The notes beneath the pieces were generated by a model. It was not told where the DNA came from. It was given only the letters and a program-made list of their open reading frames with translations, and ran no database searches. The position numbers were made by a program, and so were the translations under genes. Below, in pieces: positions 1 through 64,000 of a stretch of DNA of 64,000 nt; the stretch's first letter is position 1, and every line of letters begins with the position of its first letter. This DNA is from Rhizobium sp. NZLR1 (GTDB lineage: Bacteria; Pseudomonadota; Alphaproteobacteria; Rhizobiales; Rhizobiaceae): positions 2,299,501 through 2,363,500 of the forward strand of contig NZ_CP071632.1 in NCBI RefSeq assembly GCF_017357385.1. The letters run 5' to 3'.

Positions 1-1
1 C

Positions 2-1039
2 AGCGCGGCATTTCTCGTCTCCGTCTGCCATATCGATGGTTTCCGGCTCGATCAGACCAGTTCGATCCATCAATATCCGGTGCTGCATGCCGATGGCCGG
101 CGCGCCGATCGGGCGGCAGCCTTCGGCGCCAAATTCCTGAAGCAGTGGAGCCGCACGATGCGGCTGATCAAGCCCGAGGTTTTCCTGACGGCCGAGGATT
201 ATTCGGACTGGTCGGCGATGACGGAGCCGAGCCTGACCGGCGACGGGCTCGGCTTCGACGCGACCTGGTACGGCGATTTTCATCACAACCTCGTCGAATA
301 TCACGGCGGCGCTCAGGCGCAGCTTTTGAAGAATGCCGGTTTTGGCGATAAGCGGGCGCTGACCATGTCGTCTCTTGCCGGCGCATTGCAGGCGAGCGCG
401 CGATCCAAGGTGGTCTACAACCAGTCGCACGACGATTGCGGCAATCGCGAGGGGTCGGCAAGAACCGCAGTCATCGCGGTCAATTTCGCACCGATCGTCG
501 GCGAGACCAGGGCTTGGGCGGAGGCGAGATCCAGGTTCGCGGCAGCGATGACGCTGCTATCGGCAGGCACGCCGATGTTTTTCATGGGCGAGGAAATCGG
601 CGCCCAGAAGCCCTACCGCTACAATGATTTCCTGAAGAACCGGGAGAATATCCTCGGCGAGGCTGCGGGCAACGGGGCAGGGATGATCAGCTGTTATCGC
701 GATCTCATCACCCTCAGCATCCGAGAGGCAGCCATTCGTTCTCGCAACATCGCCGTTCCCTACGTGCATGACGCGCATCGGGTGATCGCGTTTCATCGAT
801 GGAACGACGGCGAGGATTTCCTGGTGGTGGGGTCGCTGAACGATGCTACCTTCGAGCACGGCTACCGGCTGCGTAGCGAGCGTCTGGGAGATGACCTTTG
901 GGAGGAAATCTTCAATACCGATGCTCAGACATATGGCGGCTGGAATGTCGGCAACGGCGGTGGAAAGATCAGAGCCGCGGCCGGAGCGCTCGACGCCGTG
1001 CTGCCTGCGTCGGGCGTCCTGGTCTTTCGCAGGCTGTGA
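2..1039 (+). CDS. GH13 alpha-glucan enzyme, branching-enzyme-like (3' part)
   Basis: The reading frame is already open at base 2, so the N-terminal half lies outside the window. It holds the GH13 catalytic set: region II IDGFRLD with the nucleophile Asp codon at 50-52, region III LTAED with the acid/base Glu at 194-196, and region IV QSHDD with the transition-state Asp at 431-433. A beta-rich C-terminal domain follows and ends in LVFRRL. Such enzymes act on alpha-1,4/1,6-glucans (glycogen branching, or trehalose synthesis from maltodextrin) in the cytoplasm. The region II/III spacing resembles branching enzyme and maltooligosyltrehalose trehalohydrolase; I cannot separate these without the N-terminus. 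The GTG at 80 is internal, because region II lies upstream of it. Confidence 0.75.
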   Translation, partial: SAAFLVSVCHIDGFRLDQTSSIHQYPVLHADGRRADRAAAFGAKFLKQWSRTMRLIKPEVFLTAEDYSDWSAMTEPSLTGDGLGFDATWYGDFHHNLVEYHGGAQAQLLKNAGFGDKRALTMSSLAGALQASARSKVVYNQSHDDCGNREGSARTAVIAVNFAPIVGETRAWAEARSRFAAAMTLLSAGTPMFFMGEEIGAQKPYRYNDFLKNRENILGEAAGNGAGMISCYRDLITLSIREAAIRSRNIAVPYVHDAHRVIAFHRWNDGEDFLVVGSLNDATFEHGYRLRSERLGDDLWEEIFNTDAQTYGGWNVGNGGGKIRAAAGALDAVLPASGVLVFRRL

Positions 1040-1089
1040 CGCGTCGCGCGTCACGCTTTTCCAAGGCAGCAGGTAATGGGGGGCTGCCC

Positions 1090-1278
1090 TCAGGCAAACC
1101 CGACCGGCAGGTTTTCCAGGTTTCTGCCGGCACCGTAGTCGCGCTCATGCTGCGACCGGCGGCGGCCGTCGCGACGAGCGGGCAGATCGATCCGGTTTTC
1201 AGCAAAGATGCCATCGGCATAGGTGCCGGTGTCATGGCAATCGGTGTCGATTTGGGGGGCAAGGATTTTCAGGATCAT
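1090..1278 (-). CDS. possible small protein, 62 aa, unknown
   Basis: An ATG at 1278 follows a good Shine-Dalgarno (AGAGGAAC) and opens a 62-codon frame, MILKILAPQ to LPVGFA. It is polar, with an Arg-rich middle (ARRDGRRRSQ), and has no signal peptide, membrane segment or motif I know. It is convergent with the GH13 gene and stands alone. If it is not a gene, the 377 bases from 1040 to 1416 hold nothing else I can name except an AT-rich patch near 1335-1365. The ribosome-binding site is the main support. Confidence 0.35.
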   Translation of the reverse strand: MILKILAPQIDTDCHDTGTYADGIFAENRIDLPARRDGRRRSQHERDYGAGRNLENLPVGFA

Positions 1279-1416
1279 CGAGGTTCCTCTACGGCGCACC
1301 ACCAACACTCGGAAAGGCCGCTTCGTTCCCTTTATAAACTCTGAATTATTAATAAATTAACCATAAGGGCCGGGGTCGGTGCTGCCTTTAGTCGGGTCGT
1401 TCTCGCTGGATGACGT

Positions 1417-1719
1417 TCAATGGGCGACTGATGACGAGGACCTCGGCAGCAGCATGTCCTCGCCCGTCCGGATCAGCCGCGCCGTGCGCGCCATCACCTC
1501 GAGCCCCGCCTCGGTCTCGGCAATCTCGGGTGCCATTTTGTCTAGCCCATCGGCCACCTGAAACAGCATCGGCAACATATCACCCCGTCCGACCGCTTCG
1601 GCCGATCTGGCGAGCTTGCGCAACGCCTGCGAATATCGCGATATCAAGGCGAGCTTCTGGTCTGCGGGAATGTTGGAGAACGAATGTTTTTCTTGCGGCG
1701 ACAGTGTTGACTTCGACAT
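1417..1719 (-). CDS. hypothetical stress-associated protein, 100 aa
   Basis: Unknown family. The protein (MSKSTLSPQEKHSF...) is predicted mostly helical: a Ser/Lys-rich N-terminus, then amphipathic helices with many Ala, Leu and Arg (SRYSQALRKLARSAEAVGRGD), ending in SSSSVAH. A longer frame begins at the ATG at 1761. That codon lies inside an EcfG-type promoter on the same strand (GGAAC at 1771-1767, CGTT at 1749-1746), so it cannot be in the transcript. The ATG at 1719, 27 bases past the -10 element and preceded by AAAAGG, is the better start. It is divergent from the gene at 1874, which has the same promoter type, so both are probably induced together in general stress and stationary phase. 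Function unknown. Confidence 0.7.
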   Translation of the reverse strand: MSKSTLSPQEKHSFSNIPADQKLALISRYSQALRKLARSAEAVGRGDMLPMLFQVADGLDKMAPEIAETEAGLEVMARTARLIRTGEDMLLPRSSSSVAH

Positions 1720-1745
1720 GGACGCGGACCTTTTGGACGTCAATG

Positions 1746-1771
1746 AACGCGCATCCGCCATTCTTTGTTCC
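1746..1771 (-). promoter_or_regulatory. EcfG-type promoter for the gene ending at 1417
   Basis: On the minus strand GGAAC (1771-1767) is followed by 17 bases and CGTT (1749-1746). This is an exact match to the alphaproteobacterial general-stress consensus GGAAC-N16/17-CGTT. It rules out the upstream ATG at 1761 as the start. Confidence 0.75.
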
Positions 1772-1821
1772 AGCGCGGATGCTGTGCGAGGATCGGTCGC
1801 TGCCTTGTCTCGAAGTGGCGT

Positions 1822-1847
1822 GGAACTCACCGACCGTGATTGCCGTT
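1822..1847 (+). promoter_or_regulatory. EcfG-type promoter for the gene at 1874
   Basis: GGAAC at 1822-1826, 17 bases, CGTT at 1844-1847. This is an exact general-stress promoter match, 27 bases before the ATG at 1874. It is back to back with the site at 1746-1771, so the two genes form a divergent stress pair. Confidence 0.75.
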
Positions 1848-1858
1848 GATATCGATGA

Positions 1859-2269
<411 letters not shown>

Positions 2270-2299
2270 ACTCATGCGTTTCCAGTTCCAAATGCAGGC

Positions 2300-2335
2300 G
2301 AAGGCTGCCCGCTCCAGCGGGCAGCCTTCTTCTTG
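2300..2335 (+). terminator. Rho-independent terminator
   Basis: A perfect 14-base inverted repeat (GAAGGCTGCCCGCT, 2300-2313, and its complement 2316-2329) is followed by TTCTT. It ends the stress gene at 1874. Confidence 0.85.
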
Positions 2336-2465
2336 CATGACAGATGGATGTCAAAACTGAGAAACAGCTGAAAACCGGCGGTGTCTGATTGACATGCGAG
2401 CCTTCTAGAGAGGGCACGAGAAGGAAGCACGCACCACGCGCTTCCCAGGTCTCGGAGACGCGCCG

Positions 2466-3296
2466 ATGAAAATCATTCAGATCACCGACACCCATTTCAG
2501 TCCCAATAAGCCGCATTTCAACGGCAACTGGGCGCCGCTTCTGACCTGGATCGAAGCGACCGGCGCCGACTTGATCGTTCATACCGGCGATCTCACGGTC
2601 GACGGTGCCGACAAGGACGAGGACATCACCTTCTCGATGGATCTGATGCGCCAGGTGTCGATCCCAATGCTGATCGTCCCCGGCAATCACGATGTCGGCC
2701 ACCTCAAGGGATCCGACCAGGCGGTCGATGCCGAGCGGCTGTCGCGCTGGCGCAGCCTTGCCGGTCCCGACCGCTGGCTGGAGGATGCGGCCGGCTGGCG
2801 TTTCATCGGATTGAATTCGCTGCTTCTCGGTCATGAGGATGACGAGGAGGAAGCCCAGTTCGAATGGCTCGACCAGGCGCTTTCCGACAGCGCGGGGCGG
2901 CGTGTGGCGCTTTTCGCCCACAAGCCGCTGTTCGTCGATGCGCCTGACGAAGGCGATACCGGATATTGGAGCGTTCACCCCGCTCAGCGCCGGCGGCTCT
3001 ACGATATGATCTCAGCCCATGACGTGGCCCTGTTTGCCAGCGGCCACCTTCACTGGGCCTGGCAGGGCCGCTTCGACAATACCCAACTGACCTGGGGTCC
3101 GTCGGCCGCCTTCATCATCGACAAGATGGAGCGGGAGATGCCGGGCGAGCGTCTGATCGGCGCCGTCGTCCACGAATTCGATGCCGATGTCGAAAGCACT
3201 ATCGTCGCCGTTCCCGGCATGACCGCTTATGTACTCGACGAGGTCGTGCACGAGGTCTATCCGCAGGCGGTCAGAGAGCGGGAACCCGTCGAATGA
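2466..3296 (+). CDS. calcineurin-like phosphodiesterase (Icc/CpdA-like), 276 aa
   Basis: A metallophosphoesterase with all five metal-site blocks in order: D-x-H near residue 8 (ITDTH), GDL near 42, GNHD near 77, an H block at 151 (FAHKP), and GHLH near 193. The fold binds two metal ions and hydrolyses phosphodiesters such as cyclic nucleotides or glycerophosphodiesters. No signal peptide, so it is cytoplasmic. The stop overlaps the ATG of the ABC ATPase (ATGA at 3293-3296), so the two are translationally coupled. The pairing with a UgpC/MalK-type ATPase suggests cleavage of an imported phosphodiester, such as a glycerophosphodiester; this substrate is inference. The partner permeases are lost. 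Confidence 0.85.
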   Translation: MKIIQITDTHFSPNKPHFNGNWAPLLTWIEATGADLIVHTGDLTVDGADKDEDITFSMDLMRQVSIPMLIVPGNHDVGHLKGSDQAVDAERLSRWRSLAGPDRWLEDAAGWRFIGLNSLLLGHEDDEEEAQFEWLDQALSDSAGRRVALFAHKPLFVDAPDEGDTGYWSVHPAQRRRLYDMISAHDVALFASGHLHWAWQGRFDNTQLTWGPSAAFIIDKMEREMPGERLIGAVVHEFDADVESTIVAVPGMTAYVLDEVVHEVYPQAVREREPVE

Positions 3297-4498
3297 GCGC
3301 GCTCTCGATTCGCGGCATCACCAAGGCTTTCGGCGACAACCAGATCCTCGATGGCGTCAGCCTCGACGTCGAGGCCGGCGAATTCATCGCGCTGGTCGGC
3401 CCCTCCGGCTGCGGCAAGAGCACGCTCTTGCGCATTCTTGCCGGCCTGGACCATGCCGACCGCGGTGAGATCCTGATCCGCGGACGGGACATGTCCGGTG
3501 TGGCGGCCGCCGACCGCAACATCGCCATGGTCTTTCAGTCCTACGCGCTCTATCCGCACCTGACGGCCTCGCAAAACATTGCGGTGCCGCTGGCAATGCG
3601 CCGGTTGTCGAGAGTAGAGCGGCTGCCTTTCGTGGGATCGCTGATTCCAGGTCAGCGCGCTACCCGCGCGGCGATCGCCCGCGACGTCAGGGAGATGGCG
3701 ACATCGCTGAAGATCGACCATCTGCTCGATCGCAAGCCCGGCCAGATGTCGGGCGGCCAGCGTCAGCGCGTGGCGTTCGCTCGCGCCATGGTGCGCCAGC
3801 CAAGCATCTTCCTGATGGACGAGCCGCTGTCCAACCTCGACGCCAACCTGCGCGTCCATGCCCGCGGCGAGATCGTCGACCTGCATCGGCGCGCCGGCGT
3901 GCCGACCCTCTATGTCACCCATGACCAGGCAGAAGCGCTGTCGATGGCAGACCGCGTCGCCGTGATGATGGGCGGCAAATTGCTGCAGATCGCCAGCCCT
4001 GAGGTCATCTACGACGATCCCGCCCATATCGAGGTCGCCCGCTTCATCGGCCAGCCGCGCATCAATCTGCTTCCGGCTGCGGCCGAAGGCGGCACCATTG
4101 CTTTCGGCGGCTTGCGCCTGACACTTGAAAATGCACCAGACAGGAAGGTGCCGGTCACGCTCGCCATTCGTCCCGAATTCGTCTTTCTGTCCAAGAACCG
4201 GCATGACGGCCTTGCCGCCCATGTCGAACGCGTCGAGTTCCTGGGCTCCGAGGTCATACTCCATTGCCGGCTTGATGCGGTCGGCGAGACTGTCGTTGCC
4301 AAGGTTCAACCATCCGAAGCCTCGGGCCTTACGGCAGGCGATGCGGTGGGGCTTCGATTGTCGCCGGGCCGCACGCTGATCTTTGCCGAGGACGGCAGCC
4401 GGCTGGCCGGCAGCGTTGCAACAGGTGATGCCGGGCTCGGCAACGCCGATGCCGGGCTCGCGATGGGCGATGCCCCGCGGGAGAGGGCGCATGGCTAG
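3293..4498 (+). CDS. ABC importer ATPase, MalK/UgpC type, 401 aa
   Basis: Nucleotide-binding subunit of a carbohydrate or glycerol-phosphate-type importer. Walker A GPSGCGKST is at residues 36-44. The Q-loop VFQS, signature MSGGQRQR, Walker B IFLMDEP, D-loop SNLDA and switch VTHDQ all follow. A regulatory beta domain (TOBE-like) occupies about residues 240-370. Between Q-loop and signature there is a longer than usual insert (RVERLPFVGSLIPGQRATR). The last 25 residues are a Gly/Asp/Ala repeat coded by near-duplicate DNA (GATGCCGGGCTCG occurs twice), which looks like local slippage. It overlaps the permease start by 8 bases. The protein looks intact, but its permease is broken, so it may be orphaned unless it serves another transporter. 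Confidence 0.9.
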   Translation: MSALSIRGITKAFGDNQILDGVSLDVEAGEFIALVGPSGCGKSTLLRILAGLDHADRGEILIRGRDMSGVAAADRNIAMVFQSYALYPHLTASQNIAVPLAMRRLSRVERLPFVGSLIPGQRATRAAIARDVREMATSLKIDHLLDRKPGQMSGGQRQRVAFARAMVRQPSIFLMDEPLSNLDANLRVHARGEIVDLHRRAGVPTLYVTHDQAEALSMADRVAVMMGGKLLQIASPEVIYDDPAHIEVARFIGQPRINLLPAAAEGGTIAFGGLRLTLENAPDRKVPVTLAIRPEFVFLSKNRHDGLAAHVERVEFLGSEVILHCRLDAVGETVVAKVQPSEASGLTAGDAVGLRLSPGRTLIFAEDGSRLAGSVATGDAGLGNADAGLAMGDAPRERAHG

Positions 4499-4748
4499 CG
4501 TTGTTTCCATGGCCGCTCCGCACGATTCTGCTGTTGCGCATCGGCGTAGCGAGGCCCGCATCGCCTGGATGCTGGTGCTGCCGGCAATGATCCTGCTTTT
4601 TCTCTTCGTGCTTTTGCCGGTTGCTTCAGTCATCATGCTCGGCTTTACCGATTTCGAACTCGGCTACGGCAAGTTCCGTTTCGTCGGCGAGCATCCCGCC
4701 CTGAACGCGACCTGCTCCAATGTCGCCATCGAAAACGCCTCCTGGTGA
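4491..4748 (+). pseudogene. truncated ABC permease (MalF/UgpA-type N-terminus)
   Basis: The frame starts normally, overlapping the ATPase gene (ATGGCTAG), and codes for a cytoplasmic leader, the first membrane helix (WMLVLPAMILLFLFVLLPVASVIMLGF) and FRFVG, where the family normally continues with a conserved Asn-aromatic pair. From about 4690 the frame turns into unrelated residues (EHPALNATCSNVAIENASW) and stops, giving 85 residues against about 290 normally. No further permease or binding-protein gene follows; an M16 protease gene comes next. The importer operon was therefore cut by a deletion or insertion ending near 4690. Confidence 0.8.
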
Positions 4749-4920
4749 CAGATAAGGCGCAATCCCTTAGGAGACTTCGATGACATTGGTCTGACACAGG
4801 CGGCTAATTCGAGTTTTCACTTCTTATCCAATCACACACATGGAAGTTGAAGCGAAATGCAACCTGTGGAATAGTCAGATCAACGCTTCCCATCTCTTAA
4901 TGCTTATCTCCTGGACAAGA

Positions 4921-7764
4921 ATGTCTCACAAAATGGAATGCGCCGCCGCCTGGCGGTTTCTCGCGACCGTCTCCCTTGTCGCAAACTTCGCCTCGCCGGC
5001 CTATGCGGACACCCTGTCCGCGTCCTGGCCACAGACGCAAAGCGATCTCCAGGCCGATTCCGACGTCCATTTCGGCACGCTCGCCAACGGTATGCGGTTT
5101 GCGATCATGCGCAATGCCACACCGCCCGGACAGGCCGCAATCCGCTTTCGCATTGGCGCCGGCTCGCTTGAGGAAAACGACAACCAGCAGGGCCTTGCGC
5201 ATGTTCTGGAGCACATGGCTTTCAAGGGTTCGACGCATGTCGCCGAAGGGGAGATCATCCGTATCCTGCAGCGCAAGGGCTTGGCCTTTGGACCGGACAC
5301 CAACGCCCATACCTCTTATGATGAGACTGTCTATGCGCTCGATCTTCCCGAGGTCGATGCCGACACGGTTTCGACGGGCCTGATGCTGATGCGAGAGACG
5401 GCAAGCGAGCTGACCCTCGATGCCGGCGCCTTTGATCGCGAGCGCGGCGTCATCCTGTCGGAGGAACGGCTGCGCGATACGCCGCAGTATCGCGCCGGGC
5501 TCGGAATCATGAATTCGTTGCTCGCTGGCCAGCGCGCGACCATGCGCGCGCCGATCGGCAAAGCCGACATTATCAGCAATGCGCCGGTGGACCTCGTTCG
5601 CGATTATTACCGGGCCAACTACCGGCCGGATCGGGCAACGCTGATGGTGGTGGGCGATATCGACCCCGCCGCCATGGAAATCGAAATCCGGCAGCGCTTC
5701 GGCGACTGGAAGGGCGTGGGTCCGACGCCTGCTAAACCGGATCTCGGCACACTGGAGACGAAAGGCGAAAGCACCGGCGTCCTCGTCGTTCCCGGCGGCA
5801 TGACTAGCGTACAGATCGCCTGGACGCGTCCTTACGACGCCACGGCGGACACCTTCGCCAAGCGCCGCACCGAGCTTGTCGAAGATCTCGGCCTGATGGT
5901 GCTCAAACGTCGGGTGAGCACCATCGCCAGCAAGGCGGATGCCCCTTTCATCAGCGCGGGCGTCGGCTCCCAGGATCTCCTCGATTCCGCGCATGTCGTG
6001 CTGATCTCGGCAAATTCCGAGCCGGACAAATGGCAGGCAGCCCTCACGGCCATTGACCAGGAACAGCGTCGCATCGAAGAGTTCGGCGTTGCGCAGGCTG
6101 AGATCGATCGCGAAATCCTCGAATATCGCTCGGCCCTCCAGGCTGCCGTGGCCGGAGCCGAGACGCGCACGACCACCGACATTGCTTCCACACTGGCCAG
6201 CAGCGTCGATGATAATCAGGTCTTCACGTCGCCTGCCCAGGATCTCTCACTGTTTGAAACGATGACGAACGGCGTCACGGCGGCCGAGGTCAATCAGGCC
6301 CTGCAACTTGCTTTCACAGGCAACGGTCCGCAGGTCGTGCTGCAGACAGCCCAATCACCGCAGGCCGGCGCCGATGCGGTACGCCAAGCCTATGACGCTT
6401 CAAAGGCTATTGCCGTCTCGGCGCCAGCCAGTGTCGCTGACGTCGCCTGGCCCTACACCCATTTCGGCGAACCCGGGGCTGTGGTCGAACGCCGCGCCGT
6501 CGATGATCTCGGCTTGACCATGGTGCGCTTTTCCAATGGCGTACGGCTTACCGTCAAGCCGACCAAGCTGCGCGCCAACGAAGTGCTGGTGCGCGAAGAT
6601 ATCGGCCGCGGCCGACTGGATCTACCGCACGACCGTCCCGCCCCGATCTGGGCATCCCCGGCCGTCGCGCTGTCCGGCGTGAGGGCCATGGATTACCAGG
6701 ATGTACAGAAAGCGCTGACGGCCAACATCGTCGGCATCGACTTCTCGGTCGGCGACAGCTCCTTCCAGTTCGACGGTCGTACACGGACTGAAGATCTTGT
6801 GACGCAATTGCAACTGATGACGGCATATACCTCTGATCCCGCGTACCGCCCCGAGGCGTTCAAGCGTGTGCAGCAGGCCTATTTGAGCGGCCTCGATCAG
6901 TATCAGGCGACCCCCGGCGGCGTCGTCAGCCGTGATTTCGCAGGTCTCGTGCATTCCGGCGATCCGCGCTGGACCTTCCCCGATCGCGCTGAGTTGTCCG
7001 CCGCCAAGCCAGGCGATTTCGAGGCGGTGTTCCGGCCTATGGTTTCCAGCGGCCCGATCGATATCACCATCGTCGGCGACGTTACGGTGGACGACGCAAT
7101 CCGGCTGACAGCTGAAACCTTCGGTGCTTTGCCGCCGCGCCCGGAGGCGGGGCCGAGCAATGCTCGGGGCGACGTGCGGTTTCCGGCGGCAAACGAGAAA
7201 CCCGTTTTGCTGACCCATAGCGGCAGGGCAGACAACGCCGCCGCCGCCGTAGGGGCTCCGATCGGCGATTTGCTCTCCGATCTGCCGCGGTCCTTCACCG
7301 CCAATATTGCCACCCAGATTTTCCAAAACAGGCTGATCGACCGGTTTCGTATTACAGAAGGCGCAAGCTACGCCGTGGAGGGCGACGCTAATCTGTCAAG
7401 GGAAGTCCCCGGCTATGGCTACGCATTTTTCTATGTCGAGACGGCCCCGGCAAAGATTGCGCGCTTCTATGCTCTTGTCGACGAGATCGCCAACGACCTG
7501 CGGGCGCATGATGTCTCTCCGGACGAGTTCGCGCGTGCACGGGAACCCATTATCGAGACACTGAAGCATCAGCGGCAGAGCAACGAATATTGGATCGAAT
7601 ATCTGCGCGGCGCTCAGACGGATGCGCGTCGTTTAGATCGGATACGCGACAATCTCAGCGGCTACGACAAGGTCACCGCCGGCGATATCCGCGAATTTGC
7701 CAAGACCTATTTCAGCCCGGAAAAATTCTGGAAATTCGAAGTGCTGCCGGCTGCGGTCCGATAG
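4921..7764 (+). CDS. exported M16 zinc metallopeptidase, two-domain, about 947 aa
   Basis: The N-terminal peptidase domain has the inverted zinc motif H94-x-x-E97-H98 (HVLEH) and the downstream Glu of the third-ligand region (RERGVILSEE). A second M16 pair starts near residue 540. Length fits the PqqL-like, duplicated M16 group. The ATG at 4921 gives a clean Sec signal peptide (MSHKMECAAAWRF to SPAYA, cleavage after about residue 29). The upstream in-frame ATG at 4840 would bury it in extra sequence and has no Shine-Dalgarno. The protein is therefore probably periplasmic and degrades peptides or small proteins. It stands alone, beside the scar in the ABC operon, so it may have arrived with that rearrangement. 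Confidence 0.85.
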   Translation: MSHKMECAAAWRFLATVSLVANFASPAYADTLSASWPQTQSDLQADSDVHFGTLANGMRFAIMRNATPPGQAAIRFRIGAGSLEENDNQQGLAHVLEHMAFKGSTHVAEGEIIRILQRKGLAFGPDTNAHTSYDETVYALDLPEVDADTVSTGLMLMRETASELTLDAGAFDRERGVILSEERLRDTPQYRAGLGIMNSLLAGQRATMRAPIGKADIISNAPVDLVRDYYRANYRPDRATLMVVGDIDPAAMEIEIRQRFGDWKGVGPTPAKPDLGTLETKGESTGVLVVPGGMTSVQIAWTRPYDATADTFAKRRTELVEDLGLMVLKRRVSTIASKADAPFISAGVGSQDLLDSAHVVLISANSEPDKWQAALTAIDQEQRRIEEFGVAQAEIDREILEYRSALQAAVAGAETRTTTDIASTLASSVDDNQVFTSPAQDLSLFETMTNGVTAAEVNQALQLAFTGNGPQVVLQTAQSPQAGADAVRQAYDASKAIAVSAPASVADVAWPYTHFGEPGAVVERRAVDDLGLTMVRFSNGVRLTVKPTKLRANEVLVREDIGRGRLDLPHDRPAPIWASPAVALSGVRAMDYQDVQKALTANIVGIDFSVGDSSFQFDGRTRTEDLVTQLQLMTAYTSDPAYRPEAFKRVQQAYLSGLDQYQATPGGVVSRDFAGLVHSGDPRWTFPDRAELSAAKPGDFEAVFRPMVSSGPIDITIVGDVTVDDAIRLTAETFGALPPRPEAGPSNARGDVRFPAANEKPVLLTHSGRADNAAAAVGAPIGDLLSDLPRSFTANIATQIFQNRLIDRFRITEGASYAVEGDANLSREVPGYGYAFFYVETAPAKIARFYALVDEIANDLRAHDVSPDEFARAREPIIETLKHQRQSNEYWIEYLRGAQTDARRLDRIRDNLSGYDKVTAGDIREFAKTYFSPEKFWKFEVLPAAVR

Positions 7765-7870
7765 GCGCTTCGAAGCCCCGCCGGCGCATCTCGTCTCGGA
7801 TGGGACCGGAGCCCGGCGCGAGACATCGTCCCGCGCAGCCGTGCGGAAAAGAGGTGCGTCGTGCACTCGC

Positions 7871-8551
7871 TCATGAGCGGCGTTTGACCACGCGCATATT
7901 CATCTCCGCGCGAAGCGTAAAGCCGAGCGCGAGATAGAGGGAAATGGCGGATGTGTTTGCCGCATAGGCATGCAGATAGGCGGTATCGCCGTTGGATGCG
8001 ATTTCGCCGGCAACGAAGCGGAAGAGCAGGGTGCCGAGACCGCGCCCCTGGAAATCGGGATGGGTGCAGAGCCCGCTGAGCTCGATGAAACCGGTCTGCC
8101 GCATCCGCTGCCCAGCCATCGCCACCAGCCGTCCGTCGCTTCTGATGCCCCAGAAGCTCCCCAGGCACTGGGCGCGCAGAGTGAATGGCCCGGGTTTGGT
8201 CAGTGTCGCCAAAGCCAGCATGTCGGCGGCGTCGGCCTCCGTCAGCATCTCGATGCGGGAATCCGAAATTTTCGCATGCGGCTGCTCGGCAATCATCTGG
8301 ACCGACGGTGCCTCCGTGGCGATGGCAAGGCCCGCTGGAATGGCGATCGGCCCGGCTTCGACGAGGATCATGCTCTCCTCCTGCGAAGGCAGATTCTCGA
8401 GGGCGTCGAGGCTTTCGGGCCTATCGTCAGCGGAGGCGGCGAAGGAGACGATCGATGGTGGGTATCGCCGCGCGTTTTCGTTCCCCTCCGCAAGGCCGGC
8501 ATGCGCCGTCTTAAGCGCGGTCCAGATCGGCCGGTCGAGGATATGGGTCAT
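7871..8551 (-). CDS. GNAT family N-acetyltransferase, 226 aa
   Basis: The C-terminal half is a GNAT fold with the acetyl-CoA loop Q-G-R-G-L-G-T (HPDFQGRGLGTLLF, near residues 163-176) and the later beta-bulge motif (ANTSAISLYLALGF). The N-terminal 90 residues are less typical. Substrate unknown; candidates are an amino group on a small molecule, antibiotic or protein. The ATG overlaps the stop of the upstream marR gene (ATGA at 8548-8551), so the two are co-translated. The MarR protein probably regulates its own operon, including this enzyme. Cytoplasmic, no signal peptide. Confidence 0.85.
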   Translation of the reverse strand: MTHILDRPIWTALKTAHAGLAEGNENARRYPPSIVSFAASADDRPESLDALENLPSQEESMILVEAGPIAIPAGLAIATEAPSVQMIAEQPHAKISDSRIEMLTEADAADMLALATLTKPGPFTLRAQCLGSFWGIRSDGRLVAMAGQRMRQTGFIELSGLCTHPDFQGRGLGTLLFRFVAGEIASNGDTAYLHAYAANTSAISLYLALGFTLRAEMNMRVVKRRS

Positions 8552-9039
8552 GCTTCTTCCTCCTTGCCCGGCTTGCGGCGCGCAAGCGGCACCGCCGCAA
8601 GCCCGTCCTCGATGGCTGCGAGCTGTTGGAGAATAGGCCCTTCGAGATCGCCGCAAAGATCCGCAACGGCGGCCGCGATGCGCGGCCAGATCACCTTTTT
8701 CGAATGATCGACGAGGTCCTGTCCCTTGCTGGTCAGCGAGACCAGTTTGCGGCGCTGATCGTCCGCGGCCGGCTGCATATCGACAAAGCCGAGTTCGAGA
8801 AGCTGGCCGATGGTGCGCGTTGCACCGGGCTGGGTAATTCCTACTGCCTGGGCAAGCTCGCCGATCGTCAGCGGTCCGGCCCTGTCGATTGCCGCAAGAA
8901 AGGGATACTGACCCGCCTGGATGCCGAGACCGGCCTCGTCGATGACCTGCTGCGTATCGGCCTGCAGCCTCTCTCCAATACGCCGCAACCGGCTGCCCAT
9001 GCACATAAAGCCGAGCGTTCGGACCACATCCTCGACCAT
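8548..9039 (-). CDS. MarR family transcriptional regulator, 163 aa
   Basis: A winged helix-turn-helix repressor of standard length. The recognition region is LTIGELAQAVGITQPGATRT, followed by the wing AADDQRRKLVSLT. Such proteins bind palindromes in their own promoter and let go on binding a phenolic or lipophilic ligand or on oxidation. The start at 9039 has GGAGAGG five bases upstream. A tandem repeat of TTATATAA elements sits 22-46 bases upstream and is the likely operator. The gene heads a two-gene operon with the acetyltransferase; the MFS exporter gene upstream on the same strand could be a second target. Confidence 0.9.
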   Translation of the reverse strand: MVEDVVRTLGFMCMGSRLRRIGERLQADTQQVIDEAGLGIQAGQYPFLAAIDRAGPLTIGELAQAVGITQPGATRTIGQLLELGFVDMQPAADDQRRKLVSLTSKGQDLVDHSKKVIWPRIAAAVADLCGDLEGPILQQLAAIEDGLAAVPLARRKPGKEEEA

Positions 9040-9060
9040 GCCGCCTCTCCATTTGCAGTA

Positions 9061-9084
9061 CAGGTTATATAACAGGTTATATAA
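9061..9084. promoter_or_regulatory. tandem TTATATAA repeat, likely MarR operator
   Basis: A 12-base unit, CAGGTTATATAA, occurs twice without a gap (9061-9072 and 9073-9084). Each holds the palindrome TTATATAA, with centres 12 bases apart. It lies in the marR leader or promoter and fits autorepression. Binding is inferred from position and symmetry. Confidence 0.55.
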
Positions 9085-9209
9085 TAAATCGGAAATTTGG
9101 GGGCAGGTGAGGCTAACTGCGAGAGCAGCAGAAGGAAAACGCCCTGGCGTGACTCGCCGCACATCGACTTCAGGCGCCACGGTCGCCGTACGGCTTGAGG
9201 ATCGCCGGC

Positions 9210-10418
9210 CTATATCGCGATGGGCCGTGCCGCCCGCCAGACCAGGGGAACCAGCACCAGGGCGGCGGCCGGAAGCACGATCCAGTTGATCGTCTCCCAG
9301 CCGGAACTGTGGAGAAGCGATCCGGCCGAGAAGGACGCGCAGGCGACTGTACCAAAGACAAGGAAGTCGTTTGCACCCTGCACCTTGCTGCGTTCCGCCG
9401 GCGTATGGCAGTCGGCCACCATGGCGGTTGCGCCGATGAAGCCGAAGTTCCAGCCGATCCCGAGCAGAACCAGCGAGAGCCAGAAGTGGGCGATGTCGAA
9501 GCCGGAGAGCGCGACGGCCGCCGAGCAGCCGATGAGGAGGAGACCGACGGCTGCGATCCGTTCCTTGCCGAAGCGCACCATCAGGCGGCCGGTAACGAAA
9601 CTCGGGGCATACATGGCGAGAATGTGCCATTGGATCCCCAGTGCCGCCTGGTCGATCGAGTGACCATGCCCGACCATCGCGATCGGTGACGCGGTCATCA
9701 CGAAGGTCATCAAGCCATACGAAACGACACCGGTTGCGATGGCGAGGAGATAGCGCGGCGAGGTCAAAATCTGGACAAGCGGCCGTTCCGGGGCGCTTTC
9801 CGGTGCATGAGCCGCCCGCGGCGTCGATGTGCGAAGAAAGAGCAGCACCGGAAACGCCAAGGCGGCAAGGGCGGCCTGGCTGAGGAAGCTCCCGGCAAAG
9901 GGTGTTCCCGGAAGGGCGTCGCGCGTCCAGATGACGAGCTGCGGCCCGATGATCGCGGAGACCAGGCCGCCGACCATGACCCGGGCGATCGCTTTATGGC
10001 TCTGCGACCCGGTGGCGTTGTCGGTCGCGGCGAACCGGTAGCTCTGAACATAGGAGGAGTAGAAACCTGCAAGACAGGTGCCAAGACAGAAGACCAGGAA
10101 GCTGGAGAGCACGATCCCCAGTGCAGCGATCAGACCGGAGATCATGCCGATCGCCGAGCCCAGCAGATAGCCGGGCTTGCGTCCGAAGCGACGCATTACC
10201 CAGGCGGCAGGGAGCGTCCCGAGTGCCAGCCCAAGGCTGAGAAGGCTGACGGGAAGGGTGACGAGATCGGGATCCGCTGACAAATGCTGTCCGACCAGAC
10301 CGCCGAGCGAGACGATGATCGGGGCATTGGCGCCACCGAAGGCCTGCGCAATGGTAAGGACCCAGGAGTTGCGCTTCGCGGCTGCCGGGTCGGCCGAGGC
10401 TTGATGTATGATGTTCAT
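9210..10418 (-). CDS. MFS transporter, 402 aa
   Basis: About twelve hydrophobic segments with the MFS loop 2-3 signature in the form MRRFGRKPGY near residue 75 and a second, weaker copy (GRLMVRFGKERIA) in the second half. It is an inner-membrane secondary transporter, probably of the drug or metabolite exporter type; substrate unknown. The ATG at 10418 overlaps the stop codon of a remnant amine oxidase gene (ATGA), showing that transporter and oxidase once formed an operon. Loss of the upstream gene's promoter may have left this gene poorly expressed. The MarR-GNAT operon follows on the same strand after 170 bases. Confidence 0.85.
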   Translation of the reverse strand: MNIIHQASADPAAAKRNSWVLTIAQAFGGANAPIIVSLGGLVGQHLSADPDLVTLPVSLLSLGLALGTLPAAWVMRRFGRKPGYLLGSAIGMISGLIAALGIVLSSFLVFCLGTCLAGFYSSYVQSYRFAATDNATGSQSHKAIARVMVGGLVSAIIGPQLVIWTRDALPGTPFAGSFLSQAALAALAFPVLLFLRTSTPRAAHAPESAPERPLVQILTSPRYLLAIATGVVSYGLMTFVMTASPIAMVGHGHSIDQAALGIQWHILAMYAPSFVTGRLMVRFGKERIAAVGLLLIGCSAAVALSGFDIAHFWLSLVLLGIGWNFGFIGATAMVADCHTPAERSKVQGANDFLVFGTVACASFSAGSLLHSSGWETINWIVLPAAALVLVPLVWRAARPIAI

Positions 10419-10600
10419 CTGGAATCCATCTTCGACAGAATGTCGGCGACTGCTCGACCCGCAGCGGTAACTGCGCCGGCAAGGTAACCAGGTTCGGAGG
10501 GGCTTGTCTCGCTCTCTGCCAGGATGAGGTGGTCCTTCCACAGGCCAGACACCCATTGCGGCTTCCGGGAAGCGGATGCCCGCCGCCGGCGCGCAGCGGC
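10415..10600 (-). pseudogene. 3' remnant of a flavin amine oxidase
   Basis: Reading left from about 10600, the frame codes for LWKDHLILAESETSPSEPGYLAGAV and then AAGRAVADIL. This is the C-terminal FAD-binding segment of flavin monoamine oxidases (usually LAGSET...PGYLEGAV). The N-terminal roughly 400 residues are absent; upstream the frame meets an unrelated LysR remnant. The stop overlaps the MFS gene start, as in an intact operon. The family oxidises amines to aldehydes with FAD, but this fragment cannot be active. Confidence 0.7.
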
Positions 10601-10811
10601 GGTGATCCAGGCCGCAGTCGCGGCGAGGAGCGTCGCCCTCGTGCGCAAGGCGCTCGTGGCGCAGGAACTCGACAGCGGCAGGCTGGTCCATCTGTTGCCG
10701 GATATCCGCTGGTCGGTGAAGTGGGCGTATTACATCGTCGCCTCGCCAAAGGCGTTGCGTCGATACCAGGTTGCAGCGTTTCACGACTGGCTAGCCTCAC
10801 GCCCGATGTAA
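10595..10811 (+). pseudogene. 3' remnant of a LysR-type regulator
   Basis: From about 10595 the plus frame codes for IQAAVAARSVALVRKALVAQ, then SGRLV and VAAFHDWLASRPM. These are the last 70 residues of the effector domain of a GcvA-like LysR regulator. The DNA-binding part and most of the effector domain are missing. It points away from the amine oxidase remnant, so one deletion between two divergent genes removed the shared promoter and both 5' ends. Confidence 0.7.
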
Positions 10812-10848
10812 CGCCGAGGAGTAATCCCCGAACGCAAGACCGATCACT

Positions 10849-11529
10849 TCAAACAGCCATATTCGAGGCTGCCGACATCACTTCCCGAGGGGCGGGACCG
10901 CCGAACATATGGCGGCCACCCTCCTCGACTTCCGTGAAACACCAGCGCACGACGCCATCCCGATCGAGCAGGAATTCGCCGACAAGCTGGCCATAGCCGG
11001 TAGCGATCATCTGCGTGTCATCCTCGGTGAATTCGTAACCATCCGCCTTGTCGAGATAGTCCACCGCCGCCATCACGTCCATGGGCTCGGGGAGCTCGCC
11101 CGGCATGTCGATACGCATCGAGGTCACCGTGCTCATGCTGAGCTTGTGCGGCCAGTCATTCTCGGCTTCGGTGAACTGGACATTTGGCAGGCCGAACGCC
11201 CTGTGCGACATCCGCTCAGGGTCGGAGGCCGCCAGCAGGTTGGGAAGCGGGTGGTAGCGGAAATAGAGGCGGGCACGGTCGATCGGCGTATTCACCACAG
11301 TCAGGCTGTCGATACCTTTTTCCTGCAATGCACCGGTGAGTTCGGCCATGGCGGCGATCTGCCGGCGGCAGAAGGGGCAATGCAGTCCGCGGAACAGCCC
11401 GACAAGCACCGGCTTTTGACCGCGAAAATCGTCGATGGCGATCTTGCCCTGGCGGGTGATCGCATCCAGCACCACGTTCGGCGCGCGATCTCCAGGCTGC
11501 AATGGTCTTTCCGAGTGGTTCTCCTGCAT
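10849..11529 (-). CDS. AhpC/TSA-like redoxin, 226 aa
   Basis: Thioredoxin-fold protein. The first strand-loop unit is PGDRAPNVVLDA, and the redox centre is H-C-P-F-C-R-R near residues 50-56, where a peroxiredoxin would have one peroxidatic Cys and thioredoxin a C-x-x-C. Here both are present as C-P-F-C. The middle and C-terminal part (TIDMPGELPEPM-like, then VGEFLLDRDGVVRW) is the usual redoxin insert. Likely role: thiol-dependent peroxide or disulfide reduction in the cytoplasm. GGGAGG precedes the ATG. It is convergent with the LysR remnant and transcribed alone. Confidence 0.8.
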   Translation of the reverse strand: MQENHSERPLQPGDRAPNVVLDAITRQGKIAIDDFRGQKPVLVGLFRGLHCPFCRRQIAAMAELTGALQEKGIDSLTVVNTPIDRARLYFRYHPLPNLLAASDPERMSHRAFGLPNVQFTEAENDWPHKLSMSTVTSMRIDMPGELPEPMDVMAAVDYLDKADGYEFTEDDTQMIATGYGQLVGEFLLDRDGVVRWCFTEVEEGGRHMFGGPAPREVMSAASNMAV

Positions 11530-11601
11530 GTTTAATTCCTCCCTTTATCTGTCTGAATCAGTTCGACTAACCGATCTCCAGTCGTGGTACGAAGAGGAGG
11601 A

Positions 11602-14600
11602 TCAGTCGAGGAACGGCAAGACGACAAGTGTGCCTGGATCGAGGTTGTGGCGAATGCACACATCCTGTGCCAGCGTGAAATACCGCTCCGCCTCGTCCAT
11701 GTCGTCATGCTCGAGGCTCAGTGTCGCCAAGCCATCATAGCACGGAAAGAGCAGTTGCGGCTCGTCAATTTCCTTCGCAACCTCAAGGGCTTCCTCGTAA
11801 TACTTACGAGCTAGCTTCGGCTCCCCGTGGCACTGATGAATCTGCCCGAGGACGATCAGCGGCACGGAGAGATGATCGCGCTGATCGAGAGCCCGGTCGA
11901 TTTCGACGGCCTTCTCCGCCGACGGAACACCCTCGGCGGCGCAGCGATCAGTAAAGGTACAGCAGGAAACGGCGAGATTGGCGAGAAGCCGCGCCTGGAA
12001 GCCGAGATCGCCGATACGGGTGGCGACCTCCAGTCCGCGCCGGCAGATCCTGATGGCGTTGGCCGGGTCGACGATAGTGTAGAGAACGCCGAGATTGGAA
12101 TAGGCGCGGCACGCTGCACTTTGCAAATCGGCCTTTTCGGCGACCGCAAGGCTGCGCTCCACTTCCTGCACGGCATCGCGGCGGCGTCCAAGGCGCGCCA
12201 GAGCCACACCCTTGGTGTTCAGCGCCTCCGCCATCGCGCGCGCCGCCTCCCGCCCGGCCTCGGTCGTTCCGTCGACCGGCAGCGTCTGCAGGCATTGCAG
12301 CGCCTGCGTCGCCCACTCGGCGGCGGCAGCTTGATCGCCCATGCGGAAGGCCAGATGGCCGCGCTCCTGCAGCAGATGCGCGTGCTCGACCGGCGCATCG
12401 ATCGTCGCGATCATCGCTTCGGCCGCGGCGCAATGGGTCTCCGCCTGGTCGCGGCGCCCCGCATCAAGATGTAGACGGCCAATCTTTCGCAATATCCTCG
12501 CTGCAGCTATCCGGTCGTCTTTGGCGCGGTGGATCGCCAGCGCGCTATGATAATGGTTCAAGGCATCGTCGCGCCGGCCCGCAGGACCACAAAGATCGGC
12601 AAGACGCTCCAGCAGCGCCAATTGCTCCGGCGTCACCTCCGGCTCGTTGGCAAAGGCCGCAAGCGCCTGACGGTAAAGGCGCATCGCATCGTCATTGGCA
12701 TAGGTTTTGCGCGCCAGATCGCCCGCCGCCATCAGATACCCGGCTCCCTTGGCCTTTTCGGTCGTCAGGCTGAAGTGATGGCCGAGCTGCGCCAGATGCT
12801 CCGGCCGATCGGGCGCCGCGCCATATTGGTGTTCCAGAACCCGGCCGATCCGAAGATGAAGCTCCATGCGCCGTTGCAACAGGAGATTATGGTAGATGAC
12901 GTCGTGCATCAGCGTCTGGCTGAAACGATAGCCCGGCAACCCGCCGGCATCGGGACCGCGCAATTCTTCGATGATATTGGCATCGCAGAGAAAATCCAAC
13001 GCGGCATCGATCGCGCCGGGGTCGGTCGCCACGGTGCGGAGGAGGGCGGTATCGAACTTCGGGCCGACCACCGCCGCCTCCTGCGCCAACCGTCTTATCT
13101 CTTGCGGCAGACGATCGACGCGAGCAAGCAACAGCGCTTGCAGATTGACGGGTATATCGACATCCGTATCGTCGGCCGCGAAATGCCAGCGCTGACCGTC
13201 ATTGTGCAACGTGCCCATGTCGATCAGCACCCTAAGGATTTCTTCGATGAAAAGCGGATTGCCGCCGGCGCGGTCAAGGATCCGCTTTCGCATCGTCACC
13301 GGCAACTTGCCATGACCCTCGCCGAAAAAGGCAGCAAGCAGCTTCTGCCCCTCGGCTGCAAAGAGCGGTTCAAGACGCTGCACGGTGACGTTGACGCGAT
13401 TGGAGTTCAGCGGATCGGTCTGCGATGTCGGCCGGTAGATCGCAAGCAGCATCAGCCGGCTGCGCTCCAGCCGATCCATCATGAAGCGGAGCACTTCCAG
13501 CGAGGCAACGTCCGCCCAGTGCAGATCCTCGATGACAAGCAGCAAGGGACCTTGCGCCAACCGCCGCTCAAAGACGGTGCGCACCGCATAGAAGATCTGT
13601 CGTCGCAACTGTTCCGGCTCGATGTGCCGTAACGCCCCGTCGGGATCGCCGAGACCGAGGACATGCAGAAAGAGCGGCAAAAGTCCCTCGACGTCCTCCT
13701 GCGTGAGATCGAGCGCGCGGAAACCTGTCGTCAGCAGTTGCCGTGTCCTGTCGAGATCATCCCGCTCGCCGATGCCATAAGCGCTGCGCACAACCGCGGC
13801 GAGGGTGCCATAGGATTGCTCGCCGAGGGGAGAGCAGGTGGCTCTGCGTATGGCAAGGCCCTGGAATCGGGCCGCATTGGCGGCGGTCCCGACGAACTCG
13901 TCGACCAGCCGCGACTTGCCGATACCGGCCTCGCCGATCAAGCGGACGAGCTGCGCCGCACCGCCGCAGGCAAGATCGAGGCATGTCAGCAACCGCGACA
14001 ACTCCGTATCCCGTCCGATCATCGGCGCCTGAAGGCCGAAACTTTCGAGCCCGCGCGCCGTATGCGGCGCTTCCAGCAGCCCGGTCAGCCGATGGACGAG
14101 GACGTTTCCGCTTTTGCCGCGCAGGGTCTGTGCGCCCAGACTGTCGAAGGCAAAGGCATGGCGGGTGAGCCGATAGGTCAATGGCCCGACCAGGATATCG
14201 TTTTCGCCGGCCATCGATTGCAGGCGCTGGGCGGTGTTCACCGTGTCGCCGGTTACGGAATAGGATTTTGTGCTGACTGCGCCGAAGCCGCCGGTGACAA
14301 CAGGTCCGCTATTGATGCCGATATGCAGACGCAGCGGCACGCCGGCGCGTGAGCGCCAGCGCGCGCCGACTGCAGTCGCCCGACCGATCATATCGAGTGC
14401 GGCCCCGAGCGCCCGAACCGGATCGTCCTCATGTGCGACCGGCGCGCCGAACAGCGCCAGCAGCGCATCGCCGACGAACTTGTCGACGAAGCCGCCATAG
14501 GCCTCGACCGCCTGGGTCATCTCTTCGAACAATTCGTTCTGCAGCAGCCGCATGATTTCAGGATCGATCTGCTCGCTCAGCGTCGTGAAACCGCAGAGAT

Positions 14601-14856
14601 CGGCAAAGAGCACGGTCACCGGCCGCCGGTCGGCGTCGCCATCGGATTTGGACGGCACCACCTCGATGCTTGGCTTCGGCGCAGGCTGGGCTTTGCCTGA
14701 GATCGACGCGCCACATTTGGGGCAAAAGGCAAAATCGGGCTGACAGGGATTGCCGCAAGCGGCGCAGGAAAGAGGCTGCCTTGCGCCGCATCGCGGACAG
14801 AAGGCAAAACCGCTTTGAACATCGAAACCGCAGCCGGCGCACTCCATCGCAGGCAT
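11602..14856 (-). CDS. zinc-ribbon class III adenylate/guanylate cyclase with AAA-type ATPase and TPR domains, 1084 aa
   Basis: Domain order: two zinc ribbons (C6/C9/C20/C23 and C31/C34/C45/C48); a class III nucleotide cyclase with metal Asp residues D86 (LFADLCGFT) and D130 (FVGDALLALFG) and the NTAQRL segment; then an STAND-type ATPase with P-loop GEAGIGKSR near 303 and Walker B LLLVIEDLHWAD; then about 350 residues of TPR-like helical repeats. It probably makes cAMP from ATP in response to a ligand or partner sensed by the ATPase/TPR part, in the cytoplasm. The proteins are common in rhizobia, often many per genome, with few known signals. Single gene; its position beside the redoxin may be chance. 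Confidence 0.9.
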   Translation of the reverse strand: MPAMECAGCGFDVQSGFAFCPRCGARQPLSCAACGNPCQPDFAFCPKCGASISGKAQPAPKPSIEVVPSKSDGDADRRPVTVLFADLCGFTTLSEQIDPEIMRLLQNELFEEMTQAVEAYGGFVDKFVGDALLALFGAPVAHEDDPVRALGAALDMIGRATAVGARWRSRAGVPLRLHIGINSGPVVTGGFGAVSTKSYSVTGDTVNTAQRLQSMAGENDILVGPLTYRLTRHAFAFDSLGAQTLRGKSGNVLVHRLTGLLEAPHTARGLESFGLQAPMIGRDTELSRLLTCLDLACGGAAQLVRLIGEAGIGKSRLVDEFVGTAANAARFQGLAIRRATCSPLGEQSYGTLAAVVRSAYGIGERDDLDRTRQLLTTGFRALDLTQEDVEGLLPLFLHVLGLGDPDGALRHIEPEQLRRQIFYAVRTVFERRLAQGPLLLVIEDLHWADVASLEVLRFMMDRLERSRLMLLAIYRPTSQTDPLNSNRVNVTVQRLEPLFAAEGQKLLAAFFGEGHGKLPVTMRKRILDRAGGNPLFIEEILRVLIDMGTLHNDGQRWHFAADDTDVDIPVNLQALLLARVDRLPQEIRRLAQEAAVVGPKFDTALLRTVATDPGAIDAALDFLCDANIIEELRGPDAGGLPGYRFSQTLMHDVIYHNLLLQRRMELHLRIGRVLEHQYGAAPDRPEHLAQLGHHFSLTTEKAKGAGYLMAAGDLARKTYANDDAMRLYRQALAAFANEPEVTPEQLALLERLADLCGPAGRRDDALNHYHSALAIHRAKDDRIAAARILRKIGRLHLDAGRRDQAETHCAAAEAMIATIDAPVEHAHLLQERGHLAFRMGDQAAAAEWATQALQCLQTLPVDGTTEAGREAARAMAEALNTKGVALARLGRRRDAVQEVERSLAVAEKADLQSAACRAYSNLGVLYTIVDPANAIRICRRGLEVATRIGDLGFQARLLANLAVSCCTFTDRCAAEGVPSAEKAVEIDRALDQRDHLSVPLIVLGQIHQCHGEPKLARKYYEEALEVAKEIDEPQLLFPCYDGLATLSLEHDDMDEAERYFTLAQDVCIRHNLDPGTLVVLPFLD

Positions 14857-15027
14857 CTCACGAAAACCGATATGTGACGGCTAGGTCAGCCGCAACCACG
14901 GGCCCTTAAAACAGAGGATCAGCATGAACCTGCTGCCCCGTGCCGGCAAGCACTAAACAGCCGGGGGAACGCCGATTGCCGTTGAATACATGGCGCTCTT
15001 GAGATCCGCGCCGAATGTCGGATGACG

Positions 15028-15831
15028 TCATCTCGTCCCTGCAAGAAACTGCCGAAATCTTTCGGATTTCGGATTGGTAAAAAGTTCGTCAGGTTCGCCC
15101 GCTTCTTCGACGACACCCTTGTGAAGAAATACCACTTTACTGGAAACGTCTCGCGCGAACCCCATCTCATGCGTTACAACCAGCATGGTCCGACCTTCCT
15201 CAGCAAGAGAGCGCATCACCTTGAGCACTTCTCCGACGAGTTCGGGATCAAGCGCAGAGGTCGGCTCGTCAAACAGCATGACCCTGGGCCGCTGCGCGAG
15301 TGCGCGAGCGATCGCAGCCCGTTGCTGCTGCCCGCCAGACAAGTGCGCGGGATAGAAATTTCGCTTGTCGACGATGCCGACCCGTTCGAGCAGAGCTTCA
15401 GCCTCGGCGATGCATTCGGCGCGGTTGCGTTTCTGCACGTGCACCGGCGCTTCGATCACATTCTCCAGGATGGTCATATGAGACCAAAGGTTGAAGCTCT
15501 GAAACACCATGCCGATGTGTTCGCGCATCCGATCGACTTGCCTGCGGTCAGCGGGCTCCGTTCTATGCCCCGCTTTCTTCAGAGCATACATCTCACCGCC
15601 GATGCGAATTTCTCCGCTGTCGGGGACTTCGAGCATATTGAGGCACCTGAGCATCGTCGATTTTCCGGAGCCGGATGAACCGAGAATGGAAATCACATCT
15701 CCCTCATGTGCTTCCAGGGAGACCCCCTTCAAGACTTCCAGTGGGCCAAAGCATTTCCGAAGATCCTTGACCGAAACGGCAGCGCTTTTATCATTGTTGT
15801 CGCTTGCCAAAACTGTTCCCCTGTCAGACAT
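15028..15831 (-). CDS. polar amino-acid ABC transporter ATPase (HisP/GlnQ type), 267 aa
   Basis: Walker [11 protein letters not shown]-loop VFQSFNLW, signature LSGGQQQR, Walker [14 protein letters not shown] and switch VTHEM are all present, with the length of the PAAT family. The ATG at 15831 follows GGGAG at good spacing; a GTG six bases upstream is less likely. It is the last gene of the minus-strand operon gntR-permease-permease-ATPase, 12 bases after the second permease. The substrate-binding protein is coded on the other arm of the locus (19300), so the importer is split across two divergent transcripts. Confidence 0.9.
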
Positions 15832-15843
15832 GCACACTCCCGT

Positions 15844-16542
15844 TTAAGATTGCAGCCGCATGCGCATGTGAGGCGAAAGCCAAAATTCGACCACCATGAG
15901 CATGCGCGTAACGACGAAAATGATCGCAAGGTAGATCGCGCCTGCGACGATGAAGATCTCGAAAGCGCGGAAGCTGTCGGCGATCAATTTTCCAGCCAGG
16001 CCGGTGACTTCCATGATCGTGATGACAGACGCGAGTGCCGTTGCTTTGAGCATCAGGATGATCTCGTTGCCATAAGCTGGCAGCGCATGCCTGATGGCAA
16101 TCGGCAGGATGATGCGTCTGAACAAAAGAACGCCCGACATGCCGCAAGCGCGTGCCGCCTCGATCTCCTGGATGGAGACGGCCTGCAGGCCGCCACGGAA
16201 AATTTCGCTGCAGTAGGCCGCGGTGTTCAGAGTGAGCGCTAGCACCGCACACCAGTAGGGTTCGCGAAAGAACCCCCAGACGCCAAGATCCTGTAGCTCA
16301 TGCCGGAATTGGCCAAGTCCATAGTAGATCAGGAACATTTGGACGAGCAGGGGCGAACCCCTGAATATGAAGACATAAGCGCCGGTTAAGGTTCGACCCA
16401 TCGCACCGCCGGTCACGGCCAGCAGCGAAATCGCAAGCGCCAAGGCGCTTCCTGCGAGGATGGATGTAATTGCAAGCTCAAGGGTTAGCGGCAAACCGCC
16501 CAGAAGCGTGAGAAACGTTTCCCACAGAAAGCCCGTATCCAT
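15844..16542 (-). CDS. polar amino-acid ABC permease (HisM type), 232 aa
   Basis: Inner-membrane subunit with about five helices. The PAAT signature loop is present (FRGSPLLVQMFLIYYGLGQF near residue 60), as is the EAA loop that contacts the ATPase (EIEAARACGMSG). The ATG at 16542 follows AGGGGGGCG and overlaps the stop of the first permease by one base (TGATG), so the two are coupled. It forms a heterodimer with that permease. The transported compound is probably a basic or guanidino amino acid, judged only from the ureohydrolase next door. Confidence 0.9.
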   Translation of the reverse strand: MDTGFLWETFLTLLGGLPLTLELAITSILAGSALALAISLLAVTGGAMGRTLTGAYVFIFRGSPLLVQMFLIYYGLGQFRHELQDLGVWGFFREPYWCAVLALTLNTAAYCSEIFRGGLQAVSIQEIEAARACGMSGVLLFRRIILPIAIRHALPAYGNEIILMLKATALASVITIMEVTGLAGKLIADSFRAFEIFIVAGAIYLAIIFVVTRMLMVVEFWLSPHMRMRLQS

Positions 16543-17267
16543 CACAACGCCCCCCTTATGCCCTGGGTCGTTCGAGCTTCCATGCGTCGGAACAGGATTG
16601 AAGAGAACCAAGTGATGACGAGATAGAGGACAACCGCCATCAGGTAGAACTCGAAGGGCCGGCGGGTAGAGCCGGCCGCGATTTGCGATTGGCGCAGGAG
16701 TTCGACCAGACCTGTGACAGAGACCAATGCGGATTCCTTCAGCACGAGTTGCCACGTATTTCCGAGACCCGGAATGGCGTAACGAAGGACGAGTGGAGCA
16801 ACGATGCGCCTGAATTTAGGCCATGGCCGCATACCGACGGCGCTGGCGGCTTCGATTTCACCGCGTGCAACCGATCTGTAGGCTCCGCGAAAAACCTCAG
16901 CCTGATAGGCGGCCGAAACCACGCCAAGCGCCAGGGTTCCGGTTAGAAATGCCGGCATTCCGATGAATCCTTGATAGCCGAACAGACCCCCCACGGATCC
17001 GAGGAATGCACTGCCGCCAAAATAGAAGAGATAGATGACCAGAAGGTCCGGCACACCGCGCAGAATGGTCGTGTAACCGTCGGCGAGCCATCGGATGGCC
17101 ATGTGACGGGATAGCTGCATGAAGGTGATAATCGTGCCGATTACCGTTCCAGCGAGAAAACCGCAGACGGATACACCGATTGTCATGGCGGCTGCGGTCA
17201 GAAGGAGCCAACCCCAACCCGTTTGCCCGAAGCCAACCAGAGCCAGGTAACTGTCGATAGGTGCCAT
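16542..17267 (-). CDS. polar amino-acid ABC permease (HisQ type), 241 aa
   Basis: About five membrane helices with the signature LRGVPDLLVIYLFYFGG near residue 68 and the EAA loop EIEAASAVGMRPW near 135. It partners the permease at 15844 and the ATPase at 15028. It begins 33 bases after the GntR gene on the same strand, so the regulator and its transporter probably share a transcript. Confidence 0.9.
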   Translation of the reverse strand: MAPIDSYLALVGFGQTGWGWLLLTAAAMTIGVSVCGFLAGTVIGTIITFMQLSRHMAIRWLADGYTTILRGVPDLLVIYLFYFGGSAFLGSVGGLFGYQGFIGMPAFLTGTLALGVVSAAYQAEVFRGAYRSVARGEIEAASAVGMRPWPKFRRIVAPLVLRYAIPGLGNTWQLVLKESALVSVTGLVELLRQSQIAAGSTRRPFEFYLMAVVLYLVITWFSSILFRRMEARTTQGIRGAL

Positions 17268-17300
17268 GCGTGGACCTCTTGGTGAAGGATCGGGTTTCAG

Positions 17301-18026
17301 TCAGTCGGCCGCTCGCCGATGCGCCCAGATGCGCTGGAGCTTCGACATGTTTTTCAGCGAGCTTTGAACATGGGCGCGGGCTGCGTCTGCGGCGGCTTCC
17401 CTGTCGCGTGCACAGATGGCGTCTGCGATTGCCCGGTGCTCGTCGAGATCCGTGTGCTCCAGATCGACCCAAAGGACTTCGAGCCAAAGGGCCAGGCGAA
17501 GCTGCTGGTAAACTTGATCCGTCGCCCTTACGAGCGCCTCGTTGCGAGTCGATTCCACGATGACGCGATGGATGTATAGTCCAAGATCGAGGTTGCGGGC
17601 CGCGTCGGACGGCGTCTTGTTGGTCGTCTCCTTGAGTTCCACCATCTGGGAAATGACACCCCGAAGCCGATCGAGGTCTTCCTCGGTCGCCACCTCGCAG
17701 GCGAGCTGGGCGGCGCAAACATCGAGCGCTTCACGAACGACCAGCAAATTGCAGAACTTGGTGACATCAAGATCGGTCACCGTATAGCCAAAATTACGCT
17801 GCCCGACGATGAGCCCTTCCTCTTCAAGCTTCATCAGCGCTTCACGCAACGGCGTTCGGCTGACGCCGAAGCGCTTGGCCAGTGAAATTTCTGAAAGGCG
17901 CTCCGAGGGGCGGAGCTGGCCGCTCAGGATCAGGTCCTTCAATTGCGAATATGTGCTTTCACGCAATGATCCTCGCTGTTCCGTTTTGGTCGATGCCAAG
18001 CAATTCCCCTTCCATCTCTGGTCCAT
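17301..18026 (-). CDS. GntR family regulator, FadR/FCD subgroup, 241 aa
   Basis: N-terminal winged helix (EISLAKRFGVSRTPLREALMKLEEEGL, residues 47-72), then an all-helical FCD effector domain with conserved metal/ligand residues (DLGLYIHRVIVEST, DEHRAIADAI). It is likely a repressor released by the locus substrate. The first ATG (18026) has a poor ribosome site; a TTG ten codons later is preceded by AAGGGGA and is possible. It lies between the transporter operon, which it heads, and the divergent catabolic operon. A TGTATACA palindrome in between is the probable operator, so it would control both arms. Confidence 0.88.
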   Translation of the reverse strand: MDQRWKGNCLASTKTEQRGSLRESTYSQLKDLILSGQLRPSERLSEISLAKRFGVSRTPLREALMKLEEEGLIVGQRNFGYTVTDLDVTKFCNLLVVREALDVCAAQLACEVATEEDLDRLRGVISQMVELKETTNKTPSDAARNLDLGLYIHRVIVESTRNEALVRATDQVYQQLRLALWLEVLWVDLEHTDLDEHRAIADAICARDREAAADAARAHVQSSLKNMSKLQRIWAHRRAAD

Positions 18027-18088
18027 TCACCGGTCCGGCGAACGCCATCATAACTTTTTCCCTCTTGCTCGATCAAGAAGAATACGAT

Positions 18089-18100
18089 TATGTATACAAT
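18089..18100. promoter_or_regulatory. TATGTATACAAT palindrome, likely GntR operator
   Basis: A TGTATACA core (18091-18098) with near-symmetric flanks sits between the divergent gntR and ureohydrolase genes. FCD-type GntR proteins commonly bind T-x-GTATAC-x-A sites. TTGACT at 18102-18107 next to it could be a -35 element for the plus-strand operon, though no good -10 follows. Confidence 0.55.
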
Positions 18101-18176
18101 GTTGACTACAACACGCAATGGTTCTAATCGGCTTTTTGAACGCGGCTTGAGATTTGGTTCAGGACATGGAGGCTCA

Positions 18177-19223
18177 ATGCCGGAGATTCTCAATCTGGAC
18201 GACCTGCGGAAGCGCTATTCCAACGCTTCAGGCGCTGAGATGTTCGATCCGGAGTTTCGAAAGGTCGCCGAATTGGTCTTTGGCGAGGGGGATAGTCGCC
18301 AGGCGCCCTATAGCGGCGTTCCGACATTGCTGAAGGCCCCGTATCGTCCAGACGCCGCACCCGATTTTGCGGGTATGGACATTGCGCTTTTCGGAATACC
18401 GATGGATCTCGGGGTGACGAACCGATCGGGTGCGCGGTTCGGGCCGAGAGCCGTCCGCAATGTCGATCGGGTTGGGCCTTATGATCATGTTTTGCGGGCC
18501 GTCCCGACGGCGCATGCACGCATTGCCGATATCGGCGATGTCCCATTCAAAAGCCGCTTTGATCTTGCTGCCTCTCATGACGATATCGAAGGATTTGTCC
18601 GCAGGTTGGTAGAGGCGGACGTTGTGCCGCTTGCAGTCGGCGGCGACCACTCGGTCGGCCTTCCCATTCTCAAGGCCGTTGGCAGGGATCGACCTGTGGG
18701 GATGATCCACATTGACGCCCATTGTGACACTGGTGGTTCATTTGAGGGGTGCAAGTTCCATCATGGCGGACCGTTCCGCCAAGCGGTACTGGATGGTGTG
18801 CTTGATCCCAGGCGGACTGTCCAGATCGGAATTCGAGGGAATTCCGAGTATCTCTGGGAATTTTCCTATGCTTCCGGCATGACCGTCATACATGCCGAAG
18901 ACGTTGGCGATCTCGGCATAAAGGCCGTAATCGCAAAAGCGAGAGAGATCGTCGGATCGGGTCCAACCTACGTCAGCTTCGACGTCGACTCTCTGGATCC
19001 GGCATTTGCGCCTGGCACGGGAACGCCCGAGGTCGGTGGACTGACCTCCGCCCAGGCCCTTGGCATTTTGCGCGGTCTTATAGGGTTGGACATCGTCGGC
19101 GGCGACGTCGTCGAGATCGCTCCGCAATACGACCCAACGTCGAACACGGCGCAAATTGCCGCTCAGGTTCTATTCGAACTCCTCTGCCTTGCGGCCGAGG
19201 CAATCAAGGTTCGCGCGTCCTAG
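18177..19223 (+). CDS. ureohydrolase (agmatinase / guanidinobutyrase type), 348 aa
   Basis: Arginase-superfamily hydrolase with the dinuclear Mn ligands in the usual blocks: GGDHSV near residue 156, DAHCDT near 180 (D, H and D ligands) and SFDVDSLDPAFAPGTG near 268. It releases urea from a guanidino compound. The length and a 40-residue N-terminal extension fit agmatinases and guanidinobutyrases rather than arginase. GGAGG five bases before the ATG fixes the start; a GTG-like start further upstream would run through the operator. With an aminotransferase and a semialdehyde dehydrogenase downstream, 4-guanidinobutyrate (giving GABA) is the tidiest substrate; agmatine is possible. Substrate is inference. 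Confidence 0.9.
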   Translation: MPEILNLDDLRKRYSNASGAEMFDPEFRKVAELVFGEGDSRQAPYSGVPTLLKAPYRPDAAPDFAGMDIALFGIPMDLGVTNRSGARFGPRAVRNVDRVGPYDHVLRAVPTAHARIADIGDVPFKSRFDLAASHDDIEGFVRRLVEADVVPLAVGGDHSVGLPILKAVGRDRPVGMIHIDAHCDTGGSFEGCKFHHGGPFRQAVLDGVLDPRRTVQIGIRGNSEYLWEFSYASGMTVIHAEDVGDLGIKAVIAKAREIVGSGPTYVSFDVDSLDPAFAPGTGTPEVGGLTSAQALGILRGLIGLDIVGGDVVEIAPQYDPTSNTAQIAAQVLFELLCLAAEAIKVRAS

Positions 19224-19299
19224 CAATCGGCTGGATGTCGCGAAGTCTGCAACCGCCTTGCTTGGGAATAGGGCAGGGCGCAAAAAGGGGAATAGAGAC

Positions 19300-20142
19300 A
19301 TGCAACTATCAAAGCTTTTGTTGACGTCCGCTCTGCTCGGCGTCATGTCGGCCGGCGCTGCCACCGCGCAGACAAAACCAACCGAGATCACAATTGCGAC
19401 CGAGGGCGCGTACGAGCCCTGGAATTTTACCGGTCCTGACGGCAAGCTCGCGGGGTTCGAGATCGATCTCGCCAATGACCTTTGCGCCCGCATGAAGATC
19501 AAATGCACCATCGTGGCCCAGGACTGGGACGGGCTGATTCCGTCGCTCAATGCCAAGAAGTTCGACGCCATCATGGCCTCGATGATCGTAACCGAAAAGC
19601 GTCTGGCGGTCATCTCGTTCAGCAAGCCCTACGCCCCGACCGCCGCCGCATTCATGGTCGACAAAACCGGTCCTCTGGCAGATTTGCCGGGGACGGGGAC
19701 GACGGTCGACCTTGCCGCAGACAAGGCGAAGGTCGAGCAGGAATTGCAGCCGCTTCGAGACGCCCTCAAAGGCAAGGCCGTGGGCGCCCAGGTTTCAACG
19801 GCGAACGCAGCTTTTCTCGACGCCTATTTCAAGGGCGTTGTCGATCCAAGAGAATACAAGACCGTCGAGCAACATGACCTGGACCTCCAGGCCGGTCGCA
19901 TCGACGCCGTGGTTGCCCAGAAAACGTCATTGACTGCAACCCTCGGAAAGGACGACTTCAAAGACTACAAGATCGCCGGCCCGACCTTCAAAGGCGGAGT
20001 CTTCGGACAGGGGATCGCGGCGGGTATCCGCAAGGACGATACAGTCTTGAAGTCGATGTTCGACGCTGCGATCGACGCGGCGGAAGCGGACGGCACGATC
20101 AACAAGCTTGCGCAGAAGTGGATCAAGACATCTCTTGATTGA
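19300..20142 (+). CDS. amino-acid ABC transporter substrate-binding protein, 280 aa
   Basis: Periplasmic binding protein of the family 3 type. A Sec signal peptide ends near SAGAATA-Q (about residue 23). The mature part begins with EITIATEGAYEPWNFTGPDG and holds GFEIDLANDLCARM, the family hallmark. Two Rossmann-like lobes follow. It delivers the substrate to the permeases at 15844 and 16542. AAAGGGGA lies upstream of the ATG. It belongs to the plus-strand catabolic operon, 76 bases after the ureohydrolase. Confidence 0.9.
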   Translation: MQLSKLLLTSALLGVMSAGAATAQTKPTEITIATEGAYEPWNFTGPDGKLAGFEIDLANDLCARMKIKCTIVAQDWDGLIPSLNAKKFDAIMASMIVTEKRLAVISFSKPYAPTAAAFMVDKTGPLADLPGTGTTVDLAADKAKVEQELQPLRDALKGKAVGAQVSTANAAFLDAYFKGVVDPREYKTVEQHDLDLQAGRIDAVVAQKTSLTATLGKDDFKDYKIAGPTFKGGVFGQGIAAGIRKDDTVLKSMFDAAIDAAEADGTINKLAQKWIKTSLD

Positions 20143-20266
20143 TTAAGCAGTCAAGCTCCCATTCCGGCAGCGATTGGCGGCCGGTGCACCGAGAGGTCGC
20201 ACCGGCAGCCGGGCGAAGCTTTGCCAAACGTCGCCGTCGAAACACACCTACATCTGGAGAACCATT

Positions 20267-21649
20267 GTGACCATCCTTCTCAACTCCGTTGAATCCCGCG
20301 ACGCCGCGTTTGTTCTTCATCCCTATACCAACGCCTCGCAACATCTGAAGGACGGCCCGCTGGTGATCGCCAGGGGTGAGGGGATCCACATCTTCGACAA
20401 CGAAGGCAATAAGTACATCGAAGGTCTTGGGGGGCTGTTTTGTGCGTCGCTGGGCTTTAGCGAACAACGTCTGGTCGACGCGGCAACCCGCCAAATGAAA
20501 GAATTGCCGTTCTATCACAGCTTCGGCGGCAAAACGCATGAGACCGCCGTCGAGCTTGCCGAACGGCTCATTCAGCTTTCACCGGTGCCGATGTCGAAAG
20601 TGTTCTTTGCCAATTCGGGTTCCGAGGCCAACGACACGGCCATGAAGCTTGTTTGGTATTATCACAATGCGATAGGCATGCCGGAAAAGAAGAAGATCAT
20701 CTCACGCATGCGGGCTTACCACGGTGTCACCATCGCTTCGGCGAGCCTGACCGGACTCCCGAACAACCACCGCGATTTCGATCTGCCGATCGATCGGGTA
20801 CTGCATACGGATTGCCCGGAGTTTTATCGCTATGGCCGCCCGGGCGAAACGGAGGAAGAATTCGCGACGCGCTGTGCCACCGCGCTTGAACAGATGATCC
20901 TTGCCGAGGGACCGGAAACCATCGGCGCATTCTTCGCCGAGCCATTGATGGCTTCCGGCGGCTGCATCGTTCCGCCGCCAACCTATTACGAGAAGATCCA
21001 GGCGATCCTCAAAAAATACGACGTACTGCTGATCGCCGATGAAGTCATCTGTGGCTTTGGCAGGCTGGGCACGATGTTCGGGTCCGAAAGCTTCGGGCTT
21101 CAGCCGGATATGATCGTCATGGCAAAGCAGCTTTCGGCGGCCTATCAGCCGATATCCGCACTGATGATCAACGAAAAGATCCATTCCGCAGTCGTTGCCG
21201 AGAGCGAGAAAATCGGAACATTCGGCCATGGTTTCACCTATAGCGGCCATCCCGTTGCGACTGCGGTGGCCCTGGAAACCTTGAAAATCTACGAGGAACG
21301 CGACATCGTTGGCCATGTCCGGAACATCGCCCCGCTGTTCCAGCGGCGGTTGAACGAACTTCGCGACCATCCGCTCGTCGGCAACGCCCGCGGTCGCGGC
21401 CTCATCGGGACCCTCGAACTGGTTCGCAACAAGGAAACGAAAGAACAGTTCAAGCCAACGGACGGCATCGCCATTCACGCAGGCAAACAGGCCCAGGTCC
21501 ATGGCGTCATCACGCGTGCCCTTGGCGACAATTATTCACTTTGCCCGCCGCTTATCATCACTGAAGCACAGATCAACGACTTGTTCGACCGCTCCACTCG
21601 GGCGTTAGATGACACGTACACCTGGGCGAGGGCGACCGGCCTCTATTGA
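20267..21649 (+). CDS. class III (omega-amino acid) aminotransferase, 460 aa
   Basis: PLP enzyme of the GabT/SpuC group. Seen are the PLP phosphate region NSGSEANDTAMK near residue 112, the conserved Asp of LIADEVICGFGR near 253, and the Schiff-base Lys in IVMAKQLSAAY near 285. The start is a GTG at 20267 with CTGGAGA upstream; there is no ATG that keeps the family's N-terminus. The family moves an amino group from a terminal amine (GABA, putrescine, beta-alanine) to pyruvate or 2-oxoglutarate. In this operon the likely reaction is GABA to succinate semialdehyde. The residues after the Lys (SAAYQPISAL) differ from SpuC (TSGYIPMG), so the exact substrate is open. Confidence 0.88.
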   Translation: MTILLNSVESRDAAFVLHPYTNASQHLKDGPLVIARGEGIHIFDNEGNKYIEGLGGLFCASLGFSEQRLVDAATRQMKELPFYHSFGGKTHETAVELAERLIQLSPVPMSKVFFANSGSEANDTAMKLVWYYHNAIGMPEKKKIISRMRAYHGVTIASASLTGLPNNHRDFDLPIDRVLHTDCPEFYRYGRPGETEEEFATRCATALEQMILAEGPETIGAFFAEPLMASGGCIVPPPTYYEKIQAILKKYDVLLIADEVICGFGRLGTMFGSESFGLQPDMIVMAKQLSAAYQPISALMINEKIHSAVVAESEKIGTFGHGFTYSGHPVATAVALETLKIYEERDIVGHVRNIAPLFQRRLNELRDHPLVGNARGRGLIGTLELVRNKETKEQFKPTDGIAIHAGKQAQVHGVITRALGDNYSLCPPLIITEAQINDLFDRSTRALDDTYTWARATGLY

Positions 21650-21666
21650 GTGAAGGAACCGACGAT

Positions 21667-23259
21667 ATGCGAAACTTCGAATTGCCTGGACGATCGATGG
21701 CTGTCGGCCGCAGCGGAATGGCGGCAACATCCCACCCGATGGCGACCTTGACCGCCATCGACATACTCAAAGCCGGCGGCAAGGCGATAGACGCTGCCGT
21801 GGGTGCCTGCGCCGTGCAATGCGTCGTCGAGGCTGGTTCCACCGGCATAGGCGGCGATTGCTTTGCGTTGCTGTCATCAAACGGAAATGATGATGTCGTT
21901 GCCTATAATGGCTCGGGACGCACACCGGCGGTGGCGCATTTCGACTGGTTTCGGGAAAACGGGATCGCTTCGATCGAGCGATCGTCGCCGCATGCAGTGA
22001 CGGTTCCTGGTGCGGTGGACGCGTGGACGCGTCTCGTTGCCGATCATGGAAGAATGTCGCTGTCAGAAATCCTTGCACCCGCAATTGCACTGGCTCGCGA
22101 CGGTTATGCAATCACACCGCGGGTCGCCGCCGACCTCTCGAAGCAAACTGATTTGCTACTGCGCGATCCTTCGACACGCCGCATTTTCCTGGTCGACGAT
22201 CAGGCTCCGCAGGTCGGATCGGTTCAACGTCAGTCGGAACTGGCACAGACACTGGAAACGATTGCAGCTTCGGGCCGGGACGGCTTCTATCGCGGCGCGG
22301 TGGCGGACGACATGGTGACACGGCTGAATTCGCTTGGCGGCCTTCATACACGCGAGGATTTTGCGTCTGCGGCTGGCGAATATGTCAAGCCTGTCAGCGC
22401 AACATATCGAGGATGGACGGTGCATGAATGTCCGCCGAACGGGCAGGGCATCGTCGCACTGATGATCCTGAAGATCCTGGAGCGCTTTGAACGCAAAGGC
22501 GATCCGCTTGATGTCGACAATCTGCACATCGAAGTCGAGGCCACTCGGCTGGCTTATGCCGCCCGTGATCGTTGGGTCGCCGACGCTGCGGTCTCAGTTG
22601 TTCCGGTCGATTTCCTCTTGTCCGAGGAACTTGCCGACAGTCTTGCCGCCGAGATCGACATGAATAGGGTCGCCGACGCCGGGGCGGCCATCGACGGCGT
22701 CGAGCATTCAGACACCGTTTACATTTCGGTCGTCGACAAGGACCGAAATGTAGCCAGCTTCATCAACTCGATCTTCCATCCCTACGGAAGCGGCTTGATG
22801 GCTCCGAACTGTGGCGTCTTGTTCCACAATCGTGGACAGAGTTTCAGTTTGAAGCAGGGCCATCCGAACGCGATAGGGCCGCGCAAGAGGCCCATGCACA
22901 CGATCATCCCAGGCCTGGTCACACGCCATGGCAAAACTGTTTTGTCATTCGGCGTCATGGGGGGACACTATCAGGCGATGGGCCACGCCCACTTCCTCAC
23001 CAAGCTTTTTGATTTCAATTTGGACATTCAAACGGCAATCGATTTACCTCGTCTCTTTCCGCTTCCTGGCACGGCGACGATCGAGGCCGAAGCACTTCTC
23101 CGTACCTCGATCGGTCCTGATCTTGAAGCGCGCGGTTTCAAGGTTACCGCTCCGAATTGGGCGATCGGCGGCGCCCAGGCAATCTGGATTGACGATCAAC
23201 ACAATACGCTGTTGGGCGCCTCCGATCATCGAAAAGATGGCTGCGCGCTCGGCTACTGA
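21667..23259 (+). CDS. gamma-glutamyltransferase family protein (YwrD-like), 530 aa
   Basis: Ntn-hydrolase of the GGT family. Residues 26-60 carry the usual start (PMATLTAIDILKAGGKAIDAA, GGDCF). The autocleavage site is HSDTVYISVVD, where the Thr after Asp becomes the nucleophile of the small subunit, and the GSG loop follows (FHPYGSG). No signal peptide, unlike secreted GGTs, so it works in the cytoplasm. The ATG at 21667 has GAAGGA upstream; a TTG at 21646 overlapping the previous gene is a weaker choice. It may remove a gamma-glutamyl group from an imported gamma-glutamyl amine or amide, feeding the ureohydrolase or aminotransferase; that is inference. Confidence 0.88.
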   Translation: MRNFELPGRSMAVGRSGMAATSHPMATLTAIDILKAGGKAIDAAVGACAVQCVVEAGSTGIGGDCFALLSSNGNDDVVAYNGSGRTPAVAHFDWFRENGIASIERSSPHAVTVPGAVDAWTRLVADHGRMSLSEILAPAIALARDGYAITPRVAADLSKQTDLLLRDPSTRRIFLVDDQAPQVGSVQRQSELAQTLETIAASGRDGFYRGAVADDMVTRLNSLGGLHTREDFASAAGEYVKPVSATYRGWTVHECPPNGQGIVALMILKILERFERKGDPLDVDNLHIEVEATRLAYAARDRWVADAAVSVVPVDFLLSEELADSLAAEIDMNRVADAGAAIDGVEHSDTVYISVVDKDRNVASFINSIFHPYGSGLMAPNCGVLFHNRGQSFSLKQGHPNAIGPRKRPMHTIIPGLVTRHGKTVLSFGVMGGHYQAMGHAHFLTKLFDFNLDIQTAIDLPRLFPLPGTATIEAEALLRTSIGPDLEARGFKVTAPNWAIGGAQAIWIDDQHNTLLGASDHRKDGCALGY

Positions 23260-23277
23260 CAGCAATGGAGAACGAGT

Positions 23278-24714
23278 ATGGCGGCATATCCGGATACCCA
23301 ACTTTATATCAATGGCCACTGGAGGGACGGCTCTGACGAGAGTCTGACCATCGTCAATCCCGCCTCGGGCGAGGTCATCGGCCGCGTTTCAAATGCCAGC
23401 AAGGGTGATCTCGACGAAGCGCTTTCGGCCGCCACCGCCGGGTTTGAACACTGGCGGCAAGTCAGCGCGTTCGAGCGGGCAAAACTCATGCACGACGCCG
23501 CCAAGATCCTGCGGGACCGCTCCCAGGCGATCGCGCGCGTAATGACGTTGGAGCAGGGCAAACCGCTAGCTGAATCCAAGGCGGAAACCGCGGGAGCTGC
23601 AGACACCATCGACTGGTTTGCCGAAGAGGCGCGTCGTGCCTACGGCCGTTTGATCCCGCCGCGGGCGACCCATATCAGGCAGATGGTCGTCAAGGAGCCT
23701 GTCGGCCCGGTGGCGGCCTTCAGTCCGTGGAATTTTCCATTGAATCAGGCCGTACGGAAAGTTTCGGCGGCCCTTGCAGCCGGCTGCTCGATTATCTTGA
23801 AGGGGCCGGAGGAGACGCCGGCAAGCTGCGCTGAACTCGTTCGCGCCTTTGCTGATGCGGGCCTGCCGGCGGGCGTGCTCAATCTCGTTTTTGGAGTTCC
23901 CGCCGATATTTCGAACTATCTTATTCCGCACCCGGTTATCCGGAAAATCTCCTTCACGGGATCGAGCGTGGTCGGAAAGCAGCTGGCCTCGCTGGCCGGC
24001 GCCCACATGAAGCGCGTGACGATGGAACTCGGGGGCCACGCGCCGGCTCTCGTTTTCGATGACGCCGATATCGATCTGGCGGTCAGACTGTTGGCCGGTG
24101 CGAAGTTTCGAAACGCCGGTCAGGTCTGCGTGGCACCGACACGGTTCCTCATCCAGGAAAGCGTCTATGAAAGATTTCTCGATGGCCTGGTAAAGGCGGC
24201 CGAGGCAATCAACGTCGGCGATGGATTGAGCGATGGTGTCACCATGGGGCCGCTTGCCAATGCGCGAAGGGTCGAGGCCATGGAAGCGCTGACAGCCGAC
24301 GCGGTTATGCGCGGCGCGAAGATCGCAACCGGCGGCAAAAGGATTGGCAATCTCGGCAATTTCTTCCAGCCGACAGTTCTGACCGACGCTCCACAAGATG
24401 CGCGCGTCCTGAGCGAAGAACCGTTTGGTCCGCTTGCGATTGTCAGTGCCTTTTCAGACTACGCTTCTGCCGTTGCCGAAGCCAATCGCTTGCCATACGG
24501 GCTTGCGGCATATGCCTACACGACCTCTGCAAAGACCAGTGCCGGCCTTGCGCGCGATATCGAAAGCGGCATGCTGTCGATCAATCATCATGGACTGGCG
24601 CTGCCAGAGCTACCCTTCGGCGGCATAAAGGATTCCGGCTACGGTTCGGAAGGCGGTACCGAAGCGATGGAGAGCTATTTCAATACAAAGCTCGTAACCG
24701 AGGCGGTTGGTTAG
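23278..24714 (+). CDS. NAD(P)-dependent succinate-semialdehyde-type dehydrogenase, 478 aa
   Basis: Aldehyde dehydrogenase superfamily, GabD subgroup. Seen are the N-x-x-x-P cofactor segment (SPWNFPLNQ near 153), FTGSSVVGK near 225, the general base Glu in MELGGHAP near 251 and the catalytic Cys in NAGQVC near 285. The C-terminal PFGGIKDSGYGSEGG is as in succinate-semialdehyde dehydrogenases. It oxidises an omega-semialdehyde to the acid, probably succinate semialdehyde to succinate for the TCA cycle. It is the last gene of the operon, 18 bases after the GGT-like gene. Confidence 0.88.
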   Translation: MAAYPDTQLYINGHWRDGSDESLTIVNPASGEVIGRVSNASKGDLDEALSAATAGFEHWRQVSAFERAKLMHDAAKILRDRSQAIARVMTLEQGKPLAESKAETAGAADTIDWFAEEARRAYGRLIPPRATHIRQMVVKEPVGPVAAFSPWNFPLNQAVRKVSAALAAGCSIILKGPEETPASCAELVRAFADAGLPAGVLNLVFGVPADISNYLIPHPVIRKISFTGSSVVGKQLASLAGAHMKRVTMELGGHAPALVFDDADIDLAVRLLAGAKFRNAGQVCVAPTRFLIQESVYERFLDGLVKAAEAINVGDGLSDGVTMGPLANARRVEAMEALTADAVMRGAKIATGGKRIGNLGNFFQPTVLTDAPQDARVLSEEPFGPLAIVSAFSDYASAVAEANRLPYGLAAYAYTTSAKTSAGLARDIESGMLSINHHGLALPELPFGGIKDSGYGSEGGTEAMESYFNTKLVTEAVG

Positions 24715-25413
24715 CGGACCACCGATCCACGCGGTAACGTTGGGCGCGGGAAGGGCACGCCGCTCGGCAAACCTTCCGCCCCATAACTCGGTTCAACTTT
24801 GCAGAATTGCCTTTCGGATGAGCCTGTCTCTGACGATTTCAAACACCGCTCAGTCGACCGATCGCCTTGTGCCGCACCGACGCCGCGCCGCCAGTGCCGA
24901 TACGGTTCAGCAGCCGGCGCACCTGCCGCTCGCTCAAGTCGAGTACATGCGCGGCCGTCACCATCGTCATGCGGCCGGCGATTACTTTCGTCAAAATCTC
25001 GATCCGCTGCAGATCACGCTCGCTCATCGCAATCAGACCCATCTGCAATCTCCCTGGCGTCATTCAGACGCGGGGAGTGTGACATTCCAACTTTGCAAAA
25101 ACAGGACACTTTAACTTTGTGGCTACATATGAATATCGCATAAGATGGATTATGGAACAATAAGATGTCATCTGATTACAATCACATACCGTCGTCATCC
25201 ATCTCAGCGTCCAACTCTTTCAAACCAATCCTCGCGAATTTGCCTTTTGAAGCACATCTTCGGTTTCATCTCCGGACCTTCCCTCGTAAAGCGGCTAAGC
25301 ATTGCCCACAGACTGCTTCGAGACCCATGTCTCTGACGATGCGCGCTTGGCGACAACGGGGTCAGCGATTGCTTCGAAGCATTCGATGGAAAGCCGCCCG
25401 TGGCTCGACGCGG
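24715..25413. other. gene-poor region with decayed IS
   Basis: These 699 bases hold only the transposase fragment at 24839-25063 and AT-rich flanks. The words CAACTTTGCA occur at both sides (about 24790 and 25085) and may be old IS-end material. A 92-codon frame at 25165-25443 has no recognisable protein features and runs into the 3' end of the MscS gene; I do not call it. Confidence 0.5.
24839..25063 (-). pseudogene. ISNCY-type transposase, N-terminal fragment
   Basis: The frame codes for MGLIAMSERDLQRIEILTKVI, a helix-turn-helix (TMVTAAHVLDLSERQVRRLL), and GGAASVRHKAIGR, the start of ISNCY-family transposases common in rhizobia. It then stops after a few unrelated residues, so about 400 residues including the catalytic core are gone. 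The fragment lies just behind the catabolic operon and may mark an old boundary of it. Confidence 0.75.
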
Positions 25414-27564
25414 TTACTCCTCAGGTGTTGGGATGACTTTTGATGGCCGTTGTAGTTCCGCGGCGGCGGCGGAGGCTATTGCATCTCCCGTCCCGCTGGA
25501 AACATGAACCGTCGGAGTTGCAAACTGGATGCCTTTTTCCGCGAATGTCTTCCTGAGCATGGCGAGGGCCTTCCGGCGAACGCCGAATTGTTCGCCGGGT
25601 TTCGCCATGAACTTCAGCCGAATTTGTACACCGTAATCGGCCATCTGCTCGATCCCCTGCATTTTCAAGGGCTCGATGATGTTGGGCCCGAGTTCGGCAT
25701 CCTCCAGAAGCTCGACGCCGATGCGCTTGATGGTCTTGCGGACCTCCTCAAGGTCGCTGTCATAGTTCAGGGTAAGAGTAATGATATCGATCACCCAGTC
25801 GCGGCTCAGATTTTGCACCGCGCCGAGTTCGCCGAAGGGAACGATGGTGACTGGACCGCGATGATGTCGCAGGCGGATGGATCGTAGCGAGAAACCTTCG
25901 ACCGTCCCTTTGTATTTTGCTGCCTGAATGTACTCACCGATGCGAAAGGCATCGTCGAACAGATAAAAGACGCCGGAGATGATGTCCTTGACGAGTGTTT
26001 GTGCACCGAAACCGACGGCTATGCCGACGACGCCAGCGCCCGCCAGCAGCGGTCCGATCTGAATGCCGACCGCATCCAGGATCATCAGGAAACCGACAGC
26101 CCCGATCGCCAGAAACAGCACGTTGCGAAGGATCGGAAGCAGGGTATTCAACCGCTGACGCCGGCGCACGTCGGGTCCGTCCTGATGCCCAGCCTCCGCA
26201 CTTCGCGACGCCACCGCCATCTGACTGTCGATCAGCGTGCTTGCGAGCTTCCAGATGACATCGGTCACCAGCAGCACGATAACGATGCGGATCCCTGCGC
26301 GGATCAAACGTGTGGTCACCGTCTCGGCTGCGGCAAGGTCACTGAGATTGACATCCCACGAACGGGCAATGAGCAGCGCGGCGACCACGATGAGGCCGTT
26401 ACGCAGCGTTTGCATGATGACCACCGACCATCCGACGATGGCCGGATCTTCGACGGCGTGCTCGCCGCCGGATCGTATAATGCGACCAATGATATCACGA
26501 GCCACGGAAACAGTAAGCGGCAGAAGCGTCATGACGATCACTGTCCAGAATGCTCCGCGGAGCCCGGACACCCATAACAGCCACGACAGCATGATGCTCG
26601 CGCTGAAGCCGACACAGACCAGGCGGTTCACCGGCGGCCCATCAGAACGAAAATGCCGCAGCCAAATCATGGCGACCAGCGTGATTGAAACGACACCGAG
26701 CCACGCCGCGGTAAAAAGGTCGACCAGGATGGGTGAAGCCCCGATGGTCTGGAATACTTCGATGATCGCCCAGCCAGCCGCCAGCACGGCGACGATTGCG
26801 AGGAGCCAGTAGTACCAGAACCACGCAAGCGAGGTGGCAAGCGTCAGAAGCCGCATGTGCGGCAGCCGTGCGCCGGGCGCGATGACAATGCGGCCCACAA
26901 GCACGCCGAGGCGCACCATCAGCGCCGCTGATAGCAGAATGAGCGCAATATCGCGAAAGACGGCAGGCCAAGGAAAGAGGATAAACGCGCCGAGGCTTCC
27001 GATCAGATAACCGACCAACGCGAGAAGGCCCATTGAAAGCCGGCTCGCATGGAGCTTGATCCGCTGCCGCACGGTGTCGGCAGGCGCGGTCAGCACAAAA
27101 TGAAGCAGCCCTCGCCCGGACCACCAGGCAACGCGCTGCGCAGCGAATCCGCCTGCTATGAAGAGGGTAACCGCCAGGATCAGTCCGACGGCATCGATAC
27201 GATCATCCGTTTGGAAGACCCGGATCGCCGTTTGGATCTGTCCCGGAAGGGTCGGGACTGCATCGACGAGTATGAGCAACCTTTGGCGCAAATCCTGTAA
27301 TGCAGTGGCAATCGACGGCGGTGCCGCCTCCTGCGGTGCCGCTGCCGGTTGCGCCGGTTCCTGAGTGCCGGGGACGATCCGATTGACCAGCGCGCGTCCG
27401 GCATCATCATTCGGCAATTCGATGATAACACGGATCGGTCCCGAGGAACCGGTCGGTTCGGCCGCTGTGGCGGCCGTTACGCTCGCGAGCAGAAGCGTCG
27501 AAAATACCACCGTCAGGACTATGGACACTCTGCCGAAAAAATGACGGTTGTCGTTGATGCGCAT
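25414..27564 (-). CDS. MscS family mechanosensitive channel, large type, 716 aa
   Basis: Starts with a Sec signal peptide (to about ASVTAATAAEP) and a periplasmic stretch with a P/A-rich linker. About ten membrane helices follow, then the MscS pore helix (GPLLAGAGVVGIAVGFGAQTLVKD) and the cytosolic beta domain (LRSIRLRHHRGPVTIVPFGELG, RDWVIDIITLTLNYD). It opens on membrane tension to release solutes during hypo-osmotic shock. A longer in-frame start exists at 27642, but the ATG at 27564 puts the signal peptide at the N-terminus. Transcribed alone. Confidence 0.9.
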   Translation of the reverse strand: MRINDNRHFFGRVSIVLTVVFSTLLLASVTAATAAEPTGSSGPIRVIIELPNDDAGRALVNRIVPGTQEPAQPAAAPQEAAPPSIATALQDLRQRLLILVDAVPTLPGQIQTAIRVFQTDDRIDAVGLILAVTLFIAGGFAAQRVAWWSGRGLLHFVLTAPADTVRQRIKLHASRLSMGLLALVGYLIGSLGAFILFPWPAVFRDIALILLSAALMVRLGVLVGRIVIAPGARLPHMRLLTLATSLAWFWYYWLLAIVAVLAAGWAIIEVFQTIGASPILVDLFTAAWLGVVSITLVAMIWLRHFRSDGPPVNRLVCVGFSASIMLSWLLWVSGLRGAFWTVIVMTLLPLTVSVARDIIGRIIRSGGEHAVEDPAIVGWSVVIMQTLRNGLIVVAALLIARSWDVNLSDLAAAETVTTRLIRAGIRIVIVLLVTDVIWKLASTLIDSQMAVASRSAEAGHQDGPDVRRRQRLNTLLPILRNVLFLAIGAVGFLMILDAVGIQIGPLLAGAGVVGIAVGFGAQTLVKDIISGVFYLFDDAFRIGEYIQAAKYKGTVEGFSLRSIRLRHHRGPVTIVPFGELGAVQNLSRDWVIDIITLTLNYDSDLEEVRKTIKRIGVELLEDAELGPNIIEPLKMQGIEQMADYGVQIRLKFMAKPGEQFGVRRKALAMLRKTFAEKGIQFATPTVHVSSGTGDAIASAAAAELQRPSKVIPTPEE

Positions 27565-27853
27565 GTAGCCGTGGTCCCCGCGACGTTGGCGTCGCTTCTG
27601 CTTGGTTGGTAGAAACTTCGGACGTTGTGAAGCGTTGCACAATCAACGTCAATCGACGAACCCGTCTGACGGACGAAAGCCTAACGTTTGCCCCCGCGCG
27701 CAAATGGCCGCCGTTACCCGGAGATCCCTTCGACGGTGGCCTAAGCCCATGTTTTCAGGCTTGCAGAGGGGTGATGCGAGGATCAGCCACTGGCCGTCCG
27801 TGAACTCGTCGCATGATCACCGGCGATCAACGTTCCCTCGCCCCATCGGCGGC

Positions 27854-29161
27854 TCATGACCGCACCGTCTTGAACCCTGCCCTGATCTCCTGACTGAAGA
27901 GTTCCGGTTCTTCCCAGGCAGCGAAGTGGCCGCCCTTGGCGACGCGGTTGTAGTAGACCAGCTTCGGATAGGCTTTCGACAACCAGTGCTTGGGCGGCTT
28001 GTAGACCTCTCCGGGGAATACGGTGACGGCGACCGGTATTTTGACCTCCGTGAGCTTCGCGCCCGCCATCGCATTTTCCCAATAGATGCGGCCACTCGAG
28101 GGGCCCGTGTTCGTCAGCCAGTACAGCGTGATGTTGTCGAGGATGGCATCTTTGCCGAGCGCCTGTTCGGGGTCGCCTGGGGTGAACACCCAATCGGCGA
28201 TCTTGTCGTAAAGCCAGGCGGCGAGGCCAACGGGAGAATCCGCAATGCCGTAACCGACCGTCTCCGGACGTGTGCTCATGATTGCGGCGTAGCCGAAGCC
28301 ATTGTTGAGGAAGTCCCGCGCCTCGTCGAAGACCACTTTCTCGTCCGCAGACAGGGTACCGGGAGCCGGTCCTCCATTTTTGAGAGCTTGGGCTGCGTCC
28401 GATGGGAACGTCGTGGCGCGCTCGACCCTGTTGACGTGGATCGCGAGCAGCCCGTCGGGCGCCTGGCGACCCAGGGCGTCGCTGATGATCGCACCCCAGT
28501 CGCCGCCTTGCGCGACGTAGCGGTCATAGTCGAGCCGCTTCATCAGCACGTCCCAGGCAGCCGCTATTCGCTGCGGGTTCCAACCCGTCGCCGGAGGTTT
28601 CCCGGAGAAGCCGAATCCCGGAATCGAAGGGATCACCAGGTGGAAGGCGTCCTCCGCCGAGCCGCCGTGCGCCGTCGGATCCGTGAGTGGTCCGATGACA
28701 TCAAGCAGTTCGAACACCGAACCCGGCCAGCCATGGGTCATGATCAGCGGCAGCGCGTTTTCATGGCGGGAACGGGCATGGATGAAATGGACGTCCAGTC
28801 CTTCGATATTGGTGAGAAATTGCGGAAAGGCATTCAGCCTGCTCTCTGCCTTGCGCCAGTCGTAGGACGACTGCCAGTAGGCCACCAGCTCCTTCAGCCT
28901 CGCGGGCTGGACGCCCTGCGAACGATCCGTGACGGTTTCGCCGTCGGGCCATCGGGTCTCGGCAAGTCGCCGCCTGAGATCGGCGAGCGCTGCCTCGGAA
29001 ACCTCGGCCTTGAACGGTCGGATCTCCGCCGCTGCGGCGGTGACATCGGCAGCCTCTGATGCGAGCGGAAGGAGAACCGCGGATATGCCGGCGGCGGCAC
29101 TTCCCCACAGCAGCGAGCGTCGCGACATAGGCCTGTGGTTCAAAGAGGTCAGCAGCGCCAT
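27854..29161 (-). CDS. epoxide hydrolase, alpha/beta fold, Tat signal, 435 aa
   Basis: Residues 12-20 (MSRRSLLWG) followed by a hydrophobic segment and SEAAD form a twin-arginine signal, so the folded enzyme is exported. The epoxide hydrolase N-terminal domain (IRPFKAEVSEAALADLRRRL) precedes the alpha/beta hydrolase domain. Visible there are the oxyanion motif HGWPGS, nucleophile Asp in QGGDWG, and catalytic His in GGHFAAWEEP. It hydrolyses epoxides to diols, or a related ester substrate. AGGAAAGGA precedes the ATG at 29161. It is divergent from a second, smaller alpha/beta hydrolase at 29529; both may belong to one detoxification or catabolic function. Confidence 0.88.
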   Translation of the reverse strand: MALLTSLNHRPMSRRSLLWGSAAAGISAVLLPLASEAADVTAAAAEIRPFKAEVSEAALADLRRRLAETRWPDGETVTDRSQGVQPARLKELVAYWQSSYDWRKAESRLNAFPQFLTNIEGLDVHFIHARSRHENALPLIMTHGWPGSVFELLDVIGPLTDPTAHGGSAEDAFHLVIPSIPGFGFSGKPPATGWNPQRIAAAWDVLMKRLDYDRYVAQGGDWGAIISDALGRQAPDGLLAIHVNRVERATTFPSDAAQALKNGGPAPGTLSADEKVVFDEARDFLNNGFGYAAIMSTRPETVGYGIADSPVGLAAWLYDKIADWVFTPGDPEQALGKDAILDNITLYWLTNTGPSSGRIYWENAMAGAKLTEVKIPVAVTVFPGEVYKPPKHWLSKAYPKLVYYNRVAKGGHFAAWEEPELFSQEIRAGFKTVRS

Positions 29162-29528
29162 GACGTGTGTCCTTTCCTGACATCGAGGGTCAACGGACAG
29201 GTTCGACAAGGGCTGTTCCCTTGATGGGTTCAATTCGGTCAGTCATATCAGTTCTTCCTCATGCTGTCGCCCGACGCTCTGCCTCCCGCCTCGATACGCT
29301 AACGAGCTTTCTCAAATCGGCGGCTGGTAGCGATTTGGGTCGGTCGAAGCAGACCCAGCACCTTGAGAAATTAAGAGGCAGCCTCTCGATCGAAAAAGCA
29401 TTGCGCAGCGGCGTCGCAGCGACATCGAGAGGGTTCCTCTCATTTTCCCCGGCTACCGCGCGGCGACGGCGTGGCCACTTATTTGCGCAGACAGAACCAT
29501 TGACCCGTCGTTCAGGAAAGGACCTCCT
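29162..29528. other. divergent intergenic region between two hydrolase genes
   Basis: 367 bases without a credible gene. Both flanking genes start from here, so it must hold two promoters. I see no clear LysR box, and GGAAC (29216-29212, minus) lacks a -10 element at an accepted distance. A plus-strand frame from 29167 crosses into the 29529 gene in another phase and has no protein-like features. Confidence 0.5.
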
Positions 29529-30479
29529 ATGTCTGAGAACAAAACCGCAAATAGCGCCGCATCGGTCGCCGCAGCTTCATCCATCCCCCTCGGAGAAGTC
29601 TTAGCGTCCGCGGAAACCCGGCACGGCGCCGTCGACTTCATCGAGATCGACGAGATGCTCACGCTGAGGAGAATGATTGTTCGCGCCCCGGCGCCAAAAG
29701 GCACCGCGCTTTTCCTGCATGGGTTTCCGGAAACGCTGACGGTCTGGAAGCATATCGCGAGCACGCTTGCTCGCGACTATGACGTTCATGCCTTTGATTG
29801 GCCGGGCTACGGCCAGTCGTCGCGCCCGATCCTGCAACGGTTTTCCTACGCGCCGCAGGCCTACGTGGCGGTGTTGAAGGCCTATATCGAGAGGGCCGGC
29901 ATCGACCGGTCGAACCTCGTGATCTATGCGACCGATATCGCCGCCCTCCCCGTTCTGCTGCTTGCTCTCGATGAGCCGGCGATCGCCAGGCGGATCATCG
30001 TCGGAGACTTCGCGCCGTTCGACCGGCCGCAATACATGTGGGAGAGCCTGCAGAACCTCAAGGCCGAGCCGACGGCCTCGCCGACCCGAGCGTATATGAA
30101 CAAGACAAGCGACGAGATCCTTCAGAACGTGCACAGGCGCGGCCTGTCGCCCGCTGAGCAATTCGATTTGCCGACCGACGTCCAGCGGGACATGGTCCGT
30201 TCGTGGAGCCTCGATGGGATGACGTCAGCGGACGCCTTTGCCCACTACTACGCGAGTTTCACGCGCGACCAGAACGTCCTCGAGGCCAACCTCGAGCGAC
30301 TGAAGACGCCGGTCAAGCAGATCTGGGGCGAAAAGGACGTCTACATAAGAAAGGAAATGGGCATCGAGTTGGCCGCCAAGATCGGTGCGAAAATCGATAT
30401 CCTGCCGGGTATCGGCCACTTTCCACATCTTCAATATCCTGAACATACAGTTGAAGAAATTCGCGCATCATTCAGATAA
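29529..30479 (+). CDS. alpha/beta hydrolase with Asp nucleophile, 316 aa
   Basis: Oxyanion motif H64-G-F-P-E68 and the nucleophile-elbow position occupied by Asp (YATD136IA) point to the haloalkane dehalogenase, epoxide hydrolase and haloacetate dehalogenase branch rather than serine esterases. The elbow is Y-A-T-D-I-A, not the usual G-x-D-W/x-G, so it is unusual. The acid residue is in WGEKDVY and the catalytic His in GIGHFPHL. About 28 polar residues (Ser/Ala-rich) precede the domain, with no signal peptide. AGGAAAGGA precedes the ATG. The 3' end overlaps the convergent LysR gene by 12 bases. Confidence 0.82.
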   Translation: MSENKTANSAASVAAASSIPLGEVLASAETRHGAVDFIEIDEMLTLRRMIVRAPAPKGTALFLHGFPETLTVWKHIASTLARDYDVHAFDWPGYGQSSRPILQRFSYAPQAYVAVLKAYIERAGIDRSNLVIYATDIAALPVLLLALDEPAIARRIIVGDFAPFDRPQYMWESLQNLKAEPTASPTRAYMNKTSDEILQNVHRRGLSPAEQFDLPTDVQRDMVRSWSLDGMTSADAFAHYYASFTRDQNVLEANLERLKTPVKQIWGEKDVYIRKEMGIELAAKIGAKIDILPGIGHFPHLQYPEHTVEEIRASFR

Positions 30480-31382
30480 AGCTGGATTACCTTCTTTCTT
30501 CGATCGTGCGCCTAATCTTGGCGAAGCCCAGTCGACAAAAGCGCGTACCTTCAGCGCCAGAATCCTCTGGCGCGCGTAAACGATATGAATCGGCTGTGGT
30601 GCTCCATCGAAATCCCGCAGGATGGGCACGAGCGCGCCAGACGCCAGCTGGTCCGGAACCTGGTAGTCGAAGAGCCGCGCGATCCCCGCTCCGCCGACGG
30701 CTGCTGCGACGCAGTTCGCCGCTGTATTCACTTCCAGCCGGTTGCGGGGCGCCGCCTCCATCGGCCTGCCGTCGACGTCGAATGTCCAGAAGAATGTCCG
30801 CTTGTTGAAGAATATCCCCTCGCGATCGATGAGATCGCCCGGACCCTGAGGTTCGCCATGTCGCGCGAGATAGGCAGGGCTCGCGCAGGTCAGCAAACGG
30901 AATTCGCCGATTTTGACCGCATGGAGGAAGCTGTCGGCGAGGTCGCCGAGGCGAATGGCGATATCCACCTGCTCGGACACGAGATCGACCGTGCGATCGA
31001 GCGATAGAAGGTTCAGCGACACCTCCGGGTATCTGTCCATGAAACCGAGCGCAACGGGCAGCACGTACCGGTTCCCATATTCGATCGGCATCGTGATCGT
31101 GAGCACGCCTCTGGGCGTCTGGTATTCGCCGGACGCCCTTCGCTCCGCCTCCTCGAGATCCGCTATGATCTTTCGGGCGGCGTCGACATAGTCGCGGCCG
31201 GCATCGGTGAGCTGAAGATTGCGGCTGGTGCGGACAATGAGGTTTGCGCCAAGATGGCGTTCAAGGTCGGTTACCTTGCGGCTGACGCTGGGCAAAGGCG
31301 CGTTCAGCCTCCTGCTGCCGGCCGAGATGCTTCCGGCGTCGACAACGGCCAGCAATATGCGCATCGCTTCGAAACGATCCAT
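30468..31382 (-). CDS. LysR family regulator, 304 aa
   Basis: Winged HTH at residues 1-60 (FEAMRILLAVVDAGSISAGS, PSVSRKVTDLERHLGANL) followed by a periplasmic-binding-like effector domain of the CrgA/DsdC-like subgroup. The first residues are MDRFEAM, with GGCGGTGG upstream; an ATG-like start eight codons earlier lacks support. It is convergent with the hydrolase at 29529 and 309 bases from the DUF599 gene end. Candidate targets are the two divergent hydrolases at 27854 and 29529, by proximity only. Confidence 0.88.
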   Translation of the reverse strand: MDRFEAMRILLAVVDAGSISAGSRRLNAPLPSVSRKVTDLERHLGANLIVRTSRNLQLTDAGRDYVDAARKIIADLEEAERRASGEYQTPRGVLTITMPIEYGNRYVLPVALGFMDRYPEVSLNLLSLDRTVDLVSEQVDIAIRLGDLADSFLHAVKIGEFRLLTCASPAYLARHGEPQGPGDLIDREGIFFNKRTFFWTFDVDGRPMEAAPRNRLEVNTAANCVAAAVGGAGIARLFDYQVPDQLASGALVPILRDFDGAPQPIHIVYARQRILALKVRAFVDWASPRLGARSKKEGNPALSE

Positions 31383-31460
31383 TGGCCACCGCCCGTAAGA
31401 TAGCACTTCTGCTCATCATCGGCCAGCAGACTATGACGTTGCCCTGAACCGCAGGCAATC

Positions 31461-32153
31461 CTAATCCAGCAGTTTGCGTATGGCCATGATCCCCTTTGCA
31501 GCATCCGACCAGGATTGCCGCCAGATCAAAACGCCGACGCTGAGGACGGTCGCGACAAGGAAGGGTATTGGCCCAATGAACCAGAATGCGGCAGCGACGG
31601 TGAAGTAGTAGGATCGGACCCCGACGCTGAACGATCGAAGAGCCGGGTTCAAGACCAGGGTCAGGGCGTTCGTCCAGCTGACGATGTCCCTGTCTTCATC
31701 GCGCGACGGGCTCGCCCCGATCGCCGCAAGGCAATAGTTGATCTGCCGGACCGCCCATATGAAATCGGACAGGCCGCGCAACAGCGTCGCCATGATCAAG
31801 AGCACCTTGCACTGGAAGAACCAGGCGGGATCCTGCGCCGCAAACATCGCGATCAGCCCGCCGCCCGATCCGTAATTCGGCTCCATGAACAACGCACCGC
31901 TGAGCCCGACGATGACGATGAGGTTGGCCGATCCGAAGAAGGATGCCGAATTGATCGTGTGCCCGAGGATCGCCGCGTCGCCGATGAAGTTGTTGTCTCG
32001 AGTCAGCACCTCGCGCATCCAGGCCGCGCGAATGCGCACCATGTCGACGGAAAGACTGTCGTTCCGCCGCGGCCATCCCATTGCCATCAAAGGCTCGAGT
32101 GCCATCCAGACGAGAAGGAAGAATACGATCGCCGCGACGTTCAAAAAATCCAT
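31461..32153 (-). CDS. DUF599 family membrane protein, 230 aa
   Basis: An integral membrane protein with four to five helices: one at the N-terminus (VAAIVFFLLVWMALEPL), one around NLIVIVGLSGALF, one at CKVLLIMATLLRGL, and one or two at the C-terminus. The family signature RAAWM...NFIGDAAILGH near residues 42-62 and SFSVGVRSYYF are present. The role of DUF599 is unknown. GGGGGAC precedes the ATG at 32153. Transcribed alone. Confidence 0.82.
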   Translation of the reverse strand: MDFLNVAAIVFFLLVWMALEPLMAMGWPRRNDSLSVDMVRIRAAWMREVLTRDNNFIGDAAILGHTINSASFFGSANLIVIVGLSGALFMEPNYGSGGGLIAMFAAQDPAWFFQCKVLLIMATLLRGLSDFIWAVRQINYCLAAIGASPSRDEDRDIVSWTNALTLVLNPALRSFSVGVRSYYFTVAAAFWFIGPIPFLVATVLSVGVLIWRQSWSDAAKGIMAIRKLLD

Positions 32154-32429
32154 GGTGTCCCCCGAACTGAATGGCGTTTTTCCAGACACTACTTCGAGGG
32201 AACGGCGGCTCCAAGCGTCTATCGTCGTCCCCGGGTACCTTCGGTGCGCACAAGCGCCAAGGCGCTACCAGCGGCGCGTCGCGAGCTTCTATGGCAGTCT
32301 CGGGCCTCGTGCACGAGGAAGATCAAAAAAGTCGATATTGCGTCCGGTCGAAAGGCGACTAAGATTGAGTGGCACCAGCCGCGTGACGTGGTCAACCGGC
32401 AGCGCTGGCGGTCAGACTGGGGATACGGA

Positions 32430-32918
32430 ATGGACCTTGCCGAAGAGCCTGGCATCTTCACGTGGGACTTGGCGACCGACACGGTTTATGCGGATTCGGC
32501 GCTGGCAAACCTCTTTGGGCTTGATCCGGAGCAGACCATCTCGGGGCTGCCGATCATAAAATACCTCGACAGGATTCACCCGGACGACAAGCCATCCGTG
32601 GCCAAGGCGATTTCAGACTCTGTGATGACAGGAGATCCCTACCGCCATGACTATCGGGTATTTGATGGAAGCGGGCAAATGGTGGCCGTGGCCGCTTTCG
32701 GCCGCTGCTTCCGGGATCAAGCCGGAAACCCATCGCAGTATGCGGGCATCGTATTTCGGACGACTGATCACGTCCAGCAAGACGAATTGTATGCTCACTG
32801 CAGGGAAGCGCTGAAAATCGCGCAGTCATCCGGCCTGCAGACGACGGCCGATGCGCTTGAAGCGATTCTGAAAGAGCTTGCCAAGCCGATGCCTTCGGAC
32901 GTTGTACCGCTTCATTGA
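32430..32918 (+). CDS. single PAS-domain protein, 162 aa
   Basis: Residues 5-115 form one PAS domain of the PAS_3 type (GIFTWDLATDTVYADSALANLFGLDPEQ, RIHPDDKPSV, YRHDYRVFDGSGQMVAVAAFGR). A 45-residue helical tail (ALKIAQSSGLQTTADALEAILKELA) follows with no output domain. Single-PAS proteins usually act by binding a partner kinase or regulator. GGGGAT six bases before the ATG supports the start; open frame continues upstream but lacks PAS similarity. Confidence 0.8.
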   Translation: MDLAEEPGIFTWDLATDTVYADSALANLFGLDPEQTISGLPIIKYLDRIHPDDKPSVAKAISDSVMTGDPYRHDYRVFDGSGQMVAVAAFGRCFRDQAGNPSQYAGIVFRTTDHVQQDELYAHCREALKIAQSSGLQTTADALEAILKELAKPMPSDVVPLH

Positions 32919-32984
32919 CTTCCTTCCAAGCCATGGTGTCGATGGGTCTGCTCTTGCCGCGCTGACCGCTCGTCCCTCAGCCGG

Positions 32985-33365
32985 TCACCGCCGCCTCGCC
33001 TCCCAGGCATGGCCGGCAGAGCCCGCAAGCAGCACGTCGAACGGCAGGCGCCGAACCAGCCTGGCGGCAACGAAGGTCGCGCCGATCGCCGCGGCTAGCT
33101 TTGCCCAAGGGTAGTCGCCGAGCTGAACATGGGCGTTTGCATCGACCGACGTGGCCTTGGCTTTGAGTGCCGCTTCGGCATCCTCGCGCAGCGCGGATAT
33201 TCGGACCCGGAGCAGCCTTAGCTCCTGCCGCAGGGCGTTCAGGTCCTGATCGGCTTTTTCACGCGCGGTCTCGGCGGCGGCATCCGCAAACGGCGGCTCA
33301 CCTTCGGCGATCAGTTCATCGGGGTCGAGCGGAAGGTGGCCGTCCCGGTTGATGGATGATTGCAT
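32985..33365 (-). CDS. hypothetical protein with C-terminal hydrophobic segment, 126 aa
   Basis: Unknown. N-terminal half: polar, acidic, with a long predicted helix or coiled coil rich in Ala, Glu and Arg (AAETAREKADQDLNALRQELRLLRVR). C-terminal: one hydrophobic segment (WAKLAAAIGATFVAARLV) and a basic tail. This layout recalls the ElaB/YqjD/DUF883 membrane-anchored proteins, but without their typical terminal motif. The ATG at 33365 sits eight bases after GGAGG; an ATG at 33371 would be too close. It follows the stress protein at 33444 on the same strand, so read-through past the hairpin between them may express it in stress. Confidence 0.65.
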   Translation of the reverse strand: MQSSINRDGHLPLDPDELIAEGEPPFADAAAETAREKADQDLNALRQELRLLRVRISALREDAEAALKAKATSVDANAHVQLGDYPWAKLAAAIGATFVAARLVRRLPFDVLLAGSAGHAWEARRR

Positions 33366-33400
33366 GGACATGTCCTCCAATGACAGGCGAGAGAAAATAG

Positions 33401-33422
33401 GGCCCGGTATCGCCACCGGGCC
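33401..33422 (-). terminator. hairpin after the 33444 stress gene
   Basis: Perfect 8-base stem GGCCCGGT/ACCGGGCC with a 6-base loop. On the minus strand it is followed by CTATTTTCTC, so it is a terminator or attenuator between the two genes. Confidence 0.6.
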
Positions 33423-33443
33423 GTGGGTTACGGCAGGTACTGA

Positions 33444-34124
33444 TCAGTGGTCGCGTCGGAAACCCTGGCTCTGGTTGGATCCGCCTTGCGACTGGGTTTG
33501 CGATTGGCTATTGGCATCTTCCGACGGCGCGGCATCCCTGCCGCTCAATGTGTAGGCACGCACCTTGGCGCTTCCGTGCGCGGTGTCGCTCATTGCGACC
33601 GGGTGTGCATCGTCAGAAGCCGACGCTTCGAAGGCACTTTCGGACACAGCAAGGTCTTCCGACGCTTTGCCGCCAGAGGACTGGCCGGCAAAACCGGTAT
33701 TGGATGCGCCTTGCTGCCGGTCCTCCAACGACCAGAGGTCCGCCCGGTCATCCATATCGATGCTGCCCTCGTCGTCGAGAATGTCGTGGACGGTCTCATA
33801 GAGCGCGTCATCGATATCATTGACCTGGACGAGGAAGCCGCCTCGCCGCAGCCCTTCTGCGTATACCGCACGATCCTCATCGGGAAAGAAGAAGTCCGCC
33901 AGCGCGTCGAAGAAACCGCTGCGGTCGTCGCCCATCGTGCCGGCGGTTTTTCCATCCGCCTCATATCCCGGCATCAACCTGATTCTGGCAACCGGCACAC
34001 CCGCGTCCTCAAGACGAGACACGGCGGATTCGGCTTCCGAGCGGCTGTCGAAAAATGCGGTGAGGCTGCCGCCCCCTGTCGGGCCTGAGAAGGCCGGATT
34101 GGTATCGTTGTAGATGCTGCTCAT
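33444..34124 (-). CDS. general stress protein 17M-like, 226 aa
   Basis: The N-terminal 100 residues match the 17M-type stress domain layout: LTAFFDSRSEAESAVSRLEDAGVP, RIRLMPGY, FFDALADFFFPDEDRAVYAEGLRRGGFLV. The rest is low-complexity, rich in Ser, Asp, Ala and Gln, ending in repeated SQTQSQGGSNQSQG. No known enzyme activity; cytoplasmic. The start at 34124 has GAGAGGAC. An EcfG-type promoter lies upstream at 34189-34213, and TerC is driven in the other direction by a similar one, so this is a second divergent stress pair. Confidence 0.8.
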   Translation of the reverse strand: MSSIYNDTNPAFSGPTGGGSLTAFFDSRSEAESAVSRLEDAGVPVARIRLMPGYEADGKTAGTMGDDRSGFFDALADFFFPDEDRAVYAEGLRRGGFLVQVNDIDDALYETVHDILDDEGSIDMDDRADLWSLEDRQQGASNTGFAGQSSGGKASEDLAVSESAFEASASDDAHPVAMSDTAHGSAKVRAYTLSGRDAAPSEDANSQSQTQSQGGSNQSQGFRRDH

Positions 34125-34188
34125 GGGATTGTCCTCTCGATGCATAGACCCACGCCGTCGATCCGCCGGCTGGTTTCCTGTTCAGAAA

Positions 34189-34213
34189 AACAGGTGGACG
34201 ACAGGAATGTTCC
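34189..34213 (-). promoter_or_regulatory. EcfG-type promoter for the gene ending at 33444
   Basis: Minus strand: GGAAC (34213-34209), 17 bases, GTT (34191-34189). It fits GGAAC-N18-TT, with T in place of C before GTT. It lies 65 bases upstream of the ATG. Confidence 0.6.
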
Positions 34214-34259
34214 AAGCGAATGCGGAGGATGTAATGGCGGCTCCCCGATATCGAAATGA

Positions 34260-34285
34260 GGAACGTTTTGACGTCGAGGATCGTT
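34260..34285 (+). promoter_or_regulatory. EcfG-type promoter for terC-like gene
   Basis: GGAAC at 34260-34264, 17 bases, CGTT at 34282-34285: an exact consensus match. It lies 93 bases before the TerC-like ATG at 34378 and is arranged back to back with the site at 34189-34213. Confidence 0.72.
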
Positions 34286-34377
34286 GTCCGGCGCCGCCGC
34301 AATTCCAAGCGCTGTAGCGGTTGACGTCAAACCTTCGAGACGCTAGCACGGCTCTTGACGCATCGGGGATAATTCAT

Positions 34378-34983
34378 ATGGACATCTTTACGGCAGCCGG
34401 TCTCACGGCTTTGCTGCAGGTCATTGCTATCGACCTCGTTCTCGCCGGCGACAACGCCGTGGTTATCGGTCTTGCCGCTGCCGGCCTCGAGGCCACGCAA
34501 CGCCGCAAGGCGATCATCGTCGGCATTCTGGCAGCGACCGTCCTGCGTATTCTCTTTGCCAGCGTCGCGGTCTATTTGCTGGCGGTTGTGGGCCTGCTGC
34601 TTGCCGGCGGCCTGCTGCTCCTGTGGGTCTGCTGGAAGATGTGGCGCGAGATTCGTGCCGGCCATGGCGACAATCACGATGCGGCGAGTGCCGAAGGCGC
34701 GCCGAGAAAGACCTTCTTTCAGGCGGCGACCCAGATCGTCATCGCCGACGTCTCGATGTCGCTCGACAACGTGCTCGCCGTTGCCGGTGCCGCGCGCGAA
34801 CACCCGAGCGTGCTGGTCATCGGTCTTGCCCTGTCGATCGCGTTGATGGGCATCGCTGCCAACCTGATCGCCCGGTTGCTCAACAATCACCGCTGGATCG
34901 CCTATGTCGGCTTGCTTATCATTCTCTACGTTTCGCTCGACATGATTTATCGCGGCGCCGTCGAGGTTATGCCCTACGTATAG
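34378..34983 (+). CDS. TerC family membrane protein (YjbE-like), 201 aa
   Basis: Seven or so membrane helices with the two inverted TerC signatures, DLVLAGDNAVVIG near residue 19 and IADVSMSLDNVLAV near 123. The Asp/Asn pairs in these are thought to bind a cation. The family is linked to tellurite resistance and, in several bacteria, to manganese export during stress. GGGGAT precedes the ATG. The EcfG-type promoter at 34260 suggests stress induction. The charged loop in the middle (GHGDNHDAASAEGAPRK) is cytoplasmic. Confidence 0.85.
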   Translation: MDIFTAAGLTALLQVIAIDLVLAGDNAVVIGLAAAGLEATQRRKAIIVGILAATVLRILFASVAVYLLAVVGLLLAGGLLLLWVCWKMWREIRAGHGDNHDAASAEGAPRKTFFQAATQIVIADVSMSLDNVLAVAGAAREHPSVLVIGLALSIALMGIAANLIARLLNNHRWIAYVGLLIILYVSLDMIYRGAVEVMPYV

Positions 34984-34994
34984 GGGCCCTGGAG

Positions 34995-35036
34995 CAGAAT
35001 GATTTTAGGCCGGACCGGCCTGAAATCTGAATTCTG
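34995..35036. repeat. rhizobial palindromic repeat between convergent genes
   Basis: CAGAATGATTTTAGGCCG is followed by GA and an imperfect complement ending in ATTCTG, giving a long interrupted hairpin. Words of the form GAGCAGAATGATTTTAGG are, to my knowledge, scattered through R. leguminosarum and R. etli genomes. Here it separates convergent genes and may end transcription from both. Confidence 0.6.
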
Positions 35037-35078
35037 TTCGAGGTGTTCAGTCCCGGCAGCGTGCTCTGGAGGCGGGGC

Positions 35079-35903
35079 TCAAGCCCCGATCCTCACTTCG
35101 ATTTCGAAACTCATCTGGTCATAGGCCGGCACCACGTGGTCTGGCGTCTCAGCCATCACCGTGTCGTAGTCGAGCGGCGTGTGCATATGCGTGAGGATCG
35201 CCCGTTTCGGCTTCAGCCGGCCGATCCAGTCGAGCGACTGTTCCAGCGACAGGTGGCTCGGATGGTAGGTATACTGCAGTGCGTCGATGATCAGCACATC
35301 GAGATTGTGAAGCTTGTCGACGGTCTGCGGCGGAAAATCGCTGATATCGCTGCAATAAGCCACATCGCCGATACGGAAACCGAGCGAATGAATATCGCCG
35401 TGCTGCTGGATATGCGGATGAAACGGTATCTTGCCGCCGGGGCCGCGGATTTCGACGGGTTCGTCGAGGTTTTCGATGACAATGGGCAGCACGATCGGCG
35501 GATAATTGCTGCCCGGCGGCGTTTCCAGGCAATAGCCGAAGGCCTCCCGCAGCCTGTCCATCGTATATTGGTCTGCAAAGATCGGCACCCGGCGGCGGGT
35601 GTTGTGAAAATAGCCCCGCAGATCGTCGATGCCATGAATATGGTCTGCATGTGGATGGCTGTAGAGCACGGCATCGACATGGTCGGCCCCCGCCCTGATC
35701 ATCTGCTCGCGAAAATCCGGTCCGGTGTCGACGACGACGGTGGTGACACCGCCATCCGGCGCAAATTGCTGCACCATGAAGGCGGCGCGCGTGCGCCGGT
35801 TCTTCGGATTGTCGGGATTGCAGGCGCCCCAGTCGCCGGTAATACGTGGCACGCCGGGTGACGACGAACAGCCGAGAATGGTGAAGCGCCGCCGGTAGAG
35901 CAC
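35079..35903 (-). CDS. MBL-fold metal-dependent hydrolase (PhnP-like), 274 aa
   Basis: Metallo-beta-lactamase fold with the zinc motif H-P-H-A-D-H (YSHPHADHIHG, near residue 82), a later Asp ligand region (AYCSDIS) and a final His (LTHMHT). It resembles PhnP and cyclic phosphodiesterases or tRNase Z-like hydrolases, so a phosphodiester or lactone substrate is possible. GTG start at 35903, four bases after the tatD stop, which makes it the last gene of metG-tatD-MBL, an order kept in many rhizobia. Cytoplasmic. Confidence 0.85.
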   Translation of the reverse strand: MLYRRRFTILGCSSSPGVPRITGDWGACNPDNPKNRRTRAAFMVQQFAPDGGVTTVVVDTGPDFREQMIRAGADHVDAVLYSHPHADHIHGIDDLRGYFHNTRRRVPIFADQYTMDRLREAFGYCLETPPGSNYPPIVLPIVIENLDEPVEIRGPGGKIPFHPHIQQHGDIHSLGFRIGDVAYCSDISDFPPQTVDKLHNLDVLIIDALQYTYHPSHLSLEQSLDWIGRLKPKRAILTHMHTPLDYDTVMAETPDHVVPAYDQMSFEIEVRIGA

Positions 35904-35906
35904 GCG

Positions 35907-36689
35907 CTAGACCCTCGGCATCTTCGTAAACAGGCGCAAAGCGTTCTCCGTTGTGATCCGTGCGACCTCTGCGTAGGAAAGGCCGATCGTCTCGGCGAGC
36001 ACCTCGGCGGTGTTGACGACATAGGACGGTTCGTTGCGCTTGCCCCGCCAGCGCTTCGGCGCCAGATACGGCGCGTCGGTTTCCACCAGCAGCCGATCCT
36101 GCGGGATTGTCTTGGCGATCTCGCGCAGCTCTTCCGACTTCGGGAAGGTCAGGATGCCGGAAAAGGAAACATAGCCGCCGAGTTCGACGCCGGTCCGTGC
36201 CAGTTCCGGGCCTGCCGAGAAGCAGTGCAGGATGAAGGGGAAGGCCCCCTTCCCCGTTTCCTCGGTCAGGATCGCTGCCATGTCCTTATCGGCGCTGCGG
36301 CTGTGGATGACGAGCGGCAGCTGCGTCTCGCGCGCCGCCGCGATATGGCGCAGGAAGCCGGTCTGCTGGTCCTCGGGGTTCTGCGTGTCGTAGAAATAGT
36401 CGAGACCGGCCTCGCCGATCGCCACCACCTTCTCATGGGCATTGGCAAGCCGCACCAGCTCTTCCGTCTGGATATCCAGCTCTTCGTCGGCATTGTTCGG
36501 ATGCGTACCGACCGAGCAGAACACCGATGGATATTTTTCGGTGATTGCCAGCAGCCCGTCGAGCTTGCGCACCCGCGTCGAGATCGTCACCATCTGCTTA
36601 ACACCGGCCTGGTGGGCGCGCGCAACGATTTCGTCACGCTCCGCCTCGAAGTCGGCGAAATCAAGGTGGCAATGCGTATCGATCAGCAC
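35907..36689 (-). CDS. TatD family metal-dependent hydrolase (DNase-type), 260 aa
   Basis: Amidohydrolase-like barrel with the N-terminal metal motif DTHCHLDF at residue 4, GEAGLDYF near 90, IHSRSAD near 125, LHCFSAG near 152 and a late Asp (VETDAPYLAP). Family members are Mg-dependent 3'-5' exonucleases or D-aminoacyl-type hydrolases. The start is a GTG at 36689 with GGAGG upstream, four bases after the metG stop. An apparent extension further upstream translates metG DNA out of frame and is not coding. Confidence 0.88.
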   Translation of the reverse strand: MLIDTHCHLDFADFEAERDEIVARAHQAGVKQMVTISTRVRKLDGLLAITEKYPSVFCSVGTHPNNADEELDIQTEELVRLANAHEKVVAIGEAGLDYFYDTQNPEDQQTGFLRHIAAARETQLPLVIHSRSADKDMAAILTEETGKGAFPFILHCFSAGPELARTGVELGGYVSFSGILTFPKSEELREIAKTIPQDRLLVETDAPYLAPKRWRGKRNEPSYVVNTAEVLAETIGLSYAEVARITTENALRLFTKMPRV

Positions 36690-36693
36690 GGCC

Positions 36694-38244
36694 TCAAGCC
36701 TCCGGAGCCACGTAGCGCGGGAAGACCGGCGTCGGCGCTTCGAGCGGCGTTCCGGCAACGAGACGGCCGGCTTGCCCGAGAGCAGCGAAGTCGCGCTTGT
36801 CTTCCGATGCCGCGACGAGATCGAGCAACTTGCCTGATGAATCAGGCATGAATGGCTGTAGCAGGATGGCGATCTGGCGTACGACTTCGGCTGTGACATA
36901 GAGCACCGTGCCCATACGCTCGGGATCGGTCTTCTTCAGCGCCCACGGCGCCTGCCCGGCGAAATAACGGTCGGTTTCGGAAACGACCGAAATGATCGAG
37001 GCGAGCGCCCGGTGGATCTGCTGCTTGCCCATGTCGTCGCGTGTCGAGGCATGCAGCGCGTCGGCCTGCGCCAGCATTGCCTTGTCCTCGTCGGTCAGCG
37101 GCCCGCATTCGGGGATCTTGCCGTCGCAGTTCTTGACGATCATCGACAGCGAGCGGCTGGCGAGATTGCCGATGCCGTTGGCGAGGTCCGAATTGATGCG
37201 GATGCCGATCGCCTCTTCGCTATAACTGCCGTCCTGGCCGAAGGACACTTCGCGCAGGAAGAAGTAGCGCACCGGGTCGAGGCCGAAATGGTTCACCAGA
37301 TTGACGGGATCGACGACGTTGCCGAGCGACTTCGACATCTTCTCACCCTTGTTGAGCAGGAAGCCATGGGCAAAGACCCGCTTCGGCAGCGGCAATTTCG
37401 CCGACATCAGGAAGGCCGGCCAGTAGACCGCGTGGAAGCGGATGATGTCCTTGCCGATAATGTGCACGTCGGCCGGCCAGTATTTTGCCAACGGACCGTT
37501 CTTGTCCTCGATATAGCCGGTCGCGGTGATGTAGTTGGTCAGCGCGTCGACCCAGACATACATGACATGGGCGGGATCGTTCGGCACCTTGATGCCCCAG
37601 TCGAAGGTCGTGCGCGAAACTGAGAGGTCCTTGAGGCCAGACTTGACGAAGGAGATCACCTCGTTGCGGCGCTCGGCCGGGCCGATGAAGTCGGGATTTG
37701 CCTCGTAGTGGGCAAGCAGCTTCTGCTGATATTCGGAGAGCTTGAAGAAATAACTTGCCTCTTCCACCCACTCGACCGGCGTGCCCTGCGGCCCGTAACG
37801 CACGCCGTCGGCGCGCAGCTCCGTCTCGTTTTCCTGGTAATAGGCCTCGTCGCGCACCGAATACCAGCCGGCATAGCTGTCCTTGTAGATGTCGCCATTG
37901 TCGGCCATCAGGTTCCAGATGTTGCGCGATGTCTCGTGATGACGCTCCTGCGTGGTGCGGATGAAGTCATCGTTTGAGGCATTGAGCAGCGTGGCCATTG
38001 CCTGGAATTCGCCCGAATTGCGATCGGCGAGCGCCTGCGCGGTGATCCCTTCTGCGCGCGCCGTCTGCTGCATCTTCTGCCCGTGTTCGTCGGTGCCGGT
38101 CAGGAAGAACACGTCCTTACCGTCAAGGCGCTGGTAGCGCGCCATCGCATCCGTCGCGATCAGCTCATAGGCATGGCCGATATGCGGCTTGCCATTGGGG
38201 TAGGAAATCGCGGTGGTGATGTAGAAGGGTGTCTTGTCTGTCAT
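36694..38244 (-). CDS. metG: methionine-tRNA ligase
   Basis: Class I aminoacyl-tRNA synthetase, 516 aa. The ATP signature HIGH is near residue 22 (KPHIGHAYE) and the second signature KMSKS near 299 ([10 protein letters not shown]). It is the short type: it lacks the C-terminal tRNA-binding dimer domain of E. coli MetG and the Zn-binding Cys knuckle, as in other alphaproteobacteria. It charges initiator and elongator tRNA-Met. The ATG at 38244 is chosen; a TTG three codons upstream is possible. First gene of metG-tatD-MBL. Confidence 0.95.
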
Positions 38245-38478
38245 GGCGGCCAATGTCCGGCTAAGTCTATAAAAATGGTCAGCCGCTCTTAGCGCATGTC
38301 ACCGTCAAGCGAAACATCAAGTTTTACCGCCGCCAATGATTTCCGGGACGTTGGCGTGGTGAACTTGACTCAGCTTCTGCCGCAATCTACCCGTCATGGA
38401 AAAGAGGGCGGGACAGAACGAAGTGCCAGTTTTCATCTATCCGGTTTGTCGTGGCTGCGCGCCGTCGGAGGCGCTTGA

Positions 38479-39267
38479 TTGACATTCGAACCTCTCTATT
38501 CACTTTCGGGCCTGTTTGTCGGCGCACTCGTCGGCATCACCGGCGTTGGTGGCGGTTCGCTGATGACACCGTTGCTGGTGCTGCTCTTCGGCGTCCATCC
38601 CGCAACCGCCGTCGGCACCGATCTTCTCTATGCGGCGATCACCAAGACCGCCGGCACCGCCGTTCACGGCATGCACGGGCGCGTCAACTGGAAGATCGTC
38701 GGCAGCCTCGCGATCGGCAGCGTGCCGGCCGCCTTGCTGATGCTCTGGCTGCTGGCAGGCGTCGACCGCAAAAGTATCGGCGTCACCAACACGATCACCT
38801 CGGCACTTGGCTGGCTTCTTGTCATGACCGCGATCATGCTGATCTTCCGAGCCCAGATACTTGAACTGGCGCGGCGCGCCTTCGGCGATCGCACGCCGCC
38901 GCAGCCGCGAACAATCCTTGCCCTCACCGTCGTTCTCGGGTTCTTTCTCGGCGTCCTCGTCACCCTGACTTCCGTCGGTGCCGGCGCGCTGGGTGTGACG
39001 ATCCTGCTGGTCCTTTATCCCAGGCTTGACGTGCGCGAGATCGTCGGGTCCGATATCGTCCATGCGGTTCCGCTGACCCTGATCGGCGGCACGGGCTATT
39101 GGTTGATCGGCGAAATCGACTGGCCGATGCTGTTTGCCCTGCTCATCGGCTCTATCCCCGGCATCATCATCGGCAGCTTGCTGGCGCCGAAGTTGCACGA
39201 ACGCACCATCCGCATCGTCCTTGCCTTGACACTCGCCGTCGTCGCCTGGAAGCTGTTGACCGGCTGA
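38479..39267 (+). CDS. TauE/SafE family permease, 262 aa
   Basis: Eight predicted helices in two repeats, each opening with a Gly-rich motif: LVGITGVGGGSLMTP near residue 18 and LVTLTSVGAGALGVT near 160. The family exports or imports sulfite, sulfoacetate or related anions across the inner membrane. The start is a TTG at 38479 with CGGAGG at good spacing; no ATG keeps the first helix. It lies on the opposite strand between holB and metG and interrupts an otherwise one-direction housekeeping run, so it was probably inserted there. Confidence 0.85.
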   Translation: MTFEPLYSLSGLFVGALVGITGVGGGSLMTPLLVLLFGVHPATAVGTDLLYAAITKTAGTAVHGMHGRVNWKIVGSLAIGSVPAALLMLWLLAGVDRKSIGVTNTITSALGWLLVMTAIMLIFRAQILELARRAFGDRTPPQPRTILALTVVLGFFLGVLVTLTSVGAGALGVTILLVLYPRLDVREIVGSDIVHAVPLTLIGGTGYWLIGEIDWPMLFALLIGSIPGIIIGSLLAPKLHERTIRIVLALTLAVVAWKLLTG

Positions 39268-39289
39268 CCGGAGCATCGGCATCCCAAGG

Positions 39290-40315
39290 TTAGCGGCCCG
39301 GCTGCTTGATGTCGGCGAGAATGCTGATGATCGTCTGTTTGCGGTCGAGGTTGTAGGCATCCGAAATGGTGAGCCGCTCGGTGATCTCGGAATAGAGCCG
39401 CGCCAGCCGTTCCGCAGCTGCGATCTGTCCCTCGCCTGCCGCTACGCGCGCCCGGTTCATAATGTCGTCGCCGACATGGCTGACGAAGAAATCGAAGATC
39501 GTGTCACTTTCCCTGCCCGAAAGCGCGTCGGCCAGCCGATGCATGGCCTTGCGGGCCGTCGCTCCTTCGGCCGCCAGCATCTCGTCGTAGGCGGCGATAA
39601 TCTCGCCGCCGCCGTAATTCAACAGTTTCAGCGCCTCGCCGACGCTGCCCTTGGCGGCCGAAAGCACCGCCCCACCCTCGCCTGACATGCCGAGATGGGC
39701 AAGCGCCGCCATGAGCGCATCGTCGGCCAGTGGCGCCAGTTTCAGCGGCAGGCAGCGCGAGCGGATCGTCGGCAGCAATCGTCCAGGCGCATGCGAGAGC
39801 ACCAGAAACAGCGCCCGCTTCGGCGGTTCCTCCAGGATCTTCAGGATGGCGTTGGCCGCATTGCGGTTCATGTCGTCCGCCGGATCGATGATGACGATCC
39901 GCCAGTTGCCGGTGCCTGATGTCTGCGAGAAGAATTTGCCGGCGCGGCGCACTTCGTCGACGGTGATCGACGACTTCACCTTGCCGGTCTTTTCGTCCAC
40001 CGGCCGGGCAAGATGCAAGAGATTATGCGAGGCGCCGGAGGCGATCTGCCGGCTGACGGGAGAGGCTGGATCCGGATCGCCGATCGTCTCCGGCGCCCTC
40101 TCGGGATCGGGATGCGAGAGCACGTGATTGGCGAAGCGGAAGGCGAGCGTCGCCTTGCCGATGCCTTCCGGCCCCTCGATCAGGATGGCGTGGTGGCCCT
40201 TGCCGGACCGATAGGATTGCGCAAGGAAGGCTTCCGCCTCCTCATGGCCGAACAGCCTGGTATTTTCCCCCGGCCAAATGGCGCCGTCGAGCAGTCCGGG
40301 CCGGTCTTCACTCAT
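39290..40315 (-). CDS. holB: DNA polymerase III subunit delta'
   Basis: AAA+ clamp-loader subunit, 341 aa. The P-loop-like GPEGIGKAT is near residue 48, the DEVRR region and IIDPADDMNRNAANAILKILEEPP near 146, the latter being the hallmark of delta' and gamma/tau proteins, and the sensor SRC (IRSRCLPL) follows. It helps to load the sliding clamp at the replication fork. The ATG at 40315 is chosen; a GTG at 40327 overlapping the tmk stop is also possible. It follows tmk directly, as in many alphaproteobacteria. Confidence 0.92.
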   Translation of the reverse strand: MSEDRPGLLDGAIWPGENTRLFGHEEAEAFLAQSYRSGKGHHAILIEGPEGIGKATLAFRFANHVLSHPDPERAPETIGDPDPASPVSRQIASGASHNLLHLARPVDEKTGKVKSSITVDEVRRAGKFFSQTSGTGNWRIVIIDPADDMNRNAANAILKILEEPPKRALFLVLSHAPGRLLPTIRSRCLPLKLAPLADDALMAALAHLGMSGEGGAVLSAAKGSVGEALKLLNYGGGEIIAAYDEMLAAEGATARKAMHRLADALSGRESDTIFDFFVSHVGDDIMNRARVAAGEGQIAAAERLARLYSEITERLTISDAYNLDRKQTIISILADIKQPGR

Positions 40316-40323
40316 AACGGGCT

Positions 40324-41004
40324 TCACTCATGATGGGCGGCTTCCGGCGTCCGGGCACGGTCCGCAGGCGACATGAGCTGCCGGACGATCGCCAGAATCT
40401 CGGCGGCGATCGCCTCTTCGCCCTGCATGGCGTTGATCACGTGACAGCGCTCCGGCTCGCGGGCGGCGATATCGAGAAAGGCTTCGCGCCGTTTCTCGTG
40501 CGTTTCGAGGCGCTCTTTCTCGAAGCGGTCGGGAGCGTCGGCGGCGGCGCGCTTCTGCGCCCGCTCCAGCCCGATTTTGGCGGGGATATCGAGGATCACT
40601 GTGCAATCCGGTATCACGCCGTTGATGGCGATGCGCTGCAGGGTTTCGATGAAATCGGGCTCGAGATTGCCGGTGATGCCCTGGTAGACGCGGGAGGAGT
40701 CAATAAAGCGGTCGCAGAGCACGATCTTGCCGGTGGCAAGTGCGGGCCGGATCACCTCTTCGACATGGTCGTTTCGCGCCGCTGCAAACAGGATCGCCTC
40801 CATCCGCGTGCCGAAGGCTTCGGCAGCCCCTGACAGCAGCACGTGGCGTACGGCCTCGGCACCCGGCGATCCGCCGGGTTCGCGCGTCATCAGCACGTCG
40901 CGACCTTCGCCCTTCAGTGCCTCGGCGAGGCGGCGGATCTGCGTGGATTTCCCAGCGCCTTCCCCGCCTTCAAACGTAACGAATAATCCCGTACCGGATG
41001 ACAA
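40324..41004 (-). CDS. tmk: thymidylate kinase
   Basis: P-loop GGEGAGKST is just after the N-terminus, the DR motif (LCDRFIDSS) is near residue 95, and the lid region is Arg-rich ([17 protein letters not shown]). It phosphorylates dTMP to dTDP. The start is uncertain: a TTG at 41004 with GGGAAG upstream gives the usual short N-terminus ([13 protein letters not shown]), while an ATG at 41043 would add 13 mostly basic residues. It is followed by holB after nine bases. Confidence 0.92.
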
Positions 41005-41151
41005 TGACAACTTCCCGCATTCCGGGCGCCGCGCGCGCTCCATCTCTTCTATCTATCCGAAGATATCAGGGAGGAAAACCTTTCGCCGCGGCGACATATT
41101 CACCTTTCCCGGCAAATTGTATCAGAATGCCGGGTGTTCAAGCCCAGGCGT

Positions 41152-42420
41152 TCAGCCGGGCGCGGACTTGTCCCAGAGCCAGGAGAAAAACAGCGATTCG
41201 CCGAGTTCCAGCATGGCATCAACCGCCCGGCTGCTGAGCGAACCCTCACCGACCGCCTGCACGGTGTAGAGCGGCACTTCCCTGAGCAGCCGGCTGCCCG
41301 TGAGAATCCTGAGCGTGCCTGCCTGGGTATTCGCCGTCACCGGCGCCGTCAGCGGCCAACGATAGACGATGCGTGCCGACAGCCTGTCGGGATTGCTGAT
41401 CGGAATGTAGACGCTGACTGGCGCCTTGGCGATGAGATCGACGGTGCGCGCCGTGCCGCCATAGACGCTGGCAGAACCAATCACTTCCTTCTCGGCGAAG
41501 ATTTGCCGGCTCTCGAAGGCGGTCAGGCCCCATTCGAGCACCCGCTTGGCCTCCTCCGTCCGCTCCTTGTCGGAAGCGATGCCGGCAAGCGCCAGAAACA
41601 GCCGCCTGCCGTCGCGCTCAACCGACGCGACGATCGAATAACCCTCGCCCTCGGTAAAGCCGGTGGCCAGCCCGTCGGCGCCGAGATCGAGCCCGAGCAG
41701 CGGATTGCGGTTGCGCTGGAAAATCTTGTTCCACTCGAAATCCGGCTGCGCGAAATAGGGATAGAGCTTCGGATAGGATTGCTGCAGGGCCGTGGCCAGC
41801 GTCACCATCTCGCGCGCCGTCACCTTGCTCTTTCCATCGGGAAGGCCGGTGGAATTGCCGAACTCGGCCTTCTCCATGCCGAGCTCACGGGCACGCCGCG
41901 TCATCGACACGGCAAATTGCTGCTCGCTTCCAGCCATGCCTTCGGCGAGGATGATGCAGCTGTCATTGGCGCCCTGGATGGCGATGCCCTTGATCAGATC
42001 CTCGACGCGCACGCGCGATTTAAGGCTGGCAAACATCGTTGCCGTCCTCGACGGAGCGCCACCGGTTCTCCAGGCATACTCGGAAACCGGATATTCGGTA
42101 TCGAACGTGATCTGGCCCTTTGTCACCGCCTCGAAGACGAGATCCATCGTCATCAGCTTGGCGAGCGAAGCCGGCGAAAAGCCCTGGTCTTCGTTTTTGG
42201 CGAGAAGCACCGTGCCGGTGGCGGCCTCGATCATATAGGCCTGCGTCGCCTTGGTGACGAAACCGGCAGCACCGCTATCGGCCGCAAGCGCCCCGGTGAT
42301 GAACGGCATAAGGCATGCCAGAGCAATTCCAGCAAAAGTGCGTAGCGAAAAGGTTAGAGCGGTTCGGCGCTTCGATGGGAAGCTGAACCGCTCTAAAAGG
42401 CAAAGCACAGGCTTCAGCAT
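41152..42420 (-). CDS. D-alanyl-D-alanine carboxypeptidase family protein with altered KTG motif, 422 aa
   Basis: Serine-type penicillin-binding protein of the DacA/DacC family. An N-terminal Sec signal ends near TGALA-AD (about residue 46). The S-x-x-K motif is intact (SLAKLM). The second motif, usually S-x-N, reads G-A-N (QGANDS). The third, usually K-T-G, reads A-T-G (DGLATGFTEG). The family removes the last D-Ala from peptidoglycan stems in the periplasm; losing the KTG lysine would be expected to change or abolish this. A C-terminal beta domain follows. Residues 9-34, including part of the signal peptide, are coded by rhizobial repeat DNA. Upstream rlpA and downstream tmk-holB lie on the same strand. 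Confidence 0.85.
   Translation of the reverse strand: MLKPVLCLLERFSFPSKRRTALTFSLRTFAGIALACLMPFITGALAADSGAAGFVTKATQAYMIEAATGTVLLAKNEDQGFSPASLAKLMTMDLVFEAVTKGQITFDTEYPVSEYAWRTGGAPSRTATMFASLKSRVRVEDLIKGIAIQGANDSCIILAEGMAGSEQQFAVSMTRRARELGMEKAEFGNSTGLPDGKSKVTAREMVTLATALQQSYPKLYPYFAQPDFEWNKIFQRNRNPLLGLDLGADGLATGFTEGEGYSIVASVERDGRRLFLALAGIASDKERTEEAKRVLEWGLTAFESRQIFAEKEVIGSASVYGGTARTVDLIAKAPVSVYIPISNPDRLSARIVYRWPLTAPVTANTQAGTLRILTGSRLLREVPLYTVQAVGEGSLSSRAVDAMLELGESLFFSWLWDKSAPG
42320..42396. repeat. rhizobial dispersed repeat inside the carboxypeptidase 5' end
   Basis: Perfect 12-base arms TTAGAGCGGTTC (42354-42365) and GAACCGCTCTAA (42385-42396), plus the flanking AGAGCAATTCC-AGCAAAAGTGCG (42320-42342), are to my knowledge a common intergenic repeat of Rhizobium. 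Here it lies within codons 9-34 of the gene ending at 41152. Confidence 0.65.
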
Positions 42421-42494
42421 CAACAGTTTCCATCGATCGAGCGGCGTGTCGTGAGGAAGTTAGAGCGAGAGGAAATCCGATGCAATTGCCGCGC

Positions 42495-43589
42495 TCAGCG
42501 CGCGGCGAATTTGGCCTGCTGGCGCTTGGCCGAAGCAAGGATCGACTCCTGCGTCAGCCCGTCGTTGCGCACCATCACCGCGTCGAAGGCGAGATCGACG
42601 GTTACCGTCTTCACGTCCTCGTTCTGGTAACCGAGCGCGAGAGAGCCAAGCGGCCGTTCGTAGGGCATGGGACCAATCTCCGGCAGCACGACCATCTGGT
42701 CGAAGGCCTGCGGGGCATTGTTGACGGACGGTGCTGGCGGCGCCACCAGAACATGCGCACCCGGAGCAAGAGCGGGTGCCGCATTATAGCGCGCGCTCGG
42801 CGTCGAGCCGGCATAGGAGGTCGCCGACATCGGTACCGGCACGTTGGCCGGCGTCTCGTAATCTTCCGAACTCTGCAACTGGTCGCGGGTGATCTTGCGG
42901 CTGTTGGAGGCGACCATTACGCCGGTTGCGATCTGGCCTTCCGGATTGACGCCGGGAAGACGGCTGCCCTTCGGCGCGTAGGAGGCCATTAGATAGGGCA
43001 TGTCGTGTCCGTCCATGCGGGCGCGACCGACATATTGCACGCGCACCTTGCCGGTGCCGCTGTGCTGCAGATCCAGCATGTCGGCCGTCTTGTTCGAAAG
43101 GTCGATGATGCGGCCTTCATGATAGGGGCCGCGATCGTTGACGCGCACGATGACGGAGGAACCACTTTCGAGATTGGTGACGCGCGCATAGCTCGGCAAC
43201 GGGAAGGTCGGATGCGCCGCGGAAAGATGCATCTGGTCGTAGACTTCGCCGTTCGCCGTCAGGCGCCCATGAAAAGCCGAGCCATACCAGGAAGCGACGC
43301 CGACCTTGTTATAGGCGAAGTCTTCCTTCGGATAATACCACTTGCCCTTCACCTCGTAAGGGTTGCCGACGATATAGCGGCCGCCGCCCTTGGGGATATT
43401 GTTGCCGGTGGCGACCCTCGGGCTCGCCTTCACGCCATATTCGGATTCGGAGAAATATTCTTTGCCATGGGATTTCTTCTTCGGCACCGCCTGCGTCGTG
43501 CCGCACGCCGCAACCGTCGCACACATCGCCGATACCGCCAGCCACCGTGCTGTCGTTGCGAAAGACGCCGCCCCGTATCCCAATGTCAT
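42495..43589 (-). CDS. rlpA: septal ring lytic transglycosylase RlpA family lipoprotein
   Basis: 364 aa. The lipobox is TVAAC near residue 26 (MCATVAACG), so the protein is lipid-anchored, probably in the outer membrane. The double-psi beta-barrel domain spans residues 85-190, with GVASWYGSAFHGRLTANGE at its start and the catalytic-type Asp in VRVNDRGPYHEGRIIDLS. RlpA cleaves denuded glycan strands at the division septum. A C-terminal SPOR domain is not visible; instead there is a low-complexity Pro/Ala region and a conserved end (DLAFDAVMV). Neighbouring D,D-carboxypeptidase fits cell-wall work. Confidence 0.88.
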   Translation of the reverse strand: MTLGYGAASFATTARWLAVSAMCATVAACGTTQAVPKKKSHGKEYFSESEYGVKASPRVATGNNIPKGGGRYIVGNPYEVKGKWYYPKEDFAYNKVGVASWYGSAFHGRLTANGEVYDQMHLSAAHPTFPLPSYARVTNLESGSSVIVRVNDRGPYHEGRIIDLSNKTADMLDLQHSGTGKVRVQYVGRARMDGHDMPYLMASYAPKGSRLPGVNPEGQIATGVMVASNSRKITRDQLQSSEDYETPANVPVPMSATSYAGSTPSARYNAAPALAPGAHVLVAPPAPSVNNAPQAFDQMVVLPEIGPMPYERPLGSLALGYQNEDVKTVTVDLAFDAVMVRNDGLTQESILASAKRQQAKFAAR

Positions 43590-44002
43590 ATGCCCCACGC
43601 CGCTCAACGATCGTTATGGTTAAGGAACTTCGCCCCATACTGGGCCAATAACGCCTTATCCCCACCCGCCTAACGAGGATTTAATCTTGCTAAGTTCGTG
43701 GCAAATTTACGAACGATTTCGCAGCGATAGCGACAATTCTAATGATTATGGTTTATAAATCACTAACGCGAGCCTTGCCGCCCCGCCCTTCCGCTGCCGC
43801 AAAGAGGCCTGAAATTCCCGTGCCGATGCGGTGAATATGGTAAACGTTCGGCCGCTTCAAAGCGCTCGAAAAGCTTTATATTGAGACGCTGTCGGCGATA
43901 TGACGCTATGCACACGCAGTGTCTCGTATTGACCCTCCGCAACTGCGCGGGAACGAAATGTCCGCCACCGGCTTTGAAGGTTTATGCCTTTGGAGGATCA
44001 CC
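43590..44002. other. intergenic region, AT-rich
   Basis: 413 bases. It holds the promoters of rlpA (left, minus) and of the small gene at 44003. An AT-rich stretch near 43680-43770 is the only notable composition. Apart from the GGAAC site at 43950, I see no other motif. Confidence 0.5.
43950..43974 (+). promoter_or_regulatory. weak EcfG-type promoter for the gene at 44003
   Basis: GGAAC (43950-43954), 18 bases, TT (43973-43974). The -10 reads GCTT, not CGTT. The distance to the ATG, 29 bases, is the same as at the stronger sites in this window. Confidence 0.4.
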
Positions 44003-44206
44003 ATGAACGATGAAATCATTATGCAGCTCGAGACGGTCAGCCAGCAGTTGCATGCCCGGTCTCGCGCGCTTTCTCAGCCAGATCAAGACAACGACATCGC
44101 AATCCTGATGTCGGCACTCGCGGTGACGATGGCGGCAGTTCGATCTCTTTGCGAGGATATGAACCAACTCAACGGTCCAAAGGGCCTCGGATCTGACGGA
44201 CGTTAG
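44003..44206 (+). CDS. hypothetical small protein, 67 aa
   Basis: Unknown. Helical, with a Gln-rich start (MNDEIIMQLETVSQQLHARSRAL) and a hydrophobic middle (DIAILMSALAVTMAAVRSL) that is amphipathic rather than clearly membrane-spanning. GGAGG seven bases before the ATG fixes the start; a longer frame begins at 43919 but lacks a ribosome site. A weak EcfG-type promoter lies just upstream. Cys near the end is single. Confidence 0.65.
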   Translation: MNDEIIMQLETVSQQLHARSRALSQPDQDNDIAILMSALAVTMAAVRSLCEDMNQLNGPKGLGSDGR

Positions 44207-44413
44207 ATCTGATGTCTCCGGCGCAATTCACACAGAGCTTGCAGCGGCAACGAGATATGCGCCAAACGCAAACTCCCACCGGCGTCCAAAGCTTGCCGGC
44301 AGTATCTGAAAGAACAGCGCTTTCTTCCGTTGGATTGTCGCGCAGCGTTCATCGAAAAGTAGATTTTAGCCGCTATTCCAACCCCGCTTCTCATCTCATA
44401 TCGGGTTCCGGCA

Positions 44414-45589
44414 ATGGATCTTGCGACAGTCCTTCTTCTACACAAGTCTTCCTTCATCGTGGGGGCAATCTGCTTCTTTTACGTGAGATGGCGTTCTGGA
44501 GCGACGCCAGGGCTCGGCGTACTTGCCGTCGGTTTCTCCTTGCTCGCGATCGCCTCAACGCTCGCCGGTCTGGATGAGCGCCTTCACATGTCCAATGATG
44601 CCAGAACATTCTGGAGTTTTTCGCTTGGCGCCAATGGTTACGGGCTGATGGCGGTGGGTCTTTTCGGCCTCAGCCGGCGTCATAGCTCTCTTCGAGACTG
44701 GTGGCCGTTGCTCCTTCCCGTCGTTCTGACGCTGAGTGCCGCGATCACGCCGTGGTATTTGGACAACGGGCTCAGAGCATCCGTGTTCAACGGCAACGCC
44801 GCCATTCTGCTTGCCTTGTCAGGGTTCGTGATCGCCCGCGACTTCTTCGACGAGCGTCTGACCGCGCGGCTCGGTCTTTCCGCGGCTATTTTTGTAGCGA
44901 CGTCTCTCTCCGCGTTGGTCGTGGTCGGTTTCATCTTTCCCAACGATGCGCCTCTTCCCCCGCGCTACGCATTCTTTTTGCTGATCATCTGTCATTTCGC
45001 AGTGGCTCTATTCGTGCTCGTGCTCGTGCAGGAACGAGCCGAAGAGAAGCTAACCAGACTTGCCAATACCGATATGCTGACCGGCGTTCCCAACCGGCAG
45101 CATTTCTTCAATTCGCTTCCTAAAGGCCTCGGACCCGGAGACGCATTCGTCCTTATCGATATCGACTTTTTCAAGAGTGTGAACGATCGGTTCGGACACG
45201 ACAAAGGTGATGTTGTTCTCGTAAATGTTGCTCGGACGATTGCTGACAGCATACCCCAGTCCAGCGTCTTTGGTCGGCTGGGCGGCGAGGAGTTCAGCCT
45301 CTTCCTTCGCGGCGAAACCGAGGCCTCTGCTTTCGCACTCGCGGAGCAGATACGTGAGGCGGTCAACGCCTTGAGTCTCGTCTTCGACGGAAAACAGGTC
45401 TCACTGACCGTCAGCGCAGGTGTGGCGCTGTGGGAAGCGGGCCTCACGGAACAGGACGTCCAGAAGCGTGTGGATCAGGCGCTTTACAGTGCCAAAAATA
45501 ACGGTCGCAACCGGGTGGAGTTGTTCACCGGCATCGGGTTGACCAATAGCACCCCTGCACTGGAACTGCGATCGGCCCGCGCAGGCTGA
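44414..45589 (+). CDS. membrane-bound diguanylate cyclase (GGDEF), 391 aa
   Basis: Six or seven membrane helices cover residues 1-205, with no recognised sensor name. A GGDEF domain then follows: N-T-D-M-L-T-G-V-P-N at 218 and G290-G-E-E-F294 as the active site. It makes cyclic di-GMP from two GTP, which in rhizobia promotes attachment and exopolysaccharide. The RxxD inhibitory site, five residues before GGEEF, is absent (PQSS there), so product feedback is unlikely. Transcribed alone; the signal is unknown. Confidence 0.88.
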   Translation: MDLATVLLLHKSSFIVGAICFFYVRWRSGATPGLGVLAVGFSLLAIASTLAGLDERLHMSNDARTFWSFSLGANGYGLMAVGLFGLSRRHSSLRDWWPLLLPVVLTLSAAITPWYLDNGLRASVFNGNAAILLALSGFVIARDFFDERLTARLGLSAAIFVATSLSALVVVGFIFPNDAPLPPRYAFFLLIICHFAVALFVLVLVQERAEEKLTRLANTDMLTGVPNRQHFFNSLPKGLGPGDAFVLIDIDFFKSVNDRFGHDKGDVVLVNVARTIADSIPQSSVFGRLGGEEFSLFLRGETEASAFALAEQIREAVNALSLVFDGKQVSLTVSAGVALWEAGLTEQDVQKRVDQALYSAKNNGRNRVELFTGIGLTNSTPALELRSARAG

Positions 45590-45782
45590 CAAACACTGGA
45601 GCTCGGTCACGCTCAGACTGACTGGCACGCCATAGCGGAATGCCGGCATATGCTACAGAGCAAGTTGACGCTGCGATCAAAGCTGCTAAAACCCAGCCAT
45701 CGAGTGATTGGGTCGCAAACCGGCACTAACAGCCGGTTGGAAGAAATCAACGAAATGTGATTTCTTAACCTTTCAATCAGAT

Positions 45783-45872
45783 GGAAGAGTGTCCGAGTGG
45801 TTTAAGGAACCGGTCTTGAAAACCGGCGTGCGGGAGACCGTACCGTGGGTTCGAATCCCACCTCTTCCGCCA
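45783..45872 (+). tRNA. tRNA-Ser (anticodon UGA)
   Basis: 90 bases. The acceptor stem is GGAAGAG/CTCTTCC with CCA encoded at the 3' end (45870-45872). The anticodon loop CTTGAAA gives UGA, reading serine UCN codons. The long variable arm (GCGTGCGGGAGACCGTACC) is typical of a class II serine tRNA. The T arm is GTGGGTTCGAATCCCAC. Confidence 0.95.
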
Positions 45873-46097
45873 TACCGCCAGTCGGCAGGATTTTACTCCC
45901 TCGCATGATCTCAGAATGACGGTCCATCCGGCCTGAAATCATAGATTGCTGGAAAAGCTTGCAAGCTGACGGCCGGCAATAGCTCTTACAATGCCGGAGG
46001 GCGTGTCCGAGATGTTTTGTAGGGTCGCGGTGCAACCCGATTAAAGGGATTTACGGCCTGGATATAGCGTGACCGGCAGCTGAAGACGCCGCCCCAC

Positions 46098-46187
46098 TCA
46101 CGAAAACAGCGAGTAGACCCAGAGGCCAACAGAACCCCAGAAGATAACCGGCATCAGTATCATTCCCAAAACGAAAATCTTCGTCAC
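46098..46187 (-). CDS. possible tiny membrane protein, 29 aa
   Basis: A GTG start (46187) with GCGGGG upstream opens a frame reading MTKIFVLGMILMPVIFWGSV and ending GLWVYSLFS: one hydrophobic helix. The pattern P-x7-G followed by aromatic residues faintly recalls NapE/TorE small membrane proteins; that is a weak resemblance, not an assignment. It lies alone between the tRNA and the MFS gene. Support is protein-like hydrophobicity and the ribosome site only. Confidence 0.35.
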   Translation of the reverse strand: MTKIFVLGMILMPVIFWGSVGLWVYSLFS

Positions 46188-46296
46188 CGCAAAACCCCGC
46201 AACTCCACCAATGCCGCAAAATCTATTACGGTGACCGTGAGTTGCCATGGGTACGAAGTCCGGGATCGATCGGACCTTGGTCTAAGTTTCGATCGT

Positions 46297-47733
46297 TTAT
46301 TGCTTAGTTAAATCGGAATTGGTTCGGCGCCGGTAGGTCGCCGCCGCGATGGCAAGCGCCGTAGCGATCAATGCCGCTGCGACAGCGAAGGTGATCTGCA
46401 TGCCTGAATGCACGGCCTCGGGACGCGCCGCGGCGATCTCGGATGCTGCCGATCCGTACGCGAACACGGCTCCCATGACGGATGCGCCGGTGATCAGCCC
46501 GAGATTGCGCGACAGGTGGAGCACGCCGGAGATGACGCCGCGCTGGTCGGCGCGGACATCCGCCATAACAGCCGTGTTGTTGGCTGCCTGGAACAGCTGA
46601 TAGCCAGGCGTCAGCATAGCGATGGCGGTGATGTAGCCAGCGATTCCGGGCAGCACGGCGAGAGCGATGCAACCGAAAGCCATGGCGACGAGCCCTGCGA
46701 CAATGACGAAGGGCGCGTCCAGACGATCGACCAGGCGACCGGCCGGGACACCGCTGAGGATGGAGATGACGGGACCGATCGACATGACGGCTCCGACCAG
46801 CGCTTCGTTGAGCCCGAGCGCACGGGAGAGATAGAAGGGCGCCACCACCAGCGTCGCCATCATGACCGTCGAAACGAGCGCGTTCATCGCCAGACTGGCG
46901 GTGAGCACGCGATTGCGGAATAGCGCCAACTGGATCAGCGGCGATGCCGTTCTGACCTCGGCGAAGACGAAGAGAGCGGCGCCGAAGCCGGCGGCAAGCA
47001 GCAGGGCCAGGTTCAACGGGCCAAAGCTGCCATGCCCGACCGTCATTGCCAGCGCATAGGCCGAAAGCGTCAGGGCAAGCAGTAGCGTGCCCAATGTATC
47101 GAAGCCGGCCCGATCCTTCTTCTTCTGTCCGCCGATCTCGTCCGGCACATAGCGAAAAGCGAGAACGAATGTCGCAATGCCGAGCGGTACGTTGACGAGG
47201 AAGATTGCCGGCCAGCCGAAAGAGGCGATCATGAGCCCGCCGAGCGACGGCCCAAGAGCCGTGCCGACCGCCGACATGGTTCCGAGCAGCCCCATGGCGC
47301 TACCGGACCTCGCCTTCGGCACAGTATCGCCAACAAAGGCCATGGTGAGCGCCATCATGATCGCCGCACCCAGACCCTGCAGCGCGCGCGCCGCAATCAT
47401 CAGCCACAGCGTCGGTGCAAGGCCGCAGACGACCGAGGCCAGCGTGAAGAGCAGGATGCCGATGAGCAGCAGCCGGCGGCGGCCGGTAATATCGCCGAGC
47501 CGCCCGACGCTGACGATCAGCGTGGTGATGGCAAGGAGATAGGCGAGCACGATCCACTGGACGTCCTGGAAGGAGGCGTTGAACGCCCGCGCCAGGCTCG
47601 GCAGGCCGACATTGGCGATGCTGGTGCCGAGCGATGGCAACAACATGGAGAGGGAAAGACTGGTGAGTGCCCAACGGACGGAATATGTGCGTTCGACACC
47701 GGCCTCGCCTGGCTCTGCAATGATCGGCTTCAC
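46297..47733 (-). CDS. MFS drug exporter, DHA2 (14-helix) type, 478 aa
   Basis: Fourteen predicted membrane helices. Motif A is GRLGDITGRRRLLL near residue 80 and motif C-like Gly/Pro-rich segment is near 160 (LGPSLGGLMIASFGWPAIFLVNVP), both typical of the EmrB/QacA group. It probably exports hydrophobic or cationic drugs by proton exchange. The start is a GTG at 47733 with GAGGAG upstream. It is divergent from a LysR gene, which likely controls it. Confidence 0.88.
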   Translation of the reverse strand: MKPIIAEPGEAGVERTYSVRWALTSLSLSMLLPSLGTSIANVGLPSLARAFNASFQDVQWIVLAYLLAITTLIVSVGRLGDITGRRRLLLIGILLFTLASVVCGLAPTLWLMIAARALQGLGAAIMMALTMAFVGDTVPKARSGSAMGLLGTMSAVGTALGPSLGGLMIASFGWPAIFLVNVPLGIATFVLAFRYVPDEIGGQKKKDRAGFDTLGTLLLALTLSAYALAMTVGHGSFGPLNLALLLAAGFGAALFVFAEVRTASPLIQLALFRNRVLTASLAMNALVSTVMMATLVVAPFYLSRALGLNEALVGAVMSIGPVISILSGVPAGRLVDRLDAPFVIVAGLVAMAFGCIALAVLPGIAGYITAIAMLTPGYQLFQAANNTAVMADVRADQRGVISGVLHLSRNLGLITGASVMGAVFAYGSAASEIAAARPEAVHSGMQITFAVAAALIATALAIAAATYRRRTNSDLTKQ

Positions 47734-47794
47734 CGTGAACTCCTCGTTACTGCTCCCGAAACGGAGCGAAGGAAACATAACGCTCCGGCCGATA

Positions 47795-47840
47795 TGGCGA
47801 AACGCGCAGCATTTGCATTGTATTGATGCGTTTGGCGCCA
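47795..47840. promoter_or_regulatory. candidate LysR operator between mfs and lysR
   Basis: TGGCGAAACGC (47795-47805) faces GCGTTTGGCGCCA (47828-47840) as an inverted repeat in the 132-base gap between the divergent genes. The symmetry is imperfect (two extra bases in the right arm). A suggestion from position. Confidence 0.35.
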
Positions 47841-47865
47841 CATCAAACAGTGTTATATCGGATGT

Positions 47866-48759
47866 ATGTCGACACCCGATCTCAACCTGCTTGTCACCCT
47901 GGATGTGCTGCTTGCCGAAGGCAGCGTTGCGCGTGCGGCCCAAAGGCTGCGGCTCAGCCCGTCGGCGATGAGCCGGGCGCTGGCGCGATTGCGCGAAACG
48001 ACGGGCGATCCGCTGCTGGTGCGCGCCGGCCGCGGCCTCGTCCCCACGCCCCGGGCGCTCGAACTGCGCGAACGGGTCGGCCGGATCGTCGAGGAGGCGC
48101 AAACGGTCCTGCGCCCTGCCGAGGCGCTCGACCTTCAACGCCTGGTCCGAACGTTCACGCTGCGCGCCAGCGAGGGCTTCGCTGAGAGCTTCGGACCCGA
48201 TCTTATCGCCCGCCTCGGTGGTGATGCGCCCGGCGTGCGGCTGCGTTTCGTGCAGAAGCCAGACAAGGACAGCGCCCCATTGCGCGACGGAAGCGTCGAC
48301 CTGGAAACCGGTGTCGTCGGCGACACGATGGGCCCGGAGGTGCGGGCGCATGCCCTGTTCCGCGACCGCTTCATCGGGGTCGTTCGAACGGGGCATGCGC
48401 TTTGCCGGGACGATGTCACACCCTCCCGATATGCGGCCGGCCGGCACATCCATGTCTCGCGGCGCGGGCTCGACAAGGGCGCGATCGATGAAGCCCTTGA
48501 TGCGCTCGGGCTGGAACGGCAGATTGCCACCATCGTCGGCGGTTTTTCCACCGCGCTGGCTCTCGCCCGCGCGTCGGATTTGATCGCCAGCGTGCCGGAA
48601 CGGCACACCGGAGCTTTGCGCCAGGGGATGCGCAGTTTTCCCCTGCCGGTTCCGACCCCTGAGATCACCGTTTCACTGCTGTGGCATCCCCGGATGGATG
48701 CCGATCCGGCCCATCGCTGGCTGCGCGGCTGCGTTCGGGACGCTTGCGCGGCGGGGTGA
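47866..48759 (+). CDS. LysR family regulator, 297 aa
   Basis: HTH at residues 4-60 (DLNLLVTLDVLLAEGSVARAAQRLRLSPSAMSRALARLRETTGDPLLV), then an effector domain of the NodD/SyrM-like subgroup (RFVQKPDKDSAPLRDGSVDLETGVVG). It is divergent from the DHA2 exporter, the classic layout for a regulator of that gene, with the effector possibly the exported drug. The ATG at 47866 has no strong ribosome site. Cytoplasmic. Confidence 0.88.
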   Translation: MSTPDLNLLVTLDVLLAEGSVARAAQRLRLSPSAMSRALARLRETTGDPLLVRAGRGLVPTPRALELRERVGRIVEEAQTVLRPAEALDLQRLVRTFTLRASEGFAESFGPDLIARLGGDAPGVRLRFVQKPDKDSAPLRDGSVDLETGVVGDTMGPEVRAHALFRDRFIGVVRTGHALCRDDVTPSRYAAGRHIHVSRRGLDKGAIDEALDALGLERQIATIVGGFSTALALARASDLIASVPERHTGALRQGMRSFPLPVPTPEITVSLLWHPRMDADPAHRWLRGCVRDACAAG

Positions 48760-48878
48760 TCGGCGGCCACGTCGAACTGACCGGCGAGTGATCGATCCGT
48801 TCGCAATGGTTGACTATCCCTTGTAGACGTGATTTCCCGCGCCCAAGATCATCAGGCGAATTATCAGGCGGAAACATC

Positions 48879-49103
48879 ATGGCCGACGACATCATCGTAA
48901 AGGACAGCAACGGAAGCCAGCTTCACGATGGCGATTCCGTGACGCTGATCAAGGACCTCAAGGTCAAGGGAACCTCCGAGACGCTGAAGCGCGGAACGCT
49001 GGTCAAGGGCATTCGCCTGACCTCCAATCTCGGCGAGATCGAGTGCAACACCAAGCAGGTCAAGGGTCTGGTGTTGAAAACGGAATTCCTCAAGAAGGCA
49101 TAG
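48879..49103 (+). CDS. PhnA/YjdM C-terminal-domain protein, 74 aa
   Basis: A short all-beta protein matching the C-terminal domain of PhnA/YjdM: IIVKDSNGSQLHDGDSVTLI, LKVKGTSETLKRGTLVKGIRLT and IECNTKQVKGLVLKTEFLKK. The N-terminal zinc ribbon of full PhnA is absent, as is common in rhizobia. Its old link to alkylphosphonate use is historical; function unknown. GGCGGAA precedes the ATG. The last 14 bases overlap the convergent transglutaminase gene. Confidence 0.8.
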   Translation: MADDIIVKDSNGSQLHDGDSVTLIKDLKVKGTSETLKRGTLVKGIRLTSNLGEIECNTKQVKGLVLKTEFLKKA

Positions 49104-49932
49104 GATCGGCCTCGCCCGCCCCGTCCTGCGGCACTTCCTCGGTGATCACCTCGAAGCGGGAGAGCGTTGCCGGGCCGAAGGCCGTCGACATCGCGACGTC
49201 GGTGGCGTCGCGGCCGGTCCCCATCAGTATCCTGCCGATGCGCGGCCTATTGTGGCGGGCATCGACCGTATGCCAGTGGCCGCCGAGAAAAACCTCGAAC
49301 CAGGCGCTGAAATCCATTGGATTGGGATCGATCGGGACACCGATATCGCCGAGATAACCGGTGCAGTATCGGGCTGGGATATTCATGCATCGGCAAAGCG
49401 CGATGGCGAGGTGGGCAAAGTCGCGGCAGACGCCGGCCTTGTCGGTGAAGCCGCCATGCGCGGTTCGCAGCAAATCGGCCTTCTGGTAGTCGAAGGTGAT
49501 GTGGTCATGAACGAAATCGCAGATCGCCTGGACGCGCGCCCAGCCGAGCGGCGTCGACGAGAATGTTGCCCAGGCAAAATCGCCAAGCCTGTCGGTGTCG
49601 CAATAGCGGCTGCCGAGCAGGAAGACGAGCACATCGTCCGGCAGGTCATTGATCGCATGTTGGATGGCATCGTCGGGAACTATGTCCGGTTGCCCGCTGT
49701 CATAGATCTCGAATTCCGTGGAAATCGTTGTAAGGCCTGGCGGGGCGACGATCCGGCTGCAGGCATTGCCGAACACATCGGTATAGCCCCAGGCCTCGAT
49801 CGGCTGGTCGAATGTCAGCACCTGCTCGCTGAGAAGATCGGCGCGACGGGAGGGATGAATATTGAGGACGAGCAGCATCGGTGTCGGCTGCGTACATTCA
49901 TAGCCCAAATGAAACCCGGCGCGTATCTTCAT
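49090..49932 (-). CDS. transglutaminase-like cysteine protease family protein, 280 aa
   Basis: Transglutaminase-core protein. The catalytic Cys is in DKAGVCRDFAHLA near residue 180. The triad His position, usually H-A-W, here reads FSAWFEVF near 222; the third block is HTVDARHN. An N-terminal beta domain (FHLGYECTQPTPMLLVLNIHP) precedes the core. No signal peptide. Such proteins may hydrolyse or crosslink peptides; substrates are unknown. The start at 49932 has GGAAG upstream. It is followed, on the same strand upstream, by another member at 50039. Confidence 0.8.
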   Translation of the reverse strand: MKIRAGFHLGYECTQPTPMLLVLNIHPSRRADLLSEQVLTFDQPIEAWGYTDVFGNACSRIVAPPGLTTISTEFEIYDSGQPDIVPDDAIQHAINDLPDDVLVFLLGSRYCDTDRLGDFAWATFSSTPLGWARVQAICDFVHDHITFDYQKADLLRTAHGGFTDKAGVCRDFAHLAIALCRCMNIPARYCTGYLGDIGVPIDPNPMDFSAWFEVFLGGHWHTVDARHNRPRIGRILMGTGRDATDVAMSTAFGPATLSRFEVITEEVPQDGAGEADPMPS

Positions 49933-50038
49933 TGTGGCTTCCTTGTGTCCCACATAGGTGGCGTGACTATGCAACGTGGATCGCGCTGCCCGGTTCCCGC
50001 AGCCGCGGCTGTCGCCGCAAAACTCGGGATGTCCGATA

Positions 50039-50911
50039 TTACTTCGTGGTGACGTTGACCTGCACCGTCATGCTGTCGAAATCCGTCCCATCCCCATCAT
50101 AGCTGCCGCTCAACGGGACTGCCTGGCGCGGATCGCGGGCAACGGCGACACGAATGAGATCGCGGTTGCCGACGATCCCATTGGTCGGATCGAACTCCGT
50201 CCAGCCGGCGCCCGGAAGATAAATCTGGCACCACGCATGGGTGGAACCGCCGCCGAGCACGGTGGAGCCGTCGCGATCGGGAACATAGACATAACCCGTG
50301 ACAAACCGCGCCGCGAGGCCGAGGACGCGTGCCGCCTCCATCATCAGCAGCGCGAAATCCCGGCAGGTGCCGGAGCGAAGCTGCAAAGTCTGCTGCGGCG
50401 TCTGCGTTCCGTGCTCCATCCGGCGCGCATAGACGAAGCTTTCCCGAATGGCATAACAGAGCGTCATCAGCAGATGCCCGGTCTCTGTCGGACGTCCCTG
50501 CCGCACGAACTGGCGCGCCCAGCGTCCGACATCGTCGTTGGGGTCGGGATAATGGCGCTGCATCGCCGGCGTCAGATCGGCAATTTCGTCCTTGTCGTAG
50601 GAGAATGGATAGGTCAGGGCCTGGTCGTCTACCTTGAGATCAAGGGCGACCTGGGGTGTGTGATCGAGCGTGATCCAGGTTTCGAAACGAAGCTCGGACG
50701 CCGGCCTCGAAAAATCGATGAGCGCCACGCAATTGCCGAAAACATCGTGGATCCAGCGCACATGACTTTCCTTAGGATATATCGTCAACGACGCTTCGAT
50801 CAGCCGCTGGTCAAAACTGTCGCGCGGCCGGAACATCAGGCGATGCTCGCCGAAATCGACCGCCCTGACGTACCGATAGGACGTGATGTGGCGGACGGAA
50901 AAAATCGTCAT
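50039..50911 (-). CDS. transglutaminase-like protein with N-terminal TGase_N domain, 290 aa
   Basis: N-terminal beta domain (VRHITSYRYVRAVDFGEHRLMFRPRD) and a transglutaminase core with Cys in RSGTCRDFALLM near residue 178, His in STHAWCQIYLPG near 221 and Asp in TEFDPTNG near 236. All three triad residues are in place, unlike the neighbour at 49090. The ATG at 50911 gives the usual MTIFSVRH start; an extension to 50950 lacks support. Likely co-transcribed with the neighbour, about 106 bases apart. Cytoplasmic. Confidence 0.85.
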   Translation of the reverse strand: MTIFSVRHITSYRYVRAVDFGEHRLMFRPRDSFDQRLIEASLTIYPKESHVRWIHDVFGNCVALIDFSRPASELRFETWITLDHTPQVALDLKVDDQALTYPFSYDKDEIADLTPAMQRHYPDPNDDVGRWARQFVRQGRPTETGHLLMTLCYAIRESFVYARRMEHGTQTPQQTLQLRSGTCRDFALLMMEAARVLGLAARFVTGYVYVPDRDGSTVLGGGSTHAWCQIYLPGAGWTEFDPTNGIVGNRDLIRVAVARDPRQAVPLSGSYDGDGTDFDSMTVQVNVTTK

Positions 50912-51093
50912 CGGCCGCCGTCCGGTAATCTTTTCACTTCCTTGCTCCAAGACGGCGACGCCGCTCTTCCTCTACGGAGGCGCCCTCGCCGCTTCGCCGC
51001 TCATCCCGATTTCTTGTCATATAAGCACATTCGAAAAATTGCTATTCTACATCAAGCGATCGACGGCAGAGCCGTCCAACCTAAGAGGATAAA

Positions 51094-51210
51094 ATGCATA
51101 TCATCTGGGACGTTCTGACGCTTCTGCTGACAATCGGCTCGCTCTATGGCGGTCGCGAATACCGGATTATTCGCGCCCGTGCCCGCGCCCAGAACTGGGG
51201 CAACTTCTGA
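51094..51210 (+). CDS. small membrane protein, 38 aa
   Basis: MHIIWDVLTLLLTIGSLYGG is a hydrophobic helix; a basic tail (REYRIIRARARAQ) and NWGNF follow. GAGGAT lies four bases before the ATG. The frame length, the inside-positive tail and the codon use suggest a real gene. Unknown function. A structured, terminator-ended segment follows (51231-51370), so it may be expressed with an RNA or be its 5' part. Confidence 0.6.
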   Translation: MHIIWDVLTLLLTIGSLYGGREYRIIRARARAQNWGNF

Positions 51211-51230
51211 TTGGATTAGACTTGAACGCA

Positions 51231-51370
51231 TCGCTGTCGCCACGGTGGCGGTTACGTCGAATGACGTAAAGCCATACGCTTAAGGAAATGCTTCATTAGC
51301 CGAGACGGCGTCTATCCGTCCATTCTCCCTGTTATTGCAAGCCCGCCTCACCCCAGGCGGGCTTTTTTCG
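51231..51370 (+). ncRNA. possible small RNA or structured 3' UTR
   Basis: Between the 38-aa gene and the terminator lie several stem-loops in series: CGCC/GGCG (51238-51250), TACGTC/GACGTA (51253-51268) and GACGG/CCGTC (51303-51320), then the terminator at 51339. No protein frame crosses them. No promoter was found, so it may be the 3' part of the 51094 transcript. Confidence 0.35.
51339..51370 (+). terminator. Rho-independent terminator
   Basis: AAGCCCGCCT (51339-51348) pairs with AGGCGGGCTT (51355-51364) over a 6-base loop and is followed by TTTT. It faces the plus strand, ending the 51094 transcript or a small RNA. Confidence 0.85.
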
Positions 51371-51414
51371 CCGTTGACCCTTCTTCGCCTGCCGCGAGAA
51401 TATTGGCGCGCGTC

Positions 51415-51570
51415 TCACTTCTTGGCACCTGCCGAAAGCACCCGATGTGTCGCATTGTCCATGGCGTGGCTCGCCTCCTGCCCATCCTTCTTCAGCCCGT
51501 ATGCGGTATTGCCGCAGCCGGAAAGCGTGAGCAGGCAGATGCAGGCGATGGCGATTACAGCTTTTGACAT
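51415..51570 (-). CDS. entericidin-like lipoprotein, 51 aa
   Basis: Signal peptide IAIACICLLTLSGC with a lipobox ending in LSGC at about residues 16-19. The short mature part (GNTAYGLKKDGQEASHAMDNAT) matches the EcnA/EcnB family layout (C-N-T-x-x-G-x-G/K-x-D). Entericidins are small envelope lipoproteins linked to stationary-phase lysis or stress. GGGGAAA precedes the ATG at 51570; longer readings run through non-coding DNA. It lies in the third stress patch. Confidence 0.8.
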   Translation of the reverse strand: MSKAVIAIACICLLTLSGCGNTAYGLKKDGQEASHAMDNATHRVLSAGAKK

Positions 51571-51659
51571 CGAGTTTCCCCAGATGGAGTGGCGATCAGG
51601 GAAAGATGATGCATTTCCTGCCAAAATCAATCCGCCGGCCTTCGGTGCGGATCGCATAT

Positions 51660-51684
51660 GGAACTCTATGGCGCGAGCGGCGTT
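51660..51684 (+). promoter_or_regulatory. EcfG-type promoter for the 26-aa gene at 51715
   Basis: GGAAC (51660-51664), 16 bases, CGTT (51681-51684). This is a consensus match with the shorter allowed spacing, 31 bases before the ATG at 51715. Confidence 0.65.
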
Positions 51685-51714
51685 TACAGAAGCCATCCAA
51701 CCGGGATCAACGAC

Positions 51715-51795
51715 ATGGATTATCAGATTGCCTTCGCCGCGACCGTCGCGACAGCGTCCTTCCTCGTCTTCATGCTCGTCGTTCACCGGACATAA
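51715..51795 (+). CDS. tiny membrane protein, 26 aa
   Basis: The frame codes for MDYQIAFAATVATAS followed by FLVFMLVVHRT: a single hydrophobic helix with a charged end. GGGA lies eight bases before the ATG, and an EcfG-type promoter at 51660-51684 is correctly placed with a leader of about 22 bases. The gene is too short for routine calling. It is probably an inner-membrane stress peptide; function unknown. Confidence 0.5.
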   Translation: MDYQIAFAATVATASFLVFMLVVHRT

Positions 51796-52122
51796 TCGCC
51801 CGGAGGTGTGTAGCGGTGCCGGCAGAACCCCATGCATTAAAACAAAGCGCTAAAACGCGTTGCATGAATTATTTTGATGCGACGGACTTCAGACGTTCAT
51901 AGCACCGACGACACGACGGAGATTAAGGTTGGCACAATAAACGCAGCTTATCCGTCAGTGCACCCCTAAATATTAGACAAGAAACGTTTCAATTTATACA
52001 AGCATTTAAACCATTATCGAATGTATTTAATTTTAGTTAAATGTCACGTTTAACTATCCATTAACAATATCCTTGCGCGCCGTCCACTTCCGCTTATGCT
52101 TTATGCAAAGGGGAGAGGAACG
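51796..52122. other. intergenic region, no gene seen
   Basis: 327 bases, AT-rich from about 51940 to 52075 (runs such as TTTAATTTTAGTTAAATG). It probably holds the promoter of the small gene at 52123. I found no GGAAC site or hairpin here. Confidence 0.5.
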
Positions 52123-52239
52123 ATGTTTAGCAAAAGCCTGATCATGCCGGTGGGATTTGCAATACTTGCCATTGCTGGCCTCTTGTTTCAGATTGCTATC
52201 CACGCGTTGGAGTCCCCTGTTACCATGCTGCAGCCGTAA
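52123..52239 (+). CDS. small membrane protein, 38 aa
   Basis: MFSKSLIMPVGFAILAIAGL is followed by LFQIAIHALESPVTMLQP: one membrane helix and a short polar end. GGGGAGAGGAA, a very strong ribosome site, lies just before the ATG. Function unknown. It is one of four very small membrane genes between 51.0 and 52.6 kb. Confidence 0.6.
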   Translation: MFSKSLIMPVGFAILAIAGLLFQIAIHALESPVTMLQP

Positions 52240-52284
52240 GTCACATAAGCTGCTGAACGCGCGAGCAATCTCGTAACTGGGAGT

Positions 52285-52309
52285 GGAACTTCCCTTCGAT
52301 TCGTGCATT
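52285..52309 (+). promoter_or_regulatory. near-EcfG promoter for the GlsB-like gene
   Basis: GGAAC (52285-52289), 16 bases, CATT (52306-52309), one base off the CGTT consensus. It lies 33 bases before the ATG at 52342, in line with other sites in the window. Confidence 0.5.
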
Positions 52310-52341
52310 CTGTGACTCGTTTTGCCAGGAGGGAGATAATC

Positions 52342-52596
52342 ATGGAAAACGCAGGCGTGGGTTGGATTGCAGCCATCATCATCGGTGGCATCGCCGGATG
52401 GCTGGCGGAAAAGGTCATGAGCAGCAGCATGGGCTTGCTCATGAACATATTGCTCGGCATCGTCGGCGCCATCGTCGCCAACTGGATCCTGGGTCTGTTG
52501 CACATCCAGCCGCTTGCAGGTTGGCTGGGTTATCTGATCACCGGCTTTATCGGTGCCTGCATCCTGATTTTCATCGGGCGCGTCATCCGCCGCTGA
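52342..52596 (+). CDS. GlsB/YeaQ/YmgE family membrane protein, 84 aa
   Basis: Three helices rich in Gly: WIAAIIIGGIAGWLAEKVM, GLLMNILLGIVGAIVANWIL and GYLITGFIGACILIFIGRVI. The IAGWLAEK and LLGIVGAIVA spacing are family hallmarks. These proteins are often stress-induced and were named transglycosylase-associated; role unclear. AGGAGGGAG precedes the ATG. A near-EcfG promoter is upstream and a terminator follows at 52622. Confidence 0.88.
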   Translation: MENAGVGWIAAIIIGGIAGWLAEKVMSSSMGLLMNILLGIVGAIVANWILGLLHIQPLAGWLGYLITGFIGACILIFIGRVIRR

Positions 52597-52621
52597 AGGT
52601 CGCGCTAGCCTTCAAACATCG

Positions 52622-52653
52622 AAAGCCGGGCTATCATTGCGCCCGGCTTTTCA
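52622..52653. terminator. terminator between convergent genes
   Basis: AAAGCCGGGC (52622-52631) and GCCCGGCTTT (52641-52650) form a 10-base stem with a 9-base loop; T-rich on the plus strand and A-flanked on the left, so it may act in both directions. Confidence 0.75.
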
Positions 52654-52669
52654 TTGTCCTGAATTCTTT

Positions 52670-52951
52670 CTAGCGGCGGCTCAGCAGGCCGAAAACATAG
52701 GCAATGCCTGCCGTCACCGCGAGCGCCATCAGCGGTTCTTCACGAACCTTGTCGCGCAGCTGTTCCGTCATCAGCGATGCCTCGTCGGTCACCGCCGACT
52801 TTGCCCCCTGGCCGAGCGCGACCACGCTTTCCGTCAGCCGGGAGAGATCGTTGCGAAGGGCCGCGACCTGCGCCGACAGATCGTCTGCTGCGATATCGGC
52901 CTTGACCCGCGCAGCGGTGGATTCGGCGGAAGCGGTTTTCAATTCAGCCAT
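52670..52951 (-). CDS. DUF883/ElaB-like membrane-anchored protein, 93 aa
   Basis: A polar helical N-terminal two-thirds (MAELKTASAESTAARVKADI, LSAQVAALRNDLSRLTESVV) then one membrane segment with the family end (REEPLMALAVTAGIAYVFGLLSRR). Relatives in E. coli (ElaB, YqjD) are stationary-phase, inner-membrane, ribosome-binding proteins. AGGAG seven bases before the ATG at 52951 and the EcfG-type promoter at 52983-53008 fit this start. Six codons earlier is another ATG with a leader too short to be likely. Confidence 0.82.
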   Translation of the reverse strand: MAELKTASAESTAARVKADIAADDLSAQVAALRNDLSRLTESVVALGQGAKSAVTDEASLMTEQLRDKVREEPLMALAVTAGIAYVFGLLSRR

Positions 52952-52982
52952 GGTCTGCTCCTGTTTCATGGGATGCGGGTTC

Positions 52983-53008
52983 AACGAAATGGCGGCCCGA
53001 AAGGTTCC
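52983..53008 (-). promoter_or_regulatory. EcfG-type promoter for the DUF883-like gene
   Basis: Minus strand: GGAAC (53008-53004), 17 bases, CGTT (52986-52983). An exact consensus match 32 bases upstream of the ATG at 52951. Confidence 0.72.
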
Positions 53009-53170
53009 GCCGCAACCGATCTTTTGTTCGCCGCAGAGCCGCCACGCCGCCGCCGCCGCCCGGCGCAGCTTTTCGCGCGACAAACCCTTCATTTCCTGTC
53101 GCGTTTGTTCTAAGGAACGTCAAATGTCCGCCCGCGCGCGGGTTAATGATACTGCGAGGTTTGCGTTTCT

Positions 53171-55063
53171 ATGTTCCATATCCTGAGAAGAGCCGCTCAG
53201 ACCTGGGTCGCCAAGCTGCTGATGCTTCTGCTGGTCGCGTCCTTCGGCATCTGGGGCGTCTCCCGGTCGCTGATTACCGGCAGCAACAGCACCACGGTCG
53301 TGACCGTCGGCGATCAGCATGTGGACGTCAACGAATTCCACCTCGCCTACCAGCGCCAGGTGGCAAGCCTCAGCCAGCAGTTCGGCACGCGCCTCACGCC
53401 GGAACAGGCCCGCGCCTTCGGCGTCGAGCAGCAGGTGCTGGCCCAGCTCGTCGCCGGCGCCTCGCTCGATCAGCTTGCCGAAGAAATGAACCTCGGGCTG
53501 TCCGAAGATCGCCTCGCCCAGTTGATCGCCGATGATCCTGCATTCAAGGCTGTCAACGGCAAGTTCGACCGTGAACTCTTCATCTCGCGCCTGCGCAATG
53601 CCAATATCCGCCAGGATGATTACATCAAGGAGCGCAGCAAGGTCGCCGTCCGCAGCCAGGTCGTCGATGCCATCTCGAACGGCTTTACCGCTCCGAAGAC
53701 GCTGGTCGACGCCCTGAAGCTCTATGGCGGTGAAAGCCGCAGCGTCGACTATTTGCTGCTCACCAACGCCAATATCGAGCCGATCAAGGCGCCTGCCGAC
53801 GACGTGCTGGCGGCGTGGTTCGAGGGTGTGAAGCAACGCTACCAGGCGCCTGAGTACCGCAAGCTCGTCTATCTCAAGCTGCAGCCCGCCGATATCGCTG
53901 ACGCAGCGACGGTCGCCGACGACCAGATCCACGAAGCCTTCGACAAGAGCAAGGATACCTACCGCACGCCGGAAAGCCGCACCATCGAACAGCTGACCTT
54001 CACCAGCAAGGATCTTGCCACCGCCGCCGAAACGGCCCTGAAGGGCGGCACCAGCTTCGATCAACTGGTCTCCGACCAGGGCAAGACGGCAAGCGACGTA
54101 CTGCTCGGCGAGTTCACCAAGGACAAGGTTCCCGACCAGGCTGTTGCCGATGCGGCCTTCGCGGTTTCGCGCGATGGCGGCACGACACCTGTGGTCGAGG
54201 GCTCCTTCGGTTCCGTCATCCTGCGCATCACCAACATCAAGCCGGAAACGACCAAGAATTTCGACGAGGTGAAGGAGGACATCCGCAAGCAGCTGGCGCT
54301 TTCCAATGCCTCTCAGGAAGTGATCAACGTTCATGACCGCATCGAGGATCTGCGCGCCGGCGGCGCCACGCTCGAGGATATCGCCGGCCAGTTGAAGCTG
54401 AAGGCCGTGGCCGTCGACGCCGTCGATATGACCGGCGCAGACAAGGACGGCAAAGAGGTCAAGGATATTCCCGTCAAGCAGCAGCTGCTCGGCGAAGCCT
54501 TCAAGACCGAGGTCGCCGTCGATGCGCCGCCGCTGCCGATCGGCAATGATGGCTATGTCTGGTTCAACGTCCGCGAAATCACGCCGACCCGCGAGCGCCC
54601 GGTCGCCGAGGTGCGCGAAAAGGCGGTCGAGGACTGGACGGCGGAACAGCAGAAAGCCGAACTTGCCAAGAAGGCCGACGAATTGAAGGCCGCAGCCGCC
54701 AAGGGCACCGCGCTTGCCGATATCGCAACGCCGCTCGGCATCGCCGTCGAAAGCAAGAGCGGCGTCACCCGCTCAACCGATGATCCGGTGCTTGGCCGCG
54801 CCGGCGTCACCGCCGCTTTCTCCGGCCCCATCGATACGGTCGCGAGCGCTGTCGGCGCCGATCCGTCGACGCAGATCCTGATGAAGGTCACAGAGGTCAA
54901 CAGCGAGCCGACCAGCGATGCGCTGAACAACCGCGATGCCCAGATCACCGCCATGGCCAATGCCGCCGGCGACGATATTCTCGATCAGATGGTCAACCTG
55001 CTGCAGACGCAGTACGGCGCGCAGATCAACCAGACGCTCGCCGAACAGGCGACGCTTCGTTAG
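53171..55063 (+). CDS. SurA-N/parvulin peptidyl-prolyl isomerase, PpiD-like, 630 aa
   Basis: One N-terminal membrane anchor (WVAKLLMLLLVASFGIWGVS), then a SurA_N-type helical chaperone region to about residue 200. A parvulin-like region lies near 260-360 (RTIEQLTFTSKDLATAAE, GGTSFDQLVSDQG, VEGSFGSVILRI), with a further helical region and a second weak parvulin-type segment after it. It is a periplasmic fold helper for outer-membrane proteins, tethered to the inner membrane. The catalytic-type His residues of active parvulins are not obvious, so chaperone action may dominate. First gene before trpD, ten bases apart. Confidence 0.85.
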   Translation: MFHILRRAAQTWVAKLLMLLLVASFGIWGVSRSLITGSNSTTVVTVGDQHVDVNEFHLAYQRQVASLSQQFGTRLTPEQARAFGVEQQVLAQLVAGASLDQLAEEMNLGLSEDRLAQLIADDPAFKAVNGKFDRELFISRLRNANIRQDDYIKERSKVAVRSQVVDAISNGFTAPKTLVDALKLYGGESRSVDYLLLTNANIEPIKAPADDVLAAWFEGVKQRYQAPEYRKLVYLKLQPADIADAATVADDQIHEAFDKSKDTYRTPESRTIEQLTFTSKDLATAAETALKGGTSFDQLVSDQGKTASDVLLGEFTKDKVPDQAVADAAFAVSRDGGTTPVVEGSFGSVILRITNIKPETTKNFDEVKEDIRKQLALSNASQEVINVHDRIEDLRAGGATLEDIAGQLKLKAVAVDAVDMTGADKDGKEVKDIPVKQQLLGEAFKTEVAVDAPPLPIGNDGYVWFNVREITPTRERPVAEVREKAVEDWTAEQQKAELAKKADELKAAAAKGTALADIATPLGIAVESKSGVTRSTDDPVLGRAGVTAAFSGPIDTVASAVGADPSTQILMKVTEVNSEPTSDALNNRDAQITAMANAAGDDILDQMVNLLQTQYGAQINQTLAEQATLR

Positions 55064-55072
55064 GAGGCCTTT

Positions 55073-56089
55073 ATGACCGATCTGAAGCCGTTCCTGGCCA
55101 AGGCCGCAAGCCGCGAGCCGCTGACGCGTGACGAGGCTCGCGCCGCCTTCGACATCCTGATGTCGGGCCAGGCGACGCCCTCGCAGATCGGCGGCTTCCT
55201 GATGGCGCTGCGCGTGCGTGGCGAAACCGTCGACGAGATCGTCGGCGCCGTCACCGCGATGCGCTCGAAGATGCTGACCGTCGAGGCTCCGGCCGATGCG
55301 ATCGACATCGTCGGCACCGGCGGCGATGCCAGCGGCACCTACAATATCTCGACGCTGGCGGCGCTGATCGTCGCCGGCGCCGGTGTCCCCGTCGCAAAAC
55401 ACGGCAACCGGGCGCTGAGTTCGAAGTCGGGTGCGGCGGACAATCTGGCGGCACTCGGCGTCAAGCTCGATGTCGGCCCCGAGATCATTTCCCGCTGCAT
55501 CACTGAGGCCGGCGTCGGCTTCATGTTCGCGCAGCTTCATCATTCCGCCATGCGCCATGTCGGCCCATCCCGGGTCGAACTCGGCACCCGCACCATCTTC
55601 AACTTGCTCGGGCCGCTCTCCAGTCCGGCCGGCGTCCGCCGCCAGCTGCTGGGGGTCTTCTCGCCGCAATGGCTGGTGCCGCTTGCGGAAGTCATGCGCG
55701 ATCTCGGCTCCGAATGCGTCTGGGTGGTTCATGGCGACGGCCTCGATGAGATCACCACGACCGGCATCACCAAGGTAGCCGCACTCGAAAACGGCAAGAT
55801 CCGCACCTTCGAGCTGTCGCCCGCCGATTTCGGCGTCAGCCCCAGCGTGCTTGCCGACATCAAGGGCGGCGATGGTGTCGCCAACGCCGCAGCGCTTCGC
55901 GAGGTGCTCAGCGGCGCGAAGAACGCCTATCGCGATATATCGCTTGCCAATGCCGCCGCCTCGCTGGTGATCGCCGGCAAGGTCGAAACGATTCGCGACG
56001 GCATGACGCTCGCGGCGCAGTCGCTCGATAGCGGCGCCACCGCGCTCGCTCTCGACAAACTCATCGCCGTTTCCAACGATATCGACTAG
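55073..56089 (+). CDS. trpD: anthranilate phosphoribosyltransferase
   Basis: 338 aa. The PRPP glycine loop [14 protein letters not shown] is near residue 81, the [21 protein letters not shown] block near 106 and the anthranilate/Mg region ([13 protein letters not shown]) near 222. It makes phosphoribosyl-anthranilate, the second committed step to tryptophan. A strong AGGAGG lies before the ATG. Followed by trpC after ten bases. Confidence 0.97.
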
Positions 56090-56099
56090 GATTACCCCG

Positions 56100-56912
56100 A
56101 TGACCGATATCCTGAAGAAGATCGAACTTTACAAGCGTGAGGAGATCGCCGCCGCCAAGGCTGCGGTGTCGCTTGCCGACCTGAAGGCGATGCAGGCCGG
56201 CCAGTCCGCCCCGCGTGGCTTCCATCGCGCCCTTGCTGCCAAGCGTGACGCCGGCAATTTCGGTCTGATCGCCGAGATCAAGAAGGCGAGCCCGTCGAAG
56301 GGGCTGATCCGCTCGGATTTCGATCCGCCGGCGCTGGCAAAGGCCTACGAAGCCGGTGGCGCGGCCTGCCTTTCCGTGCTGACCGATACGCCGAGCTTTC
56401 AGGGTGCGCCGGAATTCCTGACGACGGCACGGGCCGCCTGCGGTCTACCCGCTTTGCGCAAGGATTTCATGTTCGAGACCTATCAGGTGCATGAGGCGCG
56501 CGCCTGGGGTGCTGACTGCATCCTGCTGATCATGGCCTCGCTTTCTAATGACGAGGCCGAGCGTCTGCAGGACGAAGCTTTCTCGCTCGGCATGGACGTG
56601 CTGGTCGAGGTCCACGACGCCGAGGAGATGGAGCGGGCGCTAAAACTGTCCTCGCCGCTCATCGGCATCAACAACCGCAATCTGCGTACTTTCGAGGTCA
56701 GCCTGACTGTCAGCGAGACGCTGGCCGCCATGGTTCCGGCAGACCGGCTCCTCATCGGCGAAAGCGGCATCTTCACCAATGCCGATTGCAAGCGCCTGCA
56801 GGCCGTCGATATCAGCACCTTCCTTGTCGGCGAAAGCCTGATGCGAAAGGATGACGTGACGGCCGCCACTCGCGCGCTGCTCTTTGGCGAAGCCGCCATC
56901 GCGGCCGAATGA
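56100..56912 (+). CDS. trpC: indole-3-glycerol phosphate synthase
   Basis: 270 aa TIM barrel. The catalytic Lys/Glu set is in [15 protein letters not shown] near residue 55, the [12 protein letters not shown] region near 120 and the [11 protein letters not shown] and [11 protein letters not shown] phosphate-binding blocks. It closes the indole ring after the PRAI step (trpF is elsewhere). The monofunctional form, as in other alphaproteobacteria. One base separates its stop from the moaC start. Confidence 0.97.
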
Positions 56913-56913
56913 T

Positions 56914-57411
56914 ATGAGCGGCGGAAAGGCTAACCTAACGCATATCGATGCCTCCGGCGAGGCGCATATGGTCGACGTTTCCGACAAGGCCGAGACGCTG
57001 CGTATCGCCACGGCCGAGGGCTATGTGAAGATGGCGCCGGAAACACTCGCGCTCATTCGACAAGGCAATGCCAAGAAGGGCGATGTGATCGGCACGGCGC
57101 GCCTTGCCGGCATCATGGCGGCAAAACGTACCGCCGATCTCATCCCGCTCTGCCATCCGCTGATGCTGACGAAGGTGACCGTCGCGATCGAGGAAGACGC
57201 CGCCCTGCCTGGTCTGCGCGTCACGGCAACCGCCAAGTTGACCGGCAAGACCGGTGTGGAGATGGAGGCGTTGACCGCCGTCTCGGTCGCCTGCCTTACG
57301 ATCTACGATATGGCCAAGGCCGCCGACAAGACAATGGAGATCGGCGGCGTCAGGCTGCTCGAAAAATCCGGCGGCAAGTCGGGCAATTTCCGTCATCCGG
57401 AGGCGAGATGA
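56914..57411 (+). CDS. moaC: cyclic pyranopterin monophosphate synthase
   Basis: 165 aa. The family blocks [34 protein letters not shown] near residue 68 and [24 protein letters not shown] near 113, with the catalytic Lys region. It converts the MoaA product into cPMP, the first molybdenum-cofactor step. The ATG at 56914 overlaps the trpC 3' end closely. Joined to moeA by ATGA overlap at 57408. Confidence 0.96.
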
Positions 57412-58631
57412 ACCTTCTCCCGGTCGCCGAGGCGCAGAACCGTCTCCTGTCCCGCGCCAAGCCCGTCGAAGCCTCTGAAACGCTGCCACTTATCGATGCC
57501 GAAGGCCGCGTCCTGGCCGTCGATCTCAAGGCAGGCCTGACCCAGCCGCCCTTCAACTCCTCCGCTATGGATGGTTACGCCCTACGTCGCGAAGACGCGC
57601 CGGAGCCGGGCGCCTTGCTGAAGCTGATCGGCACCTCCGCCGCCGGCCATGCCTTCCAAGGCGAGGTCGGCAAAGGCGAGACCGTCCGCATCTTCACCGG
57701 CGCCCCAGTTCCCGCAGGCGCCGACAGCGTCCTTCTGCAGGAGGATGCCGAGAAGACTGAAGGCGGCATCCGAACCAATTTTCCTGTGCGGCAGGGCCAG
57801 CATGTGCGTCCCCGCGGCCAGGATTTTGCCGAAGGCGAAGCCGTGCTGTCGGCCGGCACAGTGCTTGATTTCTCGCGGCTGACGGTCGCTGCCGGCATGA
57901 ACCGGCCCGATGTCGAGATTCTCAAACGCCCGCTGATCGCCATCCTTGCGACCGGCGACGAATTGCTGCCGCCCGGAAGCGCGCCCGGCCCGTCGCAGAT
58001 CATCGCATCCAATACATTCGGTATTGCAGCCCTTGCCCGCAAAGCCGGCGCCGAGGTGCTCGATCTCGGCATTGTCCCGGACGACAAAGCCAGGATCACC
58101 GCGGCGATCGACGCGGCGCGAGACGCCGAGGCCGATGTCATCGTCACGCTCGGCGGCGCTTCGGTCGGCGACCACGATCTGGTGCAGGCGACGCTGATCG
58201 AGGCCGGCATGCAGCTGGATTTCTGGCGCATCGCCATGCGTCCCGGCAAACCGCTGATGGTCGGCAGCTTCGGCGAGACCCATGTGCTCGGCCTGCCCGG
58301 CAATCCGGTATCGAGCCTCGTCTGCTCGCTGCTCTTCCTGGAGCCGCTGATCCGCAAACTCGCCTCCCTGCCGCCGGTGCGGCGCGAGACAATGGTGGAG
58401 GCAGCCGTCACGCTGCGCGTCAATGACCACCGCCAGGACTATATCAGGGCGAAACTCTCGAAATCCGCCGCCGGGAACTGGCTCGCCGAACCCTTCGACA
58501 AACAGGATTCGTCGATGATGAAGGTGTTTGCGCAAGCCGATTGCCTGATCATCCGCCCGCCGCATGCACCGGAGCTACCGGCTGGAGCGCCCTGCCCGGT
58601 CATGCTGTTGCGGCCGGATCTTCTGGCATAG
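57408..58631 (+). CDS. moeA: molybdopterin molybdenumtransferase
   Basis: 407 aa. Domains: substrate-binding ([17 protein letters not shown]), the MoaB/Mog-like fold ([34 protein letters not shown]) and a C-terminal beta domain (YIRAKLS). It inserts molybdate into adenylated molybdopterin. Last gene in the ppiD-trpD-trpC-moaC-moeA run, a known rhizobial order. A methyltransferase gene is convergent with it, eleven bases away. Confidence 0.96.
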
Positions 58632-58641
58632 TCGCAGCCTT

Positions 58642-59310
58642 TCAGCCATCTCCGGCAAGTGAAAAGACGCCTGCCGGCACCACCTTGCCCCCCGTACCCG
58701 CGCCGAAATCTGCGACCGCATGGGTCGCGATTCGCCTAAGGTGTCCCTGCGGTAGATAAGCGCGCTCGGGATCGCCGATCAGCACCTCGATGCCGCTCGC
58801 TTGGCAACGCTGCAAGAAATCCATCACCCGCAAGGCAAGTGCGGGATCGTAGAACAGGTCGCCGACAACGACGAGATCAGTCTCCTCCGGCGGCGGCGCC
58901 TCGATGATATCGGCGGCGACGGCTACGATCTTCACGCCGTTGATCGCCGCGTTGAGACCGATTGCGGCGATGGCATTGGCATCGACATCGACCGCCGTGA
59001 CCGTAGCAGCTCCGGCCTTCGCCGCCGCGATGGCGACGAGCCCGGAGCCGGCGCCAAGGTCGAGGACGCGGCGCCCCGCGACCACCTCGGGGCGATCGAG
59101 CAGATGGCGGGCAAGCACGGCGCCGCCGGCCCAGGGATAAGCCCAGTAGGGCGGCGGATCGGTTTCTCCCCGGCCGGCAAGTCGCCAGAGCCCGCTCGCA
59201 GGGCCTGCCATATAGAGCAGGATTTCGGAAATGGCCGGAACGGGGGAGATTGGCAGATTGGCCTGGATGAAGGCGGCCGGATCGGGACGCGGAATGCCGG
59301 AGCGTTTCAT
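58642..59310 (-). CDS. SAM-dependent methyltransferase, ETF-beta lysine methyltransferase-like, 222 aa
   Basis: Class I Rossmann methyltransferase. The upstream PPYWAYPWAGGAVLARHLLD block, motif I VLDLGAGSGLVAIAAAKAG near residue 82, DVD as the ribose acid near 105 and VVGDLFYDPALA near 145 follow the pattern of ETFBKMT (METTL20), which methylates lysines on the ETF beta subunit; bacterial members are known from Agrobacterium. The substrate assignment is by motif resemblance. Cytoplasmic; transcribed alone. Confidence 0.75.
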   Translation of the reverse strand: MKRSGIPRPDPAAFIQANLPISPVPAISEILLYMAGPASGLWRLAGRGETDPPPYWAYPWAGGAVLARHLLDRPEVVAGRRVLDLGAGSGLVAIAAAKAGAATVTAVDVDANAIAAIGLNAAINGVKIVAVAADIIEAPPPEETDLVVVGDLFYDPALALRVMDFLQRCQASGIEVLIGDPERAYLPQGHLRRIATHAVADFGAGTGGKVVPAGVFSLAGDG

Positions 59311-59420
59311 CGTCGTCCTGCTCCTGGCCCGCTATAAAACTAACGATTCAATAGTTCTTCATGGCGAGATGCGGCATGCCGCCGTCGAGAAATTCCGCTT
59401 GCGGCTAGCCGTCAGATAAA

Positions 59421-59450
59421 GCCCTCCGCCTGAACCGGCGAAGGGCCTGC
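59421..59450 (-). terminator. terminator of the DEAD-box gene
   Basis: Stem GCCCTCCGCC/GGCGAAGGGC (one mismatch) with a 6-base loop; on the minus strand it is followed by TTTAT, just past the helicase stop at 59458. Confidence 0.6.
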
Positions 59451-59457
59451 GGCGCAA

Positions 59458-61473
59458 TCAGCCGGGCTTCTTCTTCGAAAACTTGCCCTTCGGCCCGGCG
59501 CCGCCCTTGCCTTCATATTTCGGGCGTTCGGATTTGGCGCCTTCGGATTTCCCGCCTTCGAATTTCGGCTTGTCGTATTTTGGCTTGTCGAATTTCGGCC
59601 CATCAAATTTAGGCTTATCGGATCTCGGGCCATCGAAGCCGGGCTTGCCCGGTTTCTTGCTCCAGGGCTTGGTGTCCTGTCTTTGCTGGCCGCTATTGTC
59701 AGCTGCAGCATATCCGCCGCCCGGAGCCTTGCCGAACTTGTTGTTCGGGCGTTCCTCGCGGAATGTGTCGCCCGGTCGCTCGTCACGCGACGACTTGCCG
59801 GCATAGGGCTTTGGCGACGGCGCCCGGCTGAAATCCGGCGTGCCGGAAAGCTTTGTCACACGGATGCCGCGTTCGAGCGCCTTGTTCGGTCCGATCGCTG
59901 CCAGGAAGCTTTCGGCACTCGCTGCTGCGATCTCCACAAAGGTTTCCTCAGGCTGCATCTTGATCGCACCGATCTCGCGCTTCGTGACATTGCCGTTGCG
60001 GCAGAGCATCGGAATCAGCCAGCGCGGCTCGGCATTCTGCTTGCGTCCGACCGAAACGGAGAACCAGACGCTGGCGCCGAAATCCTCGCGCGGTCCCCTC
60101 TGTGCCGGCTCGAACGGCTCGGCATTGTCGCGGCGCTTGCGGCTGCGATCGTCCTGCACGGTAACCTCGAGGAGGTCTTCCGGCGCCGAATGATTGGTGC
60201 GGTAGAGGCGCAGGAAGGCGGCGGCTAGCTTCTCGGCTCCGTGGCTGGCGAGTAGCTGCTGTACCAGCCCCTGTTCTTCTTCCTGCGGCGCTTCGCTGAA
60301 GATCGGATCGGCGAGCAGCCGCTCGTCGTCGCGCTCATTGACCTCCTCGGCCGACGGCGGCCGCGCCCAGGCAGCCGAAATTCCGGCATTCTCGAGCAAG
60401 CGCTCCGCCTTGCGCCGTGCATTCAGCGGCACGATCATAGCGCTGATGCCCTTGCGTCCCGCACGGCCGGTGCGGCCGCTGCGGTGCAGCAGCGTATCCG
60501 GATTGGTCGGCAGATCGGCATGGATGACGAGATCGAGGCCCGGCAGGTCGATGCCGCGAGCGGCGACGTCGGTCGCGATGCAGACGCGGGCGCGCCCGTC
60601 GCGCATCGCCTGCAGCGCGTGGGTGCGTTCGTTCTGCGTCAGCTCGCCGGAGAGTGCCACGACGGCGAAATTGCGGTTGTTGAAGCGCGCGGTCAGATGA
60701 TTGACGGCGGCGCGCGTCGAGCAGAAGACGATGGCGTTGGTCGCCTCGTAATAACGCAGCACGTTGATGATCGCATTCTCGCGGTCGCTGGGGGCTACCA
60801 TGAGCGCGCGATATTCGATGTCGACATGCTGCTTTGCCTCGGCCGCGGTGCTGATGCGCACGGCGTTGCGCTGATAGCTTTTGGCAAGCTTGGCGATCGC
60901 CGCCGGCACCGTTGCCGAAAACATCAGTGTCCGGCGCTCGTCCGGCGCCGCATCGAGAATGAATTCCAGGTCTTCGCGGAAGCCGAGATCGAGCATCTCG
61001 TCGGCCTCGTCGAGCACGGCGGCCTTTAGGTCCGACATGTCGAGCGCCCTGCGACGAATATGGTCGCAGAGCCGGCCGGGCGTGCCGACGACGATATGGG
61101 CGCCGCGTTCGAGCGACCGGCGCTCGCTGCGAATGTCCATGCCGCCGACACAGCTGGCGATCACCGCGCCGGTCATCTCAAACAGCCAGTCGAGCTCACG
61201 CTTTACCTGCAGAGCAAGCTCACGTGTCGGGGCGATGACGAGCGCCAGCGGGGCGCCGGCATTGCCGAAACGCTCACTATCCTCAAGCAGGGTCGGTGCC
61301 AGCGCCAGGCCGAAGGCGACGGTCTTGCCGGAGCCGGTCTGGGCCGAGACCAGCGCGTCGGAAGCGGCGAGCGCCGGATCGAGCATTGCCTTCTGCACCG
61401 GGGTGAGTTCGGCGTAACCGCGCTTCTGCAACGCCTTGGCGATCGCCGGAACGACGCCGTTGAATTCTGTCAT
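59458..61473 (-). CDS. DEAD-box RNA helicase with DbpA-like RNA-binding domain and repetitive tail, 671 aa
   Basis: Helicase motifs in order: Q motif (LTPVQ), I AQTGSGKT near 45, Ia PTRELA, Ib GTPGR, II DEAD near 157, III SAT, IV IVFCSTR, V TDVAARGIDLP and VI HRSGRTGRAGR. A DbpA-type RNA-binding domain spans residues 475-555. The last 120 residues are low complexity, basic, with repeats of PKFDGPKFDKPKYDKPKFEG type. It likely remodels RNA in ribosome assembly or in cold conditions. The tail probably binds RNA non-specifically or aids condensation. Transcribed alone with a terminator at 59421. Confidence 0.92.
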   Translation of the reverse strand: MTEFNGVVPAIAKALQKRGYAELTPVQKAMLDPALAASDALVSAQTGSGKTVAFGLALAPTLLEDSERFGNAGAPLALVIAPTRELALQVKRELDWLFEMTGAVIASCVGGMDIRSERRSLERGAHIVVGTPGRLCDHIRRRALDMSDLKAAVLDEADEMLDLGFREDLEFILDAAPDERRTLMFSATVPAAIAKLAKSYQRNAVRISTAAEAKQHVDIEYRALMVAPSDRENAIINVLRYYEATNAIVFCSTRAAVNHLTARFNNRNFAVVALSGELTQNERTHALQAMRDGRARVCIATDVAARGIDLPGLDLVIHADLPTNPDTLLHRSGRTGRAGRKGISAMIVPLNARRKAERLLENAGISAAWARPPSAEEVNERDDERLLADPIFSEAPQEEEQGLVQQLLASHGAEKLAAAFLRLYRTNHSAPEDLLEVTVQDDRSRKRRDNAEPFEPAQRGPREDFGASVWFSVSVGRKQNAEPRWLIPMLCRNGNVTKREIGAIKMQPEETFVEIAAASAESFLAAIGPNKALERGIRVTKLSGTPDFSRAPSPKPYAGKSSRDERPGDTFREERPNNKFGKAPGGGYAAADNSGQQRQDTKPWSKKPGKPGFDGPRSDKPKFDGPKFDKPKYDKPKFEGGKSEGAKSERPKYEGKGGAGPKGKFSKKKPG

Positions 61474-61570
61474 GAGTTCGATCTTTCGGAGCTGTCAGGC
61501 GCGAAATGCGCCATGGCCGGAGCCAGCCGGCGGGTATTTGCGCCGTTCCTAGCCGCTCCCGCCGCGATTG

Positions 61571-63427
61571 TCAAAGCGTGCGGCTGCGCCACAGCCACGC
61601 GTCGATATGCCTTGCCCGGCCGCGCAGCGTCGTTTCCAACGGACCCTCCATGCGGCCCGCCTGCAGCAACGCGCTGTCGGGGCCGGCCGCGCGGACGATT
61701 TCGGCGCTCAGCGCCAGCTCGACGCCATGGCGGGCGGCGACCTCCATCAGGCGGCTGCCGACGTTGATGGTGTCGCCTGCCGCGGTGATCTGTTGCCGGT
61801 CGCCGGTGCCAAGGCGCGAGGCGACGATCGGGCCGCAATGGGCGCCGACCTTGAAGCCGATCCTCTTCTCCGCGAAGCCTCCGTGCGATCCAAGCCAGGC
61901 CCGCGTGCGCTCACACAGGCTGACGGCGCAGGCAGCGGCCCGGGCGGCATCGTCATCGGCAGGCTCCGGCAGGCCGAACAGGATCATCGCCCCGTCGCCC
62001 ATGAAGCTGGTGATGGCGCCGCCGTGGGCGCGCGCCTCCTCATCGACCAGTTCGAAGAATCCGCTCAGAACCTCGCTCACCTTGACCGGGCCGAGGTTTT
62101 CGCTGAGGCCGGTGAAACCCGAGAGATCGATGAAGATGACGGCAGCGTTCTGGCGCACCGGTGCGGCGAGGAAATTTGGATCGCGTGCCAACCACTCGCC
62201 GAGGCCGGGCGCCTCGATGCGCTGCAGCAACGCGCTCTGCTCGGCAAAATGGCGGGCGCGGCCGCGGTCGAGCCAGAGTTCGGCTGCACCGAAGATCAGC
62301 GCCGGCGGCAGCGCTGCGGCGATCGGCAGCGCCGCGCTCAGCCAATAACCATGCGCAAAGGCCGAAAGATTGAGCAGCGCCCAGACGATCAGCGTCAACA
62401 CGATGATGAGATAGCCCATAGCACTCCGTCGCCAGGCAATCAGCGAAACGAGCACGAGCGGCAGGCCGACGGCGATGCCGGCATCGATCAGCCTTAGCCG
62501 GTGGTCGCGCACCATGCCGTCGCCGCTGACGAGATGGGTGATCGCCGTCGACATCACCTCGACGCCGGGCATAACCGGATCGAACGGCGTCGGGAAGACG
62601 TCGCCGCCGCCGGTGACCGTCGAGCCGATGACGACGATGCGGCCGGCAACCGCATCGGCCGAAAGCGTGCCATCCAGCCCATCGGCCGCGCTGAAGGTGG
62701 CGATGCTGCCGTGCCCGCCATAGAAGGTCACCGGCAGCCGCTGGCCGATATCGGTGGGGATACGCAGCTTTCCGAGCATGATGGCATCGGGTTCGATGCT
62801 GGGGTCGACGCCGAGCGCCACCGAAGCGGCGCGCAGCGGAAAGGCCGGATCCAATCGATCCGCGGCGCGTGAGATCAGCGGAATGTACCGCGGCGTGCCG
62901 GTCTGGTCGGTTGCGACATTGACGATGCCGACGGCGGCGGCCTCGGCAAAGCGGGGAAGCGGCAACAGAAGCTGACCTGCCTCGGGGATGGCGGCGAGCG
63001 GATCGTTGGCGGCATCGGTGACCTGCTGGCTGCTTCTGGTGAAGGTGGCTGCGGCCGCAATCACGCTCGGCCCCTGGGCAAGGGCGGTAGCCAGCGCCGC
63101 ATCGCCCTCCTCCGGCCCGGGATCGACCAGCAGAATGTCGAGCGCCAGGGCCTTCGGCTTCAAGGCGTTGATTGCGCCGACAAGGCGCGCAAGTGTGGCC
63201 CGATCAAGGGGATAACCGTGGGCCGCCGCGGTGCGGTCGTCGATGGCGACGATCGAGACGCCGGGAGGCGGTGTCTTCGCCCCGACGATAACGCTGCGGA
63301 TATCGGTGAGCGAGGCCTCCATCCGGTCGAGAAGGCCGCTTCCGGCAGTGAGATTGGCATAGCCGAGCGCAGCTCCCCAAAGGCCGGCGAAAAACAGCGC
63401 GATCACCGTCTGCAGGCGATGGTTCAT
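61571..63427 (-). CDS. CHASE2-domain adenylate/guanylate cyclase, 618 aa
   Basis: N-terminal helix, a periplasmic CHASE2 sensor (residues 30-310, VSIVAIDDRTAAAHGYPLDR, PKALALDILLVDPGPEEGD), two or three membrane helices (residues 325-385), and a class III cyclase domain with metal Asp residues in FIDLSGFTGLS and FMGDGAMILFG, and TINVGSRLME. It likely makes cAMP in response to an extracytoplasmic signal. The start follows the FecR-domain gene by only three bases, so the pair is co-translated and the FecR protein may be its periplasmic partner. Confidence 0.9.
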   Translation of the reverse strand: MNHRLQTVIALFFAGLWGAALGYANLTAGSGLLDRMEASLTDIRSVIVGAKTPPPGVSIVAIDDRTAAAHGYPLDRATLARLVGAINALKPKALALDILLVDPGPEEGDAALATALAQGPSVIAAAATFTRSSQQVTDAANDPLAAIPEAGQLLLPLPRFAEAAAVGIVNVATDQTGTPRYIPLISRAADRLDPAFPLRAASVALGVDPSIEPDAIMLGKLRIPTDIGQRLPVTFYGGHGSIATFSAADGLDGTLSADAVAGRIVVIGSTVTGGGDVFPTPFDPVMPGVEVMSTAITHLVSGDGMVRDHRLRLIDAGIAVGLPLVLVSLIAWRRSAMGYLIIVLTLIVWALLNLSAFAHGYWLSAALPIAAALPPALIFGAAELWLDRGRARHFAEQSALLQRIEAPGLGEWLARDPNFLAAPVRQNAAVIFIDLSGFTGLSENLGPVKVSEVLSGFFELVDEEARAHGGAITSFMGDGAMILFGLPEPADDDAARAAACAVSLCERTRAWLGSHGGFAEKRIGFKVGAHCGPIVASRLGTGDRQQITAAGDTINVGSRLMEVAARHGVELALSAEIVRAAGPDSALLQAGRMEGPLETTLRGRARHIDAWLWRSRTL

Positions 63428-63430
63428 CGA

Positions 63431-63949
63431 TTACTGGCCGAGGCGGGCAAGGAGAGCGGCGGCGCGCGGCGCCGGCCAGCGACGCACGATGAGGGGTTCC
63501 GTTCCGGCACTGACATCGACGCCCTCGCCCGGCGACAGCACCACCTGCTCGCCAGCCGGTCGGCGGACCGCGACGCTGCCTCGCACGACCAGCACCGAGG
63601 TCTTGCCGCCTGCGACGTCGACGGCCCATTGCGTGCCGCGCACGGCGGCGATCGCCTGCGGCGTCACCACCTCAAAACCACTCGCGTGCTGGCTGCTGTC
63701 GACATCGACGAGGATGGCCTTGCGCCGCAGCGACGCTGAATCGGGGCTGCCGTCACGGTTGCGGTCGGCAAGGCGGAAGGAGGCGCCAGCCTCCGCCGTG
63801 ATCTTTACTCCGCCGGGACAAGTGAACACCTGGCGGGCGCCGGCGTCGCGCGAGATCGTGCAGCCGGCAGACTGCGCAAAGGCCGCCTCATGTGGAATGA
63901 GGCCGACAGCGAGTGCGGCGGCAAGCAGGCTGCGAAGTTTCGTATTCAT
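63431..63949 (-). CDS. exported FecR-domain protein, 172 aa
   Basis: Sec signal peptide (MNTKLRSLLAAALAVGLIP to AAFA, about residue 25). A FecR-type beta domain follows with AIAAVRGTQWAVDVAGGKTSVLVVRGSVAVR near 100-135 and LSPGEGVDV near 140. Unlike sigma regulators it has no membrane helix of its own or cytoplasmic tail, so it is free in the periplasm. Coupled to the CHASE2 cyclase directly downstream; this FecR-CHASE2 pairing is frequent in alphaproteobacteria. The promoter must lie in 63950-64000 or beyond. Confidence 0.85.
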   Translation of the reverse strand: MNTKLRSLLAAALAVGLIPHEAAFAQSAGCTISRDAGARQVFTCPGGVKITAEAGASFRLADRNRDGSPDSASLRRKAILVDVDSSQHASGFEVVTPQAIAAVRGTQWAVDVAGGKTSVLVVRGSVAVRRPAGEQVVLSPGEGVDVSAGTEPLIVRRWPAPRAAALLARLGQ

Positions 63950-64000
63950 GGAAAGGCCCCCATGACCGTGCGGGCAGCTTTTTCCAAAGCGTCCGCCAAC

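Follow-up and report, generated by a model that had tools for sequence, protein, structure and literature searches.

Gene content of the locus

Nine genes are found at positions 15028-24714 of the window, the whole 64-kb stretch of Rhizobium sp. NZLR1 DNA that was analyzed. Profile searches of the window located all nine, each where the preliminary description had claimed it and on the same strand. They are reported in Table 1; for the permease at 15844, the ureohydrolase, the binding protein and the GGT-fold protein, the coordinates were refined by comparison with orthologues annotated in the genome of Rhizobium sp. NXC14.

Table 1. Features of the locus (GGT, gamma-glutamyltransferase)
Feature	Position	Strand	Evidence and remarks
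ABC importer ATPase (polar amino acid / opine type)	15028..15837	-	PF00005; best NCBIfam HisP 336.9 bits, cut-off 466 not reached
ABC permease	15844..16545	-	PF00528, nearest ArtM/HisM; start from annotated 702-nt NXC14 orthologue
ABC permease	16542..17267	-	PF00528, nearest ArtQ/HisQ
GntR/FCD regulator	17301..18026	-	PF00392 and PF07729; start uncertain, NXC14 orthologue 699 nt
Probable operator ATGTATACAA, core TGTATACA, palindrome	18090..18099	+	Words shared among GntR-ureohydrolase spacers
Ureohydrolase (arginase fold), probably guanidino-acid type	18177..19223	+	PF00491; best PDB 3nip, 308.7 bits
Periplasmic binding protein, OccJ-like	19300..20142	+	Best PDB octopine-binding 5ore, 276.8 bits; TIGR01096 255.8 bits, just below cut-off 256.35
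Class III aminotransferase	20267..21649	+	PRK06105 785.8 bits, above cut-off 517; best PDB 5ghf, plant GABA transaminase POP2, 504.7 bits
GGT-fold Ntn-hydrolase, HpxW-like by active-site residues	21667..23259	+	PF01019 448.4 bits; 530 aa
Thr codon, nucleophile and small-chain start (Thr357 of 537-aa frame)	22714..22716	+	Aligned to first residue of solved small chains
Semialdehyde dehydrogenase	23278..24714	+	PF00171; best PDB ketoglutaric semialdehyde dehydrogenase 5x5t, 622.1 bits

Loci of Rhizobium, Sinorhizobium, Agrobacterium and Phyllobacterium show the "split" layout previously proposed, with importer genes facing the catabolic ones. Azospirillum departs from it: there, ureohydrolase, binding protein, permeases, ATPase, aminotransferase and GGT all share one direction.

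The suggested link of GntR to the importer is supported. A palindrome was detected from words common to the spacers between GntR and ureohydrolase genes. TATGTATACAA is present in 24 out of 29 spacers (the window being counted twice) and missing from the other five, four from Azospirillum and one from Mesorhizobium; in 23 of 28 distinct loci the TGTATACA palindrome lies between the two arms of the block. The site at 18090-18099 is the sole exact one within the window; allowing one mismatch, 3 sites are found in 64 kb, where the chance mean is 0.52 and 3 are reached in 1 of 100 shuffles. An ATG at 18090 falls within the palindrome, and the ureohydrolase start is placed at 18177. A GntR-site pattern, written as a single regular expression, gave few results. 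We infer that this GntR protein binds the palindrome, a single TGTATACA operator at which it would hold both divergent operons.

Conservation of the gene block

The block is found again in other Hyphomicrobiales and in Azospirillum, which indicates a real unit; variant sets occur in Burkholderiales. A survey covered 397 genomes of the same order and gave a ureohydrolase match with an E-value of 1e-125 or lower in 69. In all 7 genomes where the best such match is at least 76%, GGT lies 28 bases to 2.5 kb away, while in the remaining 62 genomes with ureohydrolase matches, no GGT match with an E-value of 1e-185 or lower lies on the contig that carries the ureohydrolase. Similarly, among 79 loci collected by ureohydrolase similarity, identity is at least 71% in 33 (L001-L031, L077, L078), 32 of which contain GGT; the lone exception is L026, from an Enterovirga bin, with a ureohydrolase at 77% and no partner on its 15.2-kb contig. 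GGT is present in none of the other 46 loci, whose ureohydrolases range from 58 to 69%.

In a merged table, biased because part of its loci were collected by ureohydrolase similarity, at least one partner accompanies 49 of the 56 loci with GGT at 57% or more, versus none of the 22 below 57%. Seven of the 56 lack any partner and one (L118) features an aminotransferase only. Of the GGT-led loci at or above 57% (n=21: L118, L120, L138-L141, L145, L146, L158-L167, L173, L174, L176), 6 contain a ureohydrolase, 7 lack it but hold the binding protein, 1 has the aminotransferase as sole partner and 7 have none. Three further GGT-led loci, L119, L144 and L147, all with the cassette, were removed as copies of L025, L023 and L017. 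The table excludes loci shorter than 8 kb and L104 (GGT at 52%, adjoining a GpuA-type ureohydrolase); L027 is scored without dehydrogenase, though its contig stops inside one. Loci were inspected by choice: 13 of 112 plasmid records, 20 of 133 genomes of one search and 14 of 23 of another. The association of GGT with the cassette in 7/7 genomes, and with partners in 49/56 loci, rules out an unlinked neighbor.

Six loci contain the binding protein, permeases and GGT, with neither ureohydrolase nor aminotransferase; other arginase-family genes are present in both of the two genomes of this group that were checked. No adjacent ATPase is annotated in the four loci on plasmids that combine GGT with the binding protein and permeases. 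The GGT branch also occurs near ureohydrolases of several lineages: the rhizobial one, an agmatinase type in Burkholderia pyrrocinia, a 33% one in Caballeronia, a paralogue-clade one in Azospirillum oryzae and a GpuA-type one in genome G011, where the adjacency could be due to chance. Given these varied neighbors and the six loci, the GGT-fold protein is no bystander in the cassette.

The GGT-fold protein

TIGR00066 (gamma-glutamyltransferase) scores 375.2 bits on this protein, over its cut-off of 357.85, and of the 120 listed relatives, those that bear a name go by gamma-glutamyltransferase, gamma-glutamyltranspeptidase, glutathione hydrolase, or the family of one of these. Fold, maturation site and overall family score are shared with E. 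coli Ggt, the Thr357 nucleophile and the Gly-Gly oxyanion hole being kept; the gamma-glutamyl-binding residues of the E. coli enzyme, in contrast, are not, and inspection by eye revealed no export signal peptide. In E. coli Ggt the alpha-amino and alpha-carboxyl groups of the gamma-glutamyl moiety are bound by Arg114, Asn411, Asp433, Ser462 and Ser463; Ser, Phe, Ser, His and Thr take their place in the window protein, the first column being less sure because of gaps in the 114 loop. The canonical set is present in a paralogue from the same genome (L081).

The residues found instead are those of PDB 5hft, a record titled gamma-glutamyltranspeptidase, which we take to be the oxamate amidohydrolase HpxW. 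In a comparison limited to the small chain, the two proteins share the GGT fold, the Thr nucleophile, Gly-Gly, an Arg at Gln430, His-Thr at Ser462-Ser463 and an aromatic residue at Asn411 (E. coli numbers). With this one chain as reference, HpxW-type residues at 430, 462-463 and 411 are found in 195 of 196 GGT sequences, repeats included. HpxW works in purine breakdown, whereas the cassette protein is found beside an importer, a ureohydrolase and an aminotransferase. Judged by its active-site residues, the protein is probably an amide-splitting enzyme of HpxW-like type, other than a gamma-glutamyl enzyme. The earlier suggestion that a GGT homologue implies a gamma-glutamyl group in the substrate is thus not supported; the idea that the homologue sets the substrate apart from a simple guanidino acid still holds in altered form, with an amide other than the gamma-glutamyl one.

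Ureohydrolase, binding pocket and the proposed path to succinate

The window ureohydrolase is 52% identical to the 3-guanidinopropionase 3nip, and the four tested metal ligands (His126, Asp148, His150, Asp152) are kept as alignment columns; a later DVD motif was recognized by eye. Fold and tested ligands are shared with both Pseudomonas aeruginosa GpuA (3-guanidinopropionase, 52%) and GbuA (4-guanidinobutyrase, 41%). Specificity depends on Tyr157 in GpuA and Met161 in GbuA; Phe replaces them in all 37 cassette rows, 34 of which are distinct. Cassette ureohydrolases have a Gly where GpuA and GbuA have Arg, as in each of 51 non-cassette relatives. Of the agmatinase models, TIGR01230 is exceeded (184.8 bits, cut-off 174.3) while PRK02190 is not (272.1, cut-off 302). 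The Burkholderia enzyme is of agmatinase type.

The octopine signature of OccJ comprises ten residues (PMC5740067). Five of them, all touching the arginine part of the ligand, are kept in the cassette binding protein (Glu30, Tyr33, Trp71, Arg96 and Gln159), and none of the five keto-acid residues; position 91 has Ile or Phe instead of Ser, and position 202 Gln instead of Asn. At the NocT (nopaline) positions G97-M117-H170-S207 it has Ile, Ala, Asn and Gln, with 0 of 4 matching. The residue comparison supports a pocket suited to a guanidino acid without alpha-amino group, guanidinium and carboxylate contacts being kept and alpha-amino contacts lost. The Burkholderia protein keeps the guanidinium contacts, with Asp at 202 as in arginine binders, and in the Caballeronia one most pocket residues are gone: substrates may therefore vary among lineages.

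The 25 models listed for the window aminotransferase include none for a GABA transaminase. For the dehydrogenase, the succinate semialdehyde dehydrogenase (SSADH) 5vbf is the third PDB match (542.9 bits), and the SSADH model scores 474.5 bits, under its cut-off of 646.35. Two Agrobacterium cassettes contain a GabT over its curated cut-off directly after GGT, along with an SSADH over the subfamily cut-off and under the NADP-SSADH equivalog one; a GabT is also found in the Microvirga cassette. These genes, and the pocket lacking alpha-amino contacts, support the path anticipated in the preliminary description, from a guanidino compound to GABA, succinate semialdehyde and succinate. In rhizobia, the conversion of arginine to succinate by way of 4-guanidinobutanoate and GABA is already described (PMC7268258). 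That arginine transamination network, from Sinorhizobium meliloti bacteroids, has redundant ureohydrolases, transaminases and dehydrogenases; the passages describing it name no GGT-fold enzyme, and the term "gamma-glutamyl" does not occur in the main text of the paper. A partial literature search, on guanidinobutyrate use in rhizobia and on GGT with agmatinase and aminotransferase, found no published account of the present gene set.

Beyond the cassette of Azospirillum sp. B510 comes a racemase gene, and after it genes annotated as aldehyde dehydrogenase, p-hydroxycinnamoyl-CoA hydratase/lyase, AMP-binding protein and aromatic-acid symporter. The hydroxycinnamoyl-agmatine substrate suggested by this flank was dropped as a one-off: nothing alike was seen by eye in about 3.5 kb of flank at each of four other Azospirillum loci (L025, L028, L029, L030).

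Possible function of the cassette

The gene set, its conservation, the common palindrome, the pocket residues and the loss of gamma-glutamyl residues, all read from the sequences, lead us to propose, tentatively, that the cassette is inducible and serves to import and degrade an amide-linked guanidino compound, with an HpxW-like amidohydrolase as the enzyme that opens it. The ligand caught by the OccJ-like protein would lack a free alpha-amino group and carry a guanidinium and a carboxylate at opposite ends; once inside the cell, an amide bond would be cleaved by the GGT-fold protein, acting as an Ntn-hydrolase of the HpxW kind; the ureohydrolase would then free urea, the aminotransferase convert the freed omega-amine to an aldehyde, with pyruvate as the likely acceptor, and the dehydrogenase oxidize it, the path ending through GABA and succinate semialdehyde in succinate. 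We infer the order of the steps, the amide and the exact substrate, whose likeliest core is a four-carbon skeleton of the 4-guanidinobutyrate type. Against this proposal stand the seven GGT loci without partners, L118 with its aminotransferase only, L026 without GGT, the plasmid loci lacking an annotated ATPase, the Azospirillum loci without palindrome, the TIGR01230 match of the window ureohydrolase, the agmatinase type of its Burkholderia counterpart, the differing pockets in Burkholderia and Caballeronia, and the Ile or Phe in the pocket, taken up below.

Plain use of 4-guanidinobutyrate or 3-guanidinopropionate, through ureohydrolase, GABA (or beta-alanine) aminotransferase and dehydrogenase, with GGT kept for a secondary purpose, for instance to handle a lactam or an overflow amide, is rather unlikely. 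Among solved structures the ureohydrolase is closest to GpuA and next to GbuA, S. meliloti SpeB2 acts on 4-guanidinobutanoate according to PMC7268258, and the pocket, filled by Ile or Phe, could equally accommodate an unsubstituted guanidino acid, which offers no amide to cleave. A side role, however, fails to explain why GGT is kept without ureohydrolase and aminotransferase, and alongside unrelated ureohydrolases. The arginine part of the pocket, with its alpha-amino contacts lost, would also suit an N-acyl-arginine, with the amide at the alpha-nitrogen and GGT acting either at the start, to yield arginine, or at the end, after N-acyl-ornithine and N-acyl-glutamate semialdehyde as in the AST pathway, to which the cassette enzymes correspond one to one. 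We consider it improbable: the ureohydrolase falls below the arginase model (88.5 bits, cut-off 227.6), the aminotransferase has PRK06105 as best model with the acetylornithine ones far under cut-off, the Agrobacterium GabT points to GABA, and with Ile or Phe at 91 the pocket may be too tight for an acyl group.

HpxW is a precedent for primary amides, and a related A. brasilense ureohydrolase adjoins a nitrilase-family amidase in place of GGT; both would fit a Dav-like route, in which the GGT-fold protein is a guanidinobutyramide amidohydrolase acting ahead of ureohydrolase, aminotransferase and dehydrogenase. Yet the nitrilase pairing is a single locus, the amide has no known source here, and a simple carboxamide fits the pocket badly because Arg96 favors a free carboxylate, all of which makes 4-guanidinobutyramide a very improbable substrate. 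Hardest to credit is a gamma-glutamyl-linked guanidino or amino compound, hydrolyzed by GGT in a PuuD-like step: the TIGR00066 name and the G355 genome, with aminotransferase and GGT beside a PotABCD-like importer, speak for it, while the replacement of the holding residues Asn411, Asp433, Ser462 and Ser463, here and in 195/196 sequences but not in the L081 paralogue, speaks against it. As to L118, a PuuB identity of its two FAD enzymes was not upheld, the best model being L-pipecolate oxidase, under its cut-off.

The amide-linked guanidino proposal has a broader form, possible if more doubtful: an undescribed root-zone nutrient of this kind, opened by a GGT-fold branch with HpxW residues that was recruited several times, beside different ureohydrolases, for the same kind of job. 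If true, both a soil nutrient and its enzyme are still to be named, and the repeated pairing of GGT with ureohydrolases would yield a short list of candidate compounds. Across the whole GGT branch, active-site residues argue against gamma-glutamyl specificity, and suggest caution in assigning it to glutathione metabolism.

Gene layout and conservation of the cassette

The nine genes form two arms, the leftward one with GntR, two permeases and the ATPase, the rightward one with the ureohydrolase, the binding protein, the class III aminotransferase, the GGT-fold protein (hereafter GGT) and the aldehyde dehydrogenase. The locus and its coordinates are confirmed as outlined in the preliminary description, with changes limited to some starts. 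The longest ureohydrolase frame opens with an ATG at 18090, inside the palindrome discussed below; from the 1047-nt length of the orthologue in Rhizobium sp. NXC14, the start was placed at 18177.

Ureohydrolase similarity fetched 79 loci, the nearest Rhizobium ones sharing up to 93% identity with the window enzyme, which places the window in a Rhizobium by its closest named relatives. For 33 of them, from Rhizobium, Sinorhizobium/Ensifer, Agrobacterium, Phyllobacterium, Mesorhizobium, Azospirillum, Ancylobacter, Microvirga and an Enterovirga bin, as well as from unclassified bins and isolates, the match is at least 71%. GGT is held by 32 of these 33, in varying gene order: the ureohydrolase lies at the far end of the cassette in R. 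sullae, and adjoins GGT in Microvirga, an Ancylobacter polymorphus locus and one metagenome bin. The exception is the Enterovirga bin (L026), whose ureohydrolase, 77% like the window's, has Tyr where cassette enzymes carry Phe; no cassette partner is found on its 15.2-kb contig. Among 397 genomes of the order, all seven with a ureohydrolase of at least 76% have GGT 28 bases to 2.5 kb away; in the 62 others, with a weaker ureohydrolase match, no GGT match at E 1e-185 lies on the same contig. The dehydrogenase is the least constant of the cassette enzymes. Rhizobium pisi (L078) retains aminotransferase, GGT and dehydrogenase; a search for the permeases, GntR and most of the ureohydrolase found nothing, as though they had been deleted.

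Association of GGT with the cassette

GGT is assigned to the cassette because it tracks the rhizobial cassette, because its branch occurs near quite different ureohydrolases, and because binding protein, permeases and GGT are present in six loci that have neither a ureohydrolase nor an aminotransferase close by. Burkholderia pyrrocinia features an agmatinase-type ureohydrolase (548.4 bits to 4dz4) with an aminotransferase and a GGT 70% and 61% identical to the window's; in Caballeronia sp. NK8 a 33% ureohydrolase and a 57% aminotransferase accompany GGT; in Azospirillum oryzae a ureohydrolase of the paralogue clade lies about 5 kb from GGT, past a second type of ABC importer. One genome (G011) has a ureohydrolase of the GpuA (P. 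aeruginosa 3-guanidinopropionase) type beside a more distant GGT (52%), a pairing which, taken alone, could be due to chance. The tree requires five label changes, four forced by well-supported branches; its Caballeronia row is doubled and long-branched. None of the 22 loci with GGT below 57% in the merged locus table has a partner.

Of the six loci devoid of ureohydrolase, four are plasmid-borne (Allorhizobium, Rhizobium, Pararhizobium and Pannonibacter) and have no ATPase annotated beside the importer genes; the other two lie in two further genomes. These two genomes carry 5 and 2 arginase-family genes elsewhere, so that the ureohydrolase step could be supplied from there. On a Burkholderia ambifaria plasmid (L170) importer genes, aminotransferase and GGT are annotated; the GGT-adjacent ureohydrolase, unannotated, looks broken, with pieces in different frames.

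Coordinates of the cassette, of GGT homologues and of genes observed at compared loci (L-numbers)
Feature	Locus	Coordinates	Remarks
Nine-gene cassette	window	15028-24714	
GGT	window	21667-23259	
GGT paralogue	L081, same genome (6 contigs, 6.86 Mb)	G000:C1:3823049-3824494	full gamma-glutamyl residue set; useful assay control
Related ureohydrolase beside nitrilase-family amidase	L171, Azospirillum brasilense	8064-8870	best PDB match of the amidase aliphatic amidase 5jqn; with second-type ABC importer; the amidase may be an alternative to GGT in a comparable role
Aldehyde dehydrogenase, p-hydroxycinnamoyl-CoA hydratase/lyase, AMP-binding protein, aromatic acid symporter	L173, Azospirillum sp. B510	10561-16084	after the cassette; no such set at four further Azospirillum loci compared
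Small isochorismatase-like hydrolase	L140, without ureohydrolase	8486-9040	after GGT; resembles biuret amidohydrolase weakly (65.4 bits against a cut-off of 370)
Aminotransferase, GGT, PotABCD-like importer, two FAD oxidases	L118	1272-11151	best model for the oxidases pipecolate oxidase, under cut-off

Ureohydrolase

The window ureohydrolase, which retains the tested metal ligands, is 52% identical to GpuA and 41% to GbuA, the P. aeruginosa 4-guanidinobutyrase. A point against a guanidino-acid reading is that the agmatinase model TIGR01230 accepts it; PRK02190 does not. GpuA Tyr157 and GbuA Met161, which we take to set specificity, are matched by Phe in all 37 cassette rows (34 of them distinct) and by Tyr in 35 of 51 outside relatives. 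At another position GpuA and GbuA feature Arg, whereas all rows of the cassette group and of the outside relatives have Gly. We read this position as corresponding to Arg105 of the human enzyme, which, in PMC9772407, is modelled as reaching the active site of the neighbouring subunit, and whose Gly variant accepts longer substrates. For S. meliloti SpeB2, a possible orthologue of the window enzyme, PMC7268258 lists 4-guanidinobutyraldehyde, 2-ketoarginine and 4-guanidinobutanoate as substrates.

Active site of the GGT-fold protein

The family model labels the window protein gamma-glutamyltransferase. At E. coli positions 114, 391, 409, 411, 430, 433, 462, 463, 483 and 484 it carries Ser, Thr, Ser, Phe, Arg, Ser, His, Thr, Gly and Gly. 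The small chain of 5hft, presumably the oxamate amidohydrolase HpxW, has a gap, Thr, Ser, Tyr, Arg, Ala, His, Thr, Gly and Gly, while the paralogue L081 features the canonical set (Arg, Thr, Thr, Asn, Glu, Asp, Ser, Ser, Gly, Gly); a third GGT homologue, L082, has neither set. Thr391, Arg430, His462 and Thr/Ser463, without Asn411 and Asp433, are found in 195 of 196 sequences (window and repeats counted), the exception, P0011, differing at the nucleophile position.

HpxW is a known example of an amidohydrolase that has the GGT fold and no gamma-glutamyl specificity. These residues indicate that the window protein is not a gamma-glutamyltransferase in the usual sense; since HpxW-type residues take the place of those that bind the gamma-glutamyl group, it most likely cleaves an amide with no glutamyl amino group on its acyl part. 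The gamma-glutamyl group originally proposed for the substrate is not borne out, as the residues that would hold it, present in L081, are replaced in the window protein.

Binding protein pocket

The closest solved relatives of the binding protein are octopine-binding OccJ and nopaline-binding NocT; contact residues are those listed in PMC5740067. Of the octopine signature, the residues for the arginine part are kept (Glu30, Tyr33, Trp71, Arg96, Gln159) and those for the keto-acid part are lost (Ser91 to Ile, Asn111 to Ala, Thr163 to Ala, Ala164 to Asn, Asn202 to Gln). The straightforward inference is a ligand with guanidinium and carboxylate, lacking a free alpha-amino group. The published residue signatures class the protein with neither octopine nor nopaline binders.

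GGT-adjacent binding proteins of at least 54% identity are nearly identical in these residues: position 91 is Ile or Phe, position 202 is Gln, and 89, 109, 111, 163 and 164 vary to some extent; the one of L078 is cut short. Bosea binding proteins, located beside other ureohydrolases, have Asn91 and Asp202. Two Burkholderia proteins keep all five arginine-part residues, with Asp at 202, and in the Caballeronia one Arg96 is the sole survivor of the five; as these pockets differ, their ligand need not be the same as the window's.

Putative operator

TATGTATACAA is present in 24 of 29 GntR-ureohydrolase spacers (23 of 28 distinct loci, the window being counted twice), and was not found in those of four Azospirillum loci and one Mesorhizobium. 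The exact ATGTATACAA has a single site in the 64-kb window; with one mismatch allowed there are 3, where 0.52 would be the mean by chance. A single operator placed between the arms, as this palindrome is, would be required if one GntR repressor served both, and we infer that the window GntR would bind this putative operator.

End of the path and overall reading

In place of the window's dehydrogenase type, two Agrobacterium cassettes have two other enzymes directly behind GGT: a 4-aminobutyrate--2-oxoglutarate transaminase, which scores 830.9 and 832.1 bits against a cut-off of 724, and an SSADH (692.9 and 689.2 bits), above the subfamily cut-off of 646.35 and below the NADP-SSADH equivalog. 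A GABA transaminase is also found at the Microvirga locus (575.4 bits, above 506.65). These enzymes provide the strongest support for a path through GABA and succinate semialdehyde; the aminotransferase of the cassette itself may act on another amine.

A rhizobial route from guanidino acids through GABA to succinate is already known, as described in PMC7268258; in the literature searched, of partial coverage, no printed account combines it with a GGT-fold amidohydrolase. That the path is a 4-guanidinobutyramide route, with the GGT-fold protein as guanidinobutyramide amidohydrolase, appears very improbable. The best explanation, to which we give slightly less than an even chance, is that the locus may be an inducible cassette for an amide-linked guanidino compound, which would be opened by an HpxW-like amidohydrolase.
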